Positions 1-64,000 of a stretch of 64,000 bases of DNA are shown here, one piece after another. The translations under genes were made by a program, and so were the position numbers. Origin of the DNA: Solirubrobacterales bacterium (GTDB lineage Bacteria; Actinomycetota; Thermoleophilia; Solirubrobacterales; 70-9); contig JAJNAZ010000007.1 of the NCBI GenBank assembly GCA_021155855.1, positions 1 to 64,000 of the forward strand, read 5' to 3'. The notes below the pieces were generated by a model. That model ran no database searches. It was not told where the DNA came from and worked only from the letters and a program-made list of their open reading frames with translations. Numbering within the stretch: position 1 is the first letter of the stretch; each line of letters opens with the position of its first letter.

Positions 1-1
1 C

Positions 2-214
2 GACGCCGAGGACCTGCCGCACGTCTTCGATCGCTTCTTTCGCTCCGCGGCCGCGCGGGAGCTGCCGGGCTCGGGGCTCGGGCTGGCGATCGTGCGCCGG
101 GTCGCCGAGGCGCACGGCGGGACCGTGCATGCCGAGGGCCGTGTCGGCGGCGGTGCGCTGCTGCGCCTGCGCCTGCCGGTGGCCGCCGACCGCGTCCCGG
201 CCGCGGTCGGATGA
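2..214 (+). CDS. Sensor histidine kinase, C-terminal fragment (5' end outside window)
   Basis: The first 70 codons are the end of a kinase ATP-binding (HATPase_c) domain. The reading frame contains VFDRFFR (F box) followed by GSGLGLAIV (G2 box) and RVAEAHGGTV, the usual order at the end of a membrane sensor kinase. Everything N-terminal, including the phosphoacceptor histidine and any sensor domain, lies upstream of the window, so the signal and partner regulator cannot be judged. The stop TGA is at 212-214. About 110 bases follow before the next gene and I see no clear feature in them. Confidence 0.9.
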   Translation, partial: DAEDLPHVFDRFFRSAAARELPGSGLGLAIVRRVAEAHGGTVHAEGRVGGGALLRLRLPVAADRVPAAVG

Positions 215-326
215 GGCCGCGGGCCGCCTCTTACCCGATTCATAACCGCCTTTCGGCCGGCTCTCACCTCGCCGTGGGTTGATTGCCCACACGGGTGCCG
301 AAGCAGGACGACGGGAGGTGCGAGCG

Positions 327-494
327 ATGAGGGAAAGCGACCGAGGCGGCGGGCGGCGGCTGGTGGTCTGGGTCTGCGCGACCGCGATCTTCGCGGCCTC
401 GGTGGGCGGCATCGCCGCCTTCGAGAGCGCGACGTTTGACCCGGTCTACTTCAAGGACTACTCGAGCTGGGCGTTGAAGGAGGGCGAAAAGTAG
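327..494 (+). CDS. Small single-pass membrane protein of unknown function
   Basis: A 55-residue product with a basic N-terminus, one hydrophobic segment (about residues 12-31, LVVWVCATAIFAASVGGIAA) and a short polar C-terminal tail rich in aromatic and acidic residues. The ATG at 327 is preceded by GGGAGGTG at 313-320, a good ribosome binding site, which is why I prefer it to an in-frame start 48 bases upstream. An 18-bp GC palindrome follows the stop directly. The 3' end overlaps the tail of the convergent amidotransferase gene by 44 bases. I do not recognise the family; topology suggests an inner-membrane peptide with its tail outside. Confidence 0.6.
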   Translation: MRESDRGGGRRLVVWVCATAIFAASVGGIAAFESATFDPVYFKDYSSWALKEGEK

Positions 495-1215
495 CCGGCG
501 CCGCGGCGCCGGGACGAGCGACGGCGGCGAGAAAGCGGCCGCAGAGCGCGCGACCGAGGTCGTTCCAGGCGTTCATCCGCGGCATCGTCGTTCCTCGCAG
601 CGTCTCCGGATCGGGGCCCGCGCGGTCGCGGTCGGCATCGTCGCGGTACTCGTCGATCCAGGCCTCGAGGTCGGCGACCGAAACCTCGGCGTGAAACTGG
701 ATGCCCCAGGCGGCCTCGCCGACGCGGAACGCCTGCGCGCAGACCGGGGTGCGCGCGAGCACCGTCGCATGCGCCGGGAGCCCGCACTCGTAGTGGTGCC
801 AATCGAATGCCTCGAACCGCGGTGCCAGCGGCCCGATCAGCGGATCCTCGGCGCCCTCCTCCGTGACCTCGACCTCGAACCAGCCGATCTCCGGCTCGCG
901 GGCGGGGTGCGCGTCTCCGCCGGCGGCCTCGGAGAGCAGTTGCGCGCCGAGGCAGACGCCGAGCAGCGGCATCCCCCGCTCGAGCAGCTGCCGCAAGAGC
1001 GCCTTCTCCGCGGCGAGCCAGCCGTGCTCGTCCTCCTGGTCGGCGTGCATCGAGCCGCCGAAGCTGATCACCGCGTCGTAGCTCGCCGGGTCGGCCGGCG
1101 GCACGTCAGTCTCGGCGCGAAACCACTGCTCGAGCTCGCCGCCGACGGCGGCGATCGCGTCGGCGAAGATCCCCGGCCCGGCGTCGCGCTGATGGCAGAT
1201 CGCGAGCACGCGCAT
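451..1215 (-). CDS. Class I glutamine amidotransferase-like protein
   Basis: A 254-residue protein beginning MRVLAICHQ. It has the class I amidotransferase (GATase1) layout: an oxyanion glycine strand FGGSMHA near residue 53, the nucleophile elbow GVCLGAQ with Cys88, and GIQFHAE with His175 and Glu177 as the remaining triad members. Free-standing members of this family (GMP synthase-like glutamine amidotransferases) hydrolyse glutamine or gamma-glutamyl compounds; the acceptor here is unknown. The start at 1215 is chosen because homologues begin directly with the first beta strand; an upstream in-frame start would add eight residues. The last 25 residues are Ala/Pro/Ser-rich and overlap the convergent small gene, so the true C-terminus may be non-essential. 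Confidence 0.82.
   Translation of the reverse strand: MRVLAICHQRDAGPGIFADAIAAVGGELEQWFRAETDVPPADPASYDAVISFGGSMHADQEDEHGWLAAEKALLRQLLERGMPLLGVCLGAQLLSEAAGGDAHPAREPEIGWFEVEVTEEGAEDPLIGPLAPRFEAFDWHHYECGLPAHATVLARTPVCAQAFRVGEAAWGIQFHAEVSVADLEAWIDEYRDDADRDRAGPDPETLRGTTMPRMNAWNDLGRALCGRFLAAVARPGAAAPATFRPPSTPSSSSP
495..512 (+). terminator. GC palindrome directly after the small membrane protein
   Basis: CCGGCGCCGCGGCGCCGG at 495-512 is a perfect palindrome starting at the base after the TAG stop. It can fold into a strong stem but has no T-tract. It lies inside the last codons of the opposite-strand amidotransferase, so its role as a terminator is inferred. Confidence 0.4.
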
Positions 1216-1286
1216 CGGCAAGAGTTTGCCGAGGAGCACCGCGGCTCGCGGTGCGGTCGGCCGCGCGATCTGTCAGCGCGCTCGCG

Positions 1287-1760
1287 CTAGCCGCAGACGG
1301 GCCAGTGGCCGGCCCCGTCGCGCTGCTTGAGCAGCACCGCGACCACGGCCTGGGTCCGGTAGGAGTACGCGATCGGGTCGCCTCCAGGGCTCTTCGGCGC
1401 GCTCTTCCAGGTCGATTTCATGAATTGGAAGGCGCCACGGTAGCGCCCACCGCCGCCGATCGCATCCGGATCGCGGCCGGACTCGCACTTCGCGGTGCGC
1501 CGCGCCCAGCGCCGGTCGCGGCGGTCGACGCGATCCCACAGCCGCTCGTACTTGGCGCTGTTGCGGCTCGCGGAATCGGATTCGCCGCCGACGGCGGAGG
1601 TGTCGTCGCCGCCCCCCGCGGTGGCGATGCCGCCGGAGCCCTCGCCCCGCGCCTCGCCGGAAATCATCGATGCAGCGGCGAGGGACGCGAACGCAGCGAT
1701 CGCGATCACGAAGAGCCTCAGTCGTTTGCTCCTGGATAGGTCAGAGACGCTCACATTCAC
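1287..1760 (-). CDS. Resuscitation-promoting-factor-like transglycosylase, secreted
   Basis: A 157-residue protein with a hydrophobic N-terminal signal (about residues 13-32), a Gly/Ser/Asp-rich linker (35-67) and a C-terminal Rpf-type transglycosylase-like domain (about 85-157). The domain shows KCESG with the presumed catalytic Glu93 next to Cys92, RGAFQFMKSTW, and a second cysteine at 156 that could pair with Cys92. Proteins of this family cleave peptidoglycan glycan strands and promote growth resumption of dormant actinobacteria. The GTG start at 1760 follows the end of a c-di-AMP riboswitch almost immediately, matching the known association of this riboswitch with Rpf genes. A second in-frame GTG at 1754 is an alternative start. 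Confidence 0.85.
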   Translation of the reverse strand: MNVSVSDLSRSKRLRLFVIAIAAFASLAAASMISGEARGEGSGGIATAGGGDDTSAVGGESDSASRNSAKYERLWDRVDRRDRRWARRTAKCESGRDPDAIGGGGRYRGAFQFMKSTWKSAPKSPGGDPIAYSYRTQAVVAVLLKQRDGAGHWPVCG

Positions 1761-1765
1761 GCTCC

Positions 1766-1900
1766 GCTCTCGTCGCTTCCGGGGTTAGCTGACGGGCTCG
1801 CGCGGAAAGAGCTAGCGCTACGCGGCCGAAGCGGCCGCGATTCGCCCCAACGTCTGGGTCCCCCGTCCCACGCCTCCGTCCGGCGCGGGCTCAGCAGGAG
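1766..1900 (-). promoter_or_regulatory. c-di-AMP riboswitch (ydaO-yuaA type) upstream of the Rpf gene
   Basis: Read on the minus strand, the leader contains the conserved blocks of this class in order: GGACGGAGGCGTGGGACGGG with GGACCCAG, then GGGGCGAATC, a variable GGCCGC-TTC-GCGGCC-like hairpin, and finally GCCCGTCAGCTAACCCCG with GGAAGCG. The last block is the family hallmark. The element ends about six bases before the GTG start of the muralytic protein. This class senses cyclic di-AMP and usually switches expression off at high ligand; that direction is family knowledge and not visible here. Confidence 0.88.
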
Positions 1901-1964
1901 GCCGGGATACTAGCAACTAGTTAGCGAAGTGTGAGCAGGTCGCGTAGCTCGGTTGGGCGAGGTT

Positions 1965-2420
1965 TCAGTTATCGGAGCCGGCGCGGTCCCAGACGTAGAG
2001 CTCGACCGCCTCCAGCGCCAGCGCCATCAGCCGCGGCCCGGAGAGCCACTCGAGCACCGTCTCGAGCGCCCGCTCCTCGGTGACCCCGCGGTCGACCGCC
2101 TCCTCGCCGCGGAAGCCGGCGGCGAGCTTCAGCGCTTCGCGGCGATGCTCTCCGAGGGCGGGGAAGGCGCCCATCAAATAATCGCGGTTGGGAATCGGCG
2201 TGCCGACGTCCATCGAGGCGTGCCAGGCGGCGAGCATCGAGATGTCGTGCTCGTCGAGCTCGGAGATCGCCTTCGCGTAGTGGGCCTCGAGCTCGTCGTC
2301 CGGGATCTCGTCAACCCATGCCCTCACCGCCTCGCCGAGGAGCTGGCGGCGCGCCTCGCGGCCGATCGAGTCGGCGATCGCGCGCACGGCATCGGCCGGG
2401 TCGATGAAGCACAAGGACAT
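1965..2420 (-). CDS. Conserved hypothetical protein, all-helical, 151 residues
   Basis: A soluble, mostly helical acidic protein beginning MSLCFIDPADAVRAIADSI. It has no signal peptide or membrane segment and no cysteine motif. I do not recognise a named family. The ATG at 2420 is supported by TATCTT on the minus strand (2434-2429), eight bases before the start with no ribosome binding site, the leaderless arrangement seen at several genes here. The longer upstream reading frame runs into the opposite-strand nuclease gene and is not credible. It is transcribed divergently from the AddB-like gene, which may mean shared control but gives no function. Confidence 0.65.
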   Translation of the reverse strand: MSLCFIDPADAVRAIADSIGREARRQLLGEAVRAWVDEIPDDELEAHYAKAISELDEHDISMLAAWHASMDVGTPIPNRDYLMGAFPALGEHRREALKLAAGFRGEEAVDRGVTEERALETVLEWLSGPRLMALALEAVELYVWDRAGSDN

Positions 2421-2531
2421 CGCCCGGGAAGATAGGTCCGCCCCAGGACGGCAAAACCAGCGCCGGAAATGCCGAAGGAGCGCTGTCGCGCGTCCGATTT
2501 CGGTGCCGCGGCGCGACCTATGCTGCGAGCG
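2421..2531. promoter_or_regulatory. Divergent promoter region, two leaderless-type -10 boxes
   Basis: The 111-bp spacer between divergent genes carries TATCTT on the minus strand (2434-2429, eight bases before ATG 2420) and TATGCT on the plus strand (2519-2524, seven bases before ATG 2532). Neither start has a Shine-Dalgarno sequence. I see no recognisable -35 box for either. Confidence 0.5.
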
Positions 2532-5513
2532 ATGGGGCTGGAGCTGATCATCGGCCCGCCGAACTCCGGGCGGGCGGTCGCGATCCGCGAGCGGATCGAG
2601 CGCCTGCTCGATCGCGAGCCGGTGCTCGTCGTCCCCACCGGCGACGACGCGGCACGCTTCGAACGCGACCTGTGCGCCGGCCGCGGGGCCACGCTCGGGG
2701 TCGCGATCAGGACCTTCTCGTCGCTGTTCGAGGATGGCGCGCGCGCCACGGCGCTCGACCTGCCGCCGGCACTCAGCGCGACCCAGCGGCTGGCGCTGGT
2801 CGGCGCGGCGATCGATGCCACCGAGCTGCGACTGCTGCGACGCTCTTCCGCCCGACCTGGCTTCGCACCCGCCCTCGACGCGCTGATCAGCGAGCTCCAA
2901 GGGGCCCTGGTGACCCCTCTCGACCTCGACCTACACGCTCGCGAGCTCGATGACGGCGACTACGAACGTGAGCTGGCGGCGCTGTATGGCACCTACGAGG
3001 AGCTGCGCGAGCGCGCCGGTCGCAGCGATGCCGGCTCGCGGGCGCTGGCGACGATCGATGCTCTGCGAGCCCGCCCGCAGGACTGGGGCGCGCGGCCGGT
3101 GCTGATCTACGGCTTCGACGACCTGACCCGAGCCCAACTCGAGCTCATCGCCTCCCTGCGAGCGGTCGCCGAGGTCGTGATCGCGGTCAACTACGCGGAC
3201 CGCGACGCGCTCAGCGCCCACGCCGAGCTCCCGGCGCAGCTCGACCACGAGCTTGGCGTCGATCGCGTGCTCGAGCTCGACCACGACCCGTCCTACACCG
3301 ATCGCGACAGCCTCCGCCACCTCGACCGCAGCCTGTTCGAGCCCGAGGCCGTTCGGACCGAGATCGACGGCGCGGTGACCCTGCTCGAGTGCGCCGGCGA
3401 GCTCGGCGAGGCGGAGGCGATCGCGGCAGAGATCGCGCGGTTGCTCGCCGACGGCGAGCCGCCCGATTCGATCGCGGTCGTGGTCCGCGACCCCGCCCGC
3501 CGCGGACCGCTGCTTGGCCGCGTCTTCGGCCGGCTTCGAATTCCCGCCGCGATCGAGGCCTCGGCGCCGCTCGCCGGGACCGCTGTCGGCCGCTCGCTGA
3601 TCGCTCTCTGCCGCGCACAGGCCTCGGACGATCCGGCCGCGCTGCTCGACCACCTGCGCGCCGATCCATCCACCCCGCCCGGGATTGCCGACCGGCTCGA
3701 GCTTGGCATCCGCCGCGAGCGCCCGGAGAGCATCGATCAGGCGATCGGCCGTTGGCAGTCGCCACCTCGCCATCTCGCCGCGGTCCGCGCGGCTGCCCGC
3801 GGCGCGGCCCGCATGCAAGCCCTGGCCCGCGTCGCCCGGGCGCTGGCAGAGGCGCCGCACACGCAGGCGGCCCCCCTCGCCGGCGAGGTGGCATCGCCGC
3901 CGGGCACGCCGCTCGACCCGGTCGAACAGCGCGCTGCGGTCACCTGCGCCGAGCTCTGCGCCGAGCTGGCCGAGATCGGCGCGCTGCCCGGGTGCGAGGC
4001 GCCCGACCTGATCGAAGCATCCGAGGCGATCGAGAGCGCAACCGTGCGCCTCTGGCGCGGTCCGGCCGAGGGGCGCGTACGGATCCTCGGCCCCTACCGG
4101 ATCCGCGCGGGTCGCGCCCGCCACCTGTTTTGCGCCGGTCTCCAGGAAGGGGAGTTCCCGCGCCGCTCCGCCGGCGATCCGCTGCTCGGCGAGGGCCGTC
4201 GCGCACAGCTCGGGATCGAGGCGCTGCGCCGTCGCGACGCGCTCGACGAGGAGCGCTATTTGTTCCACGCCTGCGTCTCACGGCCCACCGAGCATCTCTA
4301 TCTCTCCTGGCAGGCCGCCGACGACGAGGGTGCCCCGGCGGCTCGGTCGCCATTCGTCGACGAGGTGCTCGACCTGCTCGGCCCGGATCCGGCCACGGCC
4401 GAGGCGCAACTGACGCGCCGCCGCGGCCTCGAACGGGTTGTCTTCGGCCCCGACGAGGCCCCGAGCTCACATGAGCTCGCCCGGGCCCAGGCACTCGCCG
4501 GGCCTCGGATCGCCGAGCCCAAGCCCGGTCCGTTGGCGGTACCCGAAGTGCTCGCCGAGCTCGAGCGGCGCGAGCTGCTCAGCGCCAGCACGCTCGAGCG
4601 CTGGCTCGAATGCCCCTATCGGTGGTTCGTCGACCACGAACTGAGACCCCAGCGCCTTGATCCCGAGAGCGATGCCCTGCTGCTCGGTTCGATCGCCCAC
4701 GACGCGTTGCACCGGCTCTACTCGGAGCCGCCCGGCGCCGACGCGATCCCCCGGCCGGCAGACCTCGGGCGCTGGCGCGCCAGCCTGCGCGAGCTGCTCG
4801 ACTCCGCCGCGCGCGCGAACGGGATGCGTCCCGAGCGGCCGCTGGACGCGATCGCGCTCGGCCGCCTGCGCGCGCAGATCGACACCTTCCTCGCCGAGGA
4901 GGCGGCGCGCCAGACGCCGCTGCGGCCGCGGACGGACCTGCTCGAGGCCGGGTTCGGCTTCGAGGACGAGGGTGGCGGGCCGCCGGCGCTCGACCTTGGC
5001 GCGGCGAAGCTCCGGGGACGGATCGATCGCATCGACGTCGCTCCCGACGGCGCGGCGCTGATTCGCGACTACAAGACCGGTAGCGAGGTCTCTGGCCGCG
5101 CCGGCTGGCAGTCACGCGGCAAGCTCCAGCTTCAGCTCTACATCCTCGCCGCGCGCGAGCGGCTCGGCCTCGACCCGATCGGCGGTCTGTACACCGCCCT
5201 CGGCGCCCGCGACGACCGTCGCCCGCGCGGGATACTGATCTCCGAGGAGGCGCGGCTCGAGGGCCTGGACACGGTGCGGGGCGACCCCTGCGACCGCGAG
5301 CAGTTCGATGCCGAGCTCGAGCGCGCCCGTGAGCAGGCCGCCGGCAAAGCGAAGGCGATGCGCGCGGGCGAGATCGACCGCGACCCGATCGGGGGGCGCT
5401 GCCCAAGGTACTGCAGCTTCCAGCCGATCTGCCGCCTCGAGCGCGCCGTCGGGCTCGATGACGACGCCTACGGCAACGGCGGCGGAGGCAACGGCACAGG
5501 GAACGGCTCGTGA
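2532..5513 (+). CDS. addB: AddB-like ATP-dependent nuclease subunit with Fe-S nuclease domain
   Basis: A 993-residue inactivated-helicase/nuclease protein of the AddB type, partner of the downstream AddA-like helicase in double-strand-break end resection. The N-terminal nucleotide-binding loop is degenerate: GPPNSGRA (residues 8-15) has Arg in place of the Walker Lys. The C-terminal PD-(D/E)XK nuclease shows RGRIDRID (Asp832) and RDYKTG (Asp846, Lys848). Four cysteines framing it, Cys694 in WLECPYRWF and Cys957, 961, 967 in CPRYCSFQPIC, match the iron-sulfur staple of AddB and related nucleases. The start at 2532 is favoured by TATGCT seven bases upstream (leaderless); the in-frame ATG at 2469 adds only low-complexity sequence. 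The stop overlaps the AddA start by four bases, so the two are coupled. Actinobacteria more often have AdnAB, so the exact subfamily should be checked by tree. Confidence 0.82.
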   Translation: MGLELIIGPPNSGRAVAIRERIERLLDREPVLVVPTGDDAARFERDLCAGRGATLGVAIRTFSSLFEDGARATALDLPPALSATQRLALVGAAIDATELRLLRRSSARPGFAPALDALISELQGALVTPLDLDLHARELDDGDYERELAALYGTYEELRERAGRSDAGSRALATIDALRARPQDWGARPVLIYGFDDLTRAQLELIASLRAVAEVVIAVNYADRDALSAHAELPAQLDHELGVDRVLELDHDPSYTDRDSLRHLDRSLFEPEAVRTEIDGAVTLLECAGELGEAEAIAAEIARLLADGEPPDSIAVVVRDPARRGPLLGRVFGRLRIPAAIEASAPLAGTAVGRSLIALCRAQASDDPAALLDHLRADPSTPPGIADRLELGIRRERPESIDQAIGRWQSPPRHLAAVRAAARGAARMQALARVARALAEAPHTQAAPLAGEVASPPGTPLDPVEQRAAVTCAELCAELAEIGALPGCEAPDLIEASEAIESATVRLWRGPAEGRVRILGPYRIRAGRARHLFCAGLQEGEFPRRSAGDPLLGEGRRAQLGIEALRRRDALDEERYLFHACVSRPTEHLYLSWQAADDEGAPAARSPFVDEVLDLLGPDPATAEAQLTRRRGLERVVFGPDEAPSSHELARAQALAGPRIAEPKPGPLAVPEVLAELERRELLSASTLERWLECPYRWFVDHELRPQRLDPESDALLLGSIAHDALHRLYSEPPGADAIPRPADLGRWRASLRELLDSAARANGMRPERPLDAIALGRLRAQIDTFLAEEAARQTPLRPRTDLLEAGFGFEDEGGGPPALDLGAAKLRGRIDRIDVAPDGAALIRDYKTGSEVSGRAGWQSRGKLQLQLYILAARERLGLDPIGGLYTALGARDDRRPRGILISEEARLEGLDTVRGDPCDREQFDAELERAREQAAGKAKAMRAGEIDRDPIGGRCPRYCSFQPICRLERAVGLDDDAYGNGGGGNGTGNGS

Positions 5514-8500
5514 GCGACCTCTCCCCGACCTTCGAGCAGCAGGCGGCGATCGAGGCCCGCGACCGCGACGTCTTCTGCGAGGCCGGCGCCGGGACCGGCA
5601 AGACGCGGGTGCTGGTGGACCGCTACTGCGGCGCGGTCGAGATCGACGAGACCGGGATCGACGCGATCCTCGCCTTCACGTTCACCGAGCGCGCCGCGGC
5701 GGAGCTGCGGACCAGGGTTCGCCATGAGCTCAGCGAGCGCGGAGTGGTGGCTCGCGAGCGCGGCGAGCGCCGGCTTGCCGATCGGCTCGCGCGCGCCGCC
5801 CGCGAGTCCGAACGCGCCTGGGTGATGACCATCCACGGGTTCTGCCGCCGGCTGCTCGCCACCCATCCGGCCGCGGCCGGGATCGACCCACGCTTCCGGG
5901 TGCTCGACGAGGCCGAGGCCTCGCGGCTTCGACGCCGGGCTCGCGACGATGCCCTCGCCGAGGTCGCGGGCGCCAATCGAGACGCGGTCGAGGCGATCGC
6001 GGCCTACCGGCCGGACCGCTTCGGCGACATGACGGTGCTCGCCTACGAGCGGCTGCGCAGCCAGGGCATGAACGAGCCGCGCCTGCCGGCGATCACCGAG
6101 CCCGTCCGTTCGCGCCACCAGCCGGTCGGCGAATCCGACCCCCTGAGCCCGGTTGAGCACCGCGCCGCGCTCGCCGCTCGCCGCTCGCTCGACCTCGTCC
6201 TGGCGGCCTTCGGGCGCCGCTACGAGGAGCTGAAGACGGCTCGCTCGGGGCTCGACTTCGCCGACCTCGAGCTGCGGGCGCTCGAGCTGCTGCGCGAGTC
6301 GGCGGCGGTCGGCGCGGCCTGGCGCGGGCGCTTCAACCACGTCATGGTCGACGAGTTCCAGGACACCAACCGCGTGCAGCTCGACCTGGTCGAGGCGCTG
6401 CGCGGGCCGCGCACCTCGGTGTTTCGGGTCGGCGACGAGCTGCAGTCGATCTACCGCTTCCGCAACGCCGACCTGGCGGTGTTTCGCGACGAGCGCGAGC
6501 GTGCTCGCAGCGACTCGGGTACCGAGCTCAGCCCGCTGAGCGGCAGCTTTCGCGCCCGGCCCGAGCTGATCGCGGCCGTGAACGCGCTCGGCGCGGCGAT
6601 GCTCGGCGCCGACGCTTACACGCCCTTGGCGTCGGCCCGCGATCCCGCCGAGGGATCGCGGCCGCGGGCCGAGCTGCTGCTGACGCTCGACGAGGGCACG
6701 GGCAAGGGGAAGCTCGGCTGGCACGAGTTCGAGCGCGAGCTCGAACCACCCCCCTCCGAGAGCCAGGCGAGGCTGGTCGCCGAGGCGAGGGCGCTGGCGA
6801 GCCGGCTGCGCGAGCTCGTCGACGCGGGTGAGGCGACCCCGGCCGGGATCGTCGTGCTGCTGCGCGCCTTCACCCACGTCGACGCCTACGAGGAGGCGCT
6901 CGAGCGGGCCGGGCTCGCCCCCTACGTCGTCGGCGGTCGCGGCTATTGGTCCCAGCAGCAGGTCGAGGACCTGCTGCGCCTGGTGGAGGCGGTCGCCAAC
7001 CCGCTCGATGACGAGATGCTGCTCGGCGCGCTTGCGGGCCCGGCGAACGCCGTCAGCCCCGATGCGCTCTGGTTGCTGCGCCGCGCGACCACGGTCGAGG
7101 GCGAGGACCGCGAGCACCGCCGCACCCCCCATCTCTGGCCGTTGATCGAGTGGCGATTCGGCGGCGCCGAGCGCCGTCCCGAGTCGCTCGACGAATCCTG
7201 GCTCGACCGGATCCCGGCCGAGGACGCCGCCCGGCTGGAGCGCTTCTGTTCGATCCTTGCCGAGCTGCGCGCTGCGGCGCCGGTGCTGGCGCTCGACGAC
7301 CTGCTCGAGCGCGCGATGACCGCGTTCGGCTACGACCTCCACCTGCTCGCCCGCGAGCGTGGTCGCGGGCGAATGGCCAATGTGCGCAAGCTGATGCGCC
7401 TGGCGCGCGAGTTCGAACAGCACGAGCGCCGCGACCTGCGCGGCTTCCTCGAAGCGGCGCAGGAGCTGACCGAGCGCGACGAGCGCGAGGGCGTCGCCGC
7501 GATCCAGGCCGAGGACCACGACGGCGTCCGGATCATGACCGTGCACGCGGCCAAGGGACTCGAGTTCGAAGTCGTCGCCGTGCCCGATCTCGGCCGACCG
7601 CTGGCGGGCGGCGAGCGCGGGGGCGACATCGTCGTCGGCCGGCTGCAACTCGGCGGCGACGGCGAGCCCGAGGCCCGCTACGGCCTCCGGCTGGCGCTGC
7701 CGGCGGCGCGCTCGTTCGGGGTTTGGGAGCTGAACGAGCTTCACCGCGAGATCCTCGCCGAGGCCGCCGAGGAGGGCGCACGCCTGGTTCACGTCGCGGC
7801 CACCCGGGCGCGGGAGCGACTGATCCTGTCGGGGGTGTTCAAGCCGTCCGACACCGACGCCGTCGAGCACGACCCGAGGCAGAGCGCGATCCGCCGCCTG
7901 CTGCCGACGCTCGTCGACCGCGGCTGGGACCCGGTATCGCATGCCGCCGAGGTCGAGCTCGCGCCGCCGCAGCCCGCGGCCGGAGCGCGAATACTCGAGC
8001 GCCCGGCACGGCTCGCCGTGCGAGTGGAGATTCCGAGCGCGGCGCGGGCCGGCGAGCTGGCGCGCCGACTCGCGGCCGTATCGGTCAAGCGCGCCACCGG
8101 CACCGGGTCCGCCGACCCGCCGCTGGCGCGCCCCGAGACGCCACTGCCGGTCGGGCACCTCTCCTACTCGGCGCTCGCGGAGTACGAGCGTTGCGGCTAC
8201 CGGTTCTACGTCGAGCGCATGCTCGGTCTGGTCGAGCCCCCCGGGCCGCTTCACCCCGCCGCCGGCATCGACGCGAATGGCCGGGCAAGTGACGACTCCC
8301 CGGCGCTCGCGGTCGACGTCCGCTCGCACAGCCTCGGCTTCGGCAACGCCGTCCATGGGGCGCTCGAGTGGAGCGCCCGGCAACGATGGCGCCGCCCCGA
8401 CGACGGGCGCCTCGCCGACCTGCTGGCGGGCGAGGGCCTCGAGGACGACCGCGAGCTCGAGCGGGCGCGGGCGATGATCGATGGCTGGCTCGCCTCACCG

Positions 8501-9037
8501 CTGCTGGCGGAGCTCGCCGAGACGGAATCCCGCGCCGAGGTGCCGTTTGCGCTCCGGTTGGGCGAAGCGGTCGTCCGCGGCCAGATCGACCTGCTCGTTC
8601 GCGGCGCCGCGGCGTCGGCGAGCGGTCAGCTCGAGCTGATCGGCAGCGTCGAGCCGGCGCCCGGCGGGGCGGCGACCGTGGTCGACTTCAAGACCGACGC
8701 GCTCGGCGAGGACGGCGCCGCCGCACTGGGCGAGCGCTATTCGGTCCAGCGCCAGCTCTACGCGCTCGCGATCGCCTCGGCGAACGGCAACGGCCCGGCG
8801 CCCGAACGGGTGCGCGCGATCCACGTCTTCCTCGAGGCACCGGCCGAGCCCGTAACCGAAACCTTCGACGCCGCCGGACTCGCCGCGGCACGCGCGCGGC
8901 TCGAGCGTCGGATTGCAGAGATACGCGCCGGCGGCAGCGGCTTCCGGCCGACCGACGAGCCCAGCCACGCCGTCTGCTTCGGCTGCCCCGCCGCCGAACG
9001 CCTCTGCCCGCATCCGAAGTGGAAGCCGGGCTGGTGA
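5510..9037 (+). CDS. addA: AddA-like UvrD-family helicase/nuclease
   Basis: A 1175-residue motor subunit of the end-resection complex. Motif I is AGAGTGKT with Lys31; motif Ia FTFTERAAAEL; motif II VDEFQDTN with Asp281-Glu282; motif III/IV region GDELQSIYRFRNA; motif V MTVHAAKGLEFE; motif VI VAATRARERL. The C-terminal third is a PD-(D/E)XK nuclease with RGQIDLL (Asp1027) and DFKTDAL (Asp1059, Lys1061). Unusually for AddA, Cys895 (YERCGYRF) and Cys1156, 1159, 1166 (CFGCPAAERLC) form the same four-cysteine frame as in the AddB partner, suggesting a second 4Fe-4S cluster. The ATGA... overlap with addB and the GTGA overlap with the next gene indicate one operon. Confidence 0.87.
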   Translation: MSDLSPTFEQQAAIEARDRDVFCEAGAGTGKTRVLVDRYCGAVEIDETGIDAILAFTFTERAAAELRTRVRHELSERGVVARERGERRLADRLARAARESERAWVMTIHGFCRRLLATHPAAAGIDPRFRVLDEAEASRLRRRARDDALAEVAGANRDAVEAIAAYRPDRFGDMTVLAYERLRSQGMNEPRLPAITEPVRSRHQPVGESDPLSPVEHRAALAARRSLDLVLAAFGRRYEELKTARSGLDFADLELRALELLRESAAVGAAWRGRFNHVMVDEFQDTNRVQLDLVEALRGPRTSVFRVGDELQSIYRFRNADLAVFRDERERARSDSGTELSPLSGSFRARPELIAAVNALGAAMLGADAYTPLASARDPAEGSRPRAELLLTLDEGTGKGKLGWHEFERELEPPPSESQARLVAEARALASRLRELVDAGEATPAGIVVLLRAFTHVDAYEEALERAGLAPYVVGGRGYWSQQQVEDLLRLVEAVANPLDDEMLLGALAGPANAVSPDALWLLRRATTVEGEDREHRRTPHLWPLIEWRFGGAERRPESLDESWLDRIPAEDAARLERFCSILAELRAAAPVLALDDLLERAMTAFGYDLHLLARERGRGRMANVRKLMRLAREFEQHERRDLRGFLEAAQELTERDEREGVAAIQAEDHDGVRIMTVHAAKGLEFEVVAVPDLGRPLAGGERGGDIVVGRLQLGGDGEPEARYGLRLALPAARSFGVWELNELHREILAEAAEEGARLVHVAATRARERLILSGVFKPSDTDAVEHDPRQSAIRRLLPTLVDRGWDPVSHAAEVELAPPQPAAGARILERPARLAVRVEIPSAARAGELARRLAAVSVKRATGTGSADPPLARPETPLPVGHLSYSALAEYERCGYRFYVERMLGLVEPPGPLHPAAGIDANGRASDDSPALAVDVRSHSLGFGNAVHGALEWSARQRWRRPDDGRLADLLAGEGLEDDRELERARAMIDGWLASPLLAELAETESRAEVPFALRLGEAVVRGQIDLLVRGAAASASGQLELIGSVEPAPGGAATVVDFKTDALGEDGAAALGERYSVQRQLYALAIASANGNGPAPERVRAIHVFLEAPAEPVTETFDAAGLAAARARLERRIAEIRAGGSGFRPTDEPSHAVCFGCPAAERLCPHPKWKPGW

Positions 9038-9627
9038 GCAGCGTCGCCCTATTCGCCTACGGGTCGCTCGTCAGCCGGCGCAGCGCCGCCGAGACCCTCG
9101 GCCGCCCGGTCGAGAACATGATCCCGGCCCGGCTCGAGGGATTCGCCCGCAACTGGACGCTCGGTCGCGACAACCTCACCTCGGAGAAGACCTTCGCCCG
9201 CGCCGACGGCTCGCTGCCGCGCTTTTGCCTCGGCGTAGCGATCGATCCGAACGCGACGGCACCGGCCCCCAACGGCGCTCTGGTGGAGCTCAGCGAGGAG
9301 GAGCTCGACCGCCTCGACCTCCGCGAGATGCGCTACCGACGCCTCGAGGTCACCGGGGCGATCCGGATCGGCGAGACCGAATCCGCGGCGCACGGCTTCG
9401 ATCGCGTCGTCGCCTACCGCCCCCGCCCGCAGAACCACATGCCCGAGCCACCCGGGGAGACGATCATCGTCGCCAACTACTTAGCCACCGTCGAGGCCGC
9501 ATTCGACGAGCTCGGCCCCGGGCAGCTCGAACTCTTCCGCGCGACCACCGCCGAACCCCCGGTCGAGGTCGTCGAGGCCACACTGGTTCGCGACCGGATC
9601 CCGAAGGGCAATCCACGGGGGTGGTGA
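9034..9627 (+). CDS. Gamma-glutamylcyclotransferase-fold protein
   Basis: A 197-residue protein starting with GTG inside the stop of the helicase gene (GTGA overlap). It opens with SVALFAYGSLVSR, whose YGSL is the substrate-loop signature of the gamma-glutamylcyclotransferase (AIG2/GGCT) fold, and has acidic residues in EELDRLDLRE where the catalytic Glu is usually found. The family converts gamma-glutamyl compounds to 5-oxoproline, but many bacterial members have unknown substrates. Tight coupling to addAB is probably organisational; I see nothing tying it to DNA repair. A strong inverted repeat lies just downstream. Confidence 0.75.
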   Translation: MSSVALFAYGSLVSRRSAAETLGRPVENMIPARLEGFARNWTLGRDNLTSEKTFARADGSLPRFCLGVAIDPNATAPAPNGALVELSEEELDRLDLREMRYRRLEVTGAIRIGETESAAHGFDRVVAYRPRPQNHMPEPPGETIIVANYLATVEAAFDELGPGQLELFRATTAEPPVEVVEATLVRDRIPKGNPRGW

Positions 9628-9640
9628 GTAAACGAAACGT

Positions 9641-9676
9641 GGCGAGTTTTCGGCGCCAGGGCGCCGAGAACTCGCC
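9641..9676. terminator. Bidirectional terminator between convergent genes
   Basis: GGCGAGTTTTCGGCGCC at 9641-9657 pairs, with one mismatch, with GGCGCCGAGAACTCGCC at 9660-9676, giving a 17-bp stem and a two-base loop midway between the cyclotransferase stop (9627) and the LysR stop (9686). It would end transcripts from both sides. Part of it (GAGTTTTCGGCGCC) recurs at 60371-60384. Confidence 0.7.
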
Positions 9677-9685
9677 CATTCGTGA

Positions 9686-10576
9686 TCACGAGCGCGATTC
9701 GTAGTTGCGGACGAAGTCGATGAAAGCGTTCGCGGCCACGGATCGGTGGCGGTCTCGGCGCCAGATCAAATACACGCCCAGCCGGATCGACGGCCGCAGC
9801 GGGCGGGTCTCCACCGGCGGGCCGTCGCGGCGCGCGAGCGACTCCGGCAGCAGCGCGGCGCCGAAGCCGTCGGAGACCAGGCATCGGATCAGGTAGGGAT
9901 CGCCGCTTTCGAGCGAGACGTTGAACTGCTTGCCGGCGCGGGCGAAGAAGTCGTCGGCGACCGACTTGATCGCCGAGCCCGAGCGCGGGGTGGCCAGCGG
10001 GACGCCGGCCAGATCGCCGGCGCTGACCCGTTCGGCGTCGGGCGCGGTCCCCGGCGGATAGGCCGCGACCACCTGCTCCTCGCTCACCCGCAGGGTCTCG
10101 ACGCCCTCCGGGATATCCCCGGCGAGCAGTGAGAACGCCGCGTCGAGCTCGTCGGCTGTGAGCAGGTCGAGCATGTCGGCCGCGGTCCCCTCGCGCAGGC
10201 CGACCTCGATCCCGGGGAACGAGTGGCGGAAGCGCGCCAGCAGCGTGGTCACCTCGACTCCGCCGGCGGGGAGCAGCGCCCCGATCGAGATCCGACCGCG
10301 GACCAGGCCGCGGAGCTCGTCGAGCTCGCCGCGTACCCCGTCGATCTCGGCGAGCACCCGACGCGCCCGGGTCGCCACCGCCTCGCCGGCCTCGGTGGGC
10401 ACGACACGGCGGCTGGTGCGCTCGAACAGCTCCGTGCCGAGCTCGGCCTCGAGCCGCCGGATCTGGTGCGAGAGCGCCGACTGGGCGACATGGAGCTCGT
10501 CGGCCGCGCGGGTGAAGTGGCGGTGGCGGGCGACCGCCTCGGCATACAAGAGCTGGCGCAACTCCACGCGATTCAT
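9686..10576 (-). CDS. LysR-family transcriptional regulator
   Basis: A 296-residue regulator. Residues 1-60 form the winged helix-turn-helix (HFTRAADELHVAQSALSHQI, then LGTELFERTSRRVVPTEAG); from about residue 90 follows the periplasmic-binding-like effector domain (GRISIGALLPAGG...). LysR proteins typically autoregulate and control the divergent neighbour, here the small acetyltransferase-like gene at 10638. The 61-bp intergenic region contains a repeated CGATTGATC and an inverted repeat that fit a LysR operator. The effector molecule cannot be deduced. Confidence 0.9.
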   Translation of the reverse strand: MNRVELRQLLYAEAVARHRHFTRAADELHVAQSALSHQIRRLEAELGTELFERTSRRVVPTEAGEAVATRARRVLAEIDGVRGELDELRGLVRGRISIGALLPAGGVEVTTLLARFRHSFPGIEVGLREGTAADMLDLLTADELDAAFSLLAGDIPEGVETLRVSEEQVVAAYPPGTAPDAERVSAGDLAGVPLATPRSGSAIKSVADDFFARAGKQFNVSLESGDPYLIRCLVSDGFGAALLPESLARRDGPPVETRPLRPSIRLGVYLIWRRDRHRSVAANAFIDFVRNYESRS

Positions 10577-10637
10577 CGTAAATCACGATTGATCTAGTGA
10601 CAACAACATCTTGCTCCGATTGATCGTCGGAGCGACA
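10577..10637. promoter_or_regulatory. Candidate LysR operator in divergent intergenic region
   Basis: CGATTGATC occurs twice on the same strand, at 10586-10594 and 10617-10625, 31 bases apart (about three helical turns). The second copy sits inside an inverted repeat CTCCGA-N7-TCGGAG (10614-10632). The spacing and position between the LysR gene and its divergent neighbour fit a two-site LysR tetramer; this is inference. Confidence 0.45.
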
Positions 10638-11027
10638 ATGATGCGCATGAGCCTCCCGAACCGACGTCGCAGACCCGACCCCCCGCGCGAGGACGCGTTG
10701 CTGGTCCCGGTGACGATCCGCCTGGCGACCGCCGGCGACGACGAAGCCGCGATCACCCGGGTCGCCGGTCGCGACTCCCGCCAGGTGCCCGCCGGACCGT
10801 GGCTGGTCGCCGAACGCGCCGGCACGATCGAGGCGGTGCTCTCGCTGGCGAGCGGCGAGATCGTCGCCGACCCGTTCCGGCGCACCCTCGAGCTGGTCGA
10901 GCTACTGCGCTGCCGCGCCGCGGCTGGACAGGCGTTCGACCCCGGCGACCGGCGGGACCGGAGCCGCGGCCGGCCCGCAGCCGGCCGCCTCGACCTCGGG
11001 CTCGCCGGCGCCGGTGGCTGTGCGTGA
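10638..11027 (+). CDS. Small GNAT-fold-like protein of unknown function
   Basis: About 129 residues with two plausible adjacent ATG starts at 10638 and 10641. After a basic N-terminus, the sequence VTIRLATAGDDEAAITRVA, then GPWLVAERAGTIEAVLSLASGEIVADPF and ELVELLRCRA resembles the N-terminal beta-alpha-beta part of an N-acetyltransferase fold but lacks the acetyl-CoA loop, a compact type of protein that I associate with Thermoleophilia genomes. The C-terminal 30 residues are Arg/Gly-rich and disordered-looking. It overlaps the next, complete acetyltransferase gene by four bases, so the two are co-translated, and it is divergent from the LysR gene. Confidence 0.6.
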   Translation: MMRMSLPNRRRRPDPPREDALLVPVTIRLATAGDDEAAITRVAGRDSRQVPAGPWLVAERAGTIEAVLSLASGEIVADPFRRTLELVELLRCRAAAGQAFDPGDRRDRSRGRPAAGRLDLGLAGAGGCA

Positions 11028-11590
11028 GCGGCGCGCCGACCATCCGCCGCGAGCTCCGTCCCGGCGACCTCGGAGCGATCATCGCCCATCATGGCGCGCT
11101 CTACGCGCGCGAGCACGGCGTCGACGCGGACTTCGAGGCGCACGTCGCCGCCAGCGTCTCGGCGGCCGCGGCCCAGCGCGGCTGGCCGGCCGCGAACGAG
11201 GCGGTGTGGATCGTCGAGCGCGGGGGTGAGCACGCAGGCAGCCTGGCGCTCACCGACGAGGGCGCCGGCCTCGCCGCGCTGCGCTGGTTCGTGCTCGATC
11301 CGGAGCTGCGCGGCCTCGGCCTCGGCACCAGGCTGGTCGCCGAGCTGCTCGAGCTCGCCAAGCGCGCCGGCTACGAGCGCGTCGGGCTGGAGACGTTCAG
11401 CGACCTGCGCGCCGCCGCGCACATCTATCGCCGGGCCGGCTTCGAGCTTCAGTGGGCGAAGACCGGGCCGCGCTGGGGTCGCGCCCGGATCACCTACCAA
11501 CGCTACGAGCTCAGCTTCCAGCGCCGAGCCCAGTCCTTGAGCTCGGAGAGCGCCGGGCCGAGGGCGCGGCCCTTCTCGGTCAGCGCATAG
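11024..11590 (+). CDS. GNAT-family N-acetyltransferase
   Basis: A 188-residue acetyltransferase starting with GTG in the stop codon of the previous gene. The acetyl-CoA binding loop is LRGLGLGTRLVAELLELA, followed by the conserved strand-helix YERVGLETFSDLRAAAHIYRRAGF typical of small MarR-associated GNATs. The acceptor substrate is unknown. The last 30 codons overlap the convergent HxlR gene by 88 bases; the natural end of the GNAT fold is near YQRYELSF, so the extra tail may be non-functional. Confidence 0.85.
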   Translation: MSGAPTIRRELRPGDLGAIIAHHGALYAREHGVDADFEAHVAASVSAAAAQRGWPAANEAVWIVERGGEHAGSLALTDEGAGLAALRWFVLDPELRGLGLGTRLVAELLELAKRAGYERVGLETFSDLRAAAHIYRRAGFELQWAKTGPRWGRARITYQRYELSFQRRAQSLSSESAGPRARPFSVSA

Positions 11591-11871
11591 GAGACCCGGG
11601 CAGGGCTCCCGTCGTGGACTGAGCGCTCGACGAGGCCGGCGGCCTCGAGCTCGCGCAGGCGCCGCGAGAGCAAGCGGTCCGACAATCCCGGGACGCTCGC
11701 GGTCAACTCGGCGAAGTAGTGCGGGCGCTCGGCCAGGGTCGAGAGGATCGCCCCGGCCCAGCGGCGGCCGATCAGCTCGATCGCGGCGTGGAAATCGGGG
11801 CACACCTGCGCGGAACGCGCGTTGGCACGCGTGGCGCTCCGCGCGCGAGGCTGTTCACCCGCGGTCTCCAC
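11503..11871 (-). CDS. HxlR-family winged-helix transcriptional regulator
   Basis: A 122-residue regulator. The signature CPDFHAAIELIGRRWAGAIL is followed by the helix-turn-helix and wing (FAELTASVPGLSDRLLSRRL, then ELEAAGLVERSVHDGSPARV and YALTEKGRAL). HxlR proteins respond to aldehydes, quinones or redox signals, often through the N-terminal cysteine seen here. The GTG at 11871 is chosen because TATCGT (minus strand, 11885-11880) lies eight bases before it, a leaderless layout; the longer frame upstream runs into the protease gene. The target genes are unknown. Confidence 0.85.
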   Translation of the reverse strand: METAGEQPRARSATRANARSAQVCPDFHAAIELIGRRWAGAILSTLAERPHYFAELTASVPGLSDRLLSRRLRELEAAGLVERSVHDGSPARVSYALTEKGRALGPALSELKDWARRWKLSS

Positions 11872-11905
11872 CCTGGCTGACGATAGCGAACGCACCTCCC
11901 GGGCT

Positions 11906-13063
11906 TCACGCGGCGCAGGGACCGGTGTCCGCGGGTTGCAGATTGCCGGCGAGCGCCTCGGCGACGACCTCGTTCGGGACCCCGAGACCGTTGCTCGGCC
12001 CGTCGCCGGTCGAGGCCGCGAACACGGTCGCGGCCACGTCGCCGGCGGTATCGACCACCGGTCCACCGGAGTTGCCGCTTCGAATCGCGGCACGGAACGG
12101 GGTCATCCGGCGCTGGATCGGCCCGCGACCGTAGGAATCCTGGCTGGTCACGGTGCCGGTGCGCCCGAGGCGTGCCGGCGTGAAAGTCAGCGGTCCGTTG
12201 TTCGGGTAGCCGATCACCGCGGCCTCGGTCCCGGTGGGGACCTGCGAGGCGAGCGGGAGGCTCGGCGCGTCCAGCCCCGGCGCCTCGAGCAGCGCGAGAT
12301 CGTTGCCGGGGTCGTAGTGCACCGCGTTGGCGTCGATGTCCGCACCGTTTTCGGCCCGTACGGTGGTGTCGTCGGCGCCGGCGACCACGTGCGCGTTGGT
12401 GACCACGATCCCGGGCGCCGCGACCCAGCCTGAGCCGGCGACGCCGAGGCCGCAGGCAGTGCCGAGTACCCTCACGGTCGCCGCGCCGGCGGTGCGGATC
12501 TCCGGATCGTCGACGACCCCTTGGTTGGCTGCCGCTACGTCGGCGTCGGGGCCGCGGACGGGGGGTGTCGGGTCGATCCGGCGGAGCACGTTGAGCAGCG
12601 GCCCCGACGGCGGCAGCAGGTCGTTGAGCGCGCCGAGGACCGCGGACTGCTGAACCGCCTCGCGGAGCTTGCGCGTGTCGGAACCGCCGGCGTGCAATGC
12701 CACCGCGCCGAAGCCCCAGCTGATCAACAGCGCCAACAGCGCCAGCAGCAGCGCCCCGCCGATCCCGTCCAGCGCGCCGACCCCGCCGCCGAGGATCCGC
12801 CCGCGGATCGCCTTGCCGACGCCTTCGAGCGCCACCGCCACGAAGGCGCCGACGAGGATCCCGGTCACCACCGCGACCAGCGGTGCGTACTCGGACTCCG
12901 AGCCGCCGGAGAGCAGCGCCGGCCCGAGGCGGGCGCCGAGCGCGGCGCCGCCGATGAACCCGGCGAGCGGAAGCGCGCTGGCGATCAAGCCACGCTCGTA
13001 GCCGACAGCGGCCAGCGCGAGCGCGAGCAGGATGATGCCGACGTCGAGGAGTGTCGCGTTCAT
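11906..13063 (-). CDS. MarP-like membrane serine protease (CvpA domain plus trypsin domain)
   Basis: A 385-residue protein with four hydrophobic segments in a CvpA/colicin V production-like domain (about 1-125) and a periplasmic trypsin-like domain (about 180-385). The catalytic triad is visible as TNAHVV (His225), GNDLALL (Asp255) and SGNSGGP (Ser332). Cys204 and Cys383 correspond to the disulfide described in Mycobacterium MarP, a protease needed for acid and oxidative stress tolerance and for processing cell-wall hydrolases. The Rpf-like and penicillin-binding proteins encoded nearby are plausible wall partners, by inference. It is divergent from the penicillin-binding protein gene. Confidence 0.88.
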   Translation of the reverse strand: MNATLLDVGIILLALALAAVGYERGLIASALPLAGFIGGAALGARLGPALLSGGSESEYAPLVAVVTGILVGAFVAVALEGVGKAIRGRILGGGVGALDGIGGALLLALLALLISWGFGAVALHAGGSDTRKLREAVQQSAVLGALNDLLPPSGPLLNVLRRIDPTPPVRGPDADVAAANQGVVDDPEIRTAGAATVRVLGTACGLGVAGSGWVAAPGIVVTNAHVVAGADDTTVRAENGADIDANAVHYDPGNDLALLEAPGLDAPSLPLASQVPTGTEAAVIGYPNNGPLTFTPARLGRTGTVTSQDSYGRGPIQRRMTPFRAAIRSGNSGGPVVDTAGDVAATVFAASTGDGPSNGLGVPNEVVAEALAGNLQPADTGPCAA

Positions 13064-13189
13064 CGAGTCGGCTCCGGCGCGGGGTTCATCGTTCAGGCCC
13101 GGCGCAGCGACTACCCTTCGCGGCGTGGATCACGGGTCGCACACGCGGCGCGGCGGGACTCGCAAAGCTACCGAAGGGATCGAGCGGGA

Positions 13190-14929
13190 TTGAGCACCCA
13201 GCGCGCGACGGAACGCCGCCGGCGCATCCTCACACGGGCCATTCCCCTAGTCGTCCTTGCCTCGACGGCATTCGCCGTCGGGGCGGTCGTGGCCGCGGAA
13301 CCGGTCGCTCCGGCGGCCCAGCGGCTGCTGGACGCGTGGGAGCGCGACGACTACGCCGCGATGCACGCCGAGCTCACCCCGGAGGCCCGCGAGGAGTACC
13401 CGTTGAAGCGCTTCGAGCGCATCTACACCGACGCCGCCGAGGCCGCCACCACCGACGTCATCACGGTGGACGAGGTTCGCGAGGGCGACGACACGGCGCT
13501 CGCCCCGGTGAGCATCGCAACCCACGCCTTCGGCAACCTGCGCGGCGAGCTCGCGCTGCCGATCGCCGACGGGCAGGTGGCCTGGACCCCTAACCTCGTC
13601 TACCCGGGCCTCGCCCCGGAGGAGCGGCTCAGTCGCCGCACGCGCGCGCCGCAGCGGGCCCCGATTCTGGCCGCCGATCGAACCCCGCTCGCCGAGGGCT
13701 CGGCCGCCGCGCGCACGCTCGACGCCGCCGCCGTCGCCGTGGTCGGCGAGACCGGGACCCCGACCCGTGCCCAGGCCCGCAAGCTCGCGTCGCTGGGCTT
13801 CCCGCCGGGCTCGCTGACGGGCACGTCCGGGCTCGAGCTCGCCTGGAACGAACGCCTCTCGGGCCAGCCCGGCGGTCAGCTCGTCGCGGTCTCGACGGAG
13901 GCGGAGAGTGAGGTCGGAGGGGGTCGCGTGCTCGCCTCGAGCCAGCCGGTACCCGGCGAGCCGGTGAGGACGACGATCGACCCCGCCCTCCAGCGGGCGG
14001 CGGTTACGGCGCTCGGCAGCCTGTTCGGCGGCGTCGCCGTGCTCGACACGCAAAGCGGTGACGTGCTCGCCCTCTCGGGGGTCGCCTACTCGGCGCCGCA
14101 GCCACCCGGTTCCACTTTCAAGGTGATCACCACGACGGGTGCGCTCGACGCCGGCATCGTCTCGCTCGAGGACGAATTCCCGGTCGAGAGCTCGAACTCG
14201 GAGATCGGTCGTGAGATCGCGAACTCCCACGACGCTCCCTGCGGCGGCACCTTCGCGCAGACCTTCGCCAACTCCTGCAACACGGTCTTCGCGCCGCTGG
14301 GCGCCGAGCTCGGCGGCGAGAAGCTGGTCGCGACGTCCGAGCTGTTCGGCTTCAACTCGCCGCCCGCGCTGTTCGACGCGGACGCGACCGCCGTGATCGA
14401 GCCACCCCAGAGCACGATCCCCGAGGACCTCTCGTCCAGCGTCGAGGTGGGGGAGTCGGCGATCGGCCAGGGTCAGGTGCTGGCGACGCCGCTGCAGCTG
14501 GCCACGATCTCGCAGACGATCGCGAACCGCGGGGTGAGGCTGCCGACCCCAATCGCCCGCACCGCCGAGCTCCGTCCCGACGCCGAGCCGGTCGAGGTGA
14601 CCTCGAAGGAGACCGCGGCCACGGTCCGTGACCTGATGGTCGGCGTGGTCGAGAACGGCACCGGGGTCGCCGCCGCGCTGCCGGGCGTGCAGGTCGCCGG
14701 CAAGACGGGCACCGCCGAGCTCGGCCCGGCGGCGCTCGCCCCCGGCGAGGCGCTCGGAGCCGGGGAGGAGGCGCCGCAGGAGCTCGATGCCTGGTTCACC
14801 TCGTTCGCGCCCGCGAACGACCCGAGGCTCGCCGTGGCCGTGATGGTGGTCGACGCCGCGGGCGACGGCGGCGAGATCGCCGCCCCGATCGCCCGCGAGG
14901 TGCTCGCCGCGGGCCTCGGCACGGGCTAG
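13190..14929 (+). CDS. Penicillin-binding protein with NTF2-like N-terminal domain
   Basis: A 579-residue class B-type transpeptidase. A membrane anchor (about residues 15-36) precedes an NTF2-like MecA-N domain (40-140), a dimerisation/linker region (150-260) and the transpeptidase domain. Active-site motifs are PGSTFK (Ser308, Lys311), SCN (362-364) and KTGTAE. It should crosslink peptidoglycan outside the membrane. The TTG start at 13190 is chosen because homologues begin shortly before the basic stretch and membrane helix, and GAAGGG lies about ten bases upstream; the reading frame further upstream overlaps the protease gene on the other strand. Confidence 0.88.
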   Translation: MSTQRATERRRRILTRAIPLVVLASTAFAVGAVVAAEPVAPAAQRLLDAWERDDYAAMHAELTPEAREEYPLKRFERIYTDAAEAATTDVITVDEVREGDDTALAPVSIATHAFGNLRGELALPIADGQVAWTPNLVYPGLAPEERLSRRTRAPQRAPILAADRTPLAEGSAAARTLDAAAVAVVGETGTPTRAQARKLASLGFPPGSLTGTSGLELAWNERLSGQPGGQLVAVSTEAESEVGGGRVLASSQPVPGEPVRTTIDPALQRAAVTALGSLFGGVAVLDTQSGDVLALSGVAYSAPQPPGSTFKVITTTGALDAGIVSLEDEFPVESSNSEIGREIANSHDAPCGGTFAQTFANSCNTVFAPLGAELGGEKLVATSELFGFNSPPALFDADATAVIEPPQSTIPEDLSSSVEVGESAIGQGQVLATPLQLATISQTIANRGVRLPTPIARTAELRPDAEPVEVTSKETAATVRDLMVGVVENGTGVAAALPGVQVAGKTGTAELGPAALAPGEALGAGEEAPQELDAWFTSFAPANDPRLAVAVMVVDAAGDGGEIAAPIAREVLAAGLGTG

Positions 14930-14993
14930 CGCCGACAGCGAAAGCACGGCCCCGCCGGCGACCAGGACCACGCAGAGTCAAGCCGAGGCCGGG

Positions 14994-15530
14994 TCAGATG
15001 TCGAGGACGACCTCGCCGCTTGTCTCGGAGCTCTCCACGGCGAGCTTCAGGGGGCGGTTCTCGCTCACGGACTCATCGAGGAGGAAGATCAGCAGGGCGC
15101 CCTGATTGGGGCCGGTGGCGGCCGTCGAGTTCGGCAGCGGCTGCTCGCCCTCCGCCGGCACCTCGGTCCCGATTTCGAGCGCGTAGGGACTCTCTGAGTC
15201 CACCGTTTCGTACGCGGTGTCGAGCGTGTCGTGCACGGTGTATGCGTCGGCCGACAACAGCGGGTCCTCGGTCGGGTTCTCGATCGTCAAGAACACCCCC
15301 AGGTATGCCGTTCTCGGCTCCGGCGGCGGTAGCCCGACCAGATACTCGGAATCCTCGTTGTCGTCGGGGTTGAGGAAGCGGGTAAGCCCGACGTTGTATT
15401 CCAGCTCACCGACCTCCACCGGCTCGCCCTCGACGACCTCGGTCTCCTCCTCCTCGCCGCACCCCGAGACGGCACTCGCAAGCGCGAGCGCCGCGAACAG
15501 GAACACGAGCACGGCGACGGGGCGACGCAT
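14994..15530 (-). CDS. Secreted lipoprotein, possible DUF4352-type immunoglobulin-like domain
   Basis: A 178-residue protein with a lipoprotein signal: MRRPVAVLVF, hydrophobic core, then SAVSGC with the lipidated Cys at about residue 24. An acidic linker (GEEEETEVVEGEP) leads to a beta-rich domain with YLGVFLTIENPTEDP and LLIFLLDESVSENRPL, resembling the fold of DUF4352/TelA-like extracellular proteins. Function unknown. ATG 15530 is supported by TATGCT on the minus strand (15546-15541), ten bases before it. An ATG at 15545 is the alternative. The SRPBCC gene lies 48 bases upstream on the same strand. Confidence 0.75.
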   Translation of the reverse strand: MRRPVAVLVFLFAALALASAVSGCGEEEETEVVEGEPVEVGELEYNVGLTRFLNPDDNEDSEYLVGLPPPEPRTAYLGVFLTIENPTEDPLLSADAYTVHDTLDTAYETVDSESPYALEIGTEVPAEGEQPLPNSTAATGPNQGALLIFLLDESVSENRPLKLAVESSETSGEVVLDI

Positions 15531-15578
15531 CGAGGGCGGAAGCATATGCGACCGGATCGGCCGAGTCGCGCCGTCCAT

Positions 15579-16085
15579 CTAGTGGTCGAACGACGGCAGG
15601 CGGTCGCCGCCGGCGAGTGCGATCCTCTGTACTTGCCGATCGGACTCGACCACCCGCTTGAGGCGGGTGAGCGCCCGGCGCCAACCACGCCGGAGGATTC
15701 GCGCGCCGCCGAGCATCTCGCGGACACGGTCGGTCGGGTTCGCCGGCTCGGTCCAGAAGGTCAGGGTCAGCTCGCAGCCACTCGCCGGCCCCTCGGCCAG
15801 CTCCCACACGGTCACCGTCCGGACCCGGTTGGAGCGCCCGCCGCGCCCGTGCTCGCGCACCAGGTGGGGTCGCTCGACGCGCTCGATCACGGTGTCGAAC
15901 CAGACGTCGGAGTCGCCGACCCGGAACCGTGCCGAGGCGCCCGGGCCGACCGGATCGACCCGCGCGAGGCGGAAATCGGTAAGGAAATGGTCGGTGAACG
16001 CGGGTCGGCCGGCGAGGTCGCAGAGCAGGTCGAAGACGCGCTCTCGCGAGGCGTCGATCGTGATCTTGGCCGAGACCGGTCGCAC
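15579..16085 (-). CDS. SRPBCC-family (START/polyketide-cyclase-like) protein
   Basis: A 168-residue protein beginning with the SRPBCC hallmark: a short strand, then SAKITIDASRERVFDLLCDL and the helix leading into alternating beta strands, ending with a long C-terminal helix (RRALTRLKRVVES). Members bind hydrophobic ligands in a helix-grip cavity; the ligand here is unknown. The GTG start at 16085 has TAGAAT on the minus strand (16100-16095) nine bases upstream and no ribosome binding site, so it is probably leaderless. It may be co-transcribed with the lipoprotein gene downstream. Confidence 0.82.
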   Translation of the reverse strand: MRPVSAKITIDASRERVFDLLCDLAGRPAFTDHFLTDFRLARVDPVGPGASARFRVGDSDVWFDTVIERVERPHLVREHGRGGRSNRVRTVTVWELAEGPASGCELTLTFWTEPANPTDRVREMLGGARILRRGWRRALTRLKRVVESDRQVQRIALAGGDRLPSFDH

Positions 16086-16157
16086 GCGGCGGCGATTCTA
16101 GTCGGGAACGGGGTCGCGTCGAGCCCGCAAATTCCGTCTAAATCAAAGCCGAGTAGC

Positions 16158-16185
16158 TGGACATTGCGGCCAATCGCGTTAACAT
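16158..16185 (+). promoter_or_regulatory. Possible promoter of the FHA gene
   Basis: TGGACA at 16158-16163 and TAACAT at 16180-16185 are separated by 16 bases and lie 19 bases before the ATG of the FHA protein. The match to a housekeeping promoter is moderate. Confidence 0.4.
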
Positions 16186-16204
16186 CGCCACCTAGCTGGC
16201 ATTC

Positions 16205-16774
16205 ATGTCCATGCTGGTCCAGAACTCCCCCTCCGCGCCCGAAATCCGCCGGTCCGGTGAGCAGATCACCGAGGCGCAGCCGGGCTCGCTCGTCTGTGTC
16301 CGCTGCGGGTTCGGCTTCTCGCTGGCCTCGACCGGGTCGCTGCCGAGGTGTCCGAACTGCGACGGGGCGCGCTTCCGCCGCGCGTCGCTGTTCCACGTTC
16401 CGGCGATGGACGCCGACGCGGTCGAGATGCCCGAGACGGCGCCGGAGTGGCTACTCGAGGCGCGCGCGGAGCTCGACGAGCCCGGTCATTACCTTGCCTT
16501 CGAGGAGGGCGGCGGCGATCGTGCCGTGGTCCGGCTGGAGCCCGGCTGGACCCGGATCGGGCGCAGCGGCGCCGCCGATGTGCGCCTCGACGACCCGACG
16601 GTCTCCCGCCGCCACGCTCTCGTCGTGCTCACCGACGACGGTGATCTGCGCGCGCTCGACGACCGCAGCCTCAACGGCCTGCTCGTCAACGGCGAGTCGG
16701 TCGAGTGGGCGCCCCTCAGCGACGGCGACGAGCTCGAGATCGGCCGCTACCGGCTGCACGTGCTCGAGGCCTGA
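16205..16774 (+). CDS. Zinc-ribbon and FHA-domain protein
   Basis: A 189-residue cytoplasmic protein. A zinc ribbon is formed by Cys31, Cys34, Cys49 and Cys52 (CVRC...CPNC). The C-terminal half (about 100-187) is a forkhead-associated domain with TRIGRSGAADVRL, the phosphothreonine-binding SRRHA and the closing LNGLLVNGE. FHA domains read phosphothreonine marks left by Ser/Thr kinases, which are common in actinobacteria; no kinase gene is adjacent. It is convergent with the glutamate synthase gene. The partner protein is unknown. Confidence 0.85.
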   Translation: MSMLVQNSPSAPEIRRSGEQITEAQPGSLVCVRCGFGFSLASTGSLPRCPNCDGARFRRASLFHVPAMDADAVEMPETAPEWLLEARAELDEPGHYLAFEEGGGDRAVVRLEPGWTRIGRSGAADVRLDDPTVSRRHALVVLTDDGDLRALDDRSLNGLLVNGESVEWAPLSDGDELEIGRYRLHVLEA

Positions 16775-16838
16775 GGCGCCGGCCGCCGCAAGCCGCCGAG
16801 ACCGGAAGCGAAGCTGAGGATCTCGGCAAAGTTGTTCC

Positions 16839-19800
16839 TCACTCCGTGGAGATGTTCGGATCCGCCTGCACCCTGTGCGGGACGACCATGAGGAAGTTCT
16901 GGGCGGCGTCCGCGGCGAGCCCGAGTATTCGCTGGGCCTCGTCGTCCTGATCGGTGGCCCGCAGCTCCTCGGCGTAGTGGCCGAGGAGCTCTTGCACGTC
17001 GAGGACGCCCTCGGCGTCGAGCTCGGCCAGCGTCACCTTGGCGGCCTCACCGAGCCGGCTGTGGATCGCCTCACGGTCGAGGCTCCATTCCGGGTTGACG
17101 CGCGCGTAGACGCGCCCGCCGGTCATCCCCGCGCAGGCCCAGGGGCCGATGTCGCCAAGCACGATCGCGCGGCCCGAGGTCATGTACTCGAAGGCGAACC
17201 CCTTGGCGTTGGCCCGGTCGACCACGCAGCCGCGTGAGTCGTCGAGCGGCTCGGCGGGCTCACCGCCGAGGACGACGTCGGCGCCCGAGAGGCGGATGCA
17301 GAAGCGCGAGTCGGCCGAACCCTGGACGAACAGCCGCCCGCGCTGAGCGCCGTAGGCGAACGACTTGCCGACCGAGCCGTTGACGCGCTTGCCCTCGCGG
17401 TTGGTGCCCTTCATGATCGAAACGGTCCCGCCAAGCATCGTCTTGCCGACGCCGTCCTGGGCGCCGCCCTCGACCCGGACAACCAGTCCCCAGGCATTGA
17501 AGGCGCCGAACCCCTGCCCGGCGACCGAGCCGCCGTTGAATTCAAGCTCGGCGAGCGTGTCCCACGACCCCTCGGGGGCGCCCCCGTAGATCCGTGCGCG
17601 CGAGATCGCCCCGGCGAGCTCGGCACCGAGCACGCGGTCGTTGGCGTCGGTCGCCCGCGGGAACTCGAGCCGCACGCCCGGACTCTCCCCGACCCGGTCG
17701 GCGAGCTCGGCGATCTGCACCGAGGCCTGCTTCGGCTGCATGCGGATCGGGCGCGCCCGCACCAGCCCGGCCTCGGCCCGCGCCTCGACCAGCTCCTCAT
17801 CGGCGACCGGCATGTCGATCGGCTCCAGGTCGAGGTACTCCTCCAACGGCGTGATCAGCTCGGTGAGGTCGATCCGGTCGCGGTGGGCGATCTGCTCGAG
17901 CAGGTCGTAGCGGCCGACCAGCTCCTGGGTGCGCTCGTAGCCGAGCTCGGCGGTCAGGCGGCGGACCTCCTCGCCCATCTCGGAGAAGAAGCGGGCGCAG
18001 CTGTCGGCGGCGGTGCCGATCTCCTGCGGAGTGAACTTCTTCAGCCCGTGCTCGGTCGCCTCCGCGGTGGTCTCGATCTGGGTCGCGATGCCGACGTGGC
18101 AGGTGTCGAGCTGGCAGCCGCGGCAGATCGTGCAGCCGAGCGAGACCATCGCCAGGGTGCCGAAGGCGACCCGGTTGGCGCCCATGCAGACGAGCTTGAT
18201 CACGTCATGGGCATGGCGGTAGCCGCCGTCGGCCCAGATCTCGACCCGGTTGCGGATCCCCGCCTCCATCAGCGCCCGGTGCACCAGCCGGGTGCCGATG
18301 TCCGATGGCAGTCCGACGTGGCGCAGGGCGTGCTGGCGCGCGGCGCCAGTCCCGCCCTCGAATCCCGACAGGGTGATGATGTCGGCGCCCGCCTTGGCGA
18401 TCCCGAGCCCGATCGTGCCGACGTTCGGCACCACCGGCACCTTGACCGAGACCCGCAGGTCCGGGTTCACCGTCTTCAGCTCGTCGATCAGCTCCGCGAG
18501 GTCCTCGATCGAGTAGAGGTCGTGGTTGTTGGAGGGCGAGATCAGGTCGGTGCCGGGCGAGGCGTTGCGCGCCGCGGCGACCTTTTCGGAGACCTTCTTG
18601 CCCGGCAGGTGCCCGCCCTCGCCCGGCTTGGCGCCCTGGCCGATCTTGATCTCTGCAACGTACGAGGAGTTCAGCATCTCGGCCGAGACCCCGAACCGGC
18701 CCGAGGCGACCTGCTGGCCGCGCCACTTGCGATAACGCCCGTACATGTCGCGGATCTCGCCGCCCTCGCCGTTGATGCAGAGGATGTTGATCGCCTTCGC
18801 CGCCTCCGCGTAGGCGCGGAATGCCGGCTCGGATTGCGAGCCAAAGCTCATCGACGAGATCACCAGCGGATAGTCGTGGTGGCCGACGCCGGCGTCGACG
18901 CCGGTCGGGTCGATCGGCTCGCGATCCGGGCGCAGGCCGATGATGTGACGCATCGAGATCGGGCTCTGGGACTCGAGCCCGCGCACCTTCTCCGAGTAGT
19001 CCTCGTAGCTGGCGGTGCCGTTCGCCGCCGCGATCGCGGCCTTGTAGACCTTCGGGTAGAAGCGGAACGTCTTCGCCGGCTTCGCACCCTCCTCCTCGTC
19101 GCGGACGATGCGGAAGCGCTGATCGGTGTCGGCGTCGAGCTCGGCGAAGCCGATGCCGCCGCCGGCCGACGCGACGAAGGCCTCGGTCTGGAAGATCTCG
19201 GCGAGCTCGGGCTTGACCCCGATCGAGGAGAACTGGCGCGCGTAACCGCGCACCTCGTGGATCCCGATCGTCGAGATCACCTTCTCGATCCCCTTCGAGA
19301 GCGCCGCGCAGATGTTGGCGACGTCCTGCGCGTAATCATCGACGCAGACGACCTCGAGCAGCACGTAGGGGTTCACGCCGTTGGCGCCGAGTCCGAGTGC
19401 GAGCACGACGTCGTGAACGTTGCGGATCGCTGCCGAGCGGAGCACGATCGAGCAGCGCCGGCGCAGGTTGACGCCGCCGGGCTCGACCCGGAAGTGCTTC
19501 AGCGCCTGGTCGATCGCCGAGGTCGCCAGGTGGGGGTCGAGGTAGCGGCGTTCGCCGTCACAGACCGTGCGGTCGGTGAGCACCACGAGCTCGGCGCCGT
19601 CGCGGACGCGCTTCACCGCCTCCTGCTTGAGCCGCTCGACCGCGCCGGCGGAGGTCTCGGACTCGAGCAGGGCGGTGTCGATCGCTGCGGCGCGGCCGCG
19701 GAACTGCTCCCACAGGTCCTCCATCAACCAGGTCTGGTGGTCACGGGCGATCCGGCGGTAGGTCGAGTCCGAGAGCGGCGCCAGGTCGTGATGGCCGCCG

Positions 19801-21527
19801 AGGATGACGGGAAACGAGGTCTGGACGGTGCGGGTGTCGGTGGCGGGATCGTGCGGCGATGGGCGGCGGCCGAACACGGCGCGGGTCGAGAAGTGCTCCA
19901 TCTCGCGCTCGCGGTCGATCGCCGGGTTGGTGACCACGGCGACCGTCTCCTTGAAGTAGTCGGCGAGGTTCTGGCGCTCGGGCGAGAGCGCCGCCAGCGG
20001 GCCGTCGTAGCCGAGCGAGCCGATCGGCTCGGCTCCGTTGGAGGCCATCTGCTGGCAGAGCTTGACGTCGTCGCGCTGCCAGCCGAAGCCGGCGAGCAGC
20101 CGCTCTGACACCTTCACCGGCTCGGCGGGGCCGGCCGAGGTGTAGCCGGGAATGTCGGTGCCCTCGAGCGGGCCACCGGTCTCGAGCGCCCGGTCGTAGG
20201 CACCAGCCTCCTCGGCCCCGGTCCGCTCGAGCCAGCGGCGAGCGACCTCGCGCTGCATCTCGGCGTGCTCCCAAACCCGCGAGCGGCGCTTGGAGGCTTC
20301 GATCGTGACCAAGAACTTCTCCCCGGGGCCGAGAGGCAAGGGCTCGGAGACCATCTCCTCGATGCCGACGACACCGGGCTCGGAGCTGAAGATGAAGTCG
20401 TCGGGCGTCTCCAGCTTCCACAGCGGCCGCAGGCCGAGCGCATCGGCGGAGAACACGCACTCGGAGTCGTGGCGGGCGATCAGCGCCACCGGGCCCTGCG
20501 CGAACGGGCCCATCGTCTCGCGCAGGTACATGTAGAACGGGTGCAGGCCGGCGGGCAGCGAGCGGATCTCGTTGACGACCGGGGGAACGACCATCTCCAT
20601 CGCCTCCGCCAGCGACAGCCCCTCGACCCGGATCAGGTGGTCGATGGTGCGGTTCAGATCCTGGGAGTCCGAGCCCCCCGCGGGCACCTCGACGCCCAGC
20701 ATCCTCGCCTCCTGGCGGAGCTGCTCGATGGTGTTGATCTCGCCGTTGTGGCCGAGGACCGAGAACGGCTGCACGCGCTTGAACGAGGGCCAGGTGTTGG
20801 TCGAATAACGGTTGTGGCCGAAGCAGCCGACGGTCTCGAAGCGCTCGTCGAGCAGGTCCGGGTAGTACTCGCCGAGCACGCTCGGAGCGCCCATCACCTT
20901 GTAGACGCAGGTGGTGGCCGAAAACGACGGGATGTGGAAGCCGAGCTGCGTCTCCAGCTCCAGCATCAGCTCGTAGAGGTCACGGTCGCGGTTCTCCGCT
21001 CCCGCGAGCAGCCCGCCGACCTGCCAGAAGTGCGGCTCCTCCTCGCGCGCGGTGGCTCCCAGCGCCTGCGACTCGACCACGCCGAGCCGCTCGGCCAGGA
21101 TGCGAAATCCCGCCCGGCCGAGCAGTTCCCGGGCATCGTGGCGCGCGCGCTCGACGTCATGCGAGCGCTCGATGAAGACATGGGAGACGGCGAAGGCGTC
21201 GTCGTGCACGAGCGCCGGGTTGTGGCCGCCGGAGCGGATCTCCTCTGCCCAGATCCGGCGCGGGATGTCGACGAGGATTCCGCACCCGTCGCCCTCGCCG
21301 TCGACGTTACCCGCGCGGTGGAGCATCTTCTGGAGGTTCGACAGCGCGAGGCCCACCGGCTCGCGGCTCGCGGTCGCGTCCTTTCGCACCGAGGCGTAGA
21401 TCGCGCACGCGTCGCGGTCCTCGACCGAGGCCGGTGCGACCTTCGGTCGCCAGGCGAGGTGAGGGGAGTAACGCAACGTTGCGGCCGGTTCAGGCCCCCC
21501 AGGGCGGGTGACGGAAGAGCGCTGCAA
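16839..21527 (-). CDS. gltB: Glutamate synthase large-subunit family protein
   Basis: A 1562-residue enzyme of the GltB type that makes glutamate from glutamine and 2-oxoglutarate. Domains in order: class II glutamine amidotransferase (from Cys41, about 41-430), central domain (about 480-780), FMN-binding TIM barrel (about 830-1230) and the C-terminal beta-helix GXGXG domain (about 1290-1510). The nucleophile is in DACAIYAS, so 40 residues would be removed to expose Cys41, similar to known GltB propeptides. The 3Fe-4S ligands appear in CTICRGCQLDTC. TTG 21527 is preceded by GGGAGG eight bases away and by TATAAT at 21595-21590. No small subunit (GltD) is adjacent. HRAGNVDGEGDGCGI differs from the common HRGA..DGAGI wording, suggesting a divergent subfamily. 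Confidence 0.88.
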   Translation of the reverse strand: MQRSSVTRPGGPEPAATLRYSPHLAWRPKVAPASVEDRDACAIYASVRKDATASREPVGLALSNLQKMLHRAGNVDGEGDGCGILVDIPRRIWAEEIRSGGHNPALVHDDAFAVSHVFIERSHDVERARHDARELLGRAGFRILAERLGVVESQALGATAREEEPHFWQVGGLLAGAENRDRDLYELMLELETQLGFHIPSFSATTCVYKVMGAPSVLGEYYPDLLDERFETVGCFGHNRYSTNTWPSFKRVQPFSVLGHNGEINTIEQLRQEARMLGVEVPAGGSDSQDLNRTIDHLIRVEGLSLAEAMEMVVPPVVNEIRSLPAGLHPFYMYLRETMGPFAQGPVALIARHDSECVFSADALGLRPLWKLETPDDFIFSSEPGVVGIEEMVSEPLPLGPGEKFLVTIEASKRRSRVWEHAEMQREVARRWLERTGAEEAGAYDRALETGGPLEGTDIPGYTSAGPAEPVKVSERLLAGFGWQRDDVKLCQQMASNGAEPIGSLGYDGPLAALSPERQNLADYFKETVAVVTNPAIDREREMEHFSTRAVFGRRPSPHDPATDTRTVQTSFPVILGGHHDLAPLSDSTYRRIARDHQTWLMEDLWEQFRGRAAAIDTALLESETSAGAVERLKQEAVKRVRDGAELVVLTDRTVCDGERRYLDPHLATSAIDQALKHFRVEPGGVNLRRRCSIVLRSAAIRNVHDVVLALGLGANGVNPYVLLEVVCVDDYAQDVANICAALSKGIEKVISTIGIHEVRGYARQFSSIGVKPELAEIFQTEAFVASAGGGIGFAELDADTDQRFRIVRDEEEGAKPAKTFRFYPKVYKAAIAAANGTASYEDYSEKVRGLESQSPISMRHIIGLRPDREPIDPTGVDAGVGHHDYPLVISSMSFGSQSEPAFRAYAEAAKAINILCINGEGGEIRDMYGRYRKWRGQQVASGRFGVSAEMLNSSYVAEIKIGQGAKPGEGGHLPGKKVSEKVAAARNASPGTDLISPSNNHDLYSIEDLAELIDELKTVNPDLRVSVKVPVVPNVGTIGLGIAKAGADIITLSGFEGGTGAARQHALRHVGLPSDIGTRLVHRALMEAGIRNRVEIWADGGYRHAHDVIKLVCMGANRVAFGTLAMVSLGCTICRGCQLDTCHVGIATQIETTAEATEHGLKKFTPQEIGTAADSCARFFSEMGEEVRRLTAELGYERTQELVGRYDLLEQIAHRDRIDLTELITPLEEYLDLEPIDMPVADEELVEARAEAGLVRARPIRMQPKQASVQIAELADRVGESPGVRLEFPRATDANDRVLGAELAGAISRARIYGGAPEGSWDTLAELEFNGGSVAGQGFGAFNAWGLVVRVEGGAQDGVGKTMLGGTVSIMKGTNREGKRVNGSVGKSFAYGAQRGRLFVQGSADSRFCIRLSGADVVLGGEPAEPLDDSRGCVVDRANAKGFAFEYMTSGRAIVLGDIGPWACAGMTGGRVYARVNPEWSLDREAIHSRLGEAAKVTLAELDAEGVLDVQELLGHYAEELRATDQDDEAQRILGLAADAAQNFLMVVPHRVQADPNISTE

Positions 21528-21822
21528 TTGAACCTCCCGGGTTCCGCGCCTTCTTCGAGCGGGCGCGCGACGGGAACAAGGGGACGGGCATTATACGGTT
21601 GCGACCAGCGGGTGTATTGATCCCGCATGCACGATCTAGGCCGACGCCAGCGATCTCCTCGACGCCGAACGGCTGATCGCGTGCCCGCCGGGCGATCGCC
21701 TCGTCCGCGGGCGTCTGCGATGACCTCGACCTCGCCGGCCTGTGTCCCGGCGATCGAGAGCGTCTCCCTGGTCGCGCGCAAGCCGGCGTAGCGAGCGGGC
21801 CGGCCGCGCATATAGTTGCCCG
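21528..21822. promoter_or_regulatory. Divergent gltB / parA promoter region
   Basis: This 295-bp region has no convincing gene. On the minus strand TATAAT (21595-21590) is a perfect -10 box placed about 63 bases before the gltB TTG start, with no clear -35. On the plus strand TATAGT (21811-21816) ends six bases before ATG 21823, so the parA mRNA is probably leaderless. I see no riboswitch-like fold in the stretch between them. Confidence 0.6.
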
Positions 21823-22626
21823 ATGGCGACGACGATCGCGATCCTCTCGCAGAAGGGGGGCACCGGAAAGACGACGATGACGCGCACGCTCAGCGACGTC
21901 TTCGGCCGACTCGGCCTCGACGTGCTCGCGATCGACGCCGACCCGCAGGGCAACCTCTCCGACTACTTCGACACCGACCCCGGAGTCCACCCGACCCTGG
22001 CCGAGGTGCTCCGGGGACAGGTGCGGGCGGCCGAGGCGGTGCACGGGGCGGTGATCCCGGCGAACATGCGGCTCGCCGAGGCGGAGCTGATGCTGGCGGG
22101 CAAGATCGGCCGCGAGGTCACCCTGCGCAACGCGCTGCGCGACCTGAAGCGAAACCAGGACCTGATCCTGATCGACTGCCCGCCGACGCTCGGTCTTTTG
22201 ACCGTCAACGCCCTGGTCGCCGCCGACCGCGCGATCCTCTCCACCGAGGCACAGTACTTCTCGCTTCAGGGCGTCGAGCAGGCGATGGAGGTGGTCGACC
22301 TCGCCCGCGACTCGCTCAACCCCGAGCTCGACCTGCTCGCCGTCGTGCTCAACATCGTCAACATGCGAACCAGGCACGCTCGACAGACCCTTGACGCCCT
22401 CCGCGAGCGCTTCGGAGACCGCGTCTGCCGCACCGTGATCCGGCAGTCGATCGCCTACGCGGAGTCGGCGGAGCGTGCGATCCCGATCCTCGACTACCGC
22501 CCCGACCGCGGCGTGGACTACCTCTCGCTCGCCGGGGAGCTGCTGCGGCGCCTCGGGCGCCAGGACCTGCTCGAGGCCCTGGACGAGCTTTCGACCGCGG
22601 TCGTGCCCGCCGGGGCACGGGCCTGA
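21823..22626 (+). CDS. ParA/Soj-family ATPase, orphan
   Basis: A 267-residue ParA-type ATPase. The deviant Walker A is SQKGGTGKTT (Lys11 and Lys16), the Walker A' Asp lies in DADPQGN, and Walker B is LILIDCPP. ParA proteins form DNA- or membrane-bound dimers that position chromosomes, plasmids or large complexes. No parB, smc or rsmG gene is next to it, so it is not the classical chromosome partition operon and may be a cargo-positioning member. TATAGT six bases before the ATG and absence of a ribosome site indicate a leaderless transcript. A short reading frame starts three bases after its stop. Confidence 0.88.
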   Translation: MATTIAILSQKGGTGKTTMTRTLSDVFGRLGLDVLAIDADPQGNLSDYFDTDPGVHPTLAEVLRGQVRAAEAVHGAVIPANMRLAEAELMLAGKIGREVTLRNALRDLKRNQDLILIDCPPTLGLLTVNALVAADRAILSTEAQYFSLQGVEQAMEVVDLARDSLNPELDLLAVVLNIVNMRTRHARQTLDALRERFGDRVCRTVIRQSIAYAESAERAIPILDYRPDRGVDYLSLAGELLRRLGRQDLLEALDELSTAVVPAGARA

Positions 22627-22629
22627 TCG

Positions 22630-22859
22630 GTGGCCGATCCCGGCGCGCTGCGCGAGGAGATGGGCGACGCCCTGGCGCCGCTCGCGCGCGAGGCGGAGGC
22701 CTACGCCGGTGGGCTCGGCGACGAGCCGTCGCCGGCGCTGGAGCTCGTCGCTGCCGGAGCAGGGCGCCGGCACCGAGGCCGCGCTCGGCGCGCCCGGCCA
22801 GCAGCGACGCGCTCGAGCGGCTGGTCGACGTCCGGTGCGAGCCATCCAGAGGAGGCGAG
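22630..22859 (+). pseudogene. Possible frame-disrupted small gene after parA
   Basis: A GTG at 22630, three bases after the parA stop, opens a frame reading ADPGALREEMGDALAPLARE and onward with good codon bias until about 22750. After that the protein-like frame appears to move: AGTEAALGAP in a second frame and then SSDALERLVDVRCEP in a third frame just before the next gene. Read without a shift, it ends in Arg-rich noise at 22863. Either a small real protein with a poor tail or a gene broken by two frameshifts. I do not recognise a family. Confidence 0.3.
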
Positions 22860-23291
22860 ATGACTGTCCCCGATTCCCCCGAGGCGCTCGAGGCGGCGAT
22901 CGCGCGATACAACGAGGCCTGGAACGCCCACGACCTCGAGGCGATCATGTCGATGCACACGCCCGACATGGTGTTCGAGAACCACACCGCGGGCGAGCGC
23001 GCCGAGGGCGACACGGTCCGCGCGCACATCGCCTCGATCTTCGAGACCTGGCCCGACATCCGCTTCGACTCCCGGCGCACCTACGTCCGCGACGGCCTCG
23101 TGGTCCAAGAGTGGACGGCGACCGCAACCCATGCGAACGAGATGCGCCGCGGCGATCTCGTCGCCGAGCCGACCGGCAGAAAGGTGACCTGGGATGGCCT
23201 CGACGTGATCCCGTTCGCCGGCGGGCTGGTCAAGCGCAAGGACGTCTACTCGGACTCGGTCACCATCCTGAGCGCGCTCGGGCTGATCTGA
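22860..23291 (+). CDS. SnoaL-like (NTF2-fold) ester cyclase-type protein
   Basis: A 143-residue single-domain protein. EAAIARYNEAWNAHDLEAIM and the phrase MHTPDMVFENHTAG are the characteristic first helices and strand of SnoaL-like polyketide cyclase/ester cyclase proteins, and the second half (TGRKVTWDGLDVIPFAGGLV, RKDVYSD) fits the usual closing strands. Most members have unknown ligands. ATG 22860 is preceded by GGAGGCGAG, a strong ribosome binding site. The stop is only four bases from the stop of the convergent homoserine kinase gene. Confidence 0.85.
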   Translation: MTVPDSPEALEAAIARYNEAWNAHDLEAIMSMHTPDMVFENHTAGERAEGDTVRAHIASIFETWPDIRFDSRRTYVRDGLVVQEWTATATHANEMRRGDLVAEPTGRKVTWDGLDVIPFAGGLVKRKDVYSDSVTILSALGLI

Positions 23292-23295
23292 CCGA

Positions 23296-24180
23296 CTAGA
23301 GCTCCGGGACGTCCGCGCCCAGCGGGCTGAACGGCACCCGGCGGACCGCGGCCCAGCCGGCGGTGGCGGCGGTCGCCGCCTTGACCACCTTGCCCGTGTC
23401 CTGCCAGAAGGACCACAGAATCACCGAGGGTCCGGCGCCCGAGATCGTGGCGCCGATCGCACCCAACTCGCGCGCCCGCCCGAGCAGCTCCATCGAGCGC
23501 TCATAGAGCGGGCGGCGGGCGGGCTGGTGGAGGCGGTCGGCGAGCCCACGGCCGAGCAGCGCGAGGTCGGAGCGCTCGATCCCGAGAACCAGTTGGCTCA
23601 CGGAGGCGACGTTGGCAACCGCGTCGGTGAGCGGGACGGCGGGCGGTAGCGCCGCGCGCGCATCGGCGGTCGGCACGGTGTCGGCCGGCAGGACCAGCAC
23701 CGCCTCGACACCTTCGGGAGGCTCCAGCCGCACCGGTGCGGGCGGTGCCTCCCCGTCGCTCGCCTGCGGGCAGAGTACGAAGCCCCCGTACAGCGCTGCG
23801 GCGACGTTGTCGGGATGACCCTCGAGCGCGACCGCGTGGGCGTAGAGCGCCTCGCGCTCCAGTCCGAGCTCGAACATGTGGTCCGCGGCGACCAGTCCGG
23901 CGACGATCGCCGCGGCGCTGGAGCCGAGGCCGCGGGCGAGCGGGATCTCGCTGCGGATCTCGAACCGCAGGCCGTCGGCCGTGTGCAGGCGCTCGAAGGC
24001 TCGCACGCAGAGGTTCGAGCGGTCGGCGGGCAGGTCTGTCCCCGCGTCGACCGCGAACTCCCCGGCCTCGGTTACGTCGAGCTCGAGCGAGAGCGAGAGC
24101 GCCGCCGCGAGCACGTCATAGCCGGGCCCGAGATTCGCCGAGGAGGCCGGGACGCGGACCAGCCGGCGCCGCGCGGTCAC
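23296..24180 (-). CDS. thrB: Homoserine kinase
   Basis: A 294-residue GHMP-family kinase that phosphorylates L-homoserine with ATP in threonine synthesis. PASSANLGPGYDVLA near the N-terminus and the ATP-binding PLARGLGSSAAAI (about residues 80-92) are diagnostic, as are GHPDNVAAALYGG and the late ISGAGPSVI. Its usual partners thrA and thrC are not in this stretch; instead it is the last gene of a tight minus-strand run, four bases after the redoxin gene. The GTG at 24180 gives the standard N-terminus. Confidence 0.92.
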   Translation of the reverse strand: MTARRRLVRVPASSANLGPGYDVLAAALSLSLELDVTEAGEFAVDAGTDLPADRSNLCVRAFERLHTADGLRFEIRSEIPLARGLGSSAAAIVAGLVAADHMFELGLEREALYAHAVALEGHPDNVAAALYGGFVLCPQASDGEAPPAPVRLEPPEGVEAVLVLPADTVPTADARAALPPAVPLTDAVANVASVSQLVLGIERSDLALLGRGLADRLHQPARRPLYERSMELLGRARELGAIGATISGAGPSVILWSFWQDTGKVVKAATAATAGWAAVRRVPFSPLGADVPEL

Positions 24181-24184
24181 CGGC

Positions 24185-24730
24185 TCAGGTCTCTTTCCAC
24201 TTGATCGAGCAGCCGACCGGCTCGGTGCTCGCCGGCGGCTCGGCTCCGGCCAAGACCGCGTCGAGCGCCCGGCGAAGCCACTCCGCCCGCAGCGCGGGAT
24301 CCCGGTGGTCGGCGTCGGGGGCGCCCTGGTAGCGCAGCCGGAGCTCGGCGTCGAGGACGAAGAGGTGCGGGGTCACCAGGGCCCCCCACTCGCGCGCCGC
24401 CGTCTGGTCCTCGTCCCAGAGATAGGGAAACGGCCAGCGCTCGCGCTCCACCCGCTCGCGCATCGCCTCCGGCGAGTCGGCGGGGTAACGCGCGGAGTCG
24501 TTGGAGTTGACGGCCAAAAAGCGCACGCCGCGCTCCGCGTACTCGCCGGCGACCTCGACGATGCGACCGTGCCACGCGAGCGCGTACGGGCAGTGGTTGC
24601 AGGTCCAGAACACGACCGTGGCCGGCGCCTGCGCCGGCCCGGCGGGCAGGCCGTGGCGCTCGCCCGAGGTGTCGGGCAGCTCGAGCGCCGGCGCCGGGGC
24701 GCCGAGCGCCGCTTGCTCAGCCTCGTTCAT
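24185..24730 (-). CDS. Thioredoxin-like redoxin (AhpC/TSA-type fold)
   Basis: A 181-residue protein with a thioredoxin-like fold. The redox motif is FWTCNHCPYA (CxxC at about residues 44-47), followed by the VRFLAVNSND strand and, after an insertion, VTPHLFVLDAELRLRY containing the cis-proline. This pattern belongs to the redoxin proteins often annotated as thioredoxin family or peroxiredoxin-like. Substrate unknown. ATG 24730 is preceded by AGGAAAG, a good ribosome site, and overlaps the end of the upstream thioredoxin-fold gene by four bases, so the pair is translationally coupled. Confidence 0.83.
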   Translation of the reverse strand: MNEAEQAALGAPAPALELPDTSGERHGLPAGPAQAPATVVFWTCNHCPYALAWHGRIVEVAGEYAERGVRFLAVNSNDSARYPADSPEAMRERVERERWPFPYLWDEDQTAAREWGALVTPHLFVLDAELRLRYQGAPDADHRDPALRAEWLRRALDAVLAGAEPPASTEPVGCSIKWKET

Positions 24731-25068
24731 GCTCGCTTTCCTGGTTCGATCGCGGCCCTGAGCGCCGCGCTCACCTCGGCTCGGTCGGGAAGCGCCGAGA
24801 CGCGTCCGTCTCGCAGCCGGTAGACGCGGCAGGTTAGCCCCACCGGCTCGTCGCCCGGTCCCTGGATGTCGCGGCCGTCGACGCGGATCGTCGGCGAGCC
24901 GACGAAACGGTTGCGCTCGGCATCGGCGTGGTCGCGCACCTCGCGCACCGCGAGTTGCTGCGGCTCGAGCCCGAGGCGCCCCATCTCCTCGCGCACGAGC
25001 TCGATCGCCTGCTCGGTGGAGGGGCAGCCGTGCCACCACAGCACCTCGACCTGGGGAAGGGACGTCAC
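24727..25068 (-). CDS. Small thioredoxin-fold protein with a single active-site cysteine
   Basis: A 113-residue protein: VEVLWWHGCPSTEQAIELV, then VREVRDHADAERNRFVGSPTIRVDGRDI. This is a thioredoxin-like fold with a CxxS site (Cys15) and the conserved cis-Pro loop GSPTIRVDG, similar to the small proteins encoded with mercury or thiol-metabolism genes. A second cysteine sits in GLTCRVYR. It may act as a thiol carrier for the redoxin encoded immediately downstream. The GTG start at 25068 lies four bases after the response-regulator stop. Confidence 0.72.
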   Translation of the reverse strand: MTSLPQVEVLWWHGCPSTEQAIELVREEMGRLGLEPQQLAVREVRDHADAERNRFVGSPTIRVDGRDIQGPGDEPVGLTCRVYRLRDGRVSALPDRAEVSAALRAAIEPGKRA

Positions 25069-25072
25069 GCCC

Positions 25073-25456
25073 CTAGCGTACGAGCCGGGTCACCTCGCCG
25101 AGCAGCTCGTCCACCTCGAACGGCTTCTTCATGAACGCGTCCGGCTCGACGCCGTGGCGGCGGATCTCCCGTTCCTCGTCCACTGTCGCGGTCAGGATCA
25201 GGACCCGGATCGCCGCGGTCGCCGGCTCCGAGCGGATCGCGTGCAGGATCTCGAAGCCCGCGAGGCCGGGCATCGTCCCGTCGAGGATGCAGAGCACCGG
25301 GACGCGCTCGTGGGCGAGCTCGAGCGCACGCCTGCCATCCGCTGCGCTGATCACCGCATAGCCACCCCGCTCGAGCACGATCGTCACCAGGTCGACGATG
25401 TCGCCCTCGTCGTCGGCGACCAGGATCAGCGGCCGCGCGCCGTTGCCGTCAACCAC
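25073..25456 (-). CDS. Single-domain response regulator
   Basis: A 127-residue receiver domain without output domain. The acidic pocket is VADDEGD, the phosphoacceptor is Asp59 in CILDGTMPG, and the switch residues are the Thr in LTAT and Lys in FMKKPFEV. Its GTG start overlaps the end of the five-PAS histidine kinase gene by eight bases, so the kinase is the obvious phosphodonor. With no DNA-binding domain it would act by protein contact or as a phosphorelay intermediate. Confidence 0.92.
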   Translation of the reverse strand: MVDGNGARPLILVADDEGDIVDLVTIVLERGGYAVISAADGRRALELAHERVPVLCILDGTMPGLAGFEILHAIRSEPATAAIRVLILTATVDEEREIRRHGVEPDAFMKKPFEVDELLGEVTRLVR

Positions 25457-28115
25457 GCTCGCTCACCCGCCCGCCGGGCTGCCGGCCGTGCGCCGGGCGC
25501 TGGTCGCGCCCGGAGCGTTCGCCCGCGGTGGCGGGCGCGCGCCTCGGCAGCGTGATCCGAAAGGTCGTCCCCTCGCCGGGCTCGCTCTCGACCTCGATCG
25601 TGGCCTCGTGCGCGTCGACGATCGCCTTCACGATCGTCAACCCGAGCCCGGTGCCCTGGATGTGCCGGCGCTCCGCGTCCTCGGCGCGATAGAGGCGGTC
25701 GAAGAGACGCCCGAGATCGGCCGCGGCGACACCGATCCCATTGTCGGTGACCCGAAACGCCACCCCCTCACCCGCGGGTGCAACCTCGACCTCGACGCGG
25801 CCGCCCTCGGGGGTGAACTTGACCGCGTTCGAGACCAGGTTCTCGAGCACCTGGCGCAGCCGGTGCGGGTCGCCCTCGGCGACCAGCCCCTCGGGCGCCT
25901 CGAGCGCCAGTTCGATCCCCGCCTGCTCGGCCGACGGCCGCGCCGCCTCGACCGTGGTGGCGGCGATCTCGCCGATGTCGGCGCGTCCGAGCTCGATCTC
26001 GAAGGTCCCGGCGGTGATTCGGGTGAGCAGCAACAAATCAGCGACCAGGCTCAGCTCGCGGCGCGAGTTGCGCTCGATCACCTCGAGAAAGCGCCTTCCC
26101 TGCTCGCTGAGGTTCTGCGCCTCGATCTCCGCGAGCAGCTCGACGTAGCCGATGATCGAGGTCAGCGGCGTGCGCAGCTCGTGCGAGATCAGGCCGAAGA
26201 ACTCCTCCTTGAGCCGGTCAGCGTCACGCTCGGCGGTGACGTCGCGGCTGACGCCCATCAGCCTTCGTGAGCCACCCGCACCCACCACCATCCGCGCCTG
26301 CGCCTCGATCGTCCGGGTTTCGCCACTCGGGGTGACGATCCGGTACTCGAAGGTCGTTTCGCCCGCGTCGGCGTAGACGTCCGCGAGCTGCGCGTCGAAC
26401 TCGGCGCGGTCATCCGGATGGACGCGCTCGCGAATCTGCTCCAGTGACGGCACCGGGCCGTCGGGGTCGAAGCCCAGGTTGCGGAACTGCTGCGCGGACC
26501 AGTGGCGCCCGTCGGTCGCGGGATCGACCTCGAAGCTGCCGATGCTGGCGATCTCTTGGGCGTCGGCAAGCTGCTGGCGCTCACGCTTCAGCGCCAGCTC
26601 GGCCTCGACGCGCTCGGTGATGTCGCGGCCGCTGGCGTAGATGAGGCCGTCCGCTATCTCCGGCATCGCCGACCACTCCGTCCACCGCCAGCCGCCGTCC
26701 TTGGTCACCAGGCGGATCCGGAACTGGATCGATTCCCGCTCTTCGGCAAGCCTGGCGAATCGGTCGGCGACCGCGTCCCGATCGTCGGGATGGACGATCG
26801 CGATGAACGGATCCGGCAAGAGGTCGGCGTGCGACCAGCCAAGGATCGGCTCCCAGGCGCCGTTGAGCTGCCTGAAGTAGCCGTCGAAACCGCAGGTCGC
26901 GATCAGGTCGTGCGTGAGCTCGAAGTGCCGGGAGCTCTCGGCCAGCCTGCGTTCGGCGGCCTTTTGGGCGGTGATGTCGCGGGCGACCGTCGAGGCGCCG
27001 ATCACGGTGCCCCCGCCGTCGCGAATCGGCGTGATCGTCATCGCGACGTCTATGCGCCGCCGGTCCTTTCGCATCCGGATCGTCTCGAGGCTCTCGATCC
27101 GTTCTCCGGCCCGGATCCGTTCCAGGATTTCGGAGAGCTCGCTGCGACGGCTGGGAGGCACCAACACGTCGCTGGAGCGGCCGATCATCTCCTCGGCCGC
27201 GTAGCCGTAGATCCGCTCGGCGCCCGGGTTCCAGGTCCTCACCACCCCCTCCAGGTCCTTGACGACGATCGCGTCGGCCGACGAGTCGACGATCGCGGCG
27301 AGCTCGCGAGCGGCACGCTCGGCGGCAAACCGCTCGGTGACGTCGGTGATCGTCCCGGCGAAGCCGATGGCGCTACCCCGGGCATCGGTCATCCGTCGCA
27401 ACGCGGTGTCGGCCCAGCGCAGTTCGCCGTCCGCCCCGCGGTAGCGGTGCAGGCACCGAACCGCCTCGCGGCCGTCGTCGAGCAGCGACTCTAGCGCCCG
27501 TTTCACCGCGCTCCGATCCTCCTCGGCGATCGTCTCCAGCAACGACTCGCCCAGCGCATCGGAGACCGAGCGCCCGGTGTGCGCGCTCCAAGCGAGATTG
27601 AGGAAGGTCCACCGGGCGCCGAGGTCGGTACGAAAGACGATGTCCTCCATCGCGTCGAGCGTCGTCCTGTGACGCTCCTCGCTCGCCTCGAGCTCCGCCT
27701 CGAAGCGCCTGCGGTCGGTGATGTCGACGACGGTGCCGAGGTAGGCGAGCACCTCGCCGTCGCGGTCGCGAACGGCGACCGCCCGTCCGGCAACCCAGAC
27801 GACGTCGCCGTTCGGCTTCCGGAATCGGTACTCGAGCGCGAACTCGCGCCCCTGATCCGAGGCGGCCGTCCACTCCGCGATCACCGTCTCAAGGTCGGCG
27901 GGATGGATCACGGCCTCCCATCCGCGCCCCATGGCGACCTCGGCGTCGACGCCGGCAAGCTCACACCAGTGCTCGTTGACGAACACGCAATCGCCGGATC
28001 CGTCGATCTCGTAGATCCCGACCGGCGCACTCGTCGCGAGCGCGCCGAAGCGCGGTTCGGGCCCCGTGGGCTGACCGTTCACGAAACTTGCCTCAAGGTA
28101 CCCGACCCCTTTCAT
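25449..28115 (-). CDS. Multi-PAS sensor histidine kinase
   Basis: An 888-residue soluble kinase with no membrane segment. Five PAS/PAC repeats occupy about residues 20-620; each ends in a PAC-like phrase such as GTVVDITDRR, GTITDVTERF, STVARDITAQ, ASGRDITERV and GVSRDVTAER. The HisKA domain has the phosphoacceptor His645 in LISHELRTPL, and HATPase_c follows with NLVSNAVKFT, VTDNGIGV, LFDRLYR and GTGLGLTIV. The number of PAS units suggests integration of redox, light or small-molecule cues through flavin, heme or other ligands, which cannot be assigned here. The stop overlaps the receiver gene. ATG 28115 is the first start compatible with the PAS array, though its ribosome site is poor. Confidence 0.9.
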   Translation of the reverse strand: MKGVGYLEASFVNGQPTGPEPRFGALATSAPVGIYEIDGSGDCVFVNEHWCELAGVDAEVAMGRGWEAVIHPADLETVIAEWTAASDQGREFALEYRFRKPNGDVVWVAGRAVAVRDRDGEVLAYLGTVVDITDRRRFEAELEASEERHRTTLDAMEDIVFRTDLGARWTFLNLAWSAHTGRSVSDALGESLLETIAEEDRSAVKRALESLLDDGREAVRCLHRYRGADGELRWADTALRRMTDARGSAIGFAGTITDVTERFAAERAARELAAIVDSSADAIVVKDLEGVVRTWNPGAERIYGYAAEEMIGRSSDVLVPPSRRSELSEILERIRAGERIESLETIRMRKDRRRIDVAMTITPIRDGGGTVIGASTVARDITAQKAAERRLAESSRHFELTHDLIATCGFDGYFRQLNGAWEPILGWSHADLLPDPFIAIVHPDDRDAVADRFARLAEERESIQFRIRLVTKDGGWRWTEWSAMPEIADGLIYASGRDITERVEAELALKRERQQLADAQEIASIGSFEVDPATDGRHWSAQQFRNLGFDPDGPVPSLEQIRERVHPDDRAEFDAQLADVYADAGETTFEYRIVTPSGETRTIEAQARMVVGAGGSRRLMGVSRDVTAERDADRLKEEFFGLISHELRTPLTSIIGYVELLAEIEAQNLSEQGRRFLEVIERNSRRELSLVADLLLLTRITAGTFEIELGRADIGEIAATTVEAARPSAEQAGIELALEAPEGLVAEGDPHRLRQVLENLVSNAVKFTPEGGRVEVEVAPAGEGVAFRVTDNGIGVAAADLGRLFDRLYRAEDAERRHIQGTGLGLTIVKAIVDAHEATIEVESEPGEGTTFRITLPRRAPATAGERSGRDQRPAHGRQPGGRVSERG

Positions 28116-28206
28116 CTCTACCGTCAAGGATGGTCCACGGCGCGGGTCCGATTCGTCCGTTGAACCCCGCAGAGACGTGCGGGTTTCCCGCAGACACGGG
28201 TGACTC

Positions 28207-29184
28207 TCAGCCGAGCGCCCCGACCGACCCCGCGATCGCCCCCGCCAGCAGCCCACCGGCCGGCACCTCGGCGCCCGCCAGGAGCACGCTCTCTCGCACC
28301 CGGGCGCCGGAACCGACGATCGACTCGGGTCCGAGGACCACCGGCCCGTCGAGCCGCGCGGACGCGGCGATCCGGGCGCCATCGCCGACGAGCACCCGGC
28401 CGCTCTGTTCGACGTCGGCGCCCAGCGATCCGCCCGCATCGGCGTCGACCAGCTCCCCCGCCGGGTCGACCTCGACCGCCCCCGCCAACACGTCGAGGTT
28501 GCCCTGAAGGTACTCGGGCAGCGAGCCGACGTCGTTCCAGTATGCGTCGGCGACGTGGACGCCGAAGGGGACGTCGTGCTCGAGCAGGGCGGGGAAGACA
28601 TCGAGCGCGAAGTCGACCTCCCGCTGCGCCGGGAAGTAGTCGAAGACCTGGGGCTCGAGCACGTAGATCATGCAGTTGGCCAGGTCCGAGAGCGCCTCGG
28701 CCGCCTCCGGCTTCTCCTGAAAGCCCTGCACGCGCCCGTCCGAGCCGGTGACCACGACCCCGTACTCGCTCACGTTCGGGACCCGCTTCGTCGCCAGCGT
28801 GGCGATCCAGCCACTGTCGCGGTGAGCGCGCGCGAGAGCGCCGAGGTCGATGTCGGTGAGCGCGTCGGCCGCCATCACGCAGAAGGCCTCTGAGCCGAAG
28901 AACTCGCTCACGTTTCGCACCCCGCCGGCGGTTCCCAGCAGCTCCTGCTCGTAGGAGTAGGTGAGCTCGACCCCGAGCCGGGAGCCGTCGCCGAAGTGGT
29001 CGGTGATCGTCTCAGGGAACCAGTGCAGGTTGGCGACCAGCTCGCCGAGATCGTGCCTGGCGAGAAGCGCAAGGATGTGCTCCATGATCGGCCGATTCGC
29101 GACCGGCACCATCGGCTTCGGGATGTCGTAGGTGAGTGGTTGCAGGCGCGTGCCCAACCCCGCCGCCATTACCATGGCCCTCAT
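28207..29184 (-). CDS. Sugar-1-phosphate nucleotidyltransferase with left-handed beta-helix tail
   Basis: A 325-residue enzyme. The N-terminal nucleotidyltransferase domain has [20 protein letters not shown] (nucleotide loop and catalytic Arg/Lys), GTAGGV and ADALTDID with metal-binding Asp; hexapeptide-like repeats after residue 250 ([20 protein letters not shown]) form a beta-helix. Such proteins make NDP-sugars (GDP-mannose, UDP-glucose or dTDP-glucose); the specificity is not clear from sequence. A second paralogue lies at 32187-33239 inside the UDP-glucose dehydrogenase operon. It is transcribed divergently from ahcY with only 30 bases between start codons. Confidence 0.85.
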
Positions 29185-29214
29185 CACCGTCAGGCTATAG
29201 AGCGCAGGAGGAGC
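29185..29214. promoter_or_regulatory. Bidirectional promoter with shared palindromic -10
   Basis: Only 30 bases separate two divergent starts. The palindrome CTATAG at 29195-29200 gives TATAGA on the plus strand (29196-29201, toward ahcY) and TATAGC on the minus strand (toward the nucleotidyltransferase). AGGAGGAG at 29206-29213 is the ahcY ribosome binding site. Neither direction has an obvious -35 box. Confidence 0.5.
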
Positions 29215-30636
<1,422 letters not shown>

Positions 30637-30679
30637 GGAACAACTCGCGCCACGTCCTCCGCTCTCGCTCGAACACCTT

Positions 30680-30700
30680 GTCCGCGGCTACGCCGCGGAC
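30680..30700 (+). terminator. Hairpin downstream of ahcY
   Basis: GTCCGCGGC-TAC-GCCGCGGAC at 30680-30700 is a perfect 9-bp stem with a 3-base loop, between the ahcY stop and the ArfB-like start. No T-tract follows, as is common for terminators in GC-rich actinobacteria. Confidence 0.6.
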
Positions 30701-30747
30701 ATCTGGTGCTGCTCCGCGTCCGGGCGTGCGCGGCCCCACCCGAGCTC

Positions 30748-31134
30748 ATGGTTGAGATTCCAGCGAGCGAGATCGAGCTGCGCGCGAGCCGCTCCTCCGG
30801 GCCGGGCGGCCAGCACGCCAACGTCACTGCCTCACGGATCGAGGCCGTGTTCGAGATCGATGGCTCGCGGACGCTCACCGAGGAGGAGAAGCGGCGGCTG
30901 CGGGCACGCTTCGGGCCCCGGGTGACCGCGATCGCCCAGGACACCCGCGGCCAGGCCCGCAATCGCGAGCTCGCGGTCGAGCGGCTGCGCGAGCGGGTGG
31001 CGGCGGCCCTGCGGCCACGCAAGCGCAGGCGCGCGACTCGGGCGACCGCCGCCTCCCGCGAGCGGCGCCTGGCCGCCAAGCGGCGGCGCTCGGAGACCAA
31101 GCGCGGGCGCGGACGGGTGGACGTCGACGACTAG
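30748..31134 (+). CDS. arfB: ArfB/YaeJ-like peptidyl-tRNA hydrolase (ribosome rescue)
   Basis: A 128-residue release-factor-like protein. The catalytic GGQ loop is in SSGPGGQHANVTASRIE, near the N-terminus as in ArfB, and the C-terminal 40 residues are almost all Arg, Lys and Ala, matching the basic tail that enters the empty mRNA channel of stalled ribosomes. It lacks the stop-codon recognition domain of RF1/RF2. The ATG at 30748 gives the family-standard N-terminus (VEIPASEIEL); no ribosome site is obvious. It is convergent with the isomerase gene. Confidence 0.9.
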   Translation: MVEIPASEIELRASRSSGPGGQHANVTASRIEAVFEIDGSRTLTEEEKRRLRARFGPRVTAIAQDTRGQARNRELAVERLRERVAAALRPRKRRRATRATAASRERRLAAKRRRSETKRGRGRVDVDD

Positions 31135-31167
31135 ACCTTCACCGCCGCGCCGCCGACCCCGCCGTGG

Positions 31168-32190
31168 CTACGGGCGCTCGAGCTCGGCCTTGAGTCGCTC
31201 GATCGCCTCCACCGGCTCGGGGTCGACGCCGTTGCGAGCGGCGAGCTGAAGCGAGACCAGGTCGCCGAGCAACACCGCCCACAGCAGCCGCTCGACCCGC
31301 GTCCGGCCCTCGGTCTCGATTTGGATCACCGCCGAGCCGGAGGACTCGATCAGCTTCGCGGTCGATTCGGCGCGCTCGCGCTGGCGCGGATGCTGGTCCG
31401 AGTCGGTGAGGAGGATCGCGGCGAAGCCGTCGCCGTCGCCACTCCAGCCGACGATCTCGTTGTGGTCGAGCTCGGGCAGCTGGTTCTGGAACGCGTGCTG
31501 CTTTGCGTTCTCGTTGATCTGGGTCTTCCACCGGTAGGCAACCGGCACCGTGAGGTCGCACCCGTATATCAGCGGGACCTTGCCGGCGAGCCGGTCGGCG
31601 ATCTCGCCGGCCCGGCCGGCTAGCACCTCGGCGCCGTGCTCGTCGAGGTAGACAGCGGCGGTGTCGATCTCGGTCCGCAATCCCGGCGCGATGCCGACCA
31701 GGGCGGCGATCTCGCAGGCAACCGTGAACCCGTAGCCGATGCTGTGGCGGGGCTGGAGCCCAGCCGGCAGGCCGACCACGGGCACCTTGGCGCGCCGCGC
31801 CACCTCGGCGAGCGCGCCACCCGTGGTCGCGACGTAGCGGATCGCGCCGATCGCCTCGGCGGCCTCGAAGCAGGCGAGAGTCTCCTCGGTGTCGCCGGAG
31901 TAGCTCGAGCAGAGCACCGCCCGCTCCGGCGAGGTCCACGGGGGGAGCTCATAGTCGCGAAAGACCAGCATCGGGCGCGCGAGCGAGTCCCCGAGCGCCG
32001 CGCGCGCGAGCAGGCCTCCGATCGCCGAGCCCCCCATCCCGCAAACGATCATCCCTCGCGCCTCGGCCGGCTCCAGCCCCGCCGACTCGACCCGCCAGAG
32101 CGCGTCGCGAAGCTGCTCGGGAAGGGCGAGGACGTCGTCGAGCTGCCCGCTCGGGTCGATCTCGCGGATCCGGGCGAGTGGATCGCTCAT
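31168..32190 (-). CDS. Bifunctional phosphoglucose/phosphomannose isomerase
   Basis: A 340-residue SIS-domain enzyme of the PGI/PMI family that interconverts fructose 6-phosphate with glucose 6-phosphate and mannose 6-phosphate. GMGGSAIGG (about 51-59) and SSYSGDTEET (about 94-103) bind the sugar phosphate; the second SIS domain has KTQINENAKQHAF and ELDHNEIVGW with the catalytic His/Glu region. It feeds precursors to the nucleotidyltransferase directly upstream, with which it shares a four-base overlap. It is the last gene of a five-gene minus-strand run starting at the M20 gene. Confidence 0.88.
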   Translation of the reverse strand: MSDPLARIREIDPSGQLDDVLALPEQLRDALWRVESAGLEPAEARGMIVCGMGGSAIGGLLARAALGDSLARPMLVFRDYELPPWTSPERAVLCSSYSGDTEETLACFEAAEAIGAIRYVATTGGALAEVARRAKVPVVGLPAGLQPRHSIGYGFTVACEIAALVGIAPGLRTEIDTAAVYLDEHGAEVLAGRAGEIADRLAGKVPLIYGCDLTVPVAYRWKTQINENAKQHAFQNQLPELDHNEIVGWSGDGDGFAAILLTDSDQHPRQRERAESTAKLIESSGSAVIQIETEGRTRVERLLWAVLLGDLVSLQLAARNGVDPEPVEAIERLKAELERP

Positions 32191-33239
32191 ACCGCGGTCA
32201 CCTCCCCCTCGATCACCTCGTCGGGCTGCACGCGTGCGCCCTCGGAAAGCGCAACTCGCGGTGCGATCCTCGCCCCGCGCCCGACCACCGCCCCGGGACC
32301 GACCGTCGCGCGCTCGCCGATCTCGGCCCGCGGTCCGAGGATCGACCCGCGCACCCGCGCGCCGGCGCCCACTCGGCAGCCCTCGAGCAACACCGACTCG
32401 GCGATCGCCGCGCCCGCGCCGACCCGGGACCCGGCGCGCAACACCGCGCGGGGCTCGATCGTCGCGGTCGCGGCAACCTCGGCATCGTCGTCGACGTACG
32501 GCCCCCCGGTGTGGTCGAAGTCCGTCCGCACCGTCCCCTCGAGGATGTCCCAGCTCGCCTGCAGGTAGCGCTCGGGTGTGCCGATGTCCATCCAGTAGCC
32601 GTCGAGGCGGCGACCGTACAGGCCATGGCCGACCAGCCGCGGGAAGACCTCGCGCTCGATCGACACCGCGCGGCCGAGTGGGATCAGATCGAGGGCCGAG
32701 CGCTCGACCACGTAGGCGCCGGCGCTGATCTCGTCGGTGTCGATCTGCCCGGGCTCGGGCTTCTCGAGGAACCCGAGCACCCGGTCGCTGGTCCGGTCGC
32801 GGCGCACGAGCCCGTACGACGACGGGTCCTCGACCGGGTAGAGCGCCAGCGTGATCACCGCCCCTGTCTCGGCGTGCGCGCGCTGAAGCGCGGTCAGGTC
32901 GAGGTCGGAGAGCACGTCACCGTTGAGGACCAGGAACCGTTCGCCGAGCAGCCCCTGCTCGGCGACCAGCCGTACGGGCCCGGCGGTCCCGAGCGGCTCG
33001 GGTTCCTCGATGTATCGGATCGAGGGACCGCCGGGGACCTCGTCGCCAAGCGCCGCGCGCAGGTCCTCGGCGCGAAAGCCGCAGGCCATCACCACCTCGC
33101 CGACGCCATGGTGGCCGAGCCAGTCGACCATGTAACGGATGAACGGGCGATCGACGAGCGCCATCGCCGGTTTCGGCTGCGTCAGGGTGAGGGGTCGCAG
33201 CCGCGTTCCCTTGCCGCCGACCAGGACCACGGCCTGCAT
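32187..33239 (-). CDS. Mannose-1-phosphate guanylyltransferase-like nucleotidyltransferase
   Basis: A 350-residue enzyme: VLVGGKGTRLRPLTLTQPKP (nucleotide-binding loop), GTAGPV, LNGDVLSDLD (metal-binding Asp) and FLEKPEPG, followed by a C-terminal left-handed beta-helix with hexad repeats (ATIEPRAVLRAGSRVGAGAA onward). With the phosphomannose isomerase next to it, GDP-mannose formation is the likeliest role, but glucose-1-phosphate uridylyltransfer is possible because the upstream gene is a UDP-glucose dehydrogenase. Its start overlaps the dehydrogenase stop (TGATG). Confidence 0.87.
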   Translation of the reverse strand: MQAVVLVGGKGTRLRPLTLTQPKPAMALVDRPFIRYMVDWLGHHGVGEVVMACGFRAEDLRAALGDEVPGGPSIRYIEEPEPLGTAGPVRLVAEQGLLGERFLVLNGDVLSDLDLTALQRAHAETGAVITLALYPVEDPSSYGLVRRDRTSDRVLGFLEKPEPGQIDTDEISAGAYVVERSALDLIPLGRAVSIEREVFPRLVGHGLYGRRLDGYWMDIGTPERYLQASWDILEGTVRTDFDHTGGPYVDDDAEVAATATIEPRAVLRAGSRVGAGAAIAESVLLEGCRVGAGARVRGSILGPRAEIGERATVGPGAVVGRGARIAPRVALSEGARVQPDEVIEGEVTAV

Positions 33240-34558
33240 CAGGCGTCCGATTGCGGGGGGCCGCCGTTCGACGGTCGGCCGATGCCCTCGTAGCTGAAGC
33301 CGGCCCTGCGCAGACGAGCGGGATCGAGGAAGTTTCGGCCATCCACCAGCAGCGGGTTCGCCATCCGCTGCGCCATCTCCTCCCAATCGAGCTCGGCGAA
33401 CTCCGGCCATTCGGTGACCAGGATCACGGCGTCGGCGCCCTCGAGCGCTGCTGCGGCGGAGAGGGCGAAGTCGACGCTGGGCAAGAGGTCGCCGGCGTGC
33501 GAGTCGGCGACCGGGTCGTACGCGACCACCCTCGCTCCCTCGCCCTGCAGCCGCGCCGACAGGACCAGACTCGAGGCCTCCCGCATGTCGTCGGTGTTCG
33601 GCTTGAAGGCGAGGCCGAGCAGCGCAATTCGCTTGCCGACGAGAGAGCCGAGGTGCTTGGTCAGCTTCGAGATCACCCGTCGTTTCTGCAGCTCGTTGAC
33701 CTCGATCACCGAGTTCAGAAGCTGGAAGTGGTAGCCGGTGTTGCCGGCGAGCATCTTCAGCGCGGAGACGTCCTTCGGAAAGCATGAGCCGCCATAGCCG
33801 ATCCCCGCGTGCAGGAACTTCGGCCCGATGCGCTCGTCGAGGCCCATACCGCGGGCGACCTCGGTCACATCGGCACCGACGCCTTCGCACACGTTCGCGA
33901 TCTCGTTGATGAACGAGATCTTGGTCGCGAGGAAGGCGTTCGAGGCGAGCTTGATCATCTCGGCCGAGGCGACGTCGGAGCGCACCAGCTCTCTGTCAAG
34001 CGGGGCATAGACCTCGGCCACCGCGTCCGCTGCCCATTCGGCGCCGGGGCCGGCGCCGATCACAACCCGGTCGGGCTCGAGGAAGTCGTGCACCGCCGAG
34101 CCCTCCTTGAGGAACTCGGGGCAGGAAACGTAGGCAAGATCGGGCCTCTGACGCAGGATCGCTGCGCCGGTGCCGGCCGGGACGGTGCTCTTCATCACCA
34201 GCGCGTGCCAGCCCCCCTTGGGGATCTGCGAGACGACCGCCGCCACCCGCGAGAGGTCGGCATCGCCGGAGTAGGTCGGCGGCGTGTCGACGCAGCAGAA
34301 GAGCAGGCGGCAGCCGTCGAGCAACTCGGCGATCTCGGTCGTGAACCGCAGGCGCTCGCGGTTGCGCTCGACCACTTCGGGAAGGCCGGGCTCGTGCATC
34401 GGCAGCGCCCCGCCCGAGCGCAGCGTCTCGACCTTGCCCTCGTCGACGTCCATCGCCACCACCCGGTGATCGAGCCCCGCGAAGCAGGCGGCCGTCACCA
34501 GGCCGACCCAGCCGACCCCGACGACGCCGATCGCCGGCTTCTCTGCGTTCGCGCTCAC
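33239..34558 (-). CDS. UDP-glucose 6-dehydrogenase
   Basis: A 439-residue NAD-dependent dehydrogenase that oxidises UDP-glucose to UDP-glucuronate. GVVGVGWVGLVTAACFA is the N-terminal Rossmann loop, KSTVPAGTG and SCPEFLKEGSA are family blocks, GIGYGGSCFPKD holds the catalytic Cys, and LGLAFKPNTDDMREA starts the C-terminal domain. The product is a precursor for acidic surface polysaccharides. GTG 34558 lies 23 bases after the LCP gene stop; all genes from 37733 down to 31168 are closely spaced and co-oriented. Confidence 0.92.
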   Translation of the reverse strand: MSANAEKPAIGVVGVGWVGLVTAACFAGLDHRVVAMDVDEGKVETLRSGGALPMHEPGLPEVVERNRERLRFTTEIAELLDGCRLLFCCVDTPPTYSGDADLSRVAAVVSQIPKGGWHALVMKSTVPAGTGAAILRQRPDLAYVSCPEFLKEGSAVHDFLEPDRVVIGAGPGAEWAADAVAEVYAPLDRELVRSDVASAEMIKLASNAFLATKISFINEIANVCEGVGADVTEVARGMGLDERIGPKFLHAGIGYGGSCFPKDVSALKMLAGNTGYHFQLLNSVIEVNELQKRRVISKLTKHLGSLVGKRIALLGLAFKPNTDDMREASSLVLSARLQGEGARVVAYDPVADSHAGDLLPSVDFALSAAAALEGADAVILVTEWPEFAELDWEEMAQRMANPLLVDGRNFLDPARLRRAGFSYEGIGRPSNGGPPQSDA

Positions 34559-34581
34559 GGGTCGGGAACGCTAGATGATTG

Positions 34582-36630
34582 CTAGTCGCCGTACTCCCGC
34601 ATCGAGGTCGCGACCGAGAGCATCTGGCCCTCGTCGAGCGACTGAAGCAGCGTGTTGTTGACCCAGTAGGCGGCGTTTTTCGTCTTGAACCCGACCAGCC
34701 GCAGCCGGTCGCCGTCGTAGAAGAGCAGGTAGTTGCGGCCGTCGATCGTCCGCGTCTCGTTCGGGTTGTCGAGGATCGGGGGGTCGACCCAGTCGGTGCC
34801 GGAGACGCCGTAGTACTCGCTGAACAGGCCGCTACCGAAGGTCTGTCCGGGGACGTCGACGACCATCTTGTAGCCCCTATAGGCCTCCTTGTCCGGGCCG
34901 TCGATCGGGAACGCCCGGCTCGCGTCGTCGATGGTCGAGCCGGGCACGAGCCGCGTCGGGTAGTAGATGTCGAACTTGACCATCGGATCCCCGCCGCCGG
35001 TCTTCACGGCGGCGATCCGCCGCGCGTAGTCCTGGCCCTGGGCGGTGGAGTCGTCCATCGGCGGCCCGACGAAGTCCTGCTTCGGCTCGTCGTCGGACTT
35101 CCGATTGCCGCCGCGGTCGTCCGGCTTCTGCTTGTCCTCCTCCGGCGGAGGCTGGTCCGCGTCGCCGCCCGGCCTCGCACCGGGTGTCCCCCCAACGCCG
35201 AGGAACTGCTCGACCGCCTTCTTGATCGCCTTCTCGGAGGCGGTCACGTAGGCGCTGGTGCCGTCACCGAGATCGGCCGGGAAGTGGACCTCGCGCACCG
35301 GCGCCGACTGGACGGCGAGGAAGGTCTTCAGCAGCTCGAGCAGGGTGACCCCGTCACTGATGTCCGAGGTCGTGTACTCGGTGAAGATGTCGAGCAGTTC
35401 GTTGCGGTCGTTGACCAGCGTCCCGACCGAGAGCTTCTGGCGCGCCTCGCGCATGAAGTCCTGCTGGCGCGCCGAACGCACGAGGTCGTTGTCGTCGTGG
35501 CGGAAGCGCACGTACTGGAGCGCCTTGAGGCCACAGAGGCGCTGATAGCCGGCCTCGATGTCGATCTCCGCGGTCCCCGACTCGGGCGGGATGAAGTAGC
35601 GGCGGTCGACGTCGATGTAGACGCAGCCGATCGCGTTTACGGCGTCGGCGAAGCCGGTGAAGTTGATGTTGACGACGTGGTTGATGTCGAGGTCGGTGAG
35701 CCGCTCGACCACCTCCAGGGTGAGGTCCGGCCCGCCCACTGTGTAGGCCTCGTTGAACTTGGCCACGCCGAGCTTCGGGACCGAGACCCGGAGGTCGCGC
35801 GGGATCGAGAGCAGGGCGATCGCGTCCTGCTCGGGGTCGACTCGGAGCAGGATCGTCGTGTCCGAGCGCCCGGGATCGCCCCTGGTGTCGAGGCGCTTGT
35901 CGGAGCCGAGGATGAGGATCGTCTGGGGGTCGCCGCCGTCGACCTCGGTGAGCTGCTCGCGGAGTGAGGCCAGCTTGTCGTTGTCGCTCAATCCCTCAGC
36001 GATGTCGGTGAGGTAGACGAGCAGGCTGATCGCGGTCGCCGCGGCCATCGAGACGACGATCACCAGCGAGGCGGCCAAGAATCGCGCCCACAACGGCTTC
36101 GCCCGCGGGGCCTTGCCGTCTTCGGCCAGGGGGCTCGGCGTCTCCGGGGGCGTTTCGGGCGCCGGCTCGGGCCCCTCCTCGACCTCATGGTCGGCGGTGC
36201 GCGCCCGCAGGCCCGCCATCGCGGCCTCCTCCGCCTGCTCGCGGTCGGCGAGCGCCAGCGTCTCGGCCTCGACCGTCTCCTGGCCCTCGGCGTCCTCGGC
36301 CTCGTTGGGCGCCTCGGGCTGCTCGGGCTCCGAGTCGTCGAGGTCGTCGGCGAGGGCGTCGCGACGCTGATCGGTGTCGTCACCGGGCTGCGACTCGGCG
36401 GCGGGCTCGGGCTCGGGCTCGTCGGCGGGCTGCGACTCGGCGGCGGGCTCGGGCTCGGGCTCGTCGGCGGGCTGCGACTCGGACTCGGGCTCGTCGCCGG
36501 ACTCGGGCTCGGGCTCGTCGTTCGCCCGCTCGGCTCGCCGGCGCCCGGCCCAGGTCGCGGGCTGTGGGGGTTCGTGCTCACCGGCGTCGTCGCTCGGCGG
36601 AACGTCGGGAGTCTCGTCCTCCGGTCTCAA
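34582..36630 (-). CDS. LytR-CpsA-Psr (LCP) family wall-polymer ligase with long acidic N-terminus
   Basis: A 682-residue membrane protein. Residues 1-175 are a cytoplasmic acidic, Pro/Glu-rich region containing two exact 14-residue repeats; a membrane helix spans about 180-208; the LCP catalytic domain follows (ILGSDKR near 240, RSDTTILLRVDP, LSIPRDLRVSVP, FNEAYTVGGP, HVVNINFTGFADAVNAIG). A further 190-residue C-terminal part is outside the core domain. LCP enzymes attach lipid-linked polymers to peptidoglycan. TTG 36630 overlaps the stop of the M20 gene (TTGA) and has GGGGGAG nine bases upstream. Location before the UDP-glucose dehydrogenase suggests it handles a uronic-acid-containing polymer, by inference. 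Confidence 0.88.
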   Translation of the reverse strand: MRPEDETPDVPPSDDAGEHEPPQPATWAGRRRAERANDEPEPESGDEPESESQPADEPEPEPAAESQPADEPEPEPAAESQPGDDTDQRRDALADDLDDSEPEQPEAPNEAEDAEGQETVEAETLALADREQAEEAAMAGLRARTADHEVEEGPEPAPETPPETPSPLAEDGKAPRAKPLWARFLAASLVIVVSMAAATAISLLVYLTDIAEGLSDNDKLASLREQLTEVDGGDPQTILILGSDKRLDTRGDPGRSDTTILLRVDPEQDAIALLSIPRDLRVSVPKLGVAKFNEAYTVGGPDLTLEVVERLTDLDINHVVNINFTGFADAVNAIGCVYIDVDRRYFIPPESGTAEIDIEAGYQRLCGLKALQYVRFRHDDNDLVRSARQQDFMREARQKLSVGTLVNDRNELLDIFTEYTTSDISDGVTLLELLKTFLAVQSAPVREVHFPADLGDGTSAYVTASEKAIKKAVEQFLGVGGTPGARPGGDADQPPPEEDKQKPDDRGGNRKSDDEPKQDFVGPPMDDSTAQGQDYARRIAAVKTGGGDPMVKFDIYYPTRLVPGSTIDDASRAFPIDGPDKEAYRGYKMVVDVPGQTFGSGLFSEYYGVSGTDWVDPPILDNPNETRTIDGRNYLLFYDGDRLRLVGFKTKNAAYWVNNTLLQSLDEGQMLSVATSMREYGD
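36385..36468 (-). repeat. 42-bp tandem repeat in the LCP gene
   Basis: Two adjacent copies encode ADEPEPEPAAESQP. Related partial units (EPEPES, EPESES) flank them, giving a short Pro-Glu tract in the cytoplasmic N-terminus. Copy number is likely to vary between strains. Confidence 0.8.
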
Positions 36631-37733
36631 CCCGTCGCTCCCCCGTCGGCACTCGCGAGCCGCCGCGGCAAGCCCTCGACAAAGTCGACGACCGCGTGCC
36701 GGTAGCTGCCCAGCGAGCCGACCGAGACCCACTCCTCGGGGCCGTGGTGGCCGCCGCCGAGCGGGCCGAACTCGACCGCGGGGATGCCGGCCCGCAGGAA
36801 GGAGACGGCGTCGGATGCACCGTCGCGCCCGACGCTGGTCGTCTCACCGTCGGTGTACGGAGCGGTCGCCTCGCAGAGCGCGCGCACGAACGGCAGCTCG
36901 GGGTCGACTTGCGCCGGCGGGCGCTTGAAGGTCGAGACCACGGTCGCGCCCGCGATCCCGCGCACCTCGTCGAGGATCATCTCCGGGTCCTGCTCCGGCA
37001 GGTGACGCACATCCACGTCGATGAAGCAAGTGTCGGGTACTTTGTTCAGGGCGTCCCCACCGAGGATCCGGCCGAGATTGATCGAGGGCCGGTCGAACAG
37101 CTCCGAGCTCTGGGACGCAAACGGTAGCGACTGGATCGCGCGGAATACGTCAACCGCCCTCAGGATCGCGTTCTCGCCCAGCCACGGAGTCGCGCCGTGC
37201 GCCGCCAGCCCGTCGACTCGCAGGCGCATCGCGACCACGCCCTTGGCGGCGACACCGACGAGCATGTCGGTGGGCTCACCCGTGATCGCGAAGTCCCCGA
37301 CGAAGCCCTCTTCGACGAGCAGATCGCCCCCGCGCTCGACCTCCTCCTCGGACTCCTCGTCGGGGACGATCCCCAATCGCACCCGAACCCCTGCCTGCTC
37401 GCGCAGGTCGACGATCGCGAGCAGTAGGCAGGCCAGCGCGCCCTTCATGTCGTACGCGCCCCGGCCGAGCAGGCGATCCCCCTCGAGCCGCGGCTCGAAC
37501 TGCTCCGCGCGCCCGGGGACCACGTCGACATGACCATGCAAGAGGACCGTCGTTGCGGCCGTCTCGGGGCCGACCTCGGCCAGGGTCACAGGCAGGTCCC
37601 GGCAGGCGATCTGCCGGCTCTCGATGTCACGCGCGTCGAGCCAGCCCTTGATGAACCCGGCGCAGAGCTTGATCCCCTCCGGCAACGAGGTGTCATAACC
37701 GATCAGCTTCTCTGTCAGTACGCGCTCATCCAT
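36627..37733 (-). CDS. M20-family metallopeptidase/deacylase (ArgE/DapE-like)
   Basis: A 368-residue dinuclear zinc hydrolase. Metal ligands and catalytic residues are visible as LLHGHVDVVP (His, Asp), GRGAYDMKGA (bridging Asp), PDEESEEE (catalytic Glu-Glu), TGEPTD (Asp/Glu) and GGGHHGPEEW (His). The lid/dimerisation domain lies between about residues 165 and 275. Members deacylate N-acyl amino acids such as N-succinyl-diaminopimelate or N-acetylornithine; the exact substrate is not evident. It heads the minus-strand run into the LCP gene. CATACT seven bases before the ATG resembles the leaderless boxes in this window. Confidence 0.87.
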   Translation of the reverse strand: MDERVLTEKLIGYDTSLPEGIKLCAGFIKGWLDARDIESRQIACRDLPVTLAEVGPETAATTVLLHGHVDVVPGRAEQFEPRLEGDRLLGRGAYDMKGALACLLLAIVDLREQAGVRVRLGIVPDEESEEEVERGGDLLVEEGFVGDFAITGEPTDMLVGVAAKGVVAMRLRVDGLAAHGATPWLGENAILRAVDVFRAIQSLPFASQSSELFDRPSINLGRILGGDALNKVPDTCFIDVDVRHLPEQDPEMILDEVRGIAGATVVSTFKRPPAQVDPELPFVRALCEATAPYTDGETTSVGRDGASDAVSFLRAGIPAVEFGPLGGGHHGPEEWVSVGSLGSYRHAVVDFVEGLPRRLASADGGATG

Positions 37734-37748
37734 CGGGATCAGTATGCA

Positions 37749-37773
37749 GACCGCGGACGCGATATCCGCGGTC
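37749..37773 (-). terminator. Terminator hairpin of the ATP synthase operon
   Basis: GACCGCGGA-CGCGATA-TCCGCGGTC at 37749-37773 is a perfect 9-bp stem with a 7-base loop, 24 bases downstream of the atpC stop and upstream of the M20 start. No T-tract follows. Confidence 0.65.
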
Positions 37774-37796
37774 CGGTGCAGTCGGTGGCCTGAGGA

Positions 37797-38213
37797 CTAG
37801 CCGCCCTCGGCGATCTGGATGAAGGCCTCGGCGCGGGCGCGTTCGCGCTCGGCCTGCTCGGCCGCCGCGGAGCCCTCCTCCGCCTCGTTCAGCCGTCGCT
37901 CGGCGTCGTCGAGGCGGCTGCGCAGGTCCGACACGTCGAGGTCCCCGGGGGGAATCGCCTCGGCGATCAGCACCCGGGCGCGGTTGGCGAACACCTCGAG
38001 CCAACCCTCGCCCTGGGCGTAGGTCTCGACCTCCGAGTCCGACTTGTGCAGCCGCAGCTCGGCCGGCACCAGTCGGGCGACCATCGGGATGTGCTCGGCA
38101 AGGATTCCGACCTCGCCGACCGCGGTCCGGGTCGAGAGCATCTGCAGCTCCCCCTTGAAGACCTCGCCCTCCGGGGTCAGGACCTCGGCCTCGAGCTTGC
38201 GCTCCGTGGCCAT
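37797..38213 (-). CDS. atpC: F1Fo ATP synthase epsilon subunit
   Basis: A 138-residue subunit of the central stalk, controlling rotation and ATP hydrolysis. The beta-sandwich domain (about 1-85) contains LEAEVLTPEGEVFKGE and GEVGILAEHIPM; the C-terminal part is a two-helix hairpin (about 92-135) rich in Arg and Glu that can act as the inhibitory arm. It is the last gene of the operon, 28 bases after atpD, and is followed by a hairpin terminator. Confidence 0.95.
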   Translation of the reverse strand: MATERKLEAEVLTPEGEVFKGELQMLSTRTAVGEVGILAEHIPMVARLVPAELRLHKSDSEVETYAQGEGWLEVFANRARVLIAEAIPPGDLDVSDLRSRLDDAERRLNEAEEGSAAAEQAERERARAEAFIQIAEGG

Positions 38214-38241
38214 CAGCGGCTGCGACCCGCGGCCCTCGGTC

Positions 38242-42413
<4,172 letters not shown>

Positions 42414-42445
42414 GCTTCGAATGCTCCTTTGTTGAATCTCTTTGC

Positions 42446-42490
42446 GGCCGCCAGGGCGGCCTTACACGATTCCTTCGGGGCTAAAGCCCC
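42446..42490 (-). other. Two hairpins in the atpH-atpA spacer
   Basis: GGGGCTAAAGCCCC at 42477-42490 (6-bp stem, 2-base loop) and GGCCGCCAGGGCGGCC at 42446-42461 (7-bp stem, 2-base loop) lie in tandem in the only long spacer (88 bases) of the operon. In the mRNA they fall between atpH and the atpA ribosome site. They could attenuate read-through or protect a processed atpA mRNA; neither has a U-tract. Confidence 0.55.
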
Positions 42491-42501
42491 TCATTCACAA
42501 C

Positions 42502-43035
42502 TCAGGCCGCCGAGGCGACTTCCTTTCTCAGTTTCTCCAATTTGCTGCGCAGGCTCGCGTCGAGCACCATGTTGCCGACCCGCAGCACGAGCCCGCCGAG
42601 GATGTCCGGATCGACCTCGCTGGTGAGGTCGATGCTGCGGTCGGTCTGTTGCTCGACGGCCTCGCCGACCTGGTCGACGACTCCCTGGTCGAGCTCGACG
42701 GCGCTGGTCAGGGTGACCTCGAGCCGCCGCTTCGCCTTCGCCCAGAGCTCGTCGAAGCGCCGCCGGATCCGAAAGATCACCGGCATCCGATGCTTCTCGG
42801 CGAGCAGCTCGAGGAAATTGACGAGCTCATGGTCGGCGCCGGAGATCGACTTCGCAATCCCGTCGCGCTTCTCGGCGGAGGAGAAGTAGGGGCTGAAGAA
42901 GAACACCTGGAGGTCGCGGTTCGCGGCCAGCGCGTCGGCGAACTCGCCCAGCTGGTCGTGGATCTGATCCAGTCGATCCTTATCCTTGGCCGCCTCGAAC
43001 AGGGCGTCGGCATAGACCCGCGCGATCTCCTCCAT
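42502..43035 (-). CDS. atpH: F1Fo ATP synthase delta subunit
   Basis: A 177-residue peripheral stalk protein linking subunit b to the top of F1. EIARVYADALFEAAKDK is the standard N-terminus, and the C-terminal part ends DPDILGGLVLRVGNMVLDASLRSKLEKL, the family signature. The separate delta and b genes differ from the fused b-delta gene of mycobacteria. The start is one base after the atpF stop region (two-base gap). Confidence 0.95.
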   Translation of the reverse strand: MEEIARVYADALFEAAKDKDRLDQIHDQLGEFADALAANRDLQVFFFSPYFSSAEKRDGIAKSISGADHELVNFLELLAEKHRMPVIFRIRRRFDELWAKAKRRLEVTLTSAVELDQGVVDQVGEAVEQQTDRSIDLTSEVDPDILGGLVLRVGNMVLDASLRSKLEKLRKEVASAA

Positions 43036-43037
43036 GC

Positions 43038-43631
43038 CTAGGCCTTGTCCTCCGTGCCGTTACCCGCCAGAGCCGAGAAGTCGACCTCGGCGAGCGCCTC
43101 CTGAACTAGTCGCTTCTGGTCGGCGTCGTCGAGGCTCTTACGGGTCACCTTCTCGGTTGCGAGCACGGTCAGGTCGGCGACCTCGCTGCGGATCCGCTCG
43201 AGCGAACGCCGGGTCTCGGCCTCGATGTCCTTGCGGGCCGCCGCGACCAGCTCCTCACGCTTGGCCTTGCCCTCCGAGGCCGCCTCGGCGATCGCCGTCT
43301 CCGACGCCTTGCGGGCCCGGACGACGATGTCCTCCGCCTGCTCGCGCGCCTCGCGCAGCCGCTGGCGGTACTCGTCGAGCAGCTGCTCCGCCTCCTGGCG
43401 TCGGCGCTCGGAGGCCTCGATGTTCTCCTTGATCGCGCTGGCACGCTTCTCCAGCGCGTCGCCGATCCGCGGGAAGGCGACCTTGCTCAGCACCCAGAGC
43501 GTGATCCCGAACAAGAGCAGGGTCCAGATCATCAGCCCGAGCCCGGGCGAGACGAGGAAGCTGCCGCCCTCCTCCTCGGCGCCCTCGGCCTGAGCGAGCA
43601 GGAAGGCACCCATGTCTGCGAACAGGTCCAT
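43038..43631 (-). CDS. atpF: F1Fo ATP synthase b subunit
   Basis: A 197-residue peripheral stalk protein. One membrane helix (about residues 28-48, GLMIWTLLLFGITLWVLSKV) is followed by a long charged coiled coil (EKRASAIKENIEASERRRQE onward) that contacts the delta subunit. Length is slightly above the typical 160-175. It sits between the c and delta genes with gaps of three and two bases. Confidence 0.94.
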   Translation of the reverse strand: MDLFADMGAFLLAQAEGAEEEGGSFLVSPGLGLMIWTLLLFGITLWVLSKVAFPRIGDALEKRASAIKENIEASERRRQEAEQLLDEYRQRLREAREQAEDIVVRARKASETAIAEAASEGKAKREELVAAARKDIEAETRRSLERIRSEVADLTVLATEKVTRKSLDDADQKRLVQEALAEVDFSALAGNGTEDKA

Positions 43632-43634
43632 CCT

Positions 43635-43913
43635 CTAGAGGAAGAAGGCGATCAGGCCGAAGATGAAGGTGTAGAAGGCGACCGCCTCGGTGAGTGCGAA
43701 GCCGAGCCAGCGGATCGCCTGCAGCTCGTCCTTCATCTCCGGCTGGCGGGCGACGGATTCGATCTCCTTGCCGAAGATGATCCCGATGCCGATCCCCGCG
43801 CCGATCGATCCGAGGCCGGCGCCGACGCCGAGCGCGATCGCCTTGCCGGCGTCGACCACGGGCTCGAGGTCGACGGCCTGCGCGGCCTGCGCGAGCGGAA
43901 TCAAGACGTCCAT
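43635..43913 (-). CDS. atpE: F1Fo ATP synthase c subunit
   Basis: A 92-residue proteolipid hairpin of the rotor ring. Helix one is glycine-rich ([20 protein letters not shown]), the polar loop is ARQPEM, and helix two carries the ion-binding Glu76 in [15 protein letters not shown]. The residues around it lack the Gln/Ser pattern of sodium-coupled rings, so proton coupling is expected. An N-terminal extension of about 17 residues precedes helix one and may be cleaved or amphipathic. Confidence 0.95.
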
Positions 43914-43929
43914 TGAGTTAGCTCCTTTT

Positions 43930-44841
43930 CTAGTGTGTCTCGGCGGTCGCCCCGCCGAGGTAGATCGCGGTCAAGGTCGAGAAGATGAATGCCTGCAGGG
44001 TGGCGATCAGGCCCACCTCGAGGATGAAGAAGAAGAATGCGAGCGGGAACGTGAGCAGCCCCAGGGCAGCCACGCCGAGCAGCACCGCGAGCCCGCCGCC
44101 CATGAACAGCAGCAGCAGGTGGCCGGCGAGGATGTTCGCGAAGAGCCGCACCGAGAGCGAGATCAGACGCGCGAACTGGGAGACCGCCTCGATCACGAAG
44201 ATGAACGCCTTCGCGGCCGGGTTCATGCTCTCCAGGCCCGGGGGCAGCCATGACTTCAAATAGCCGATGAAGCCCTTCGCCCGGATCCCCTCGACGTGGT
44301 AGGAGAACCAGACCACGAGCGTCAGCACGAGCGGGATCGAGAGGTTCGCCGTCGCGGCGTAGAGGGCCAGGGACGGCACCTCCAGGCCGAAGATGTCGAT
44401 CTTGTGCTCGGTGTTGATCGGCAGCGGCAGAAAGCCGATCATGTTCGAGAACCAGATGAAGAAGAACAACGTCGCCAGGAACGGAAACCAGCGCTGCGCC
44501 AGTCGCTCGTCGGGGATGTTGCCGCGGGTGATGTTGTTGCGGGTCAGGTCGTAGGCGAGCTCCACCGCCATCTGGATCTTGTTCGGCTCGCGCTGCATCC
44601 GGCTGGCGATGAACGTCATCGCGCCGATCGTCAGCCCGCAGGCCAACAGCAGGTAGAGCACCGCCTTGTTGATGCTGAGGTCGATGCCGGCGATCTCGAT
44701 CGAGATCCACGGGTCGAGCTTGAACTCGTTCTGCGGCTGGAAGGATTCGTTCTTGCCCTCGTTGCCGAGGACGACCAGGAGCAGGATCAGGATCGCGAAG
44801 TAGATCCCCACCCCGAGGAAGATCTTCGCCTTTCTGGTCAC
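43930..44841 (-). CDS. atpB: F1Fo ATP synthase a subunit
   Basis: A 303-residue membrane stator that forms the proton half-channels. Several hydrophobic segments are visible; the essential Arg is in [18 protein letters not shown]. The N-terminus has an extra membrane segment ([20 protein letters not shown]) and a short polar loop before the conserved core. GTG 44841 overlaps the stop of the small membrane protein gene upstream (GTGA). Confidence 0.94.
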
Positions 44842-45263
44842 GCGTCCGCCCGCTCGGGGTGAAGCAGTTTCGTCAGCGCCAGGGAACCGAGGTGGACGGT
44901 GACCAGCGCCAGGGTGAGGACCGCCGCCGCGAGGCCGTCCTCGCGTTCGCCGAGCAGGCCGACGAGCAGGATGGCGAGCGCCACCAGCCAGACCCGACCG
45001 AGGGTCGAGGCGCCGACCAGGCCGAGCGCGGTGCGGCGGTCGCCGCGGGCGAGCGCGGCGGCCGCGCGGCGCTCGGCGAAGGCGAGGATCGCATGCTGGG
45101 CGAGCCAGGCCGCTGCGGCGGCGGCGTAGCCGAGCAGCGGCAGGTCCGCGAGCACGAATACCGGAAGCGCGATCGCGAGCAGGCCGAGGTCGGCGTACCG
45201 AAGCAGGGCGCTCGGACGACCACCGTCGGCGGCCTCAGAGCCTTCTAAAGCGAGCGTAGACAA
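44838..45263 (-). CDS. AtpI-like membrane protein of the ATP synthase operon
   Basis: About 141 residues with four hydrophobic helices (for example LGLLAIALPVFVLADLPLLG and GRVWLVALAILLVGLLG). Size, topology and place directly before atpB match subunit I, an assembly factor for the c ring. The sequence itself is weakly conserved. The start is uncertain: TTG 45263 lies inside the upstream AtpZ-like gene and no ribosome site is obvious; TTG 45269 is another option. The gene's stop overlaps atpB. Confidence 0.65.
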   Translation of the reverse strand: MSTLALEGSEAADGGRPSALLRYADLGLLAIALPVFVLADLPLLGYAAAAAAWLAQHAILAFAERRAAAALARGDRRTALGLVGASTLGRVWLVALAILLVGLLGEREDGLAAAVLTLALVTVHLGSLALTKLLHPERADA

Positions 45264-45432
45264 GAGCAAGACCGGCGACGAGACCCGCGAACAGCCCAGC
45301 GAGGCCGAACGGGATCGCAAGGTCCACCAGCGACCCGAGCCCGTACCCGGCCGCCGCCCCGGCGATCATCGCTCCGACCACGGACACGCCCGCCGTGGCG
45401 GCGTCCGCCCTCGTCGGAGGGCCCTCTGTCAT
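45235..45432 (-). CDS. AtpZ-like two-helix membrane protein
   Basis: A 65-residue protein: a polar N-terminus, then two membrane helices (AGVSVVGAMIAGAAAGYGLG and AGLFAGLVAGLALVYARF) separated by a short loop. This is the AtpZ/AtpI-like pattern (putative F0F1-ATPase subunit) that begins many atp operons. AtpZ-AtpI complexes have been linked to magnesium transport; the acidic residue in GSLVDLAIP is in the right region. It is the first gene of the operon. Confidence 0.75.
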   Translation of the reverse strand: MTEGPPTRADAATAGVSVVGAMIAGAAAGYGLGSLVDLAIPFGLAGLFAGLVAGLALVYARFRRL

Positions 45433-45598
45433 CCGAAAAGCTGAAGCTGCGGCCAGGCAATGACGGTCGCTAAGTCCGATCGATCCCAGGGAAAAGAAGA
45501 GCCGCCAGGCACCGGCGGGCCGGCAACCGGGCGGGGCCGCGACTATAGCCGAACCAGGCCACCTTCGGCGCCAGCTTGTAACAAGTTTGTGACAGCCG
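45433..45598 (-). promoter_or_regulatory. Leader and probable promoter of the ATP synthase operon
   Basis: The 166-bp gap between the WecA-like stop and the AtpZ-like start. TATAGT on the minus strand (45547-45542) is the best -10 candidate, giving a leader of about 100 bases; no good -35 is seen. Just upstream is the palindrome CTTGTAACAAG (45575-45585), placed where a regulator could bind. Confidence 0.4.
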
Positions 45599-46888
45599 CT
45601 ACCGCGGATCCTCGACCGTCTCGAACTCCCCGGTCTCGGGCTCGATCTCCGCCCACTCCCCGGTCTCGGGATCGACGGTGGCGAAGCTCCCGGTCTCCAG
45701 CTCGCGCGCCACTCCCTCGTCGACCTCCGCGTCGGCGACCGGGGCGCCGCGGGCGTCGGCAAGGTCGCGCGAGCGCTTGCGCCGGAGCTTCAGGATCTCG
45801 AGCGTGATCACGAGGTAGACGCTCGCCGCCGCGGCGAGCAGCAGGCAGCCGATCATCACCGCGGCCCAGGCGGCGTCGAAGTTGCCTCGGTCGTCGGAGT
45901 AGGGGACGAAGCGCAGCGCCAGCGCCAGACCGGCCATCACCAACGCCCAGCCGTAGAGGTAGGCCAGGGTGCGCCGTTGCGAGAAGCCGATGTCGGCCAT
46001 CCGGTGGTGCAGGTGCCAGCGGTCGGCGCGGTAGATCGGGCGCCGGTACTTGATTCGCTTCGCGATCACGAAGCCGGTGTCGAAGATCGGCACGGCGAGG
46101 ATCACCAGGGGGAAGAACAGGGCGACGACGGCGTTCGTCTTCAGCGCGCCCTGGACTGCGATCGCTCCGAGCAGGTAGCCGAGCAGATTGGAGCCGGTAT
46201 CGCCCATGAAGCTGGACGCCGGCGGAAAGCCGTGGCGCAGAAACCCGAGCGCTCCTCCCGCGGTGAGGGCGGCGATAACCGCGGCGCTCGTGCGCGATAG
46301 CGACAACGCCACCACGGCGAGCGTGGTGGCACAGATCACGCAGACTCCGGCGGCAAGGCCGTCGACACCGTCGATCAGGTTGATGATGTTGATCACCGCG
46401 ACGATGCCCGCGATCGTCAGCAGGTGGCTGAGCCTGACGTTGCCGGCGAACGGCGCGCTGAGCAGATCGACCGACGCGAGATCTATGCGCCCGAGAAATG
46501 GCAGCGCGAAGCTCGCGACCTGCACGCCGCTGAAGACGGGGATCGCGGCCGCTGCCGCTTGTCCGAGCAGCTTCGGTGCGGCCGACAGGTCCCAGATGTC
46601 GTCCGCAACTCCGACCAGGGCGATTGCGATCGCGCCGCCGAGGATGGCGCGAGTCAGCGGGACCCAGGGCAAAAACAGCGTCCCGCCGATCACGACCGCG
46701 ATCAGGATCGCCAGGCCGCTCAGCTTCGGCGTGGGGACCGTGTGCAGACTGCGCTCGTTGGGGTAGTCGATCGCACCTATTCGGCGCGCAATCCCCTCGG
46801 CGGTGGGGACCATCAACCAGGCGAGCGCTGCCGCTACGACGAACGCGATCAGGGCGAAGATGGGCTCCGGGCGCCCGTCGACGAGCAT
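45599..46888 (-). CDS. WecA/MraY-family phosphoglycosyltransferase
   Basis: A 429-residue polytopic protein of about 11 hydrophobic segments that would transfer a sugar-1-phosphate (typically GlcNAc-1-P) from a UDP-sugar to undecaprenyl phosphate. Active-site blocks are VGVADDIWDL (metal-binding Asp pair), INIINLIDGVDGLAAG, SFMGDTGSNLLGYLL and the cytoplasmic HLHHRMADIGFSQRR histidine loop. The C-terminal 60 residues are cytoplasmic and acidic, with DPETGEWAEIEPETGEFE forming two imperfect repeats. It occupies the rfe/wecA position found just before atpI in actinobacteria. Confidence 0.9.
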   Translation of the reverse strand: MLVDGRPEPIFALIAFVVAAALAWLMVPTAEGIARRIGAIDYPNERSLHTVPTPKLSGLAILIAVVIGGTLFLPWVPLTRAILGGAIAIALVGVADDIWDLSAAPKLLGQAAAAAIPVFSGVQVASFALPFLGRIDLASVDLLSAPFAGNVRLSHLLTIAGIVAVINIINLIDGVDGLAAGVCVICATTLAVVALSLSRTSAAVIAALTAGGALGFLRHGFPPASSFMGDTGSNLLGYLLGAIAVQGALKTNAVVALFFPLVILAVPIFDTGFVIAKRIKYRRPIYRADRWHLHHRMADIGFSQRRTLAYLYGWALVMAGLALALRFVPYSDDRGNFDAAWAAVMIGCLLLAAAASVYLVITLEILKLRRKRSRDLADARGAPVADAEVDEGVARELETGSFATVDPETGEWAEIEPETGEFETVEDPR

Positions 46889-46902
46889 CGCCGCGGCTCA
46901 GG

Positions 46903-47913
46903 CTATCCGGTGCACGCCCCGAGGACGCCCTCGACGAGGATGCGCGGGTCACGGGGATGGCGAGGGCCCGGCTCGGTGGTTCGTTTTCGCAACTCGAGCT
47001 GCTTCGGGTCGGCCAGACGCCGCAGGCGTCCCGCGGCGATCAACTTTTCGTCCACGGCGCCCATCCGGCCGCCGAAGATCGTGTAGGCCGGCGTCCCCAG
47101 CGCGACGGCCTCGCGGTTCATGGTGCCGCCCCCGCTGACGACGAGGTCGGCGTAGGCAACCAGGCTCTGGGCATCGATCACGCGATCGGGGACGATGAGC
47201 GAATCGCCGGCACGCATTCGCGCGTCGCGGCGCTGATCCTCGCTGCGCGGGAGCACCACCGCGACCGTGCGCGGATCGGCGGCCAGTCGATCGAGCACCG
47301 CCTCATAGAGCCGGTTTCGCGAGCGGTACTCCGAGGTGTCGTCGGGTGGGCGGACGACGGCCAGGATCCGCTTGCGGTCGATCCCCAACCCGCTGAGCAC
47401 ATCCGGGTTGGGCTCGAAGTCGGACAGGTAGTAGTCCTCCTTGAGGCCGGGATAGCGGCAGAGGTTCGACGGCGATGCGCCGATCCGACTCAACCGATCG
47501 ACTGGGATCGCGTCCGGGACCAGCACCCGGCGCGCGGCTCTGAAGCTGATTCTGCGCTGCAAGCCGGCGAACTCGTAATCCTGCATCTGCACGGCCGGCA
47601 GGCGCAGGATCGCGCAGACGACGGCGAGGTCGACCGAGCCGTGGGCAAGCGCGAGGTCGAACCGTCGCCGGCGCGCCCAGAAACAGAGCCGCGCGCTGCG
47701 GCGCGCCAAGGCGCCGGCCTTCCCCACGGCCGAGGCTCCCCCGTGGCGGTCTATGACCTCGTGGGCGATCCCGAGCCGATCAAGCATCGCCTCGGTCTGG
47801 CCGAACCGGCGCGTGGTCACGAGCACCTCGTGCGCCGACGCCCGCAGCAAGGCAATGATCGGCCGTAGCACCAGAGGATGGGGCGGGGACGTCATGTCCA
47901 CCCAGATGCGCAT
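46903..47913 (-). CDS. DUF354-family glycosyltransferase-like protein
   Basis: A 336-residue cytosolic protein. MRIWVDMTSPPHPLVLRPII is the DUF354 N-terminus, and the C-terminal half shows DLVVSGGGTMNREAVALGTP, the sugar-nucleotide-binding style of GT-B folds related to UDP-GlcNAc 2-epimerase and MurG. DUF354 genes often occur in polysaccharide clusters, but their reaction is not established. It lies between two WecA-type genes (gaps of 7 and 14 bases), so a step on the lipid-linked sugar they make is plausible. The ATG at 47913 is the first that respects the upstream stop. Confidence 0.82.
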   Translation of the reverse strand: MRIWVDMTSPPHPLVLRPIIALLRASAHEVLVTTRRFGQTEAMLDRLGIAHEVIDRHGGASAVGKAGALARRSARLCFWARRRRFDLALAHGSVDLAVVCAILRLPAVQMQDYEFAGLQRRISFRAARRVLVPDAIPVDRLSRIGASPSNLCRYPGLKEDYYLSDFEPNPDVLSGLGIDRKRILAVVRPPDDTSEYRSRNRLYEAVLDRLAADPRTVAVVLPRSEDQRRDARMRAGDSLIVPDRVIDAQSLVAYADLVVSGGGTMNREAVALGTPAYTIFGGRMGAVDEKLIAAGRLRRLADPKQLELRKRTTEPGPRHPRDPRILVEGVLGACTG

Positions 47914-47920
47914 CGCTGTT

Positions 47921-49117
47921 CTAGCGGTGAGCGGTGAGCGCCCGCTCCAGAGGTTCCTCCCCGTCCTCCTCGGTGAGCTCCGAGGCGCCGTCGACGGGCG
48001 GAGCGAAGCGGCGAAGACCGAGCGCCTCGAGGTGTCGCGCCTTGATGATCTCAAGGTTGTAGACCATCCAGACCGAGGTCAGCAGCACCGCGAGCGCGCC
48101 CGCGGCGGCGATCGCCGCGTTGGAGACATCGATCTCACCACCCGGCCGCGGGGGCAGGAAGCGAAGCAGGAGCGCGTAGGCGGCGACCAGCCCTGCCCAG
48201 ACGTGCAGGTAGGCGGCGGTTCGGCGCTGCGAGTACCCGATTCGCATGAAGCGATGGTAGAAGTGGTTGTGATCGGCGCCCCAGGCCGGACGCCGGTATT
48301 TCAACCGCTTCAGGACTACGAATGAGGTGTCGAGAATGGGCACGGCGATCACCAGCATGGGCGCAACCAGGGCGATCGTCGCCGCGGTCTTGAGCACACC
48401 CTCGACCGAGACCGTCGCTAACAAGAACCCCAGCGCGAGCGCCCCGGAATCGCCCATGAAGATCTTCGCCGGGTGATAGTTGTGCCACAGGAAGGCGAGC
48501 GTGGCCGCGCAAATGATCCCGGCAAGCACGGCGGCATCGGCGCGACCCCAGGATGCCGCGAGGAGCGCGAAAGACGCGGACGCGATCGCCACGATGCCGG
48601 CGGCAAGCGAGTCCATCCCGTCGATTAGGTTGATCAGGTTCGCGACCAAGACGATCCAGAGAACCGTCAGCGGGTATCCGATCCAACCCACGTCGTGATC
48701 GCCAATCAGCGGCAGGGTGATGTGGCGGAAAGTGAGGTCCGCCCCGATCACGGGGATCAACGAGACCGCAACCACCGCCGCGAGCTTCGCCCAGGGGCTG
48801 ATTCCCCAGATGTCATCCGCCACGCCGACAACGGCGATCGCCCCGGTGCCGATCAGGATCGCCGGATACGGGCCCTCGAGGTCGATGACGAGGAGGGCCG
48901 AGATGATGATCCCGAGCACGATCGCGATCCCGCCGATGCGGGGGATCGCGTGCGTGTGGATGCGCGGGCGGTCGTCGCCGAGGTCGAGTCCGCCGATCCG
49001 CGGGGCCAGCCATCCGACCAGCGGAGTCAGCACGAGCACGATGGCGGCCGCACACACGAAGCCCCAGAGGAACGCTTCGTTGCTTGCCAGCGCGTCCACG
49101 GCATCCGTGAACGACAT
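47921..49117 (-). CDS. Second WecA/MraY-family phosphoglycosyltransferase
   Basis: A 398-residue paralogue of the enzyme encoded at 45599-46888, sharing VVGVADDIWGISPWAKL, NLINLIDGMDSLAAG, KIFMGDSGALALGFLL, the NHFYHRFMRIGYSQRRTAAY loop and the VYNLEIIK tail. About 11 membrane helices. It should start a second lipid-linked glycan or form an alternative first enzyme. ATG 49117 has TATAAC on the minus strand seven bases upstream (49130-49125), so it is probably leaderless and heads the three-gene run that ends before the atp operon. Confidence 0.9.
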   Translation of the reverse strand: MSFTDAVDALASNEAFLWGFVCAAAIVLVLTPLVGWLAPRIGGLDLGDDRPRIHTHAIPRIGGIAIVLGIIISALLVIDLEGPYPAILIGTGAIAVVGVADDIWGISPWAKLAAVVAVSLIPVIGADLTFRHITLPLIGDHDVGWIGYPLTVLWIVLVANLINLIDGMDSLAAGIVAIASASFALLAASWGRADAAVLAGIICAATLAFLWHNYHPAKIFMGDSGALALGFLLATVSVEGVLKTAATIALVAPMLVIAVPILDTSFVVLKRLKYRRPAWGADHNHFYHRFMRIGYSQRRTAAYLHVWAGLVAAYALLLRFLPPRPGGEIDVSNAAIAAAGALAVLLTSVWMVYNLEIIKARHLEALGLRRFAPPVDGASELTEEDGEEPLERALTAHR

Positions 49118-49186
49118 GCGGGTGGTTATACAGCACGCGCGGGACCGTTCGGGCGGCACGGCGCACGGCGGGCTACTATCCGCAGC
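49118..49186. promoter_or_regulatory. Divergent promoter of the polysaccharide locus
   Basis: In 69 bases, TATAAC on the minus strand (49130-49125) lies seven bases before ATG 49117 and TACTAT on the plus strand (49174-49179) lies seven bases before TTG 49187. Both genes lack ribosome binding sites. The two -10 boxes are 43 bases apart, so shared regulation is likely. Confidence 0.55.
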
Positions 49187-50494
49187 TTGACCCAGGCTCT
49201 GCGACCGGCCGCGGTCTTTGAGGACCGCATTGCGACCCGCGAGGCAACGCTCGGGGTCGTCGGCCTCGGATACGCGGGGCTGCCGCTCGCGGTCGCCCAA
49301 GCGGAGGCCGGCTTCGACGTAGTCGGCATCGACCTCGACGAAGCCCGGGTTGACGCGGTGAGCGAGCGTCGCTCGTACCTGATCGACGTGCCGGCACAAC
49401 GGTACGACGAACTCGACGGGCGCCTGCGGGCGACCAGCGACTACTCGGCGGTCGCCGAGCTCGACGCGGTGACGATCTGCGTCCCGACACCGCTGTCGAA
49501 GACCCGCACGCCCGATATCTCCCACGTCGTCTCCGCGGCCGAGGCCGTGGCCGAGAATCTGCGCCCAGATCAGCTCGTCGTGCTGCAGTCGACAACCTAC
49601 CCCGGCACCACCGAGGAGATCGTGCTGCCGATCCTCGAGCGCACCGGGAAGGTGGTGGGAGAGGGCGTTTTCTTGGGCTACGCGCCCGAGCGGGTCGATC
49701 CCGGTAACGCCACATACAACCTCCGCAACACGCCGAAGCTGGTCGCGGGCGTGACCGACGAGTGCCTCAAGCGCACCGAGCTCCTCTTCCGCCAGTTCGT
49801 CGAAACGGTGATTCCGGTGAGTCGACCGATGGTCGCCGAGACCGCGAAGCTGCATGAGAACACGTTTCGCTCGGTCAACATCGCGCTGGCCAATGAGCTG
49901 GCATTGATGTGCGACCGGCTCGGAATCTCGGTCTGGGAGGTGATCGACGCCGCGGCCACGAAGCCGTTCGGATTTTTGTCCCACTACCCCGGCCCCGGCC
50001 TCGGCGGAGACTGCATCCCCGTCGTGCCTCACTTCCTCGCCTGGCGCCTGCGCGAGTACGGGTACTCGGCGCAGCTCATCGACGCCGCCCACGAGATCAA
50101 CGCGCAGATGCCGATCTACGTCGTGCAGAAGATTGCCGACGCGCTCAACGACTCCGGCCTGCCGATCAAGGGCTCGCGGCTTCTGCTGCTCGGCATGGCC
50201 TACAAGCCCGACGTCCACGATACGCGCGAGTCCCCGAGCCTCGAGGTGATGCGACAGCTGATCGCACGCGGCGGCGACGTCCGCTATTGCGACCCGTGGG
50301 TCCAGGAGGTGGAGCTCGAGGGCACCCGCCACCGCGGCGTCGAGTGGTCAGCGGCGGTCGTGGCGGACGCCGACTGCGTCGTCGTGCTCACGGCTCACCG
50401 CCGCTTCCTCGACGAACCACATTGGCGTGACGCGAAGCTGATCGTCGACACCCGCAACGTGGCGCCCCCGGCACCCAATCTCACGCAGCTTTAG
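49187..50494 (+). CDS. UDP-N-acetyl-hexosamine 6-dehydrogenase (WbpA/WecC-like)
   Basis: A 435-residue nucleotide-sugar dehydrogenase. LGVVGLGYAGLPLAVAQAEA binds NAD; LQSTTYPGTTEEIVLPIL, GYAPERVDPGN and AETAKLHENTFRSVNIALAN are specific for the UDP-GlcNAc/UDP-ManNAc dehydrogenase branch; the catalytic Cys is in GLGGDCIPV; the C-terminal domain contains LGMAYKPDVHDTRESP. It makes a UDP-HexNAc-uronic acid. The only start ahead of the Rossmann fold is TTG 49187, seven bases after a TACTAT box. It leads a four-gene plus-strand run. Confidence 0.88.
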   Translation: MTQALRPAAVFEDRIATREATLGVVGLGYAGLPLAVAQAEAGFDVVGIDLDEARVDAVSERRSYLIDVPAQRYDELDGRLRATSDYSAVAELDAVTICVPTPLSKTRTPDISHVVSAAEAVAENLRPDQLVVLQSTTYPGTTEEIVLPILERTGKVVGEGVFLGYAPERVDPGNATYNLRNTPKLVAGVTDECLKRTELLFRQFVETVIPVSRPMVAETAKLHENTFRSVNIALANELALMCDRLGISVWEVIDAAATKPFGFLSHYPGPGLGGDCIPVVPHFLAWRLREYGYSAQLIDAAHEINAQMPIYVVQKIADALNDSGLPIKGSRLLLLGMAYKPDVHDTRESPSLEVMRQLIARGGDVRYCDPWVQEVELEGTRHRGVEWSAAVVADADCVVVLTAHRRFLDEPHWRDAKLIVDTRNVAPPAPNLTQL

Positions 50495-50495
50495 T

Positions 50496-51347
50496 TTGGC
50501 ATCCCTGCTCGTCCTCGGTGCCGGGTATCTCGGCGCGGCTCTCGCCGAGGCGGCCCTCGACGAGGGCGACCAGGTAACTCTCGCGGACAACTGGTACGCG
50601 ACCGAGCGCGATCAGCTCCTGCCCCTCGAACGCCGCGGCGCCCGGGTCGAGAACGCCGACATCCGCGAGCGCGATGCGATGCGCCGGCTGCTCTCCGACG
50701 GCCACGACCGCGTCTACCTGCTCGCGGCCCAGGCGAGCCGGCCACTCGCCTTCGCCGACCCCGATTACACGGAGCAGACGAACCTCGTCGGGCCGCGCGT
50801 CGTAGCCGAGGAGCTGGGAGCCGGTGCGGGCACGGCGCTCGTCTTCGCCAGCTCCCTGCGCGTCTACGGACCGGCGCCGGCCGGCGACGTCGGACCCGAC
50901 CACGGATACGGCTCCCAGGGCGATCTCGCCCACCTGTCGAAACTCTATGCCGAGATGCTGTTGCGCATGCATGCCGCGCAGGCCGGATTCGACCTCGCGA
51001 TCCTGCGCCTCGGAATCGCCTACGGCCCGAGCCCGGTGGAGCACTCGCGGCCCGAGTCGCAAACGGTGGTCGACAAGTTCCGTCGCCTGGCCGCATCGGG
51101 ATCGCCCCTGCCACTCGATCGCGGCGGGGAGGCAACGATCGGAGTCGTGCACGTCTCCGACGCTGCTCGCATTCTTCGCGCGGCGCCGACGGAAAGGGGC
51201 ATTTCGGTTGCCAACGTCGCTGCGGAATCGACGACGGTCGCAGCGGTGGCGGCCATGGCCGAGGGCCGCGAGCCGGCCGCAGGGCCGGCATGCCGCTTCG
51301 TGACCCCGTTCGATTACAGGCACCGGCTCGCCGACTACCTAGGATGA
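50496..51347 (+). CDS. NAD-dependent epimerase/dehydratase-like SDR lacking the catalytic tyrosine
   Basis: A 283-residue extended SDR. The nucleotide loop is LGAGYLG (Gly8, 10, 13), the wedge strand VYLLAAQASRP and the Ser strand VFASSLRVYG are present, but where YxxxK is expected the protein has AHLSK (Ala145, Lys149), so the catalytic Tyr is replaced by Ala. The overall shape is still epimerase-like (LRLGIAYGPSP, GVVHVSDAARI). TTG 50496 starts two bases after the dehydrogenase stop. It may be a non-redox or partner subunit, or use another residue; substrate unknown, presumably a UDP-sugar. Confidence 0.78.
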   Translation: MASLLVLGAGYLGAALAEAALDEGDQVTLADNWYATERDQLLPLERRGARVENADIRERDAMRRLLSDGHDRVYLLAAQASRPLAFADPDYTEQTNLVGPRVVAEELGAGAGTALVFASSLRVYGPAPAGDVGPDHGYGSQGDLAHLSKLYAEMLLRMHAAQAGFDLAILRLGIAYGPSPVEHSRPESQTVVDKFRRLAASGSPLPLDRGGEATIGVVHVSDAARILRAAPTERGISVANVAAESTTVAAVAAMAEGREPAAGPACRFVTPFDYRHRLADYLG

Positions 51348-51378
51348 GGGTCCGAGGCCGCGGACCGCAGCGAGATCG

Positions 51379-52263
51379 ATGAGACTCGTCGTCACAGGCG
51401 CGACCGGTTTTTTGGGTTGGCGCGCGGCGACCCTGCTCGCTGAAGCGGGACACGACGTCCTCGCCGTCGCCAAGCCGCGCGGCGCGAAACGCGTGCACGC
51501 CACCGACCTGGTCACAACCGAGCTCGATGCCGGCGCCCCCGCGGCACGCGACCTGATCTCCGGCCGCGACGCCATCCTTCACTTCGCAGGAATTCCCGAT
51601 CCCGCCCGTGCCCGGGCCGATCCCGCGCAGGCCGTGCGCGAGAACGTGGGCACGACCTTGAATCTGCTCGCTGGGTGCCTCGAGCACGGTGCGGCACTGC
51701 TGTACCCGTCCACCGTGAGGGCCGCTGTCGAGCCGCCCCCGGACGTCTATGCCCTCTCCAAGTGGCTCGGCGAACAGGTGTGTCGCGAGCACCCGGCGCC
51801 GGCGACCGTGATGCGCATCAGCTCCGCATACGGGCCTGGTCAGGTCGCCTGGGAGGGGGCGACGGGCGCGATTGCGGCCTTCACGGCCCGCGCGCTGGAG
51901 GGCGCCCCGATCGTGATCGAAGGCGATCCCGACCGCACGCGAGACTTCGTCTACGTCGACGATGTCGTCGCCGCGCTGGAAGCGTTCATTAGCGCGGGTC
52001 GATGGAACCAGACGATCACGCTCGCGAGCGGGGTCGCCACCTCGCTGCGGCAGGCGGCCGAGCTCGTGCGCGAGGCGACCGGCTCGGAGTCCGAGATCCA
52101 AACGCGGGCCGGAGAGCTGGCCGAGGGGGAGGACATCAGCTACCCGGTCGCACCCACGGCCCTAGAGCTAGGCTTTCGATCGCGCCCGCTCGCCGAGGGC
52201 ATCGCCTCGTATGTCGCCTGGATCCAACCCCATCCCGCTGCTCAAGGCCGCGCCCGAGCCTGA
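51379..52263 (+). CDS. NAD-dependent nucleotide-sugar epimerase (extended SDR)
   Basis: A 294-residue extended SDR. TGATGFLGWRAATLL binds NAD, AILHFAGI and LLYPSTVRA are the core strands, and YALSKWLGE supplies the catalytic YxxxK missing in the preceding paralogue. DFVYVDDVVAALEAF and the downstream region fit UDP-glucose/UDP-GlcNAc epimerases and dehydratases. The 3' end overlaps the TIM-barrel/CapD fusion gene by 53 bases, so translation is linked. The exact sugar is not deducible. Confidence 0.87.
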   Translation: MRLVVTGATGFLGWRAATLLAEAGHDVLAVAKPRGAKRVHATDLVTTELDAGAPAARDLISGRDAILHFAGIPDPARARADPAQAVRENVGTTLNLLAGCLEHGAALLYPSTVRAAVEPPPDVYALSKWLGEQVCREHPAPATVMRISSAYGPGQVAWEGATGAIAAFTARALEGAPIVIEGDPDRTRDFVYVDDVVAALEAFISAGRWNQTITLASGVATSLRQAAELVREATGSESEIQTRAGELAEGEDISYPVAPTALELGFRSRPLAEGIASYVAWIQPHPAAQGRARA

Positions 52264-54223
52264 GCAGATCGCCGACCGGCTGGCTGGAGGCCCCCCGCAG
52301 GGGCTCGAGCTCTGCCTCGCGGGCGATCACATTGCCGACGAGGATTCGCTGCGCCGCGCAATTCGGGCATGCGATGGTCTCAGCAAGCAAGGCCTGAAGC
52401 TCACAGCCGAGGCCCCGGTGAGTTGGCCGAGTGGCGCTTTCGTGCGCGTCGATCGGCTCGATACCGAGGCAGAGTCGGGGATCGAACGGAGCGCCGAGTT
52501 CGCGCGGGCCATCGGATCGCCGGTTCTCACCATTCATTTGTTCATCCCGCTCGACCCGGCGGAGTTTCGAGTCGCCGGCCCGGTGGACCGCGAATCGGTC
52601 GAGCGCTTCCTGCGCTTTTACGTCGAGGCCTGCACCAGTCGGGGCATCACGCCGCTGATCGAGAACGTCCCCCCGGTGCTCCGCATGCGCACGGGCGGTA
52701 TCTACCTCTCCCAGGTCGGGGGTCACTGGCGTGACCTGAACGAGTGGCGCGGACGGATTCCGGAGCTCGCGTTCACGCTGGATACCTCCCACGCCGCCCT
52801 TTTCCGTTCGTTCGCCAGGGCGTATCCGGCGCTCTTTAAGGTCGAGTGCCCGGAGGAGCTCGCGCTCGAGCGCTACGTCGCCGAGCTCGGCGCGGCGACC
52901 CGGGTGGCACACGTATCGAATGCCCGCGGTCTGCTCGGCGAGGGCCTTCCCTACGGAGCGGGAGAGCTCGACCTCGACCCTATCGTCAGGCGCCTCGGTG
53001 AGCTCGTCCCCTACATCGTCGCCGAGATCAACGAGCCCGACCCGGCTCGCTCGGTGGAGATGAAGGAGGGGTACGCGGCGATCGAGTCCGCTCTGGCAGC
53101 GGAGCACAACCCGGCGCCTTTAGCTCGGCAACCGACGCTCGGCGCCCGCGACCGGTTCGACTGGCAGGCGGTGCTGCGACGACGGGACCCGGTCCCATCG
53201 ATGCTCGAGCTCGAACAGCTCTTCGGCGGGCGGCGCGTACTGATCACAGGGGGCGGCGGCTCGATCGGCCGAGCGCTTGCCACCTTCTTGCTCGGCTTCC
53301 GACCGGAGCGCATCGTGCTCCTGGACGCGCACGAGCCGTCGCTCGCAACCGACCGCCGCGCTCGTGATCCCGCCGACCTCGAACGCGTCTCGCACCTGCT
53401 TGGCGACGTGCGCAATGGGGAGCGACTCGAGTCCACGCTTGCCGCCGAGAAACCCGAGGTCGTCTTTCACCTCGCCGCGTACAAGCACGTCGACTGGGCC
53501 GAGCGGTTCCCGGCGGAGTTCGTCGACACCAACCTGCGAGGGAGCTGGAACGTGCTGCGAGCCGCTGAGGCAAGCGCGGTTCAGACGGTGGTCGTGGCCT
53601 CGACCGACAAGGCGGCGCTGGCAGGCAGCCTCTATGCCCGCACCAAACGCTTGATGGAGCAGCTCACCGCCGACGCCGGGGACGGGCGACTCGCGGTGCG
53701 CTTCGTCAACGTGCTCGCCAGCGCCGGCAGCGCCTCGGAGCTTTTCTTGCGCCAAGCCCGCGGCGGGGTCCCGCTCACGATCACCGACGCGGGCATGGTC
53801 CGCTACTGGATCACGATGGGTCATGCGACTTGCCTTGCGGCACACGCGGCACTCCTGGCCACGGCCGGCAAGGGGCTCGCGGCTCCGGCAGACCCGGTCA
53901 TGATGACGGTCGGCGAGCTGGCCGCGCGAATCTGGCGCGAGTGCGGGCGCGATGGTACGCCGGAGATCACCGCGATCGGCATTCGCGGCGGGGAGACGAT
54001 GACCGAGGTATTGACCGGCCCCGGCGAGCACCTGACCGATGAAGCTCAAGCTCACCAGGGGGTGGCCGCCATCTCGGGCGGGCCTGGAAGATCTTGCGCC
54101 GCCTGGGTCGCCGAGCGACTCAAGGAGCGAGGCGTACGCACGCGGGACGCTAACGCGGTGTGGCTCGAGGCGCTCGGCCGTCCCGACTTGCTCGAGGCCC
54201 AGACGGTGTCGAACTCGGCTTAG
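52211..54223 (+). CDS. Fusion of a xylose-isomerase-like TIM barrel with a CapD-type nucleotide-sugar SDR
   Basis: A 670-residue two-domain protein. Residues about 15-300 form an AP-endonuclease-2/sugar-isomerase-type TIM barrel with its metal-site residues in place: Glu151 (IENVPP), Asp191 and His194 (LDTSHA), His234 (AHVSNARG) and Glu272 (AEINEPD). Residues about 335-650 form a CapD/FlaA1-type polysaccharide-biosynthesis SDR with ITGGGGSIGRAL (346-356), HLAAYKHVDWAE, ASTDKAAL and YARTK (Tyr475, Lys479), plus the late GGETMTEVL. CapD enzymes are UDP-HexNAc 4,6-dehydratases or epimerases. I know no standard name for the fusion. No membrane helices precede the CapD part. It ends by overlapping the convergent GT4 gene by four bases. 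Confidence 0.8.
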   Translation: MSPGSNPIPLLKAAPEPEQIADRLAGGPPQGLELCLAGDHIADEDSLRRAIRACDGLSKQGLKLTAEAPVSWPSGAFVRVDRLDTEAESGIERSAEFARAIGSPVLTIHLFIPLDPAEFRVAGPVDRESVERFLRFYVEACTSRGITPLIENVPPVLRMRTGGIYLSQVGGHWRDLNEWRGRIPELAFTLDTSHAALFRSFARAYPALFKVECPEELALERYVAELGAATRVAHVSNARGLLGEGLPYGAGELDLDPIVRRLGELVPYIVAEINEPDPARSVEMKEGYAAIESALAAEHNPAPLARQPTLGARDRFDWQAVLRRRDPVPSMLELEQLFGGRRVLITGGGGSIGRALATFLLGFRPERIVLLDAHEPSLATDRRARDPADLERVSHLLGDVRNGERLESTLAAEKPEVVFHLAAYKHVDWAERFPAEFVDTNLRGSWNVLRAAEASAVQTVVVASTDKAALAGSLYARTKRLMEQLTADAGDGRLAVRFVNVLASAGSASELFLRQARGGVPLTITDAGMVRYWITMGHATCLAAHAALLATAGKGLAAPADPVMMTVGELAARIWRECGRDGTPEITAIGIRGGETMTEVLTGPGEHLTDEAQAHQGVAAISGGPGRSCAAWVAERLKERGVRTRDANAVWLEALGRPDLLEAQTVSNSA

Positions 54224-55248
54224 CGCCGCTCGGCGATCGCCCGTTCGAGCACGGCTGCCATGCGCGCGGCCTGGCGGCGGACGTCATGCTCGGCTGCCGC
54301 CTTGCGCGCGGCTGGATTGGGCGCCGGCAGCGTCGCGGCGCGCTCCAGGGCCGCGGCGAGGCCGGCCGTGTCGTTGGGATCGGCAAGCACGCCAGTTTCC
54401 GGGGTAACGAACTCGGGCGGCCCGCCGACGGTGGTGGCGACGACGCTTCGCTCCATCGCCATCCCCTCGAGCGTCGCTTGGCCGAAGGGCTCGATCTGCG
54501 ACGGCTGACAGAGGACGTCGCAGGCGGCGATCCAGCGCGGGACCTCGGCCTGCGGGATGCGGCCGGTGATCCGCACCCCGGTGCGGCCCTCGAGCTCGGG
54601 GCGCAGGGGACCGTCGCCGACGAAAGTGAGCCGGCCCCGGCCGAGGCGCGCGAACGCGACGGCGAGCCGAACGACGTTCTTGCGCTCGATCAGCGAGCCG
54701 ACGCACAAAAACGCCGGGCCCTCACCCTCCCAGCCGAGCTCGCGGCGTGCCGCGGCGGCAGGTCGTGGGGCGAACGCGTCCAGGTCGACCCCGCAGTCGG
54801 CGATCGTGAGCTTCGACCGCGCCGCCGGGATCCGCTCGGCGAGACGGTCGGCAAGCCATTGCGAGTTGGCGATCACCGCGGCCGACCGGCACAGCACCGA
54901 ACGGGTCGCGAGCGTCACGCCGCGAACGCGGCCGAGGTTGGCGACGTCCTGACCGTGGGCCATGACCACCAACGGCTTCCGAGCGGCTCTTGCCGCGATT
55001 GCGCCGGCGGCGCCGGTGGGAAAGAGAAAGTGCGCGAAGATGACGTCGGGGCGCGCGCGCCGCGCTCTGGCCGCGGCGTCGCGGGCCAGGCGGGCATACT
55101 CCGAGCGGGGCCCGCCTCGGCGGCTGATCGCGACGACCTCGACCTCGTTTCCGAGTTCCTCCAACTCCCGAGCCAGCGGCACCAAGAAGCTGCCGAGGTC
55201 GGGGTGCGCGGGGCTCGGCCACATCTGGGTGACGAGCAGGATCCGCAC
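54220..55248 (-). CDS. GT4-family glycosyltransferase
   Basis: A 342-residue GT-B enzyme. The N-terminal half starts RILLVTQMWPSPAHPDLGSF with a glycine-containing acceptor loop and DVIFAHFLFPTGAAG; the C-terminal half has FLCVGSLIERKNV, LTFVGDGPLRPEL, GRIPQAEVPRWIAACDVLCQ and the retaining-enzyme motif EPFGQATLEGMAMERSVVAT. It adds a sugar to a growing lipid-linked glycan at the cytoplasmic face. GTG 55248 is preferred because TAAGTT (minus strand, 55261-55256) is seven bases upstream and the family starts at this strand; ATG 55311 would add 21 residues. Confidence 0.88.
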   Translation of the reverse strand: MRILLVTQMWPSPAHPDLGSFLVPLARELEELGNEVEVVAISRRGGPRSEYARLARDAAARARRARPDVIFAHFLFPTGAAGAIAARAARKPLVVMAHGQDVANLGRVRGVTLATRSVLCRSAAVIANSQWLADRLAERIPAARSKLTIADCGVDLDAFAPRPAAAARRELGWEGEGPAFLCVGSLIERKNVVRLAVAFARLGRGRLTFVGDGPLRPELEGRTGVRITGRIPQAEVPRWIAACDVLCQPSQIEPFGQATLEGMAMERSVVATTVGGPPEFVTPETGVLADPNDTAGLAAALERAATLPAPNPAARKAAAEHDVRRQAARMAAVLERAIAERR

Positions 55249-55323
55249 TCGGCGAAACTTACGCGGCGGCGCTAGGTTAGGACGAGCGGGGGCAAATTCG
55301 AGCTCCGACATAGGGAGGTATCC

Positions 55324-55935
55324 GTGATGGAGCAAAGGAGAGGTTGGTTGCCGTCGCCGGCGATGCTGGTCGCGTTCATCGCGCTGGTGGCCGCGCTGAC
55401 CGGTTCGGCCGTCGCCCTGCAGGGCAAGAACTCGGTGAAGTCGAACGACATCGCCCCGGGGGCCGTCAAAGGCAAGGACATCCACACGGAGGCGGTCAAA
55501 CCACCGAAGCTCAACCTGATCAAGGTCGACGGCGAGGCCGGGCCGCTGCCCACGGCATCGGTAGCGGCAACGGATCTCGGCGGGCCCTCGGTTACGGTCA
55601 ATGTCCCCGAAACCGGACTGGTTGCGATCTACGCCCGCGGCACCGGTGAGATCGACCCCGGAGGCAACGGCAGGCGTGCGCAAGTGCATCTGTTCGAACC
55701 GAAGCTGTTCCCCTCGGCGCCCAAGATCATCGAGTTCGCATCCTCGGAGCCACAGCTTCGGATCAGCACTCCCGGATCAGGTGACCCCGACGGCGCGGTG
55801 AACCTCGCCCGCGGTGGCTGGATCGTGTTTCCCGCCGACGAGGGCCGGTACACGTTCACGCTGTTCTACAGCGTCGCAGGCGGCGGAACTGCGACGTTCA
55901 CGAACACCGGTCTCTGGGCCGGCGTCGTCGGCTAG
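55324..55935 (+). CDS. Secreted beta-rich protein, unknown function
   Basis: A 203-residue exported protein. The leader contains PSPAMLVAFIALVAALTGSA, followed by GKNSVKSNDIAPGAVKGKDI, a repeat-like phrase I associate with Solirubrobacterales surface proteins (KNGSITGKDVKNGS style). The rest is beta-rich with no cysteine and no catalytic motif, suggesting a lectin or collagen-like head domain. AGGGAGGT at 55312-55319 is a clear ribosome site serving GTG 55324 or ATG 55327. It is divergent from the GT4 gene and convergent with glyA with no gap. Confidence 0.75.
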   Translation: MMEQRRGWLPSPAMLVAFIALVAALTGSAVALQGKNSVKSNDIAPGAVKGKDIHTEAVKPPKLNLIKVDGEAGPLPTASVAATDLGGPSVTVNVPETGLVAIYARGTGEIDPGGNGRRAQVHLFEPKLFPSAPKIIEFASSEPQLRISTPGSGDPDGAVNLARGGWIVFPADEGRYTFTLFYSVAGGGTATFTNTGLWAGVVG

Positions 55936-57216
55936 CTAGACCGGCGTCGCGGAGAGCTGGGGATAGAGCGGATACCGCTCCATCAAGGAGTGGGTCCGCT
56001 CGCCCAGCGCCTCGCGCTCCGGCTCGAAGCGGTCGGAGAGCGCGATCGAGATCACCTCGGCGATCTCACGCATCTCGGGCGGGCCGAGCCCGCGGGTGGT
56101 GAGCGCGGGAGTCCCGATGCGCAGGCCCGACGGGTTCATCGGCGGGCGCTCGTCGAACGGGATCGCGTTGCGGTTGACGGTGATCCCGACCTGCTCCAGG
56201 CGCTGCTCGGCGGTCTTGCCGTCGAGCCCCGTCGGCCCGAGATCGACGAGCACCAGGTGGACGTCGGTGCCGCCGGTGAGCACCTCGACCCCGTTGGCGA
56301 TCAGCCCGTCGGCGAAGGCGTGCGCGTTGGCCACCGTCTGGCGCTGCCGGGCGCGGAAGGGCTCCGACTGCGCGATCCCGAGCGCCACCGCCTTGGCGGC
56401 GATGATGTGCATCAGGGGCCCGCCCTGCTGGCCGGGAAAGACGGAGCGGTCGATGTCCTTGGCGAGCTCCTCGCGACAGAGGATCATTCCGCTGCGGGGC
56501 CCGCAGAGCGTCTTGTGGATCGTGGTTGTGACGATGTCCGCGTGCGGTACCGGGTTCGGGTGCTCGTCGGCGGCGACGAGCCCGGCGAAGTGCGCCATGT
56601 CGACCATCAGCTTCGCGTCGACCGAGTCGGCGATCTCGCGAAAGGCGGCGAAGTCGAGCTGGCGCGGATAGGCCGACCAGCCGGCGACGATCACCTTCGG
56701 CCGATGCTCGTGGGCGAGGCGTTCGACCTCCTCCATGTCACAGCGATAGTCGTCGCGGCGGACGTGGTAGGCGACGACCTCGTAGAGCTTGCCGGAGAGG
56801 TTGAGCTTCATCCCATGAGTCAGGTGGCCGCCGTGGTCGAGGGCCATGCCCATGATCGTGTCGCCGGGCTCGAGGAAAGCCATGTAGGCCGCGTTGTTCG
56901 CCTGCGCGCCCGCGTGTGGCTGCACGTTCGCGTGCTCGGCGCCGAACAGCTCCAGCGCCCGGTCGATCGCCAGCTGCTCGGCGACGTCGACCTCCTCGCA
57001 GCCGCCGTAGTAGCGGCGCCCCGGATAGCCCTCGGCGTACTTGTTGGTGAGCACGGAACCCGCCGCGTCGAGCACCGCCTGGGGGACGAAGTTCTCCGAG
57101 GCGATCATCTCCAGGGTGCCCTGCTGACGCTCGAGCTCGCGCCGTAGCACCTCGGCGATCTGTGGATCCACCTCGGCCAGGGGCGCGGTCTGGAAGTCGT
57201 CGGGCAGGTCGGTCAA
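55936..57216 (-). CDS. glyA: Serine hydroxymethyltransferase
   Basis: A 426-residue PLP enzyme that converts serine and tetrahydrofolate to glycine and methylene-tetrahydrofolate. [36 protein letters not shown] and [15 protein letters not shown] are standard; the PLP Lys is in [13 protein letters not shown], where the usual Arg after TL is Cys and the following GG is [15 protein letters not shown] and [14 protein letters not shown] complete the match. TTG 57216 is fixed by GAGGAG seven bases upstream. In firmicutes glyA also lies between ywlC and the atp genes. Confidence 0.96.
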
Positions 57217-57311
57217 GTCGGCTCCTCGCTGTCGTTCGGATTCAGGTTGACAGACGCCGCGGCGATCGGCCCAAAGCGGCGTCCTCCGGCCGCAGCGCCG
57301 ATACTGCACCG

Positions 57312-57724
57312 GTGGGGCAGGACGATGTCGAACTGGTCAGCGAGGCGTTCGGGCTGCTCGACTCGGATCGTTACGAGGAGGTGCTGCCGCTCGTCGCCGA
57401 GGGCTTCGAGATGGTCACGACCAGCGAGGTCGCGAGCGAACCCGACACCTACCGCGGGCGCGCCGGCGTGCGGCGCTGGTTCGAGTCGTTCCTCGAGGCG
57501 ATGGACTCCGTGCAGGTCGAGGCCCGCCGCCTGCACCCGGCCGGACGGATACGGGCCTGGTGATCGCCGAGTTCGTGATCCGTGCCCGCGGCCAGCGCAG
57601 CGGGATCGAGGCCGAGCAGGCGGCGATCGCGCTGGTCACGGTGGTGGACGGTCAACTGCTGCGGCTCGAGTTCTTCACCGGCCTCGAGAAGGCGCGAGCC
57701 GCCGCGCGAGCTCGCTCGAGCTGA
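57312..57724 (+). pseudogene. SnoaL/NTF2-like gene with a frameshift near 57550
   Basis: From GTG 57312 the frame reads [40 protein letters not shown] and VEARRLHPAG, a typical NTF2-like domain start, then hits TGA at 57561-57563. In another frame the domain continues without loss: DTGLVIAEFVIRARGQRSGI, then ALVTVVDGQLLRLEFF up to TGA 57722-57724. A single-base change near 57540-57555 would restore one protein of about 137 residues. Either a recent frameshift or a sequence error. GATACT eight bases before GTG is a possible leaderless -10. The end overlaps the convergent tsaC gene by 50 bases. Confidence 0.7.
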
Positions 57725-58316
57725 GCACGCCGGGGCGCAGGACCGCCCAGCCCCCTCCCGCCTCGATCTCGGTCAGGTCGATGACCATCGAGGGCGATCC
57801 GGACAGCTCGCCGCCGTCGATCGCGAGGTCGGCGCCGGTGAGGATCGCCGAGGCGACCGCGTCGAGGCGGTTCGCCGGCCGCTCGCCGGCGGGGTTGGCC
57901 GAGGTCTGAAAGACCGCGACACCGGCGCCCGCCAGCGGCCCCTCGATCAACCTCAGTCCGAGCCGGCCGGGATCCTCGCCGCAGGCGAGCGGGTAGAGGC
58001 GCTCAGGGTTGTCGACGACCAGGGTCACCGGGCCCGGGAGCAGCGCCGCGAGCGCGTCGCGGGTGCGCGGGCCGAGGGTCGAGATCAGCTCGCGCATCGC
58101 CAGCGGAACGAAGAACATCACCGCCGAGGGCTTGCCCGCCTCGCGGCCCTTGAGCGCGTGGATGCGCTCGATCGCCTCCGCCCGACCCGGATCGCAGGCG
58201 AGCCCGTAGACCCCGTCGGCGGGAAACACCACAACGCCGCCGGCGCGGACGACGCGCTCAAGCCCCGCCCGCGCAGCCGCGGCGCCGTCGCGCGGAACCG
58301 AGATCATCTCCGTCAC
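57675..58316 (-). CDS. ywlC: Threonylcarbamoyl-AMP synthase (Sua5/YrdC/YwlC family)
   Basis: A 213-residue enzyme for the first step of the tRNA t6A37 modification: it makes threonylcarbamoyl-AMP from threonine, bicarbonate and ATP. VVVFPADGVYGLACDP, the ligand loop IHALKGREAGKPSAV, LLPGPVTLVVDN and FQTSANPAGERP are the conserved blocks of the YrdC domain. No extra Sua5 C-terminal domain is present. It follows prmC by 40 bases, the common rpmE-prfA-prmC-ywlC order. The last 16 codons overlap the frameshifted SnoaL-like gene. Confidence 0.92.
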   Translation of the reverse strand: MTEMISVPRDGAAAARAGLERVVRAGGVVVFPADGVYGLACDPGRAEAIERIHALKGREAGKPSAVMFFVPLAMRELISTLGPRTRDALAALLPGPVTLVVDNPERLYPLACGEDPGRLGLRLIEGPLAGAGVAVFQTSANPAGERPANRLDAVASAILTGADLAIDGGELSGSPSMVIDLTEIEAGGGWAVLRPGVLSSSELARRLAPSRGR

Positions 58317-58356
58317 GATCGACGCCTTCCTCGCCCTGGGGACGGAGCGTCAGCCA

Positions 58357-59193
58357 TCACCGTCCCAGCACCACGCGCTCGATCCCCGCCAGGTCGCGGC
58401 GCGTCTCGACCGAATCGAAACCGGCGCGGCGCACCAGCTGGGCGACCGTCGGAGCCTGACCGACGGCGACCTCGAGCGCAACCGCCCGCGTGCGCAGCCG
58501 ACCGGTCGCCAACGCTGCGAGCAGGTCCTCGATCGCGTCGAGCCCCGCGACTCCCGCCACCAACGCCCGGCGGGGCTCGAACCGCGTCAGCTCGGGCGCC
58601 AGCCCCTCCCACTCCCCCTCGCTGACGTACGGAAGGTTGGCGAGCAGGAGGTCGAAGCGCTCGTCGGCCGCGATCGGGCCTTGCGCGAGCCGCACGCGCT
58701 CGCCGAGTCCGAGCCGGTCGCGGTTCGCCTTCGCCACCTCGAGCGCCTCGAGCGACGTGTCGGTGGCGACGACGTCGGTCTGCGGCAGCTCGTCGGCGAC
58801 CGCCAGCGCCACGGCGCCCGAGCCGGTGCCGACGTCGAGCGCCCGACGGGGCGCGAGCTCGAGCGCGACCTCGACCAGGAGCTCGGTCTCCGGGCGCGGA
58901 ATCAGCACTCGCGGATCGACGGCGAGCTCGATCCGCCGAAAGCCCTTGCGGCCGAGGATGTAGGCCACGGGCTCGCGGGCCACCCGCCGCCTGACCATGG
59001 CGCCGAAGCGACGCGCGGCGGCGGGCTCGACGCCCGCCTCGGGGGCCGCCGTCAGCTCCGCACGGTCACGACCCGTGGCCTCCGCCAGCAGCAGCTCGGC
59101 GTCCAGCCGCGGCGTCTCGACCCCGGCCGCCTTGAGCGCGTCGACGGCAGCGCCGAGCGCATCACGAACGGTGGCCGCCGTGGCCGCGGGCAC
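58357..59193 (-). CDS. prmC: Release factor glutamine methyltransferase PrmC
   Basis: A 278-residue SAM-dependent methyltransferase that methylates the Gln of the GGQ loop in RF1 and RF2. The N-terminal helical domain (1-75) contains PRLDAELLLAEATG; PVAYILGRKGF and VLIPRPETELLVE are highly typical; the SAM site is DVGTGSGAVAL (about 120-130). The catalytic loop normally reads NPPY but here is ANLPYVS (Asn186-Leu-Pro-Tyr189). GTG 59193 gives the standard N-terminus. It lies 55 bases after its substrate gene prfA. Confidence 0.94.
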   Translation of the reverse strand: MPAATAATVRDALGAAVDALKAAGVETPRLDAELLLAEATGRDRAELTAAPEAGVEPAAARRFGAMVRRRVAREPVAYILGRKGFRRIELAVDPRVLIPRPETELLVEVALELAPRRALDVGTGSGAVALAVADELPQTDVVATDTSLEALEVAKANRDRLGLGERVRLAQGPIAADERFDLLLANLPYVSEGEWEGLAPELTRFEPRRALVAGVAGLDAIEDLLAALATGRLRTRAVALEVAVGQAPTVAQLVRRAGFDSVETRRDLAGIERVVLGR

Positions 59194-59248
59194 GCTCAGC
59201 CCGCCGGGCCCGCGGACGCACGGGCATCGCCCTCGTCGCCGGCGGCCA

Positions 59249-60322
59249 TCACGCGAGCTCGGTCTGCGCCTCGAGCCGGGCGCGCTTCTCCTCGGCGGCG
59301 AGCGCCGAGGTGAACTCGCTCAGATCGCCGGTGAGGACCTCGTCGAGGTTGTGGGCGGTGAGTTTGATCCGGTGGTCGGTGACCCGGCCCTGGGGGAAGT
59401 TGTAGGTGCGGATCTTCTCCGAGCGCTCGCCGGTGCCCACCTGCGAGCGGCGATCGGCGGCGATCTCGGCTCGCTGCTGCGCCAGGGCTTGCTCGTAAAG
59501 GCGCGCCCGCATCACCCGCATCGCCTTGTCGCGGTTCTGCAACTGGGACTTCTCGTCCTGCATCGAGACGACGATGCCGCTCGGCCTATGGGTCAGGCGG
59601 ACCGCCGAGTCGGTGGTGTTGACCGACTGCCCGCCGGGCCCGGAGGAGCGGTAGACGTCGACCTGAAGGTCCTCGGGGGCGATCTCCACCTCCACCTCCT
59701 CGGCCTCCGGAAGCACCGCAACGGTCGCGGTCGAGGTGTGGATGCGGCCCTGGGACTCGGTCTTCGGCACCCGCTGGACGCGGTGGGTACCGCCCTCGAA
59801 CTTGAACACCGAGTAGGCGCCCTGGCCGCGAATCTCGAAGGTGACCTCCTTGAACCCGCCGACCTCGGCCGCCGACTGGGAGAGCACCTCGGTGGCGAAG
59901 CCGCGCTCCTCGGCGTAGCGGGTGAGCATCTTGAACAGATCACCCGCGAACAGCCCCGCCTCGTCCCCGCCGGCGCCGGCACGAATCTCGATGATCACGT
60001 TCTTTTCGTCATTGGGATCGCGCTCGACCATCGCCAGGCGGACCTCGTCCTCGAGCTCACGCAACCTCTCCGGCGCGTCCGCAACGAGGCGGCGAAGCTC
60101 CTCGTCGTCGCCGCCGTCCTCGGCGAGCAACTCGCGTGCGCCCTCGAGGTCGCCCCGGAGCTGCCGCCACCGAGCCGCCAGCTCGCGCGCCGGCTCGAGC
60201 TCGCGGTACTCGCGGCCGACCTCGGCGTAGCGCTCGCGGTCGCCGATCACGTCGGGATCGGACATCAGGCGCTCGAGCTCGGCGAAGCGCTCCTCGACCT
60301 GCTCTACGAGCTTCTCGATCAT
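59249..60322 (-). CDS. prfA: Peptide chain release factor 1
   Basis: A 357-residue RF1 that terminates translation at UAG and UAA. The GGQ loop is in YRSSGPGGQSVNTTDSAV (Gly230-Gly231-Gln232); the stop-recognition tripeptide is PKT (186-188) in QRVPKTESQGRIHTS; KIRTYNFPQGRVTDHR marks the C-terminal domain. ATG 60322 has TAGCCT (minus strand, 60334-60329) six bases upstream and no ribosome site, so it is probably leaderless. Confidence 0.97.
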   Translation of the reverse strand: MIEKLVEQVEERFAELERLMSDPDVIGDRERYAEVGREYRELEPARELAARWRQLRGDLEGARELLAEDGGDDEELRRLVADAPERLRELEDEVRLAMVERDPNDEKNVIIEIRAGAGGDEAGLFAGDLFKMLTRYAEERGFATEVLSQSAAEVGGFKEVTFEIRGQGAYSVFKFEGGTHRVQRVPKTESQGRIHTSTATVAVLPEAEEVEVEIAPEDLQVDVYRSSGPGGQSVNTTDSAVRLTHRPSGIVVSMQDEKSQLQNRDKAMRVMRARLYEQALAQQRAEIAADRRSQVGTGERSEKIRTYNFPQGRVTDHRIKLTAHNLDEVLTGDLSEFTSALAAEEKRARLEAQTELA

Positions 60323-60357
60323 GCGTTGAGGCTACCGCCGCCACCTCCACCCCAGCC

Positions 60358-61539
60358 GTGCGCAATGGCCGAGTTTTCGGCGCCCCGGCGCCCACATCTC
60401 CCCCATGGGCATGCGAGAATCGCCTCACGGCCACCGACGAGACCCGGACCCGCACCGAGCTGCCTGGCGTCGAGACGTCGGAGCAGATCACGCCCGCCGA
60501 GCTGCGACTGGCGACGCGCAATCACGGTTTTCCGCTCGAGGCGCTGTCGTACGACCTGACGCCGGCCGGCCTCCACTACCTGCTCGTCCACTACGACATT
60601 CCGGTCGTCGACGGGGAGAGCTGGCGGCTGAGGATCGGCGGCAGCGTCGCGAACGAGCTCTCGCTCTCGCTCGAGGAGCTCCGAGCGCGCCCCGAGGTGA
60701 CGCTCGCGGTGACGCTCGAGTGTGCCGGGAACGGTCGCGCCCAGCTCTCGCCGCGACCCGTGAGCCAGCCGTGGCTGCTCGAGGCGGTGGGCACCGCCGA
60801 GTGGACCGGCACCCCTCTCCGCGGCCTGCTCGACGAGGCCGGCGTCGACGGCTGTGGGGTCGAGGTGCTCTTCCGCGGGCTCGACCGCGGGGTGGAGGGA
60901 GGCCGGCAGCAGCAATTCGAGCGCAGCTTGCCGCTCGCCGAGGCGACGCGGGAGGAGGTGCTGCTCGCCTACGCGATGAACGGTCGGCCGCTGCCGCCCC
61001 AGCACGGCTTTCCGCTCCGGCTCGTGGTCCCCGGCTGGTACGGGATGGCGAGCGTCAAGTGGCTCGAGCGGATCATCGTCCTCGACCGGCCGTTCGAGGG
61101 CTATCAGCAGGCACGCGGCTACCGCCTGCGCCAGACGCCCGACGAGCCGGGCGTGCCGGTCTCGCGGATGATGCCGCGCTCGCTGATGGCGCCGCCCGGG
61201 ATCCCGGACTTCGCCACCCGCGAACGCATGCTCGAGCTCCGCCCGTGCACGGTCCAGGGGCGCGCCTGGTCGGGCTTCGGGCCGATCGAGCGGGTCGAGG
61301 TGAGCGCCGACGGCGGCGCCGGTTGGGGCGAGGCGCGGCTCGGCCCGCAGCCGTCGGCCTGGGCGTGGCGATCCTGGCAATGGGTGTGGGAGCCTCCAGG
61401 GACGGGTGTCTACGAGCTCTGCTGCCGGGCGACCGACAGCGCCGGCAACGTGCAACCGCTGCGGGCGCCGTGGAACCTCGGCGGCTACGCCAACAACCAG
61501 GTCCAGCGGGTCCCGGTGGTGGTCGAGCCGGCCGCCTGA
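60358..61539 (+). CDS. Sulfite-oxidase-family molybdopterin oxidoreductase
   Basis: About 393 residues if GTG 60358 is the start. The Moco domain shows RNHGFPLEALSYDLTP, LHYLLVHYDIP and the molybdenum-binding Cys122 in VTLECAGNGR, then VPGWYGMASVKWLERI; the dimerisation domain has RAWSGFGPIERVEVSADGG and NLGGYANNQVQRVPV. There is no signal peptide, so it looks cytoplasmic, unlike exported SorA/YedY. The start is a puzzle: homology begins near TDETRTRTE (about 60420), yet no ATG, GTG or TTG lies in frame between 60358 and there. It is divergent from prfA and convergent with the DUF1385 gene. Confidence 0.85.
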   Translation: MRNGRVFGAPAPTSPPWACENRLTATDETRTRTELPGVETSEQITPAELRLATRNHGFPLEALSYDLTPAGLHYLLVHYDIPVVDGESWRLRIGGSVANELSLSLEELRARPEVTLAVTLECAGNGRAQLSPRPVSQPWLLEAVGTAEWTGTPLRGLLDEAGVDGCGVEVLFRGLDRGVEGGRQQQFERSLPLAEATREEVLLAYAMNGRPLPPQHGFPLRLVVPGWYGMASVKWLERIIVLDRPFEGYQQARGYRLRQTPDEPGVPVSRMMPRSLMAPPGIPDFATRERMLELRPCTVQGRAWSGFGPIERVEVSADGGAGWGEARLGPQPSAWAWRSWQWVWEPPGTGVYELCCRATDSAGNVQPLRAPWNLGGYANNQVQRVPVVVEPAA

Positions 61540-61552
61540 GGGGCGCCGACAA

Positions 61553-62548
61553 CTAGGCGACGATCTCGATCGCATCGGCGTCGCGTGCGGACTCATCGGG
61601 GGGGCTCTCGACCGCGAGCACGGCCTCGAGCGCAGCGATCGCGACCGCAAGCTGGTCGCGGTGGGGCTCGCGCGTGGTCAGGTTCTGGAGCATCAGCCCG
61701 GGCCAGATCAGCGCCCAGACCCAGCGCTTGCCGCGATTACGGCCCGCCCACTTGATCACCTCGTAGGAGAGGCCGGCGAGTAGTGGGATGCCGAGGATCC
61801 GAGAGAGCACGAGCCAGTACCACTCGGGGAGCCCGATCGGGGCGAAGACGAAGATCGCGAGCACCATCACGATCAGCAGGAAGCTGGTCCCGCATCGCGG
61901 GTGCAGGCGCGAGTAGATCTCCGCCCGCGCCGGTAGGAGCCGGTCGCCCGCCTCATAGCAGGAGATCGTCTTGTGCTCGGCGCCGTGGTACTCGAATACG
62001 CGCCGCAGGTCGGGCAGGCGGCTGATCGCGACGATGTAGCCGATGAAGATCGCCGTGCGCAAAATGCCCTCGACGAGCCAGAACAGGAACGCCGAGCCGA
62101 GCTCGTCCTTGAACAGGCTGGTGGCGCCGACCGGGACGACGAAGAAGAGCCCGATTGCGAGCGCCATCGAGAGCGCGATCGTCACCCCCCACATCCAGCC
62201 GCCGATCTCCTGTTTCTGGCCCTCGTCGTCCTCCTCGAGCTGCGCGTTGGCGGAGATCGCGAGGGCGCGGAAGCCGATCTTCAACGACTCGCCGAGGGCG
62301 ACCACGCCGCGGACCACCGGCAAGCGCAGGATCCGGTGGCGCTTCGCCCACGAGACGAGCGGCTCGGAGGTGACCTCGATCTCGCCCTCCGGCTTGCGCA
62401 CCGCGACCGCCCAGGTCGAGACGCCGCGCATCATCACGCCCTCGAGCACCGCCTGACCGCCGACCGGCGCGTCGCGTGAGGCGACCGGCATCCCGTCCGG
62501 CATCCGCGTGCGGTCGACCGCGGTGCCCTCCGAGCCGTGGGTGCTCAC
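61553..62548 (-). CDS. DUF1385 membrane protein
   Basis: A 331-residue membrane protein. GGQAVLEGVMMRGVSTWAVA is the DUF1385 hallmark, followed by LRLPVVRGVVALGESLKIG, about five membrane helices (for example GVTIALSMALAIGLFFVVPV and FLLIVMVLAIFVFAPIGLP) and the conserved cytoplasmic block YHGAEHKTISCYEAG with RLHPRCGTSFL. The histidine, glutamate and cysteine residues suggest a metal site. The family is widely conserved next to rpmE and prfA but has no established function. GTG 62548 starts eight bases after the rpmE stop. Confidence 0.9.
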   Translation of the reverse strand: MSTHGSEGTAVDRTRMPDGMPVASRDAPVGGQAVLEGVMMRGVSTWAVAVRKPEGEIEVTSEPLVSWAKRHRILRLPVVRGVVALGESLKIGFRALAISANAQLEEDDEGQKQEIGGWMWGVTIALSMALAIGLFFVVPVGATSLFKDELGSAFLFWLVEGILRTAIFIGYIVAISRLPDLRRVFEYHGAEHKTISCYEAGDRLLPARAEIYSRLHPRCGTSFLLIVMVLAIFVFAPIGLPEWYWLVLSRILGIPLLAGLSYEVIKWAGRNRGKRWVWALIWPGLMLQNLTTREPHRDQLAVAIAALEAVLAVESPPDESARDADAIEIVA

Positions 62549-62556
62549 GGCACCGG

Positions 62557-62766
62557 CTAGCGGCGCTTGCTGCGGGCCGCCCTACGCTTGAATCGCTCCA
62601 CCCGTCCGCCGGTGTCGACCAGCTTCTGCTTCCCGGTGTAGAAGGGATGGCAGGCGGAGCAGATCTCGACGTGGAGCTCGGGCTTGGTCGAGCGGGTGTA
62701 GAACTCGTTGCCGCACGAGCAGCGCACGTGCGCGAGCTGGTACTCGGGGTGGATCCCGGTCTTCAT
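62557..62766 (-). CDS. rpmE: Ribosomal protein bL31, zinc-binding form
   Basis: A 69-residue large-subunit protein. [20 protein letters not shown], with Cys16, Cys18, Cys36 and Cys39 (CSC and CSAC), is the zinc-containing (C+) type; [20 protein letters not shown] is the family signature and the tail is basic. ATG 62766 has TAGACT (minus strand, 62780-62775) eight bases upstream and no ribosome site. It heads the rpmE-DUF1385 pair; rho, often found upstream in actinobacteria, is not visible before the window edge. Confidence 0.96.
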
Positions 62767-62831
62767 CGCATCCGAGTCTAGCGGCGCACGGTGCGGGCCT
62801 TCGGCGGGCCGGCACCATAATCTGGCGCTCG
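62767..62831. promoter_or_regulatory. Divergent rpmE / universal stress protein promoter region
   Basis: TAGACT on the minus strand (62780-62775) lies eight bases before ATG 62766. CATAAT on the plus strand (62816-62821) lies ten bases before ATG 62832. Both genes would have leaders of 0-4 bases. Confidence 0.5.
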
Positions 62832-63563
62832 ATGTATCGACGAATTCTGATCGGCTACGACGGCAGCGAGGGCGGCCGCGACGCGCTGGCGCTGGCGCGC
62901 GGCCTGGCCGCGATCGAGGGCGCCGAGCTGGTCCTCGTCGCGGCGCTCGAGTACGACCCGCTGGCGACGCCGGCCGACGCCTACGAGCGCGCGGTTGCCG
63001 AGGCCGAAGAGCGGCTCTCCGCCTCCGCCCGCGGGATCCTCGGCGAGACGCCGTTCGCGCTGCGCACGTTCGGCGGCGCCCCGGCACCGCTGGTACTGAC
63101 CGAGTTCGCCGAGCGCGAGCGCGCGGACGTGATCGTGCTCGGCTCGACACACCGCGAGGGACTCGGCCGGGTGCTCCCGGGCAGCGTCGGCGAGCGCGTA
63201 CTGCATGACGGTCCCCGCTGTGCCGTGTTGGTGGCCCCGAGCGGGTTCGCCGCGCGCGAGCGGCTCGAGATCGCGACGATCGCGGTCGGCTACGACGGCC
63301 GCAACGAGGCCGGGCATGCGCGCGAGGTCGCCACCGCCCTAGCCGCGGACCTGGGGGCGTCGGTGGAGACGATCACCGTCGCCGAGGGCGAGGGCGATCC
63401 GGCCACCGTGCTCGCGACCCGCTCGCGCGAGTTCGACCTGCTGGTCGTCGGCTCGAGGGGCTACGGACCGGTCCGCCAGGTCTTGATCGGTGGGGTCTCG
63501 GCGGAGCTGATGAGGAGGGCCGGCTGCCCGGTGCTGATCGTCCCCCGCTCTGCCGAGGGGTAG
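62832..63563 (+). CDS. Universal stress protein with two Usp domains
   Basis: A 243-residue tandem UspA protein. Domain one (about 1-138) starts [20 protein letters not shown] and ends [20 protein letters not shown]; domain two (about 148-243) starts [20 protein letters not shown] and ends [27 protein letters not shown]. The glycine-rich loops resemble the ATP-binding G-x2-G-x9-G-S/T pattern, clearer in domain two. Such proteins bind ATP and contribute to stress and hypoxia survival. The short second domain is typical for tandem forms. Divergent from rpmE. Confidence 0.9.
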
Positions 63564-63577
63564 CGGACCCGCGGCTT

Positions 63578-64000
63578 TCACTCGCCCTGTCCAGGCTCGT
63601 GCAGGGGCGGCGCGGAGCACGGCGACGGAGTGCCGGAGTAGGGCACCGTCCAGGGCGGCATCTCGGCCGGACCCGGAGCACCGTCGACGCAGGGGTCGTA
63701 GACGCCCTGGCCGAGCAGGAACGGCATCGCGCTCTGCTGCGCCGCCGGGCTCGTCGCCGCCGACTCGTGCGGGTCGAGCCCGTCGTCCGCGGCGCTCGGG
63801 CCGGCGTCGACCGGGGCGATGTTCCAGTCGGGGTTCGGGAGCGTGCCGACCGTACGTCCGCCCTGGGAGCGGAGCGGGCCGGTGTCGATCGTGAACGCGA
63901 CCGCGTCGGCGGCGTCCATGGCCAGCCCGCCGGGCCGGTTGAACGCTGCCGATTCGACCAGCTCCTGGCCTGGCGCGTAGAACGGCTCGGCCACGGACGA
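63578..64000 (-). CDS. C-terminal part of an unrecognised protein (5' end beyond window)
   Basis: The minus-strand frame is open from the window edge to the stop at 63578 (at least 140 residues). It reads GQELVESAAFNRPGGLAMDA, AVAFTIDTGPLRSQGGRTV and ends in a Pro/Gly/Ser-rich stretch with PPWTVPYSGTPSPCSAPP. Two cysteines (YDPCVDG and SPCSAP) may pair in an extracellular domain. A GTG at 63994 could be a start but the frame continues to the edge. No family recognised. Confidence 0.55.
   Translation of the reverse strand, partial: SSVAEPFYAPGQELVESAAFNRPGGLAMDAADAVAFTIDTGPLRSQGGRTVGTLPNPDWNIAPVDAGPSAADDGLDPHESAATSPAAQQSAMPFLLGQGVYDPCVDGAPGPAEMPPWTVPYSGTPSPCSAPPLHEPGQGE

What the first reader, a model, noticed from the sequence alone, without database searches (positions are those of the whole stretch)
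50496..51347. SDR with catalytic tyrosine replaced by alanine beside a normal paralogue
The YxxxK site reads AHLSK (Ala145, Lys149) although the NAD loop, Ser strand and substrate-side regions are conserved. The next gene is an SDR with a normal YALSK. A dead-looking and a live SDR in tandem could form a heterodimer, or the first may catalyse a step that does not need the Tyr, as in some 4,6-dehydratases where it is replaced.
Basis: seen in the sequence. Interest (0 to 1): 0.55.

Follow-up and report, generated by a model that had tools for sequence, protein, structure and literature searches.

The report
Sugar-enzyme relative with displaced catalytic tyrosine
A bacterial gene for a sugar-enzyme relative has no tyrosine at the usual catalytic spot; this is an inherited trait of a distinct protein family always found beside the same partner genes, so it is probably a rebuilt working site or a partner protein, not a mistake.

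Summary
The product of 50496-51347 (here SDRA) reads A145-H-L-S-K149 where an SDR has YxxxK. It is no error: in 24 orthologues from 24 genomes of one class the position is Ala 18, Ser 4, Thr 2, never Tyr. The next gene (SDRB) keeps Y124/K128 in 18 of 18.

(1) An invariant P-Y138-G lies seven residues upstream; MAFFT and hhalign set Y138 on the catalytic Tyr with a seven-residue insertion (Yx10K), so the Tyr may be displaced rather than replaced. (2) SDRA also lost the first Gly of GxxGxxG and the Asn and Arg that normally hold the nucleotide phosphates (24 of 24 each). (3) SDRA belongs to a fixed module SDRA-SDRB-[TIM barrel+CapD-like dehydratase]; the SDRA stop and SDRB start overlap by 4 nt in 18 of 22 genomes.

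Conservation peaks in the cofactor/active-site loops and overall equals SDRB's, against simple decay. Most likely: a nucleotide-sugar-pathway SDR with a rebuilt active site, working with SDRB. Close rival: a non-catalytic partner of SDRB. A PglF-like 4,6-dehydratase is not supported. New variant of a known kind.

The parts
50496..51347 (+). SDRA: 283-aa extended-SDR-like protein without Tyr in the YxxxK slot
   Evidence: Pfam Epimerase PF01370 95.3 bits; AF2 model mean pLDDT 91.9; closest folds GalE/PelX-type epimerases
50514..50534 (+). L7-G-A-G-Y-x-G13 cofactor loop: first Gly of TGxxGxxG is Leu, GxGxxG kept
   Evidence: Leu7 24 of 24; Gly 9 of 9 outside SDRs, 18 of 18 SDRB
50850..50855 (+). 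S119-S120: catalytic Ser region, kept (S119 24/24; S120 Ser 23, Thr 1)
50907..50909 (+). Y138 of the P-Y-G motif: invariant, candidate displaced catalytic Tyr
   Evidence: 24 of 24; aligned with the catalytic Tyr by MAFFT and hhalign
50913..50933 (+). seven-residue insertion x-Q141-x-D143-L144-[AST]145-H146 between Y138-G139 and L-S-K149 (gapped reading)
   Evidence: Q141, D143, L144, H146 24 of 24; D143-H146 columns are gaps in 9 of 9 outside SDRs and 18 of 18 SDRB
50928..50930 (+). A145, the residue in the usual Tyr slot one helical turn before K149
   Evidence: A 18, S 4, T 2 of 24; predicted helix 144-163 starts 5 residues before K149, as helix 123-137 does before K128 of SDRB
50940..50942 (+). 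K149, invariant Lys of YxxxK
   Evidence: 24 of 24
51015..51017 (+). I174 in place of the Asn of the R-x-x-N-x-Y-G-P strand
   Evidence: Ile 24 of 24; Asn 9 of 9 outside SDRs; Ser 18 of 18 SDRB
51138..51140 (+). I215 in place of the Arg of TRDxVYVxD
   Evidence: Ile 23, Leu 1 of 24; Arg 9 of 9 outside SDRs and 18 of 18 SDRB
51379..52263 (+). SDRB: extended SDR with Y124-ALS-K128, partner gene
   Evidence: AF2 model mean pLDDT 92.4
52211..54223 (+). one ORF: xylose-isomerase-like TIM barrel (N-terminal, about 1-300) fused to CapD/PseB-like 4,6-dehydratase (C-terminal)
   Evidence: Polysacc_synt_2 196 bits; AP_endonuc_2 28.8 bits, below its cut-off 31.1; PseB TIGR03589 122.7 bits, cut-off 407.75; TIM part found in 19 of 399 genomes
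49178..50494 (+). nucleotide-sugar 6-dehydrogenase (WecC/Cap5O-like), ends 1 nt before the SDRA start; exact start not determined
   Evidence: TIGR03026 414 bits, cut-off 189.8; Cap5O 3ojl E 8.6e-65; absent beside SDRA in six family-f2 loci
47921..49117 (-). WecA/MraY-type polyprenyl-phosphate sugar-1-phosphate transferase, divergent neighbour
   Evidence: Glycos_transf_4 126.5 bits; syntenic

Best explanation
SDRA is a member of a small, clade-specific branch of extended-SDR-fold proteins that helps make a nucleotide-sugar precursor for a surface glycan together with SDRB and a fused isomerase/4,6-dehydratase. Its active site has been rebuilt: the usual Tyr slot holds a small residue (Ala/Ser/Thr), and an invariant loop Tyr (Y138), set back by a seven-residue insertion (Yx10K), with Asp143 and His146 of the same loop as alternatives, takes over acid/base work next to the kept Ser119/Ser120, Asn96 and Lys149. 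It still binds NAD(H). It most likely acts as an enzyme on an intermediate of this pathway, next to and probably in complex with SDRB. Shown: Tyr absence fixed in the clade, invariant loop, kept Asn/Ser/Lys, lost first Gly, Asn and Arg, SDR fold prediction, gene module and 4-nt overlap. Inferred: NAD binding, the acid/base role of Y138/D143/H146, the substrate, and the complex with SDRB.
For: Tyr column A 18, S 4, T 2 of 24, with P-Y138-G-x-Q-x-D-L-[AST]-H-L-[ST]-K-x-Y-x-E otherwise nearly fixed. Asn96 and Lys149 24 of 24, Ser119 24 of 24, Asp31 (cofactor ribose, role recalled) 24 of 24. Conservation peaks in cleft loops: 77-83 AAQASRP all seven invariant (rank 1 of 277 windows), 171-178 rank 4 of 276, 119-125 rank 5 of 277, 138-149 rank 11 of 272; the outward helix 150-163 is rank 200 of 270; mean conservation 0.761 against 0.759 for SDRB. 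MAFFT and hhalign put Y138 on the catalytic Tyr with a seven-residue gap. AF2 model mean pLDDT 91.9; helix 144-163 starts five residues before the Lys, as in SDRB. Foldseek top hits are NAD-dependent UDP-sugar epimerases. All-or-none module with SDRB and TIM-CapD.
Against: The Asn and Arg that usually hold the nucleotide diphosphate are Ile/Leu, and the first Gly of the cofactor loop is Leu, as expected if NDP-sugar turnover were lost. The Ser-to-Lys spacing is 29 in the six SDRA rows printed, which I recall as the GalE value, so an ungapped alignment with A145 in the Tyr slot is as good, and Y138 may be a new loop residue. No assay exists.
Confidence: 0.45

Rival explanations
1. SDRA is a non-catalytic (pseudoenzyme) subunit that forms a heterodimer with SDRB through the extended-SDR four-helix interface and stabilises, regulates or positions SDRB, perhaps sensing NAD(H).
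For: Loss of Tyr, of the first Gly and of the Asn and Arg. SDRA is always followed by SDRB: 22 of 22 genomes where the contig continues, 4-nt stop/start overlap in 18 of 22. SDRB and CapD keep their catalytic residues. SDR-fold regulatory subunits exist, e.g. MAT2B, though it keeps YxxxK (PMC3793261, passages).
Against: The cleft, not the outward helix 150-163, is the most conserved part. SDRB relatives (52-54% identity) stand alone, without SDRA, in three genomes (G246, G258, G326), so an SDRB-type protein does not strictly need SDRA. A 4-nt overlap is common in operons generally (recalled).
Confidence: 0.35
2. SDRA is a 4,6-dehydratase of the PglF/WbpM kind whose Ser/Asp wall replaces the Tyr.
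For: Known nucleotide-sugar SDRs without the Tyr are active: TDKxnMx3K (PMC8987622; CapE, PMC3699295).
Against: The wall reads S119-S120-L121-[HQNR]122: no Asp, Glu or Lys in any of 24, and the slot is Ala/Ser/Thr, not Met. The module already has a dehydratase with STDKA (18 of 18).
Confidence: 0.04
3. SDRA is an ordinary epimerase or reductase using Ser120, His122 or bound water with Lys149, or substrate-assisted catalysis; Y138 has no role.
For: Ser119/120, Asn96 and Lys149 kept; His122 in 19 of 24; closest folds are 4-epimerases.
Against: His122 is Gln 3, Asn 1, Arg 1 in the rest, the Arg being the window's own copy; Asn and Arg phosphate contacts lost.
Confidence: 0.13
4. Sequencing error, misassembly or a decaying single copy.
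For: None found for the window; G415 has a broken reading frame near the 3' end of its own copy.
Against: 23 other genomes share the state at 57-67% identity.
Confidence: 0.01

Closest known systems
GalE/PelX-type UDP-sugar 4-epimerases (PDB 6wjb, 7ys8, 4zrm)
   Same: Fold over the whole chain (VIA Z about 31, rmsd about 2.5 A), best profile hit in the PDB (6wjb 88.9 bits), Asn-Ser-Lys of the catalytic set, Asp after strand 2
   Different: 20-26% identity; no Tyr in the slot, first Gly, Asn and Arg lost, seven-residue insertion before L-S-K; GalE model TIGR01179 36.6 bits against cut-off 262.3
WbpM/PglF/CapE Tyr-less UDP-GlcNAc dehydratases (Mx3K)
   Same: Nucleotide-sugar-pathway SDRs with no Tyr in YxxxK
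   Different: They have Met and a TDK wall; SDRA has Ala/Ser/Thr and S-S-L-H (PMC8987622, PMC3699295)
VEP1/PRISE SDRs with a rearranged active site
   Same: Extended-SDR ancestry with a rebuilt catalytic set (PMC3144213, passages)
   Different: VEP1 loses the Lys at the usual place and the Ser, keeps GxxGxxG; SDRA keeps Ser and Lys and loses the first Gly
MAT2B, NmrA, HSCARG (SDR-fold regulators)
   Same: Possible analogy: SDR fold used for regulation
   Different: MAT2B keeps YxxxK (PMC3793261); no sequence comparison was made here

Membership tests
Extended SDR fold | Rossmann domain plus C-terminal substrate domain, Epimerase family profile | tested here: met
   PF01370 95.3 bits over 20.9; AF2 pLDDT 91.9; Foldseek/VIA to GalE-type structures over residues 1-283
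Extended SDR, canonical | TGxxGxxG cofactor loop | tested here: not met
   [VI]LGAGYxG: first Gly is Leu in 24 of 24
Extended SDR, canonical | YxxxK | tested here: not met
   [AST]HL[ST]K in 24 of 24
Extended SDR, canonical | catalytic Asn and Ser/Thr, and the Lys | tested here: met
   N96 24/24, S119 24/24, S120 S23/T1, K149 24/24
Nucleotide-sugar-active SDR | Asn and Arg residues that hold the nucleotide diphosphate (role recalled from GalE) | tested here: not met
   I174 24/24, I/L215 24/24
Tyr-less dehydratases (WbpM/PglF) | TDKxnMx3K | tested here: not met
   S-[ST]-L-[HQNR] and Ala/Ser/Thr in 24 of 24
GalE equivalog | score above the NCBIfam cut-off | tested here: not met
   36.6 against 262.3
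Atypical SDR (catch-all) | SDR fold with altered Gly motif and/or missing Tyr (definition recalled) | tested here: met
NAD(P)-dependent oxidoreductase | binds and turns over NAD(P) | not testable with these tools
   no assay; only sequence hints (Asp31, Lys149)

The most novel reading that the evidence does not exclude
A new SDR active-site architecture, Yx10K: a seven-residue insertion moves the catalytic Tyr off the helix into a loop, a small residue (Ala/Ser/Thr) fills the old slot, the NDP clamp is replaced by Ile, and the protein works as an obligate catalytic half of a heteromeric SDRA-SDRB enzyme fed by a fused TIM-barrel isomerase/4,6-dehydratase, making an undescribed sugar precursor in Thermoleophilia.
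Probability: 0.2. Interest if true: 0.68.

Novelty: new variant of a known kind. Interest (0 to 1): 0.42.

Why it matters
The Tyr of YxxxK is the most general catalytic residue of a very large enzyme superfamily, and only a few families are known to do without it. A clade-wide family that keeps Ser, Asn and Lys, fixes a small residue in the Tyr slot and conserves a Tyr seven residues upstream would be a clean natural test of whether the catalytic Tyr can be moved. Paired with a normal SDR in a fixed module, it also gives a testable case of an SDR heteromer.

Tried and rejected
Error or decay: rejected (24 genomes). PglF-like dehydratase: rejected on motif. 'SDRA is a recent duplicate of SDRB': rejected; 29% over 87 aa by BLASTP, and in the tree with six outside SDRs the 24 SDRA rows form one side of a fully supported long branch (100/100; branch pieces 2.71 and 2.87; SDRB was not in that tree). 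SDRA in other phyla or classes: 396 genomes drawn from the phylum gave two members of the clade (G000, G071, at 450 bits or more), next best 99 bits; the public genome scan, which works from short peptide patterns and can miss relatives, gave 9 loci, all titled Thermoleophilia/Thermoleophilaceae, Gaiellaceae, Solirubrobacter or Actinobacteria/Actinomycetota.

Which alignment is right, A145 in the Tyr slot or Y138 as displaced Tyr, could not be settled. The helix prediction and spacing favour A145 as the spatial slot; MAFFT and hhalign and the P-Y-G context favour Y138 as the evolutionary Tyr. Both can be true. HMMER against PelX set L144 under the Tyr with a one-residue gap. The tblastn listing missed the first 23 residues of SDRA in L054; one search covers them. 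My own simple gene caller missed the 6-dehydrogenase and was not used further.

Literature: searches found known Tyr-less dehydratases and VEP1, and in their listings nothing on this family, on Yx10K or on a Thermoleophilia sugar module; the library holds open-licence papers only. Papers seen: PMC8987622 (passages and section 19), PMC3144213, PMC3699295, PMC12820599 and PMC3793261 (passages). PMC12820599 shows that a second Tyr can enter an NS-SDR active site from a loop (Tyr73 of Mth373), but there the normal Tyr is kept.

Full report
Observation. The ORF at 50496-51347 (+) encodes 283 aa; its YxxxK site reads A145-H-L-S-K149. The next ORF, 51379-52263, has Y124-A-L-S-K128. Both score as extended SDRs (Pfam Epimerase 95.3 and 109.6 bits); neither reaches the cut-off of any NCBIfam model listed.

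Fixed in a clade. Searches of 399 genomes of the class (19 hits) and 232 of the order (15 hits, of which one, G453, is a 30% outsider) give 24 genomes with an orthologue, the window's own included, at 57-67% identity. The Tyr column is Ala 18, Ser 4, Thr 2 of 24. In the same rows Y138, G139, Q141, D143, L144, H146, L147, K149, Y151 and E153 are invariant. In the window's own taxonomic family (f1) only G000 has the gene in either search, so presence is patchy there. In the tree of 24 SDRA and six outside SDRs the SDRA rows form one side of a long, fully supported branch; families f2, f3 and f7 are not cleanly separated inside it.

Replaced or displaced? Two readings exist. In the ungapped reading A145 sits in the Tyr slot: Ser120 to A145 is 25 residues in the six rows that I printed, as I recall for GalE, and the AlphaFold2 models start the helix five residues before the Lys in both SDRA (144-163) and SDRB (123-137). 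In the gapped reading the conserved P-Y138-G is the old catalytic P-Y-G and a seven-residue piece x-Q-x-D-L-[AST]-H was inserted before L-S-K: this is what MAFFT with nine outside SDRs and 18 SDRB gives, and hhalign of the two family alignments. Both may hold: A145 as the place in space, Y138 as the Tyr by descent.

More than the Tyr has changed. In all 24 rows the first Gly of TGxxGxxG is Leu7, the strand Asn is Ile174, and the Arg of TRDxVYV is Ile (23) or Leu (1) 215; the nine outside SDRs have Gly, Asn and Arg in 9 of 9 each, and SDRB has Gly, Ser and Arg in 18 of 18 each. Asn96, Ser119, Lys149 and Asp31 are kept in 24 of 24. That Asn and Arg hold the nucleotide phosphates is recalled from GalE. 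So the NAD side is mostly kept and the usual NDP clamp is gone.

Is it decaying? No sign of it. Mean conservation is 0.761 (24 SDRA rows) against 0.759 (18 SDRB rows). The peaks lie in cleft loops: 77-83 all seven invariant (rank 1 of 277 windows), 171-178 (4 of 276), 119-125 (5 of 277), 138-149 (11 of 272); helix 150-163 ranks 200 of 270 and loop 126-137 256 of 272. Other cleft segments are less striking: cofactor loop 7-13 ranks 37 of 277 and 31-37 ranks 93 of 277. The helix 89-109, which also lies in the usual SDR dimer interface (recalled), ranks 70 of 263. I chose the segments from the fold before ranking. A bare scaffold should rather conserve its interface.

The module. The order WecA(-) - [6-dehydrogenase] - SDRA - SDRB - TIM+CapD recurs. 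SDRB follows SDRA in 22 of 22 genomes whose contig goes on (G257 and G384 end within or just after SDRA); the SDRA stop and SDRB start overlap by 4 nt in 18 of 22, by 1 nt in G416, are 31 nt apart in the window and 46 nt in G450, and cannot be read in G415. Of 399 genomes SDRA is in 19, TIM in 19 and SDRB in 22. The SDRA and TIM sets differ only by G221 (contig ends before TIM) and G281 (contig begins inside SDRA). SDRB relatives stand alone in G246, G258 and G326 at 52-54% identity. The 6-dehydrogenase is missing beside SDRA in six f2 loci (L054, L055, L056, L062, L063, L064), so it is not part of the core. The dehydratase half has STDKA...Y...K in 18 of 18 and the TIM half keeps E, D-x-SH, H and E motifs of metal-dependent isomerases (reading them as metal ligands is inference).

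Function. The neighbours (WecA-type transferase, 6-dehydrogenase, CapD-like dehydratase) point to a nucleotide-sugar and surface-glycan pathway. I hold that SDRA is an SDR with a rebuilt active site in this pathway, probably complexed with SDRB (0.45); a non-catalytic SDRB partner is the near rival (0.35). A PglF/WbpM-like dehydratase is unlikely, because the wall is S-[ST]-L-[HQNR] and not TDK (PMC8987622).

Novelty. Known irregular SDRs in papers that I saw are Mx3K dehydratases (PMC8987622, PMC3699295), and VEP1, where the passage lists YxxxK, YxxMxxxK and YxxxN as the motifs known then (PMC3144213). I found no description of Yx10K or of this family in searches. I rate it a new variant of a known kind, interest 0.42.

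Noticed in passing
window 52211-54223: A xylose-isomerase-like TIM barrel is fused in one reading frame to a CapD/PseB-like 4,6-dehydratase; most relatives have the same long open frame (661-683 aa in 13 of the 19 genome matches, the window included; the rest longer or shorter). An isomerase fused to a nucleotide-sugar dehydratase looks unusual.
   Followed up: partly
L055 (G328) 5734-9550: WecA-like gene duplicated in tandem, with a truncated second SDRA copy (7072-7392, about 41% over residues 26-132) between them; looks like a local duplication and decay.
   Followed up: partly
window 45599-46888 and 47921-49117: Two WecA/MraY-type transferase genes in the same region, separated by a DUF354 protein (46903-47913).
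   Followed up: no
window 43600-59200 and loci L043-L057: The module lies between the atp operon and glyA/prmC genes in several families, so a glycan locus is kept at one chromosomal place although the module itself is patchy.
   Followed up: partly
L074 and L075 (G258, G326); L073 (G246): Stand-alone SDRB relatives without the module; in L074 and L075 they lie next to what looks like a DNA polymerase III alpha gene, with an endonuclease-IV-like gene close by (names by eye).
   Followed up: partly

Follow-up and report, generated by a model that had tools for sequence, protein, structure and literature searches.

A conserved TIM-barrel–CapD fusion enzyme of Thermoleophilia and its split counterpart in Chloroflexota point to an undescribed surface-sugar route

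A single gene in the DNA that we analyzed, a 64,000-nucleotide stretch from a Solirubrobacterales bacterium (hereafter the window), encodes a real and conserved two-part enzyme in which a TIM barrel resembling D-tagatose 3-epimerase is fused to a CapD-type nucleotide-sugar dehydratase. The two domains themselves belong to known families, and in Chloroflexota their counterparts are separate, adjacent genes of what appears to be the same pathway. Our preferred reading, which we hold with slightly more belief than doubt, is that the fusion is a bifunctional sugar-nucleotide enzyme whose CapD domain dehydrates a UDP-HexNAc and whose TIM barrel inverts the carbon beside the new ketone. Taken with its neighbors, the fusion suggests that an unusual surface sugar is made by an undescribed route.

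Results

The fusion gene occupies positions 52211..54223 of the forward strand as a single open frame of 670 amino acids. Its ATG start coincides with an N-terminus, MSxGSxxIPLLKAAPE, that is kept in relatives and thereby supports the start at 52211, and its GC content by codon position is coding-like over the full length, even across the junction. A Pfam search placed a PF01261 TIM barrel in the N-terminal part and a PF02719 CapD domain in the C-terminal part, so that both the open frame and the domain search confirm what the initial annotation had read as one 670-residue protein joining the two. Both active sites, which had been described there as intact, are invariant in Thermoleophilia fusions: the metal residues E151, D191, H234, and E272 together with H194 in the barrel, and D466, K467, Y475, and K479 in the CapD domain, where the NAD loop TGGGGSIG is also present. 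A model of the full-length fusion, built from 10 sequences, reached a pLDDT of 65, which is too low for conclusions on the domain interface. In a plasmid collection, searches matched the CapD domain only and the fusion was absent.

We examined how widely this architecture occurs by using the N-terminal half as a query against 199 genomes of the same class, of which 11, the window's own included, were positive. These 11 sequences lie mostly in open frames of about 660 to 800 amino acids, while one runs off its contig, and ten full-length fusions aligned with 59 to 68% identity to the window protein. A scan of genome contigs returned 22 loci titled as Thermoleophilia groups or unplaced Actinobacteria, and among them every contig that reaches the second domain has the fusion. 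In a larger sample of the class, 20 of 399 genomes were positive (about 5% of sampled Thermoleophilia), and no split form was found in these 399 genomes save for fragments apparently cut by contig ends. The search for further proteins of the same architecture that the initial annotation had proposed therefore yielded about 20 Thermoleophilia genomes. Recurrence of the same fusion in many independent assemblies rules out an assembly artefact. In a phylogenetic tree, a fully supported branch separates all Thermoleophilia TIM domains from the others, a topology consistent with one fusion event in the class.

In the window, the block is flanked by ATP synthase genes on one side and by glyA/sua5/prmC/prfA on the other. 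Since the glyA-side neighbors are seen again in many Thermoleophilia loci, this arrangement argues for vertical inheritance of the cassette with loss rather than recent transfer. The order shared by Thermoleophilia is nucleotide-sugar dehydrogenase, SDR1, SDR2, and fusion, accompanied by a divergently oriented PF00953 gene with a DUF354 gene next to it. SDR2 (51379..52263, forward strand), which has a 53-nt overlap with the fusion gene, is an extended SDR whose YxxxK motif is intact in all 42 homologues; it only weakly matches a WbjC-type reductase model and is a candidate 4-ketoreductase or epimerase. SDR1 (50496..51347, forward strand) is also an extended SDR, with the motif AHLSK in which the catalytic Tyr is replaced. 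None of the 40 homologues, which come from both phyla, retains that Tyr: the position is taken by A, S, T, V, or N, and an invariant His follows one residue later. SDR1 is therefore not a standard SDR oxidoreductase; some Chloroflexota copies are also without the Lys. The expectation that the fusion sits with a nucleotide-sugar dehydrogenase and two SDRs thus held, although one of those SDRs has no catalytic Tyr.

The nucleotide-sugar dehydrogenase (TIGR03026; 49187..50494, forward strand) likely starts at a TTG at 49187; the listed GTG at 48695 overlaps an opposite-strand gene. That gene, divergent from the dehydrogenase, encodes a PF00953 phosphoglycosyltransferase of the WecA/MraY type (47921..49117, reverse strand), whose Chloroflexota counterpart is found directly 3' of CapD. 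The two longest open reading frames of this region, 48695-50494 (forward) and 47921-50332 (reverse), run over each other on opposite strands. Judging by homology and start codons, the true starts appear to lie near 49187 and 49117, respectively, and the divergent genes would then be about 70 bp apart. In Thermoleophilia, the cassette has a constant partner in the DUF354 protein (PF04007; 46903..48054, reverse strand), and a second PF00953 phosphoglycosyltransferase (45599-46888, reverse strand) stands two genes from the first. Convergent with the fusion gene is a GT4-type glycosyltransferase (54220..55689, reverse strand), which accompanies the cassette in some Thermoleophilia loci only. No kinase, phosphatase, nucleotidyltransferase, or hydrolase was recognized in the cassette, and the cassette genes scanned matched neither a cupin family nor a 2-epimerase family, as CapF- and CapG-type partners would.

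Four Chloroflexota loci also came up in the scan of genome contigs; in these, TIM and CapD are two separate genes, directly adjacent and in the same order. A profile search with the TIM domain only was positive in 32 of 301 Chloroflexota genomes (around a tenth), and in all 24 of the Chloroflexota loci that we read, TIM is immediately followed by CapD and CapD in turn by a PF00953 phosphoglycosyltransferase. The query contained no CapD sequence, so the adjacency of TIM and CapD constitutes independent evidence. SDR1 and/or SDR2 lie upstream in nearly all 24 loci, giving the order SDR1-SDR2-TIM-CapD-phosphoglycosyltransferase with small variations; one locus has neither SDR above threshold, and another has the SDRs reversed. 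The TIM stop codon falls 51 to 160 nt upstream of the CapD domain, and since that domain needs a short N-terminal stretch, the two genes abut. Because the split genes adjoin in Chloroflexota, the fusion unites two neighbors of one conserved pathway, and the membership of TIM and CapD in one pathway is well supported. The initial annotation had foreseen that close homologues might be encoded as two separate genes and the fusion prove artefactual: such separate genes do exist, but the fusion is not an artefact. The nucleotide-sugar dehydrogenase occurs in just 1 of the 24 Chloroflexota loci and is outside the cross-phylum core, and the DUF354 gene was not found in the Chloroflexota loci read.

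The TIM-barrel domain (52211..53107, forward strand; approximately residues 1 to 299) gave a borderline PF01261 match when the whole protein was searched (residues 57-277, 28.8 bits, under the cut-off of 31.1), but passed that cut-off when searched alone (31.3 bits), and all 11 TIM sequences scanned match the family, with a best E value of 4.3e-15. Across 47 TIM domains from two phyla, E151, D191, H194, and E272 are invariant where present, while at position 234 His occurs in 41 domains and Gln in 4. The metal ligand E151 opens the motif ENVPPVLRMR (52661..52690, forward strand; residues 151-160), which continues into a hairpin with two almost invariant arginines, R158 in 46 of 47 sequences and R160 in 47 of 47. 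We infer that these arginines may hold the diphosphate of a nucleotide sugar.

An AlphaFold2 model of the TIM domain, built from 43 sequences, was of high quality (pLDDT 94.5, pTM 0.92) and placed E151, D191, H234, and E272 at the C-terminal ends of strands 5, 6, 7, and 8, so that the domain is predicted to have a D-tagatose 3-epimerase-type fold with a Glu/Asp/His/Glu metal site at strands 5 to 8. The top solved matches in Foldseek were the D-tagatose 3-epimerase-like MJ1311, the L-ribulose, D-tagatose, and D-allulose 3-epimerases, and YcjR, and the MJ1311 structure (3wqo) aligned to the model with TM scores of 0.64/0.74. A sequence profile of the domain finds MJ1311 as well (E 3.8e-4), aligning its ENMP with ENVPP and its DIGHA with DTSHA, while the LRMR hairpin that follows ENVPP is absent from this nearest solved relative. 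A profile of 11 close TIM sequences had no match in the PDB until Chloroflexota sequences were added. Since identity to the solved epimerases is 12 to 19%, the reaction type assigned to the domain rests on fold and metal site, and the superfamily also includes isomerases and dehydratases. The barrel had been called xylose-isomerase-like in the initial annotation; the PF01261 assignment stands, while the nearest families are C3/C4 keto-sugar epimerases rather than xylose isomerase. Among the listed top 50 PDB matches there was no xylose isomerase proper, one entry being merely named a xylose isomerase domain protein, and the TIM domain had no NCBIfam match. In another Actinomycetota family (genome G508, L057 2-1870, reverse strand), a distantly related TIM domain is joined to NeuB plus SAF, a nonulosonate synthase, and that fusion adjoins a CMP-sialate synthetase-like gene.

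The CapD domain (53162..54043, forward strand) was matched by PF02719 at residues 343-611 with 196 bits against a cut-off of 20.2 (E 1e-57). By sequence and by fold, its closest solved relatives are Pen, CapE, PglF, FlaA1, and WbjB, all of them 4,6-dehydratases, and with these enzymes it shares the NAD loop, STDKA (464-468), and Y475xxxK479; the S(S/T)DK and YxxxK motifs are retained by the CapD domains of Thermoleophilia and Chloroflexota alike. It differs from them in that the family motifs SRGSV and FGNV read SAGSA and VNV in Thermoleophilia fusions, and it falls below the NCBIfam equivalog cut-offs of PseB (122.7 of 407.75 bits) and FnlA (85.1 of 730 bits). In addition, where those dehydratases carry membrane helices or nothing ahead of the domain, the fusion carries a TIM barrel. 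The domain brings an N-terminal motif of its own, FDWxxVLxRRDPVP, from about residue 317. Given that this junction motif is also the N-terminus of Chloroflexota CapD proteins, the end of the TIM barrel is joined to a complete CapD. The motif further resembles the segment preceding the domain in a long CapD of the same genome (L002), and the TIM barrel thus occupies the place of the membrane part in the long protein.

Discussion

D-tagatose-3-epimerase-type enzymes invert the carbon beside a ketone via a metal-bound enediolate, and a CapD-type dehydratase could supply a ketone to such an enzyme. We propose that the CapD domain, through bound NAD(P), D466/K467, and Y475/K479, turns a UDP-HexNAc (probably UDP-GlcNAc) into a UDP-4-keto-6-deoxy-HexNAc by oxidation and dehydration, and that the metal-dependent TIM barrel then inverts the carbon beside the new 4-ketone, most likely C3 and possibly C5. 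E151 and E272 would take off and give back the proton, while the metal bound by E151, D191, H234, and E272 would stabilize the enediolate, as in D-tagatose 3-epimerase and YcjR. SDR2 would reduce the 4-ketone after the TIM step, SDR1 would probably have a non-standard role, and the PF00953 enzyme would move the sugar phosphate onto polyprenyl phosphate, starting a surface glycan. The substrate, position, order, and product of this pathway are all inferred. Two consecutive steps on one sugar had been suggested in the initial annotation, and this idea gains strong support from the domains being fused in Thermoleophilia and encoded side by side in 24 of 24 Chloroflexota loci. The pathway outlined there, combining a sugar isomerase with a UDP-HexNAc dehydrogenase, needs revision on both points, since the barrel is nearer to alpha-keto-sugar epimerases and the dehydrogenase is nearly always missing from the Chloroflexota loci.

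Several characterized systems resemble parts of this scheme. The D-tagatose, D-allulose, and L-ribulose 3-epimerases share the TIM-barrel fold and metal site, but the genomic partners of the fused barrel handle nucleotide sugars rather than free ketoses, and the ENVPPVLRMR hairpin is additional in our domain. YcjR of Escherichia coli (6wn6) has the same fold and offers a precedent in that it epimerizes the carbon beside a ring ketone on an intact glycoside; its activity is cited as that of a 3-keto-D-glucoside 4-epimerase (PMC11543891). However, YcjR is 14% identical to the TIM domain, its substrate is not a nucleotide sugar, and unlike the fused barrel it is the product of a separate, unfused gene in a cluster for carbohydrate import and metabolism. 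A related pathway is that of UDP-L-FucNAc (CapE-CapF-CapG or FnlA-FnlB-FnlC), in which a CapD-type enzyme makes a 4-keto-6-deoxy sugar, epimerization at C5 and C3 follows, and C4 is then reduced (PMC3699295). The CapD-type dehydratase, epimerization beside the 4-ketone, an SDR reductase, and a surface polysaccharide are common to that pathway and our scheme, but there the epimerizations are carried out by the SDR CapE (C5) and the SDR-cupin CapF (C3), whereas here a TIM barrel would do so, and the cassette adds the Tyr-less SDR and the PF00953 enzyme.

Among openly licensed papers, we found no characterized enzyme of the D-tagatose 3-epimerase type with a nucleotide sugar as its substrate, nor the fusion, its split operon, or a TIM barrel beside a sugar-nucleotide dehydratase. 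The same literature held nothing relevant on CapD beside sugar isomerases or on Thermoleophilia wall polysaccharides, and no surface-glycan chemistry of Chloroflexota or Thermoleophilia turned up in it. The suggestion of a novel sugar-nucleotide pathway is supported by a conserved operon of which we found no description in these papers. A more far-reaching version of our proposal, which we put forward tentatively and at a little under an even chance, is that the TIM barrel acts directly on the nucleotide-linked 4-keto sugar while fused to its dehydratase, within an undescribed five-enzyme route, Tyr-less SDR included, to a new lipid-linked 6-deoxy-hexosamine common to Chloroflexota and Thermoleophilia. 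Epimerization of 4-keto nucleotide sugars is known from the cupin (RmlC, CapF) and SDR (CapE) folds. If our proposal is true, a TIM-barrel metalloenzyme would be a third solution to this problem and would open a new route to rare sugars, and the fusion and its split counterparts would be a direct guide to which enzymes work together.

Other assignments of the barrel have to be weighed against epimerization. It is unlikely that the domain is instead a 3,4-ketoisomerase that moves the ketone from C4 to C3 on the nucleotide-linked sugar, after which SDR2 would reduce C3. Cupins such as FdtA and QdtA are 3,4-ketoisomerases on nucleotide-linked sugars, and this chemistry would suit the same superfamily and the same metal enediolate, as neither fold nor metal site separates isomerases from epimerases; however, the top structural matches are epimerases, and known 3-keto intermediates are usually aminated, whereas no aminotransferase was recognized in the cassette with the profiles used. 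The best characterized members of the family would lead one to expect action on sugars that are free or phosphorylated, either ahead of activation or once released. The distant relative fused to NeuB-SAF in G508, for which a free sugar would be the substrate, keeps this reading alive. Yet the TIM barrel is always beside or fused with the dehydratase, its additional Arg-rich hairpin is nearly invariant, and all recognized partners use nucleotide sugars. The PF00953 enzyme in which the cassette ends needs a nucleotide sugar, and the enzymes that would handle or reactivate a released sugar were not recognized, so the isomerization of a released keto sugar that had been entertained in the initial annotation becomes less likely; we judge action on free or phosphorylated sugars unlikely overall.

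The CapD domain might for its part be a 4-epimerase or an oxidoreductase on another nucleotide sugar, so that the pathway would be a different one. The altered SAGSA and VNV motifs and the missed PseB and FnlA cut-offs fit such a change of function, but the catalytic set of FlaA1-type dehydratases is kept in both phyla and the closest structures are all dehydratases, which makes this quite improbable. We consider it more improbable still that the barrel is a structural or regulatory module standing in for the membrane or N-terminal part of a WbpM-type CapD. Its position matches that of the N-terminal part of the membrane-anchored L002 protein, but the conservation of its metal ligands and of many residues of the active site extends over 47 sequences from two phyla, even where TIM is a separate gene.

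The long CapD protein just mentioned (L002 1369-3315, reverse strand, contig C63) has a membrane-like N-terminal region, and its presence means that the fusion is not the sole candidate UDP-HexNAc dehydratase in this genome. At the position of the catalytic Tyr, both this protein and CapE have Met, whereas the fusion keeps the Tyr, like FlaA1.
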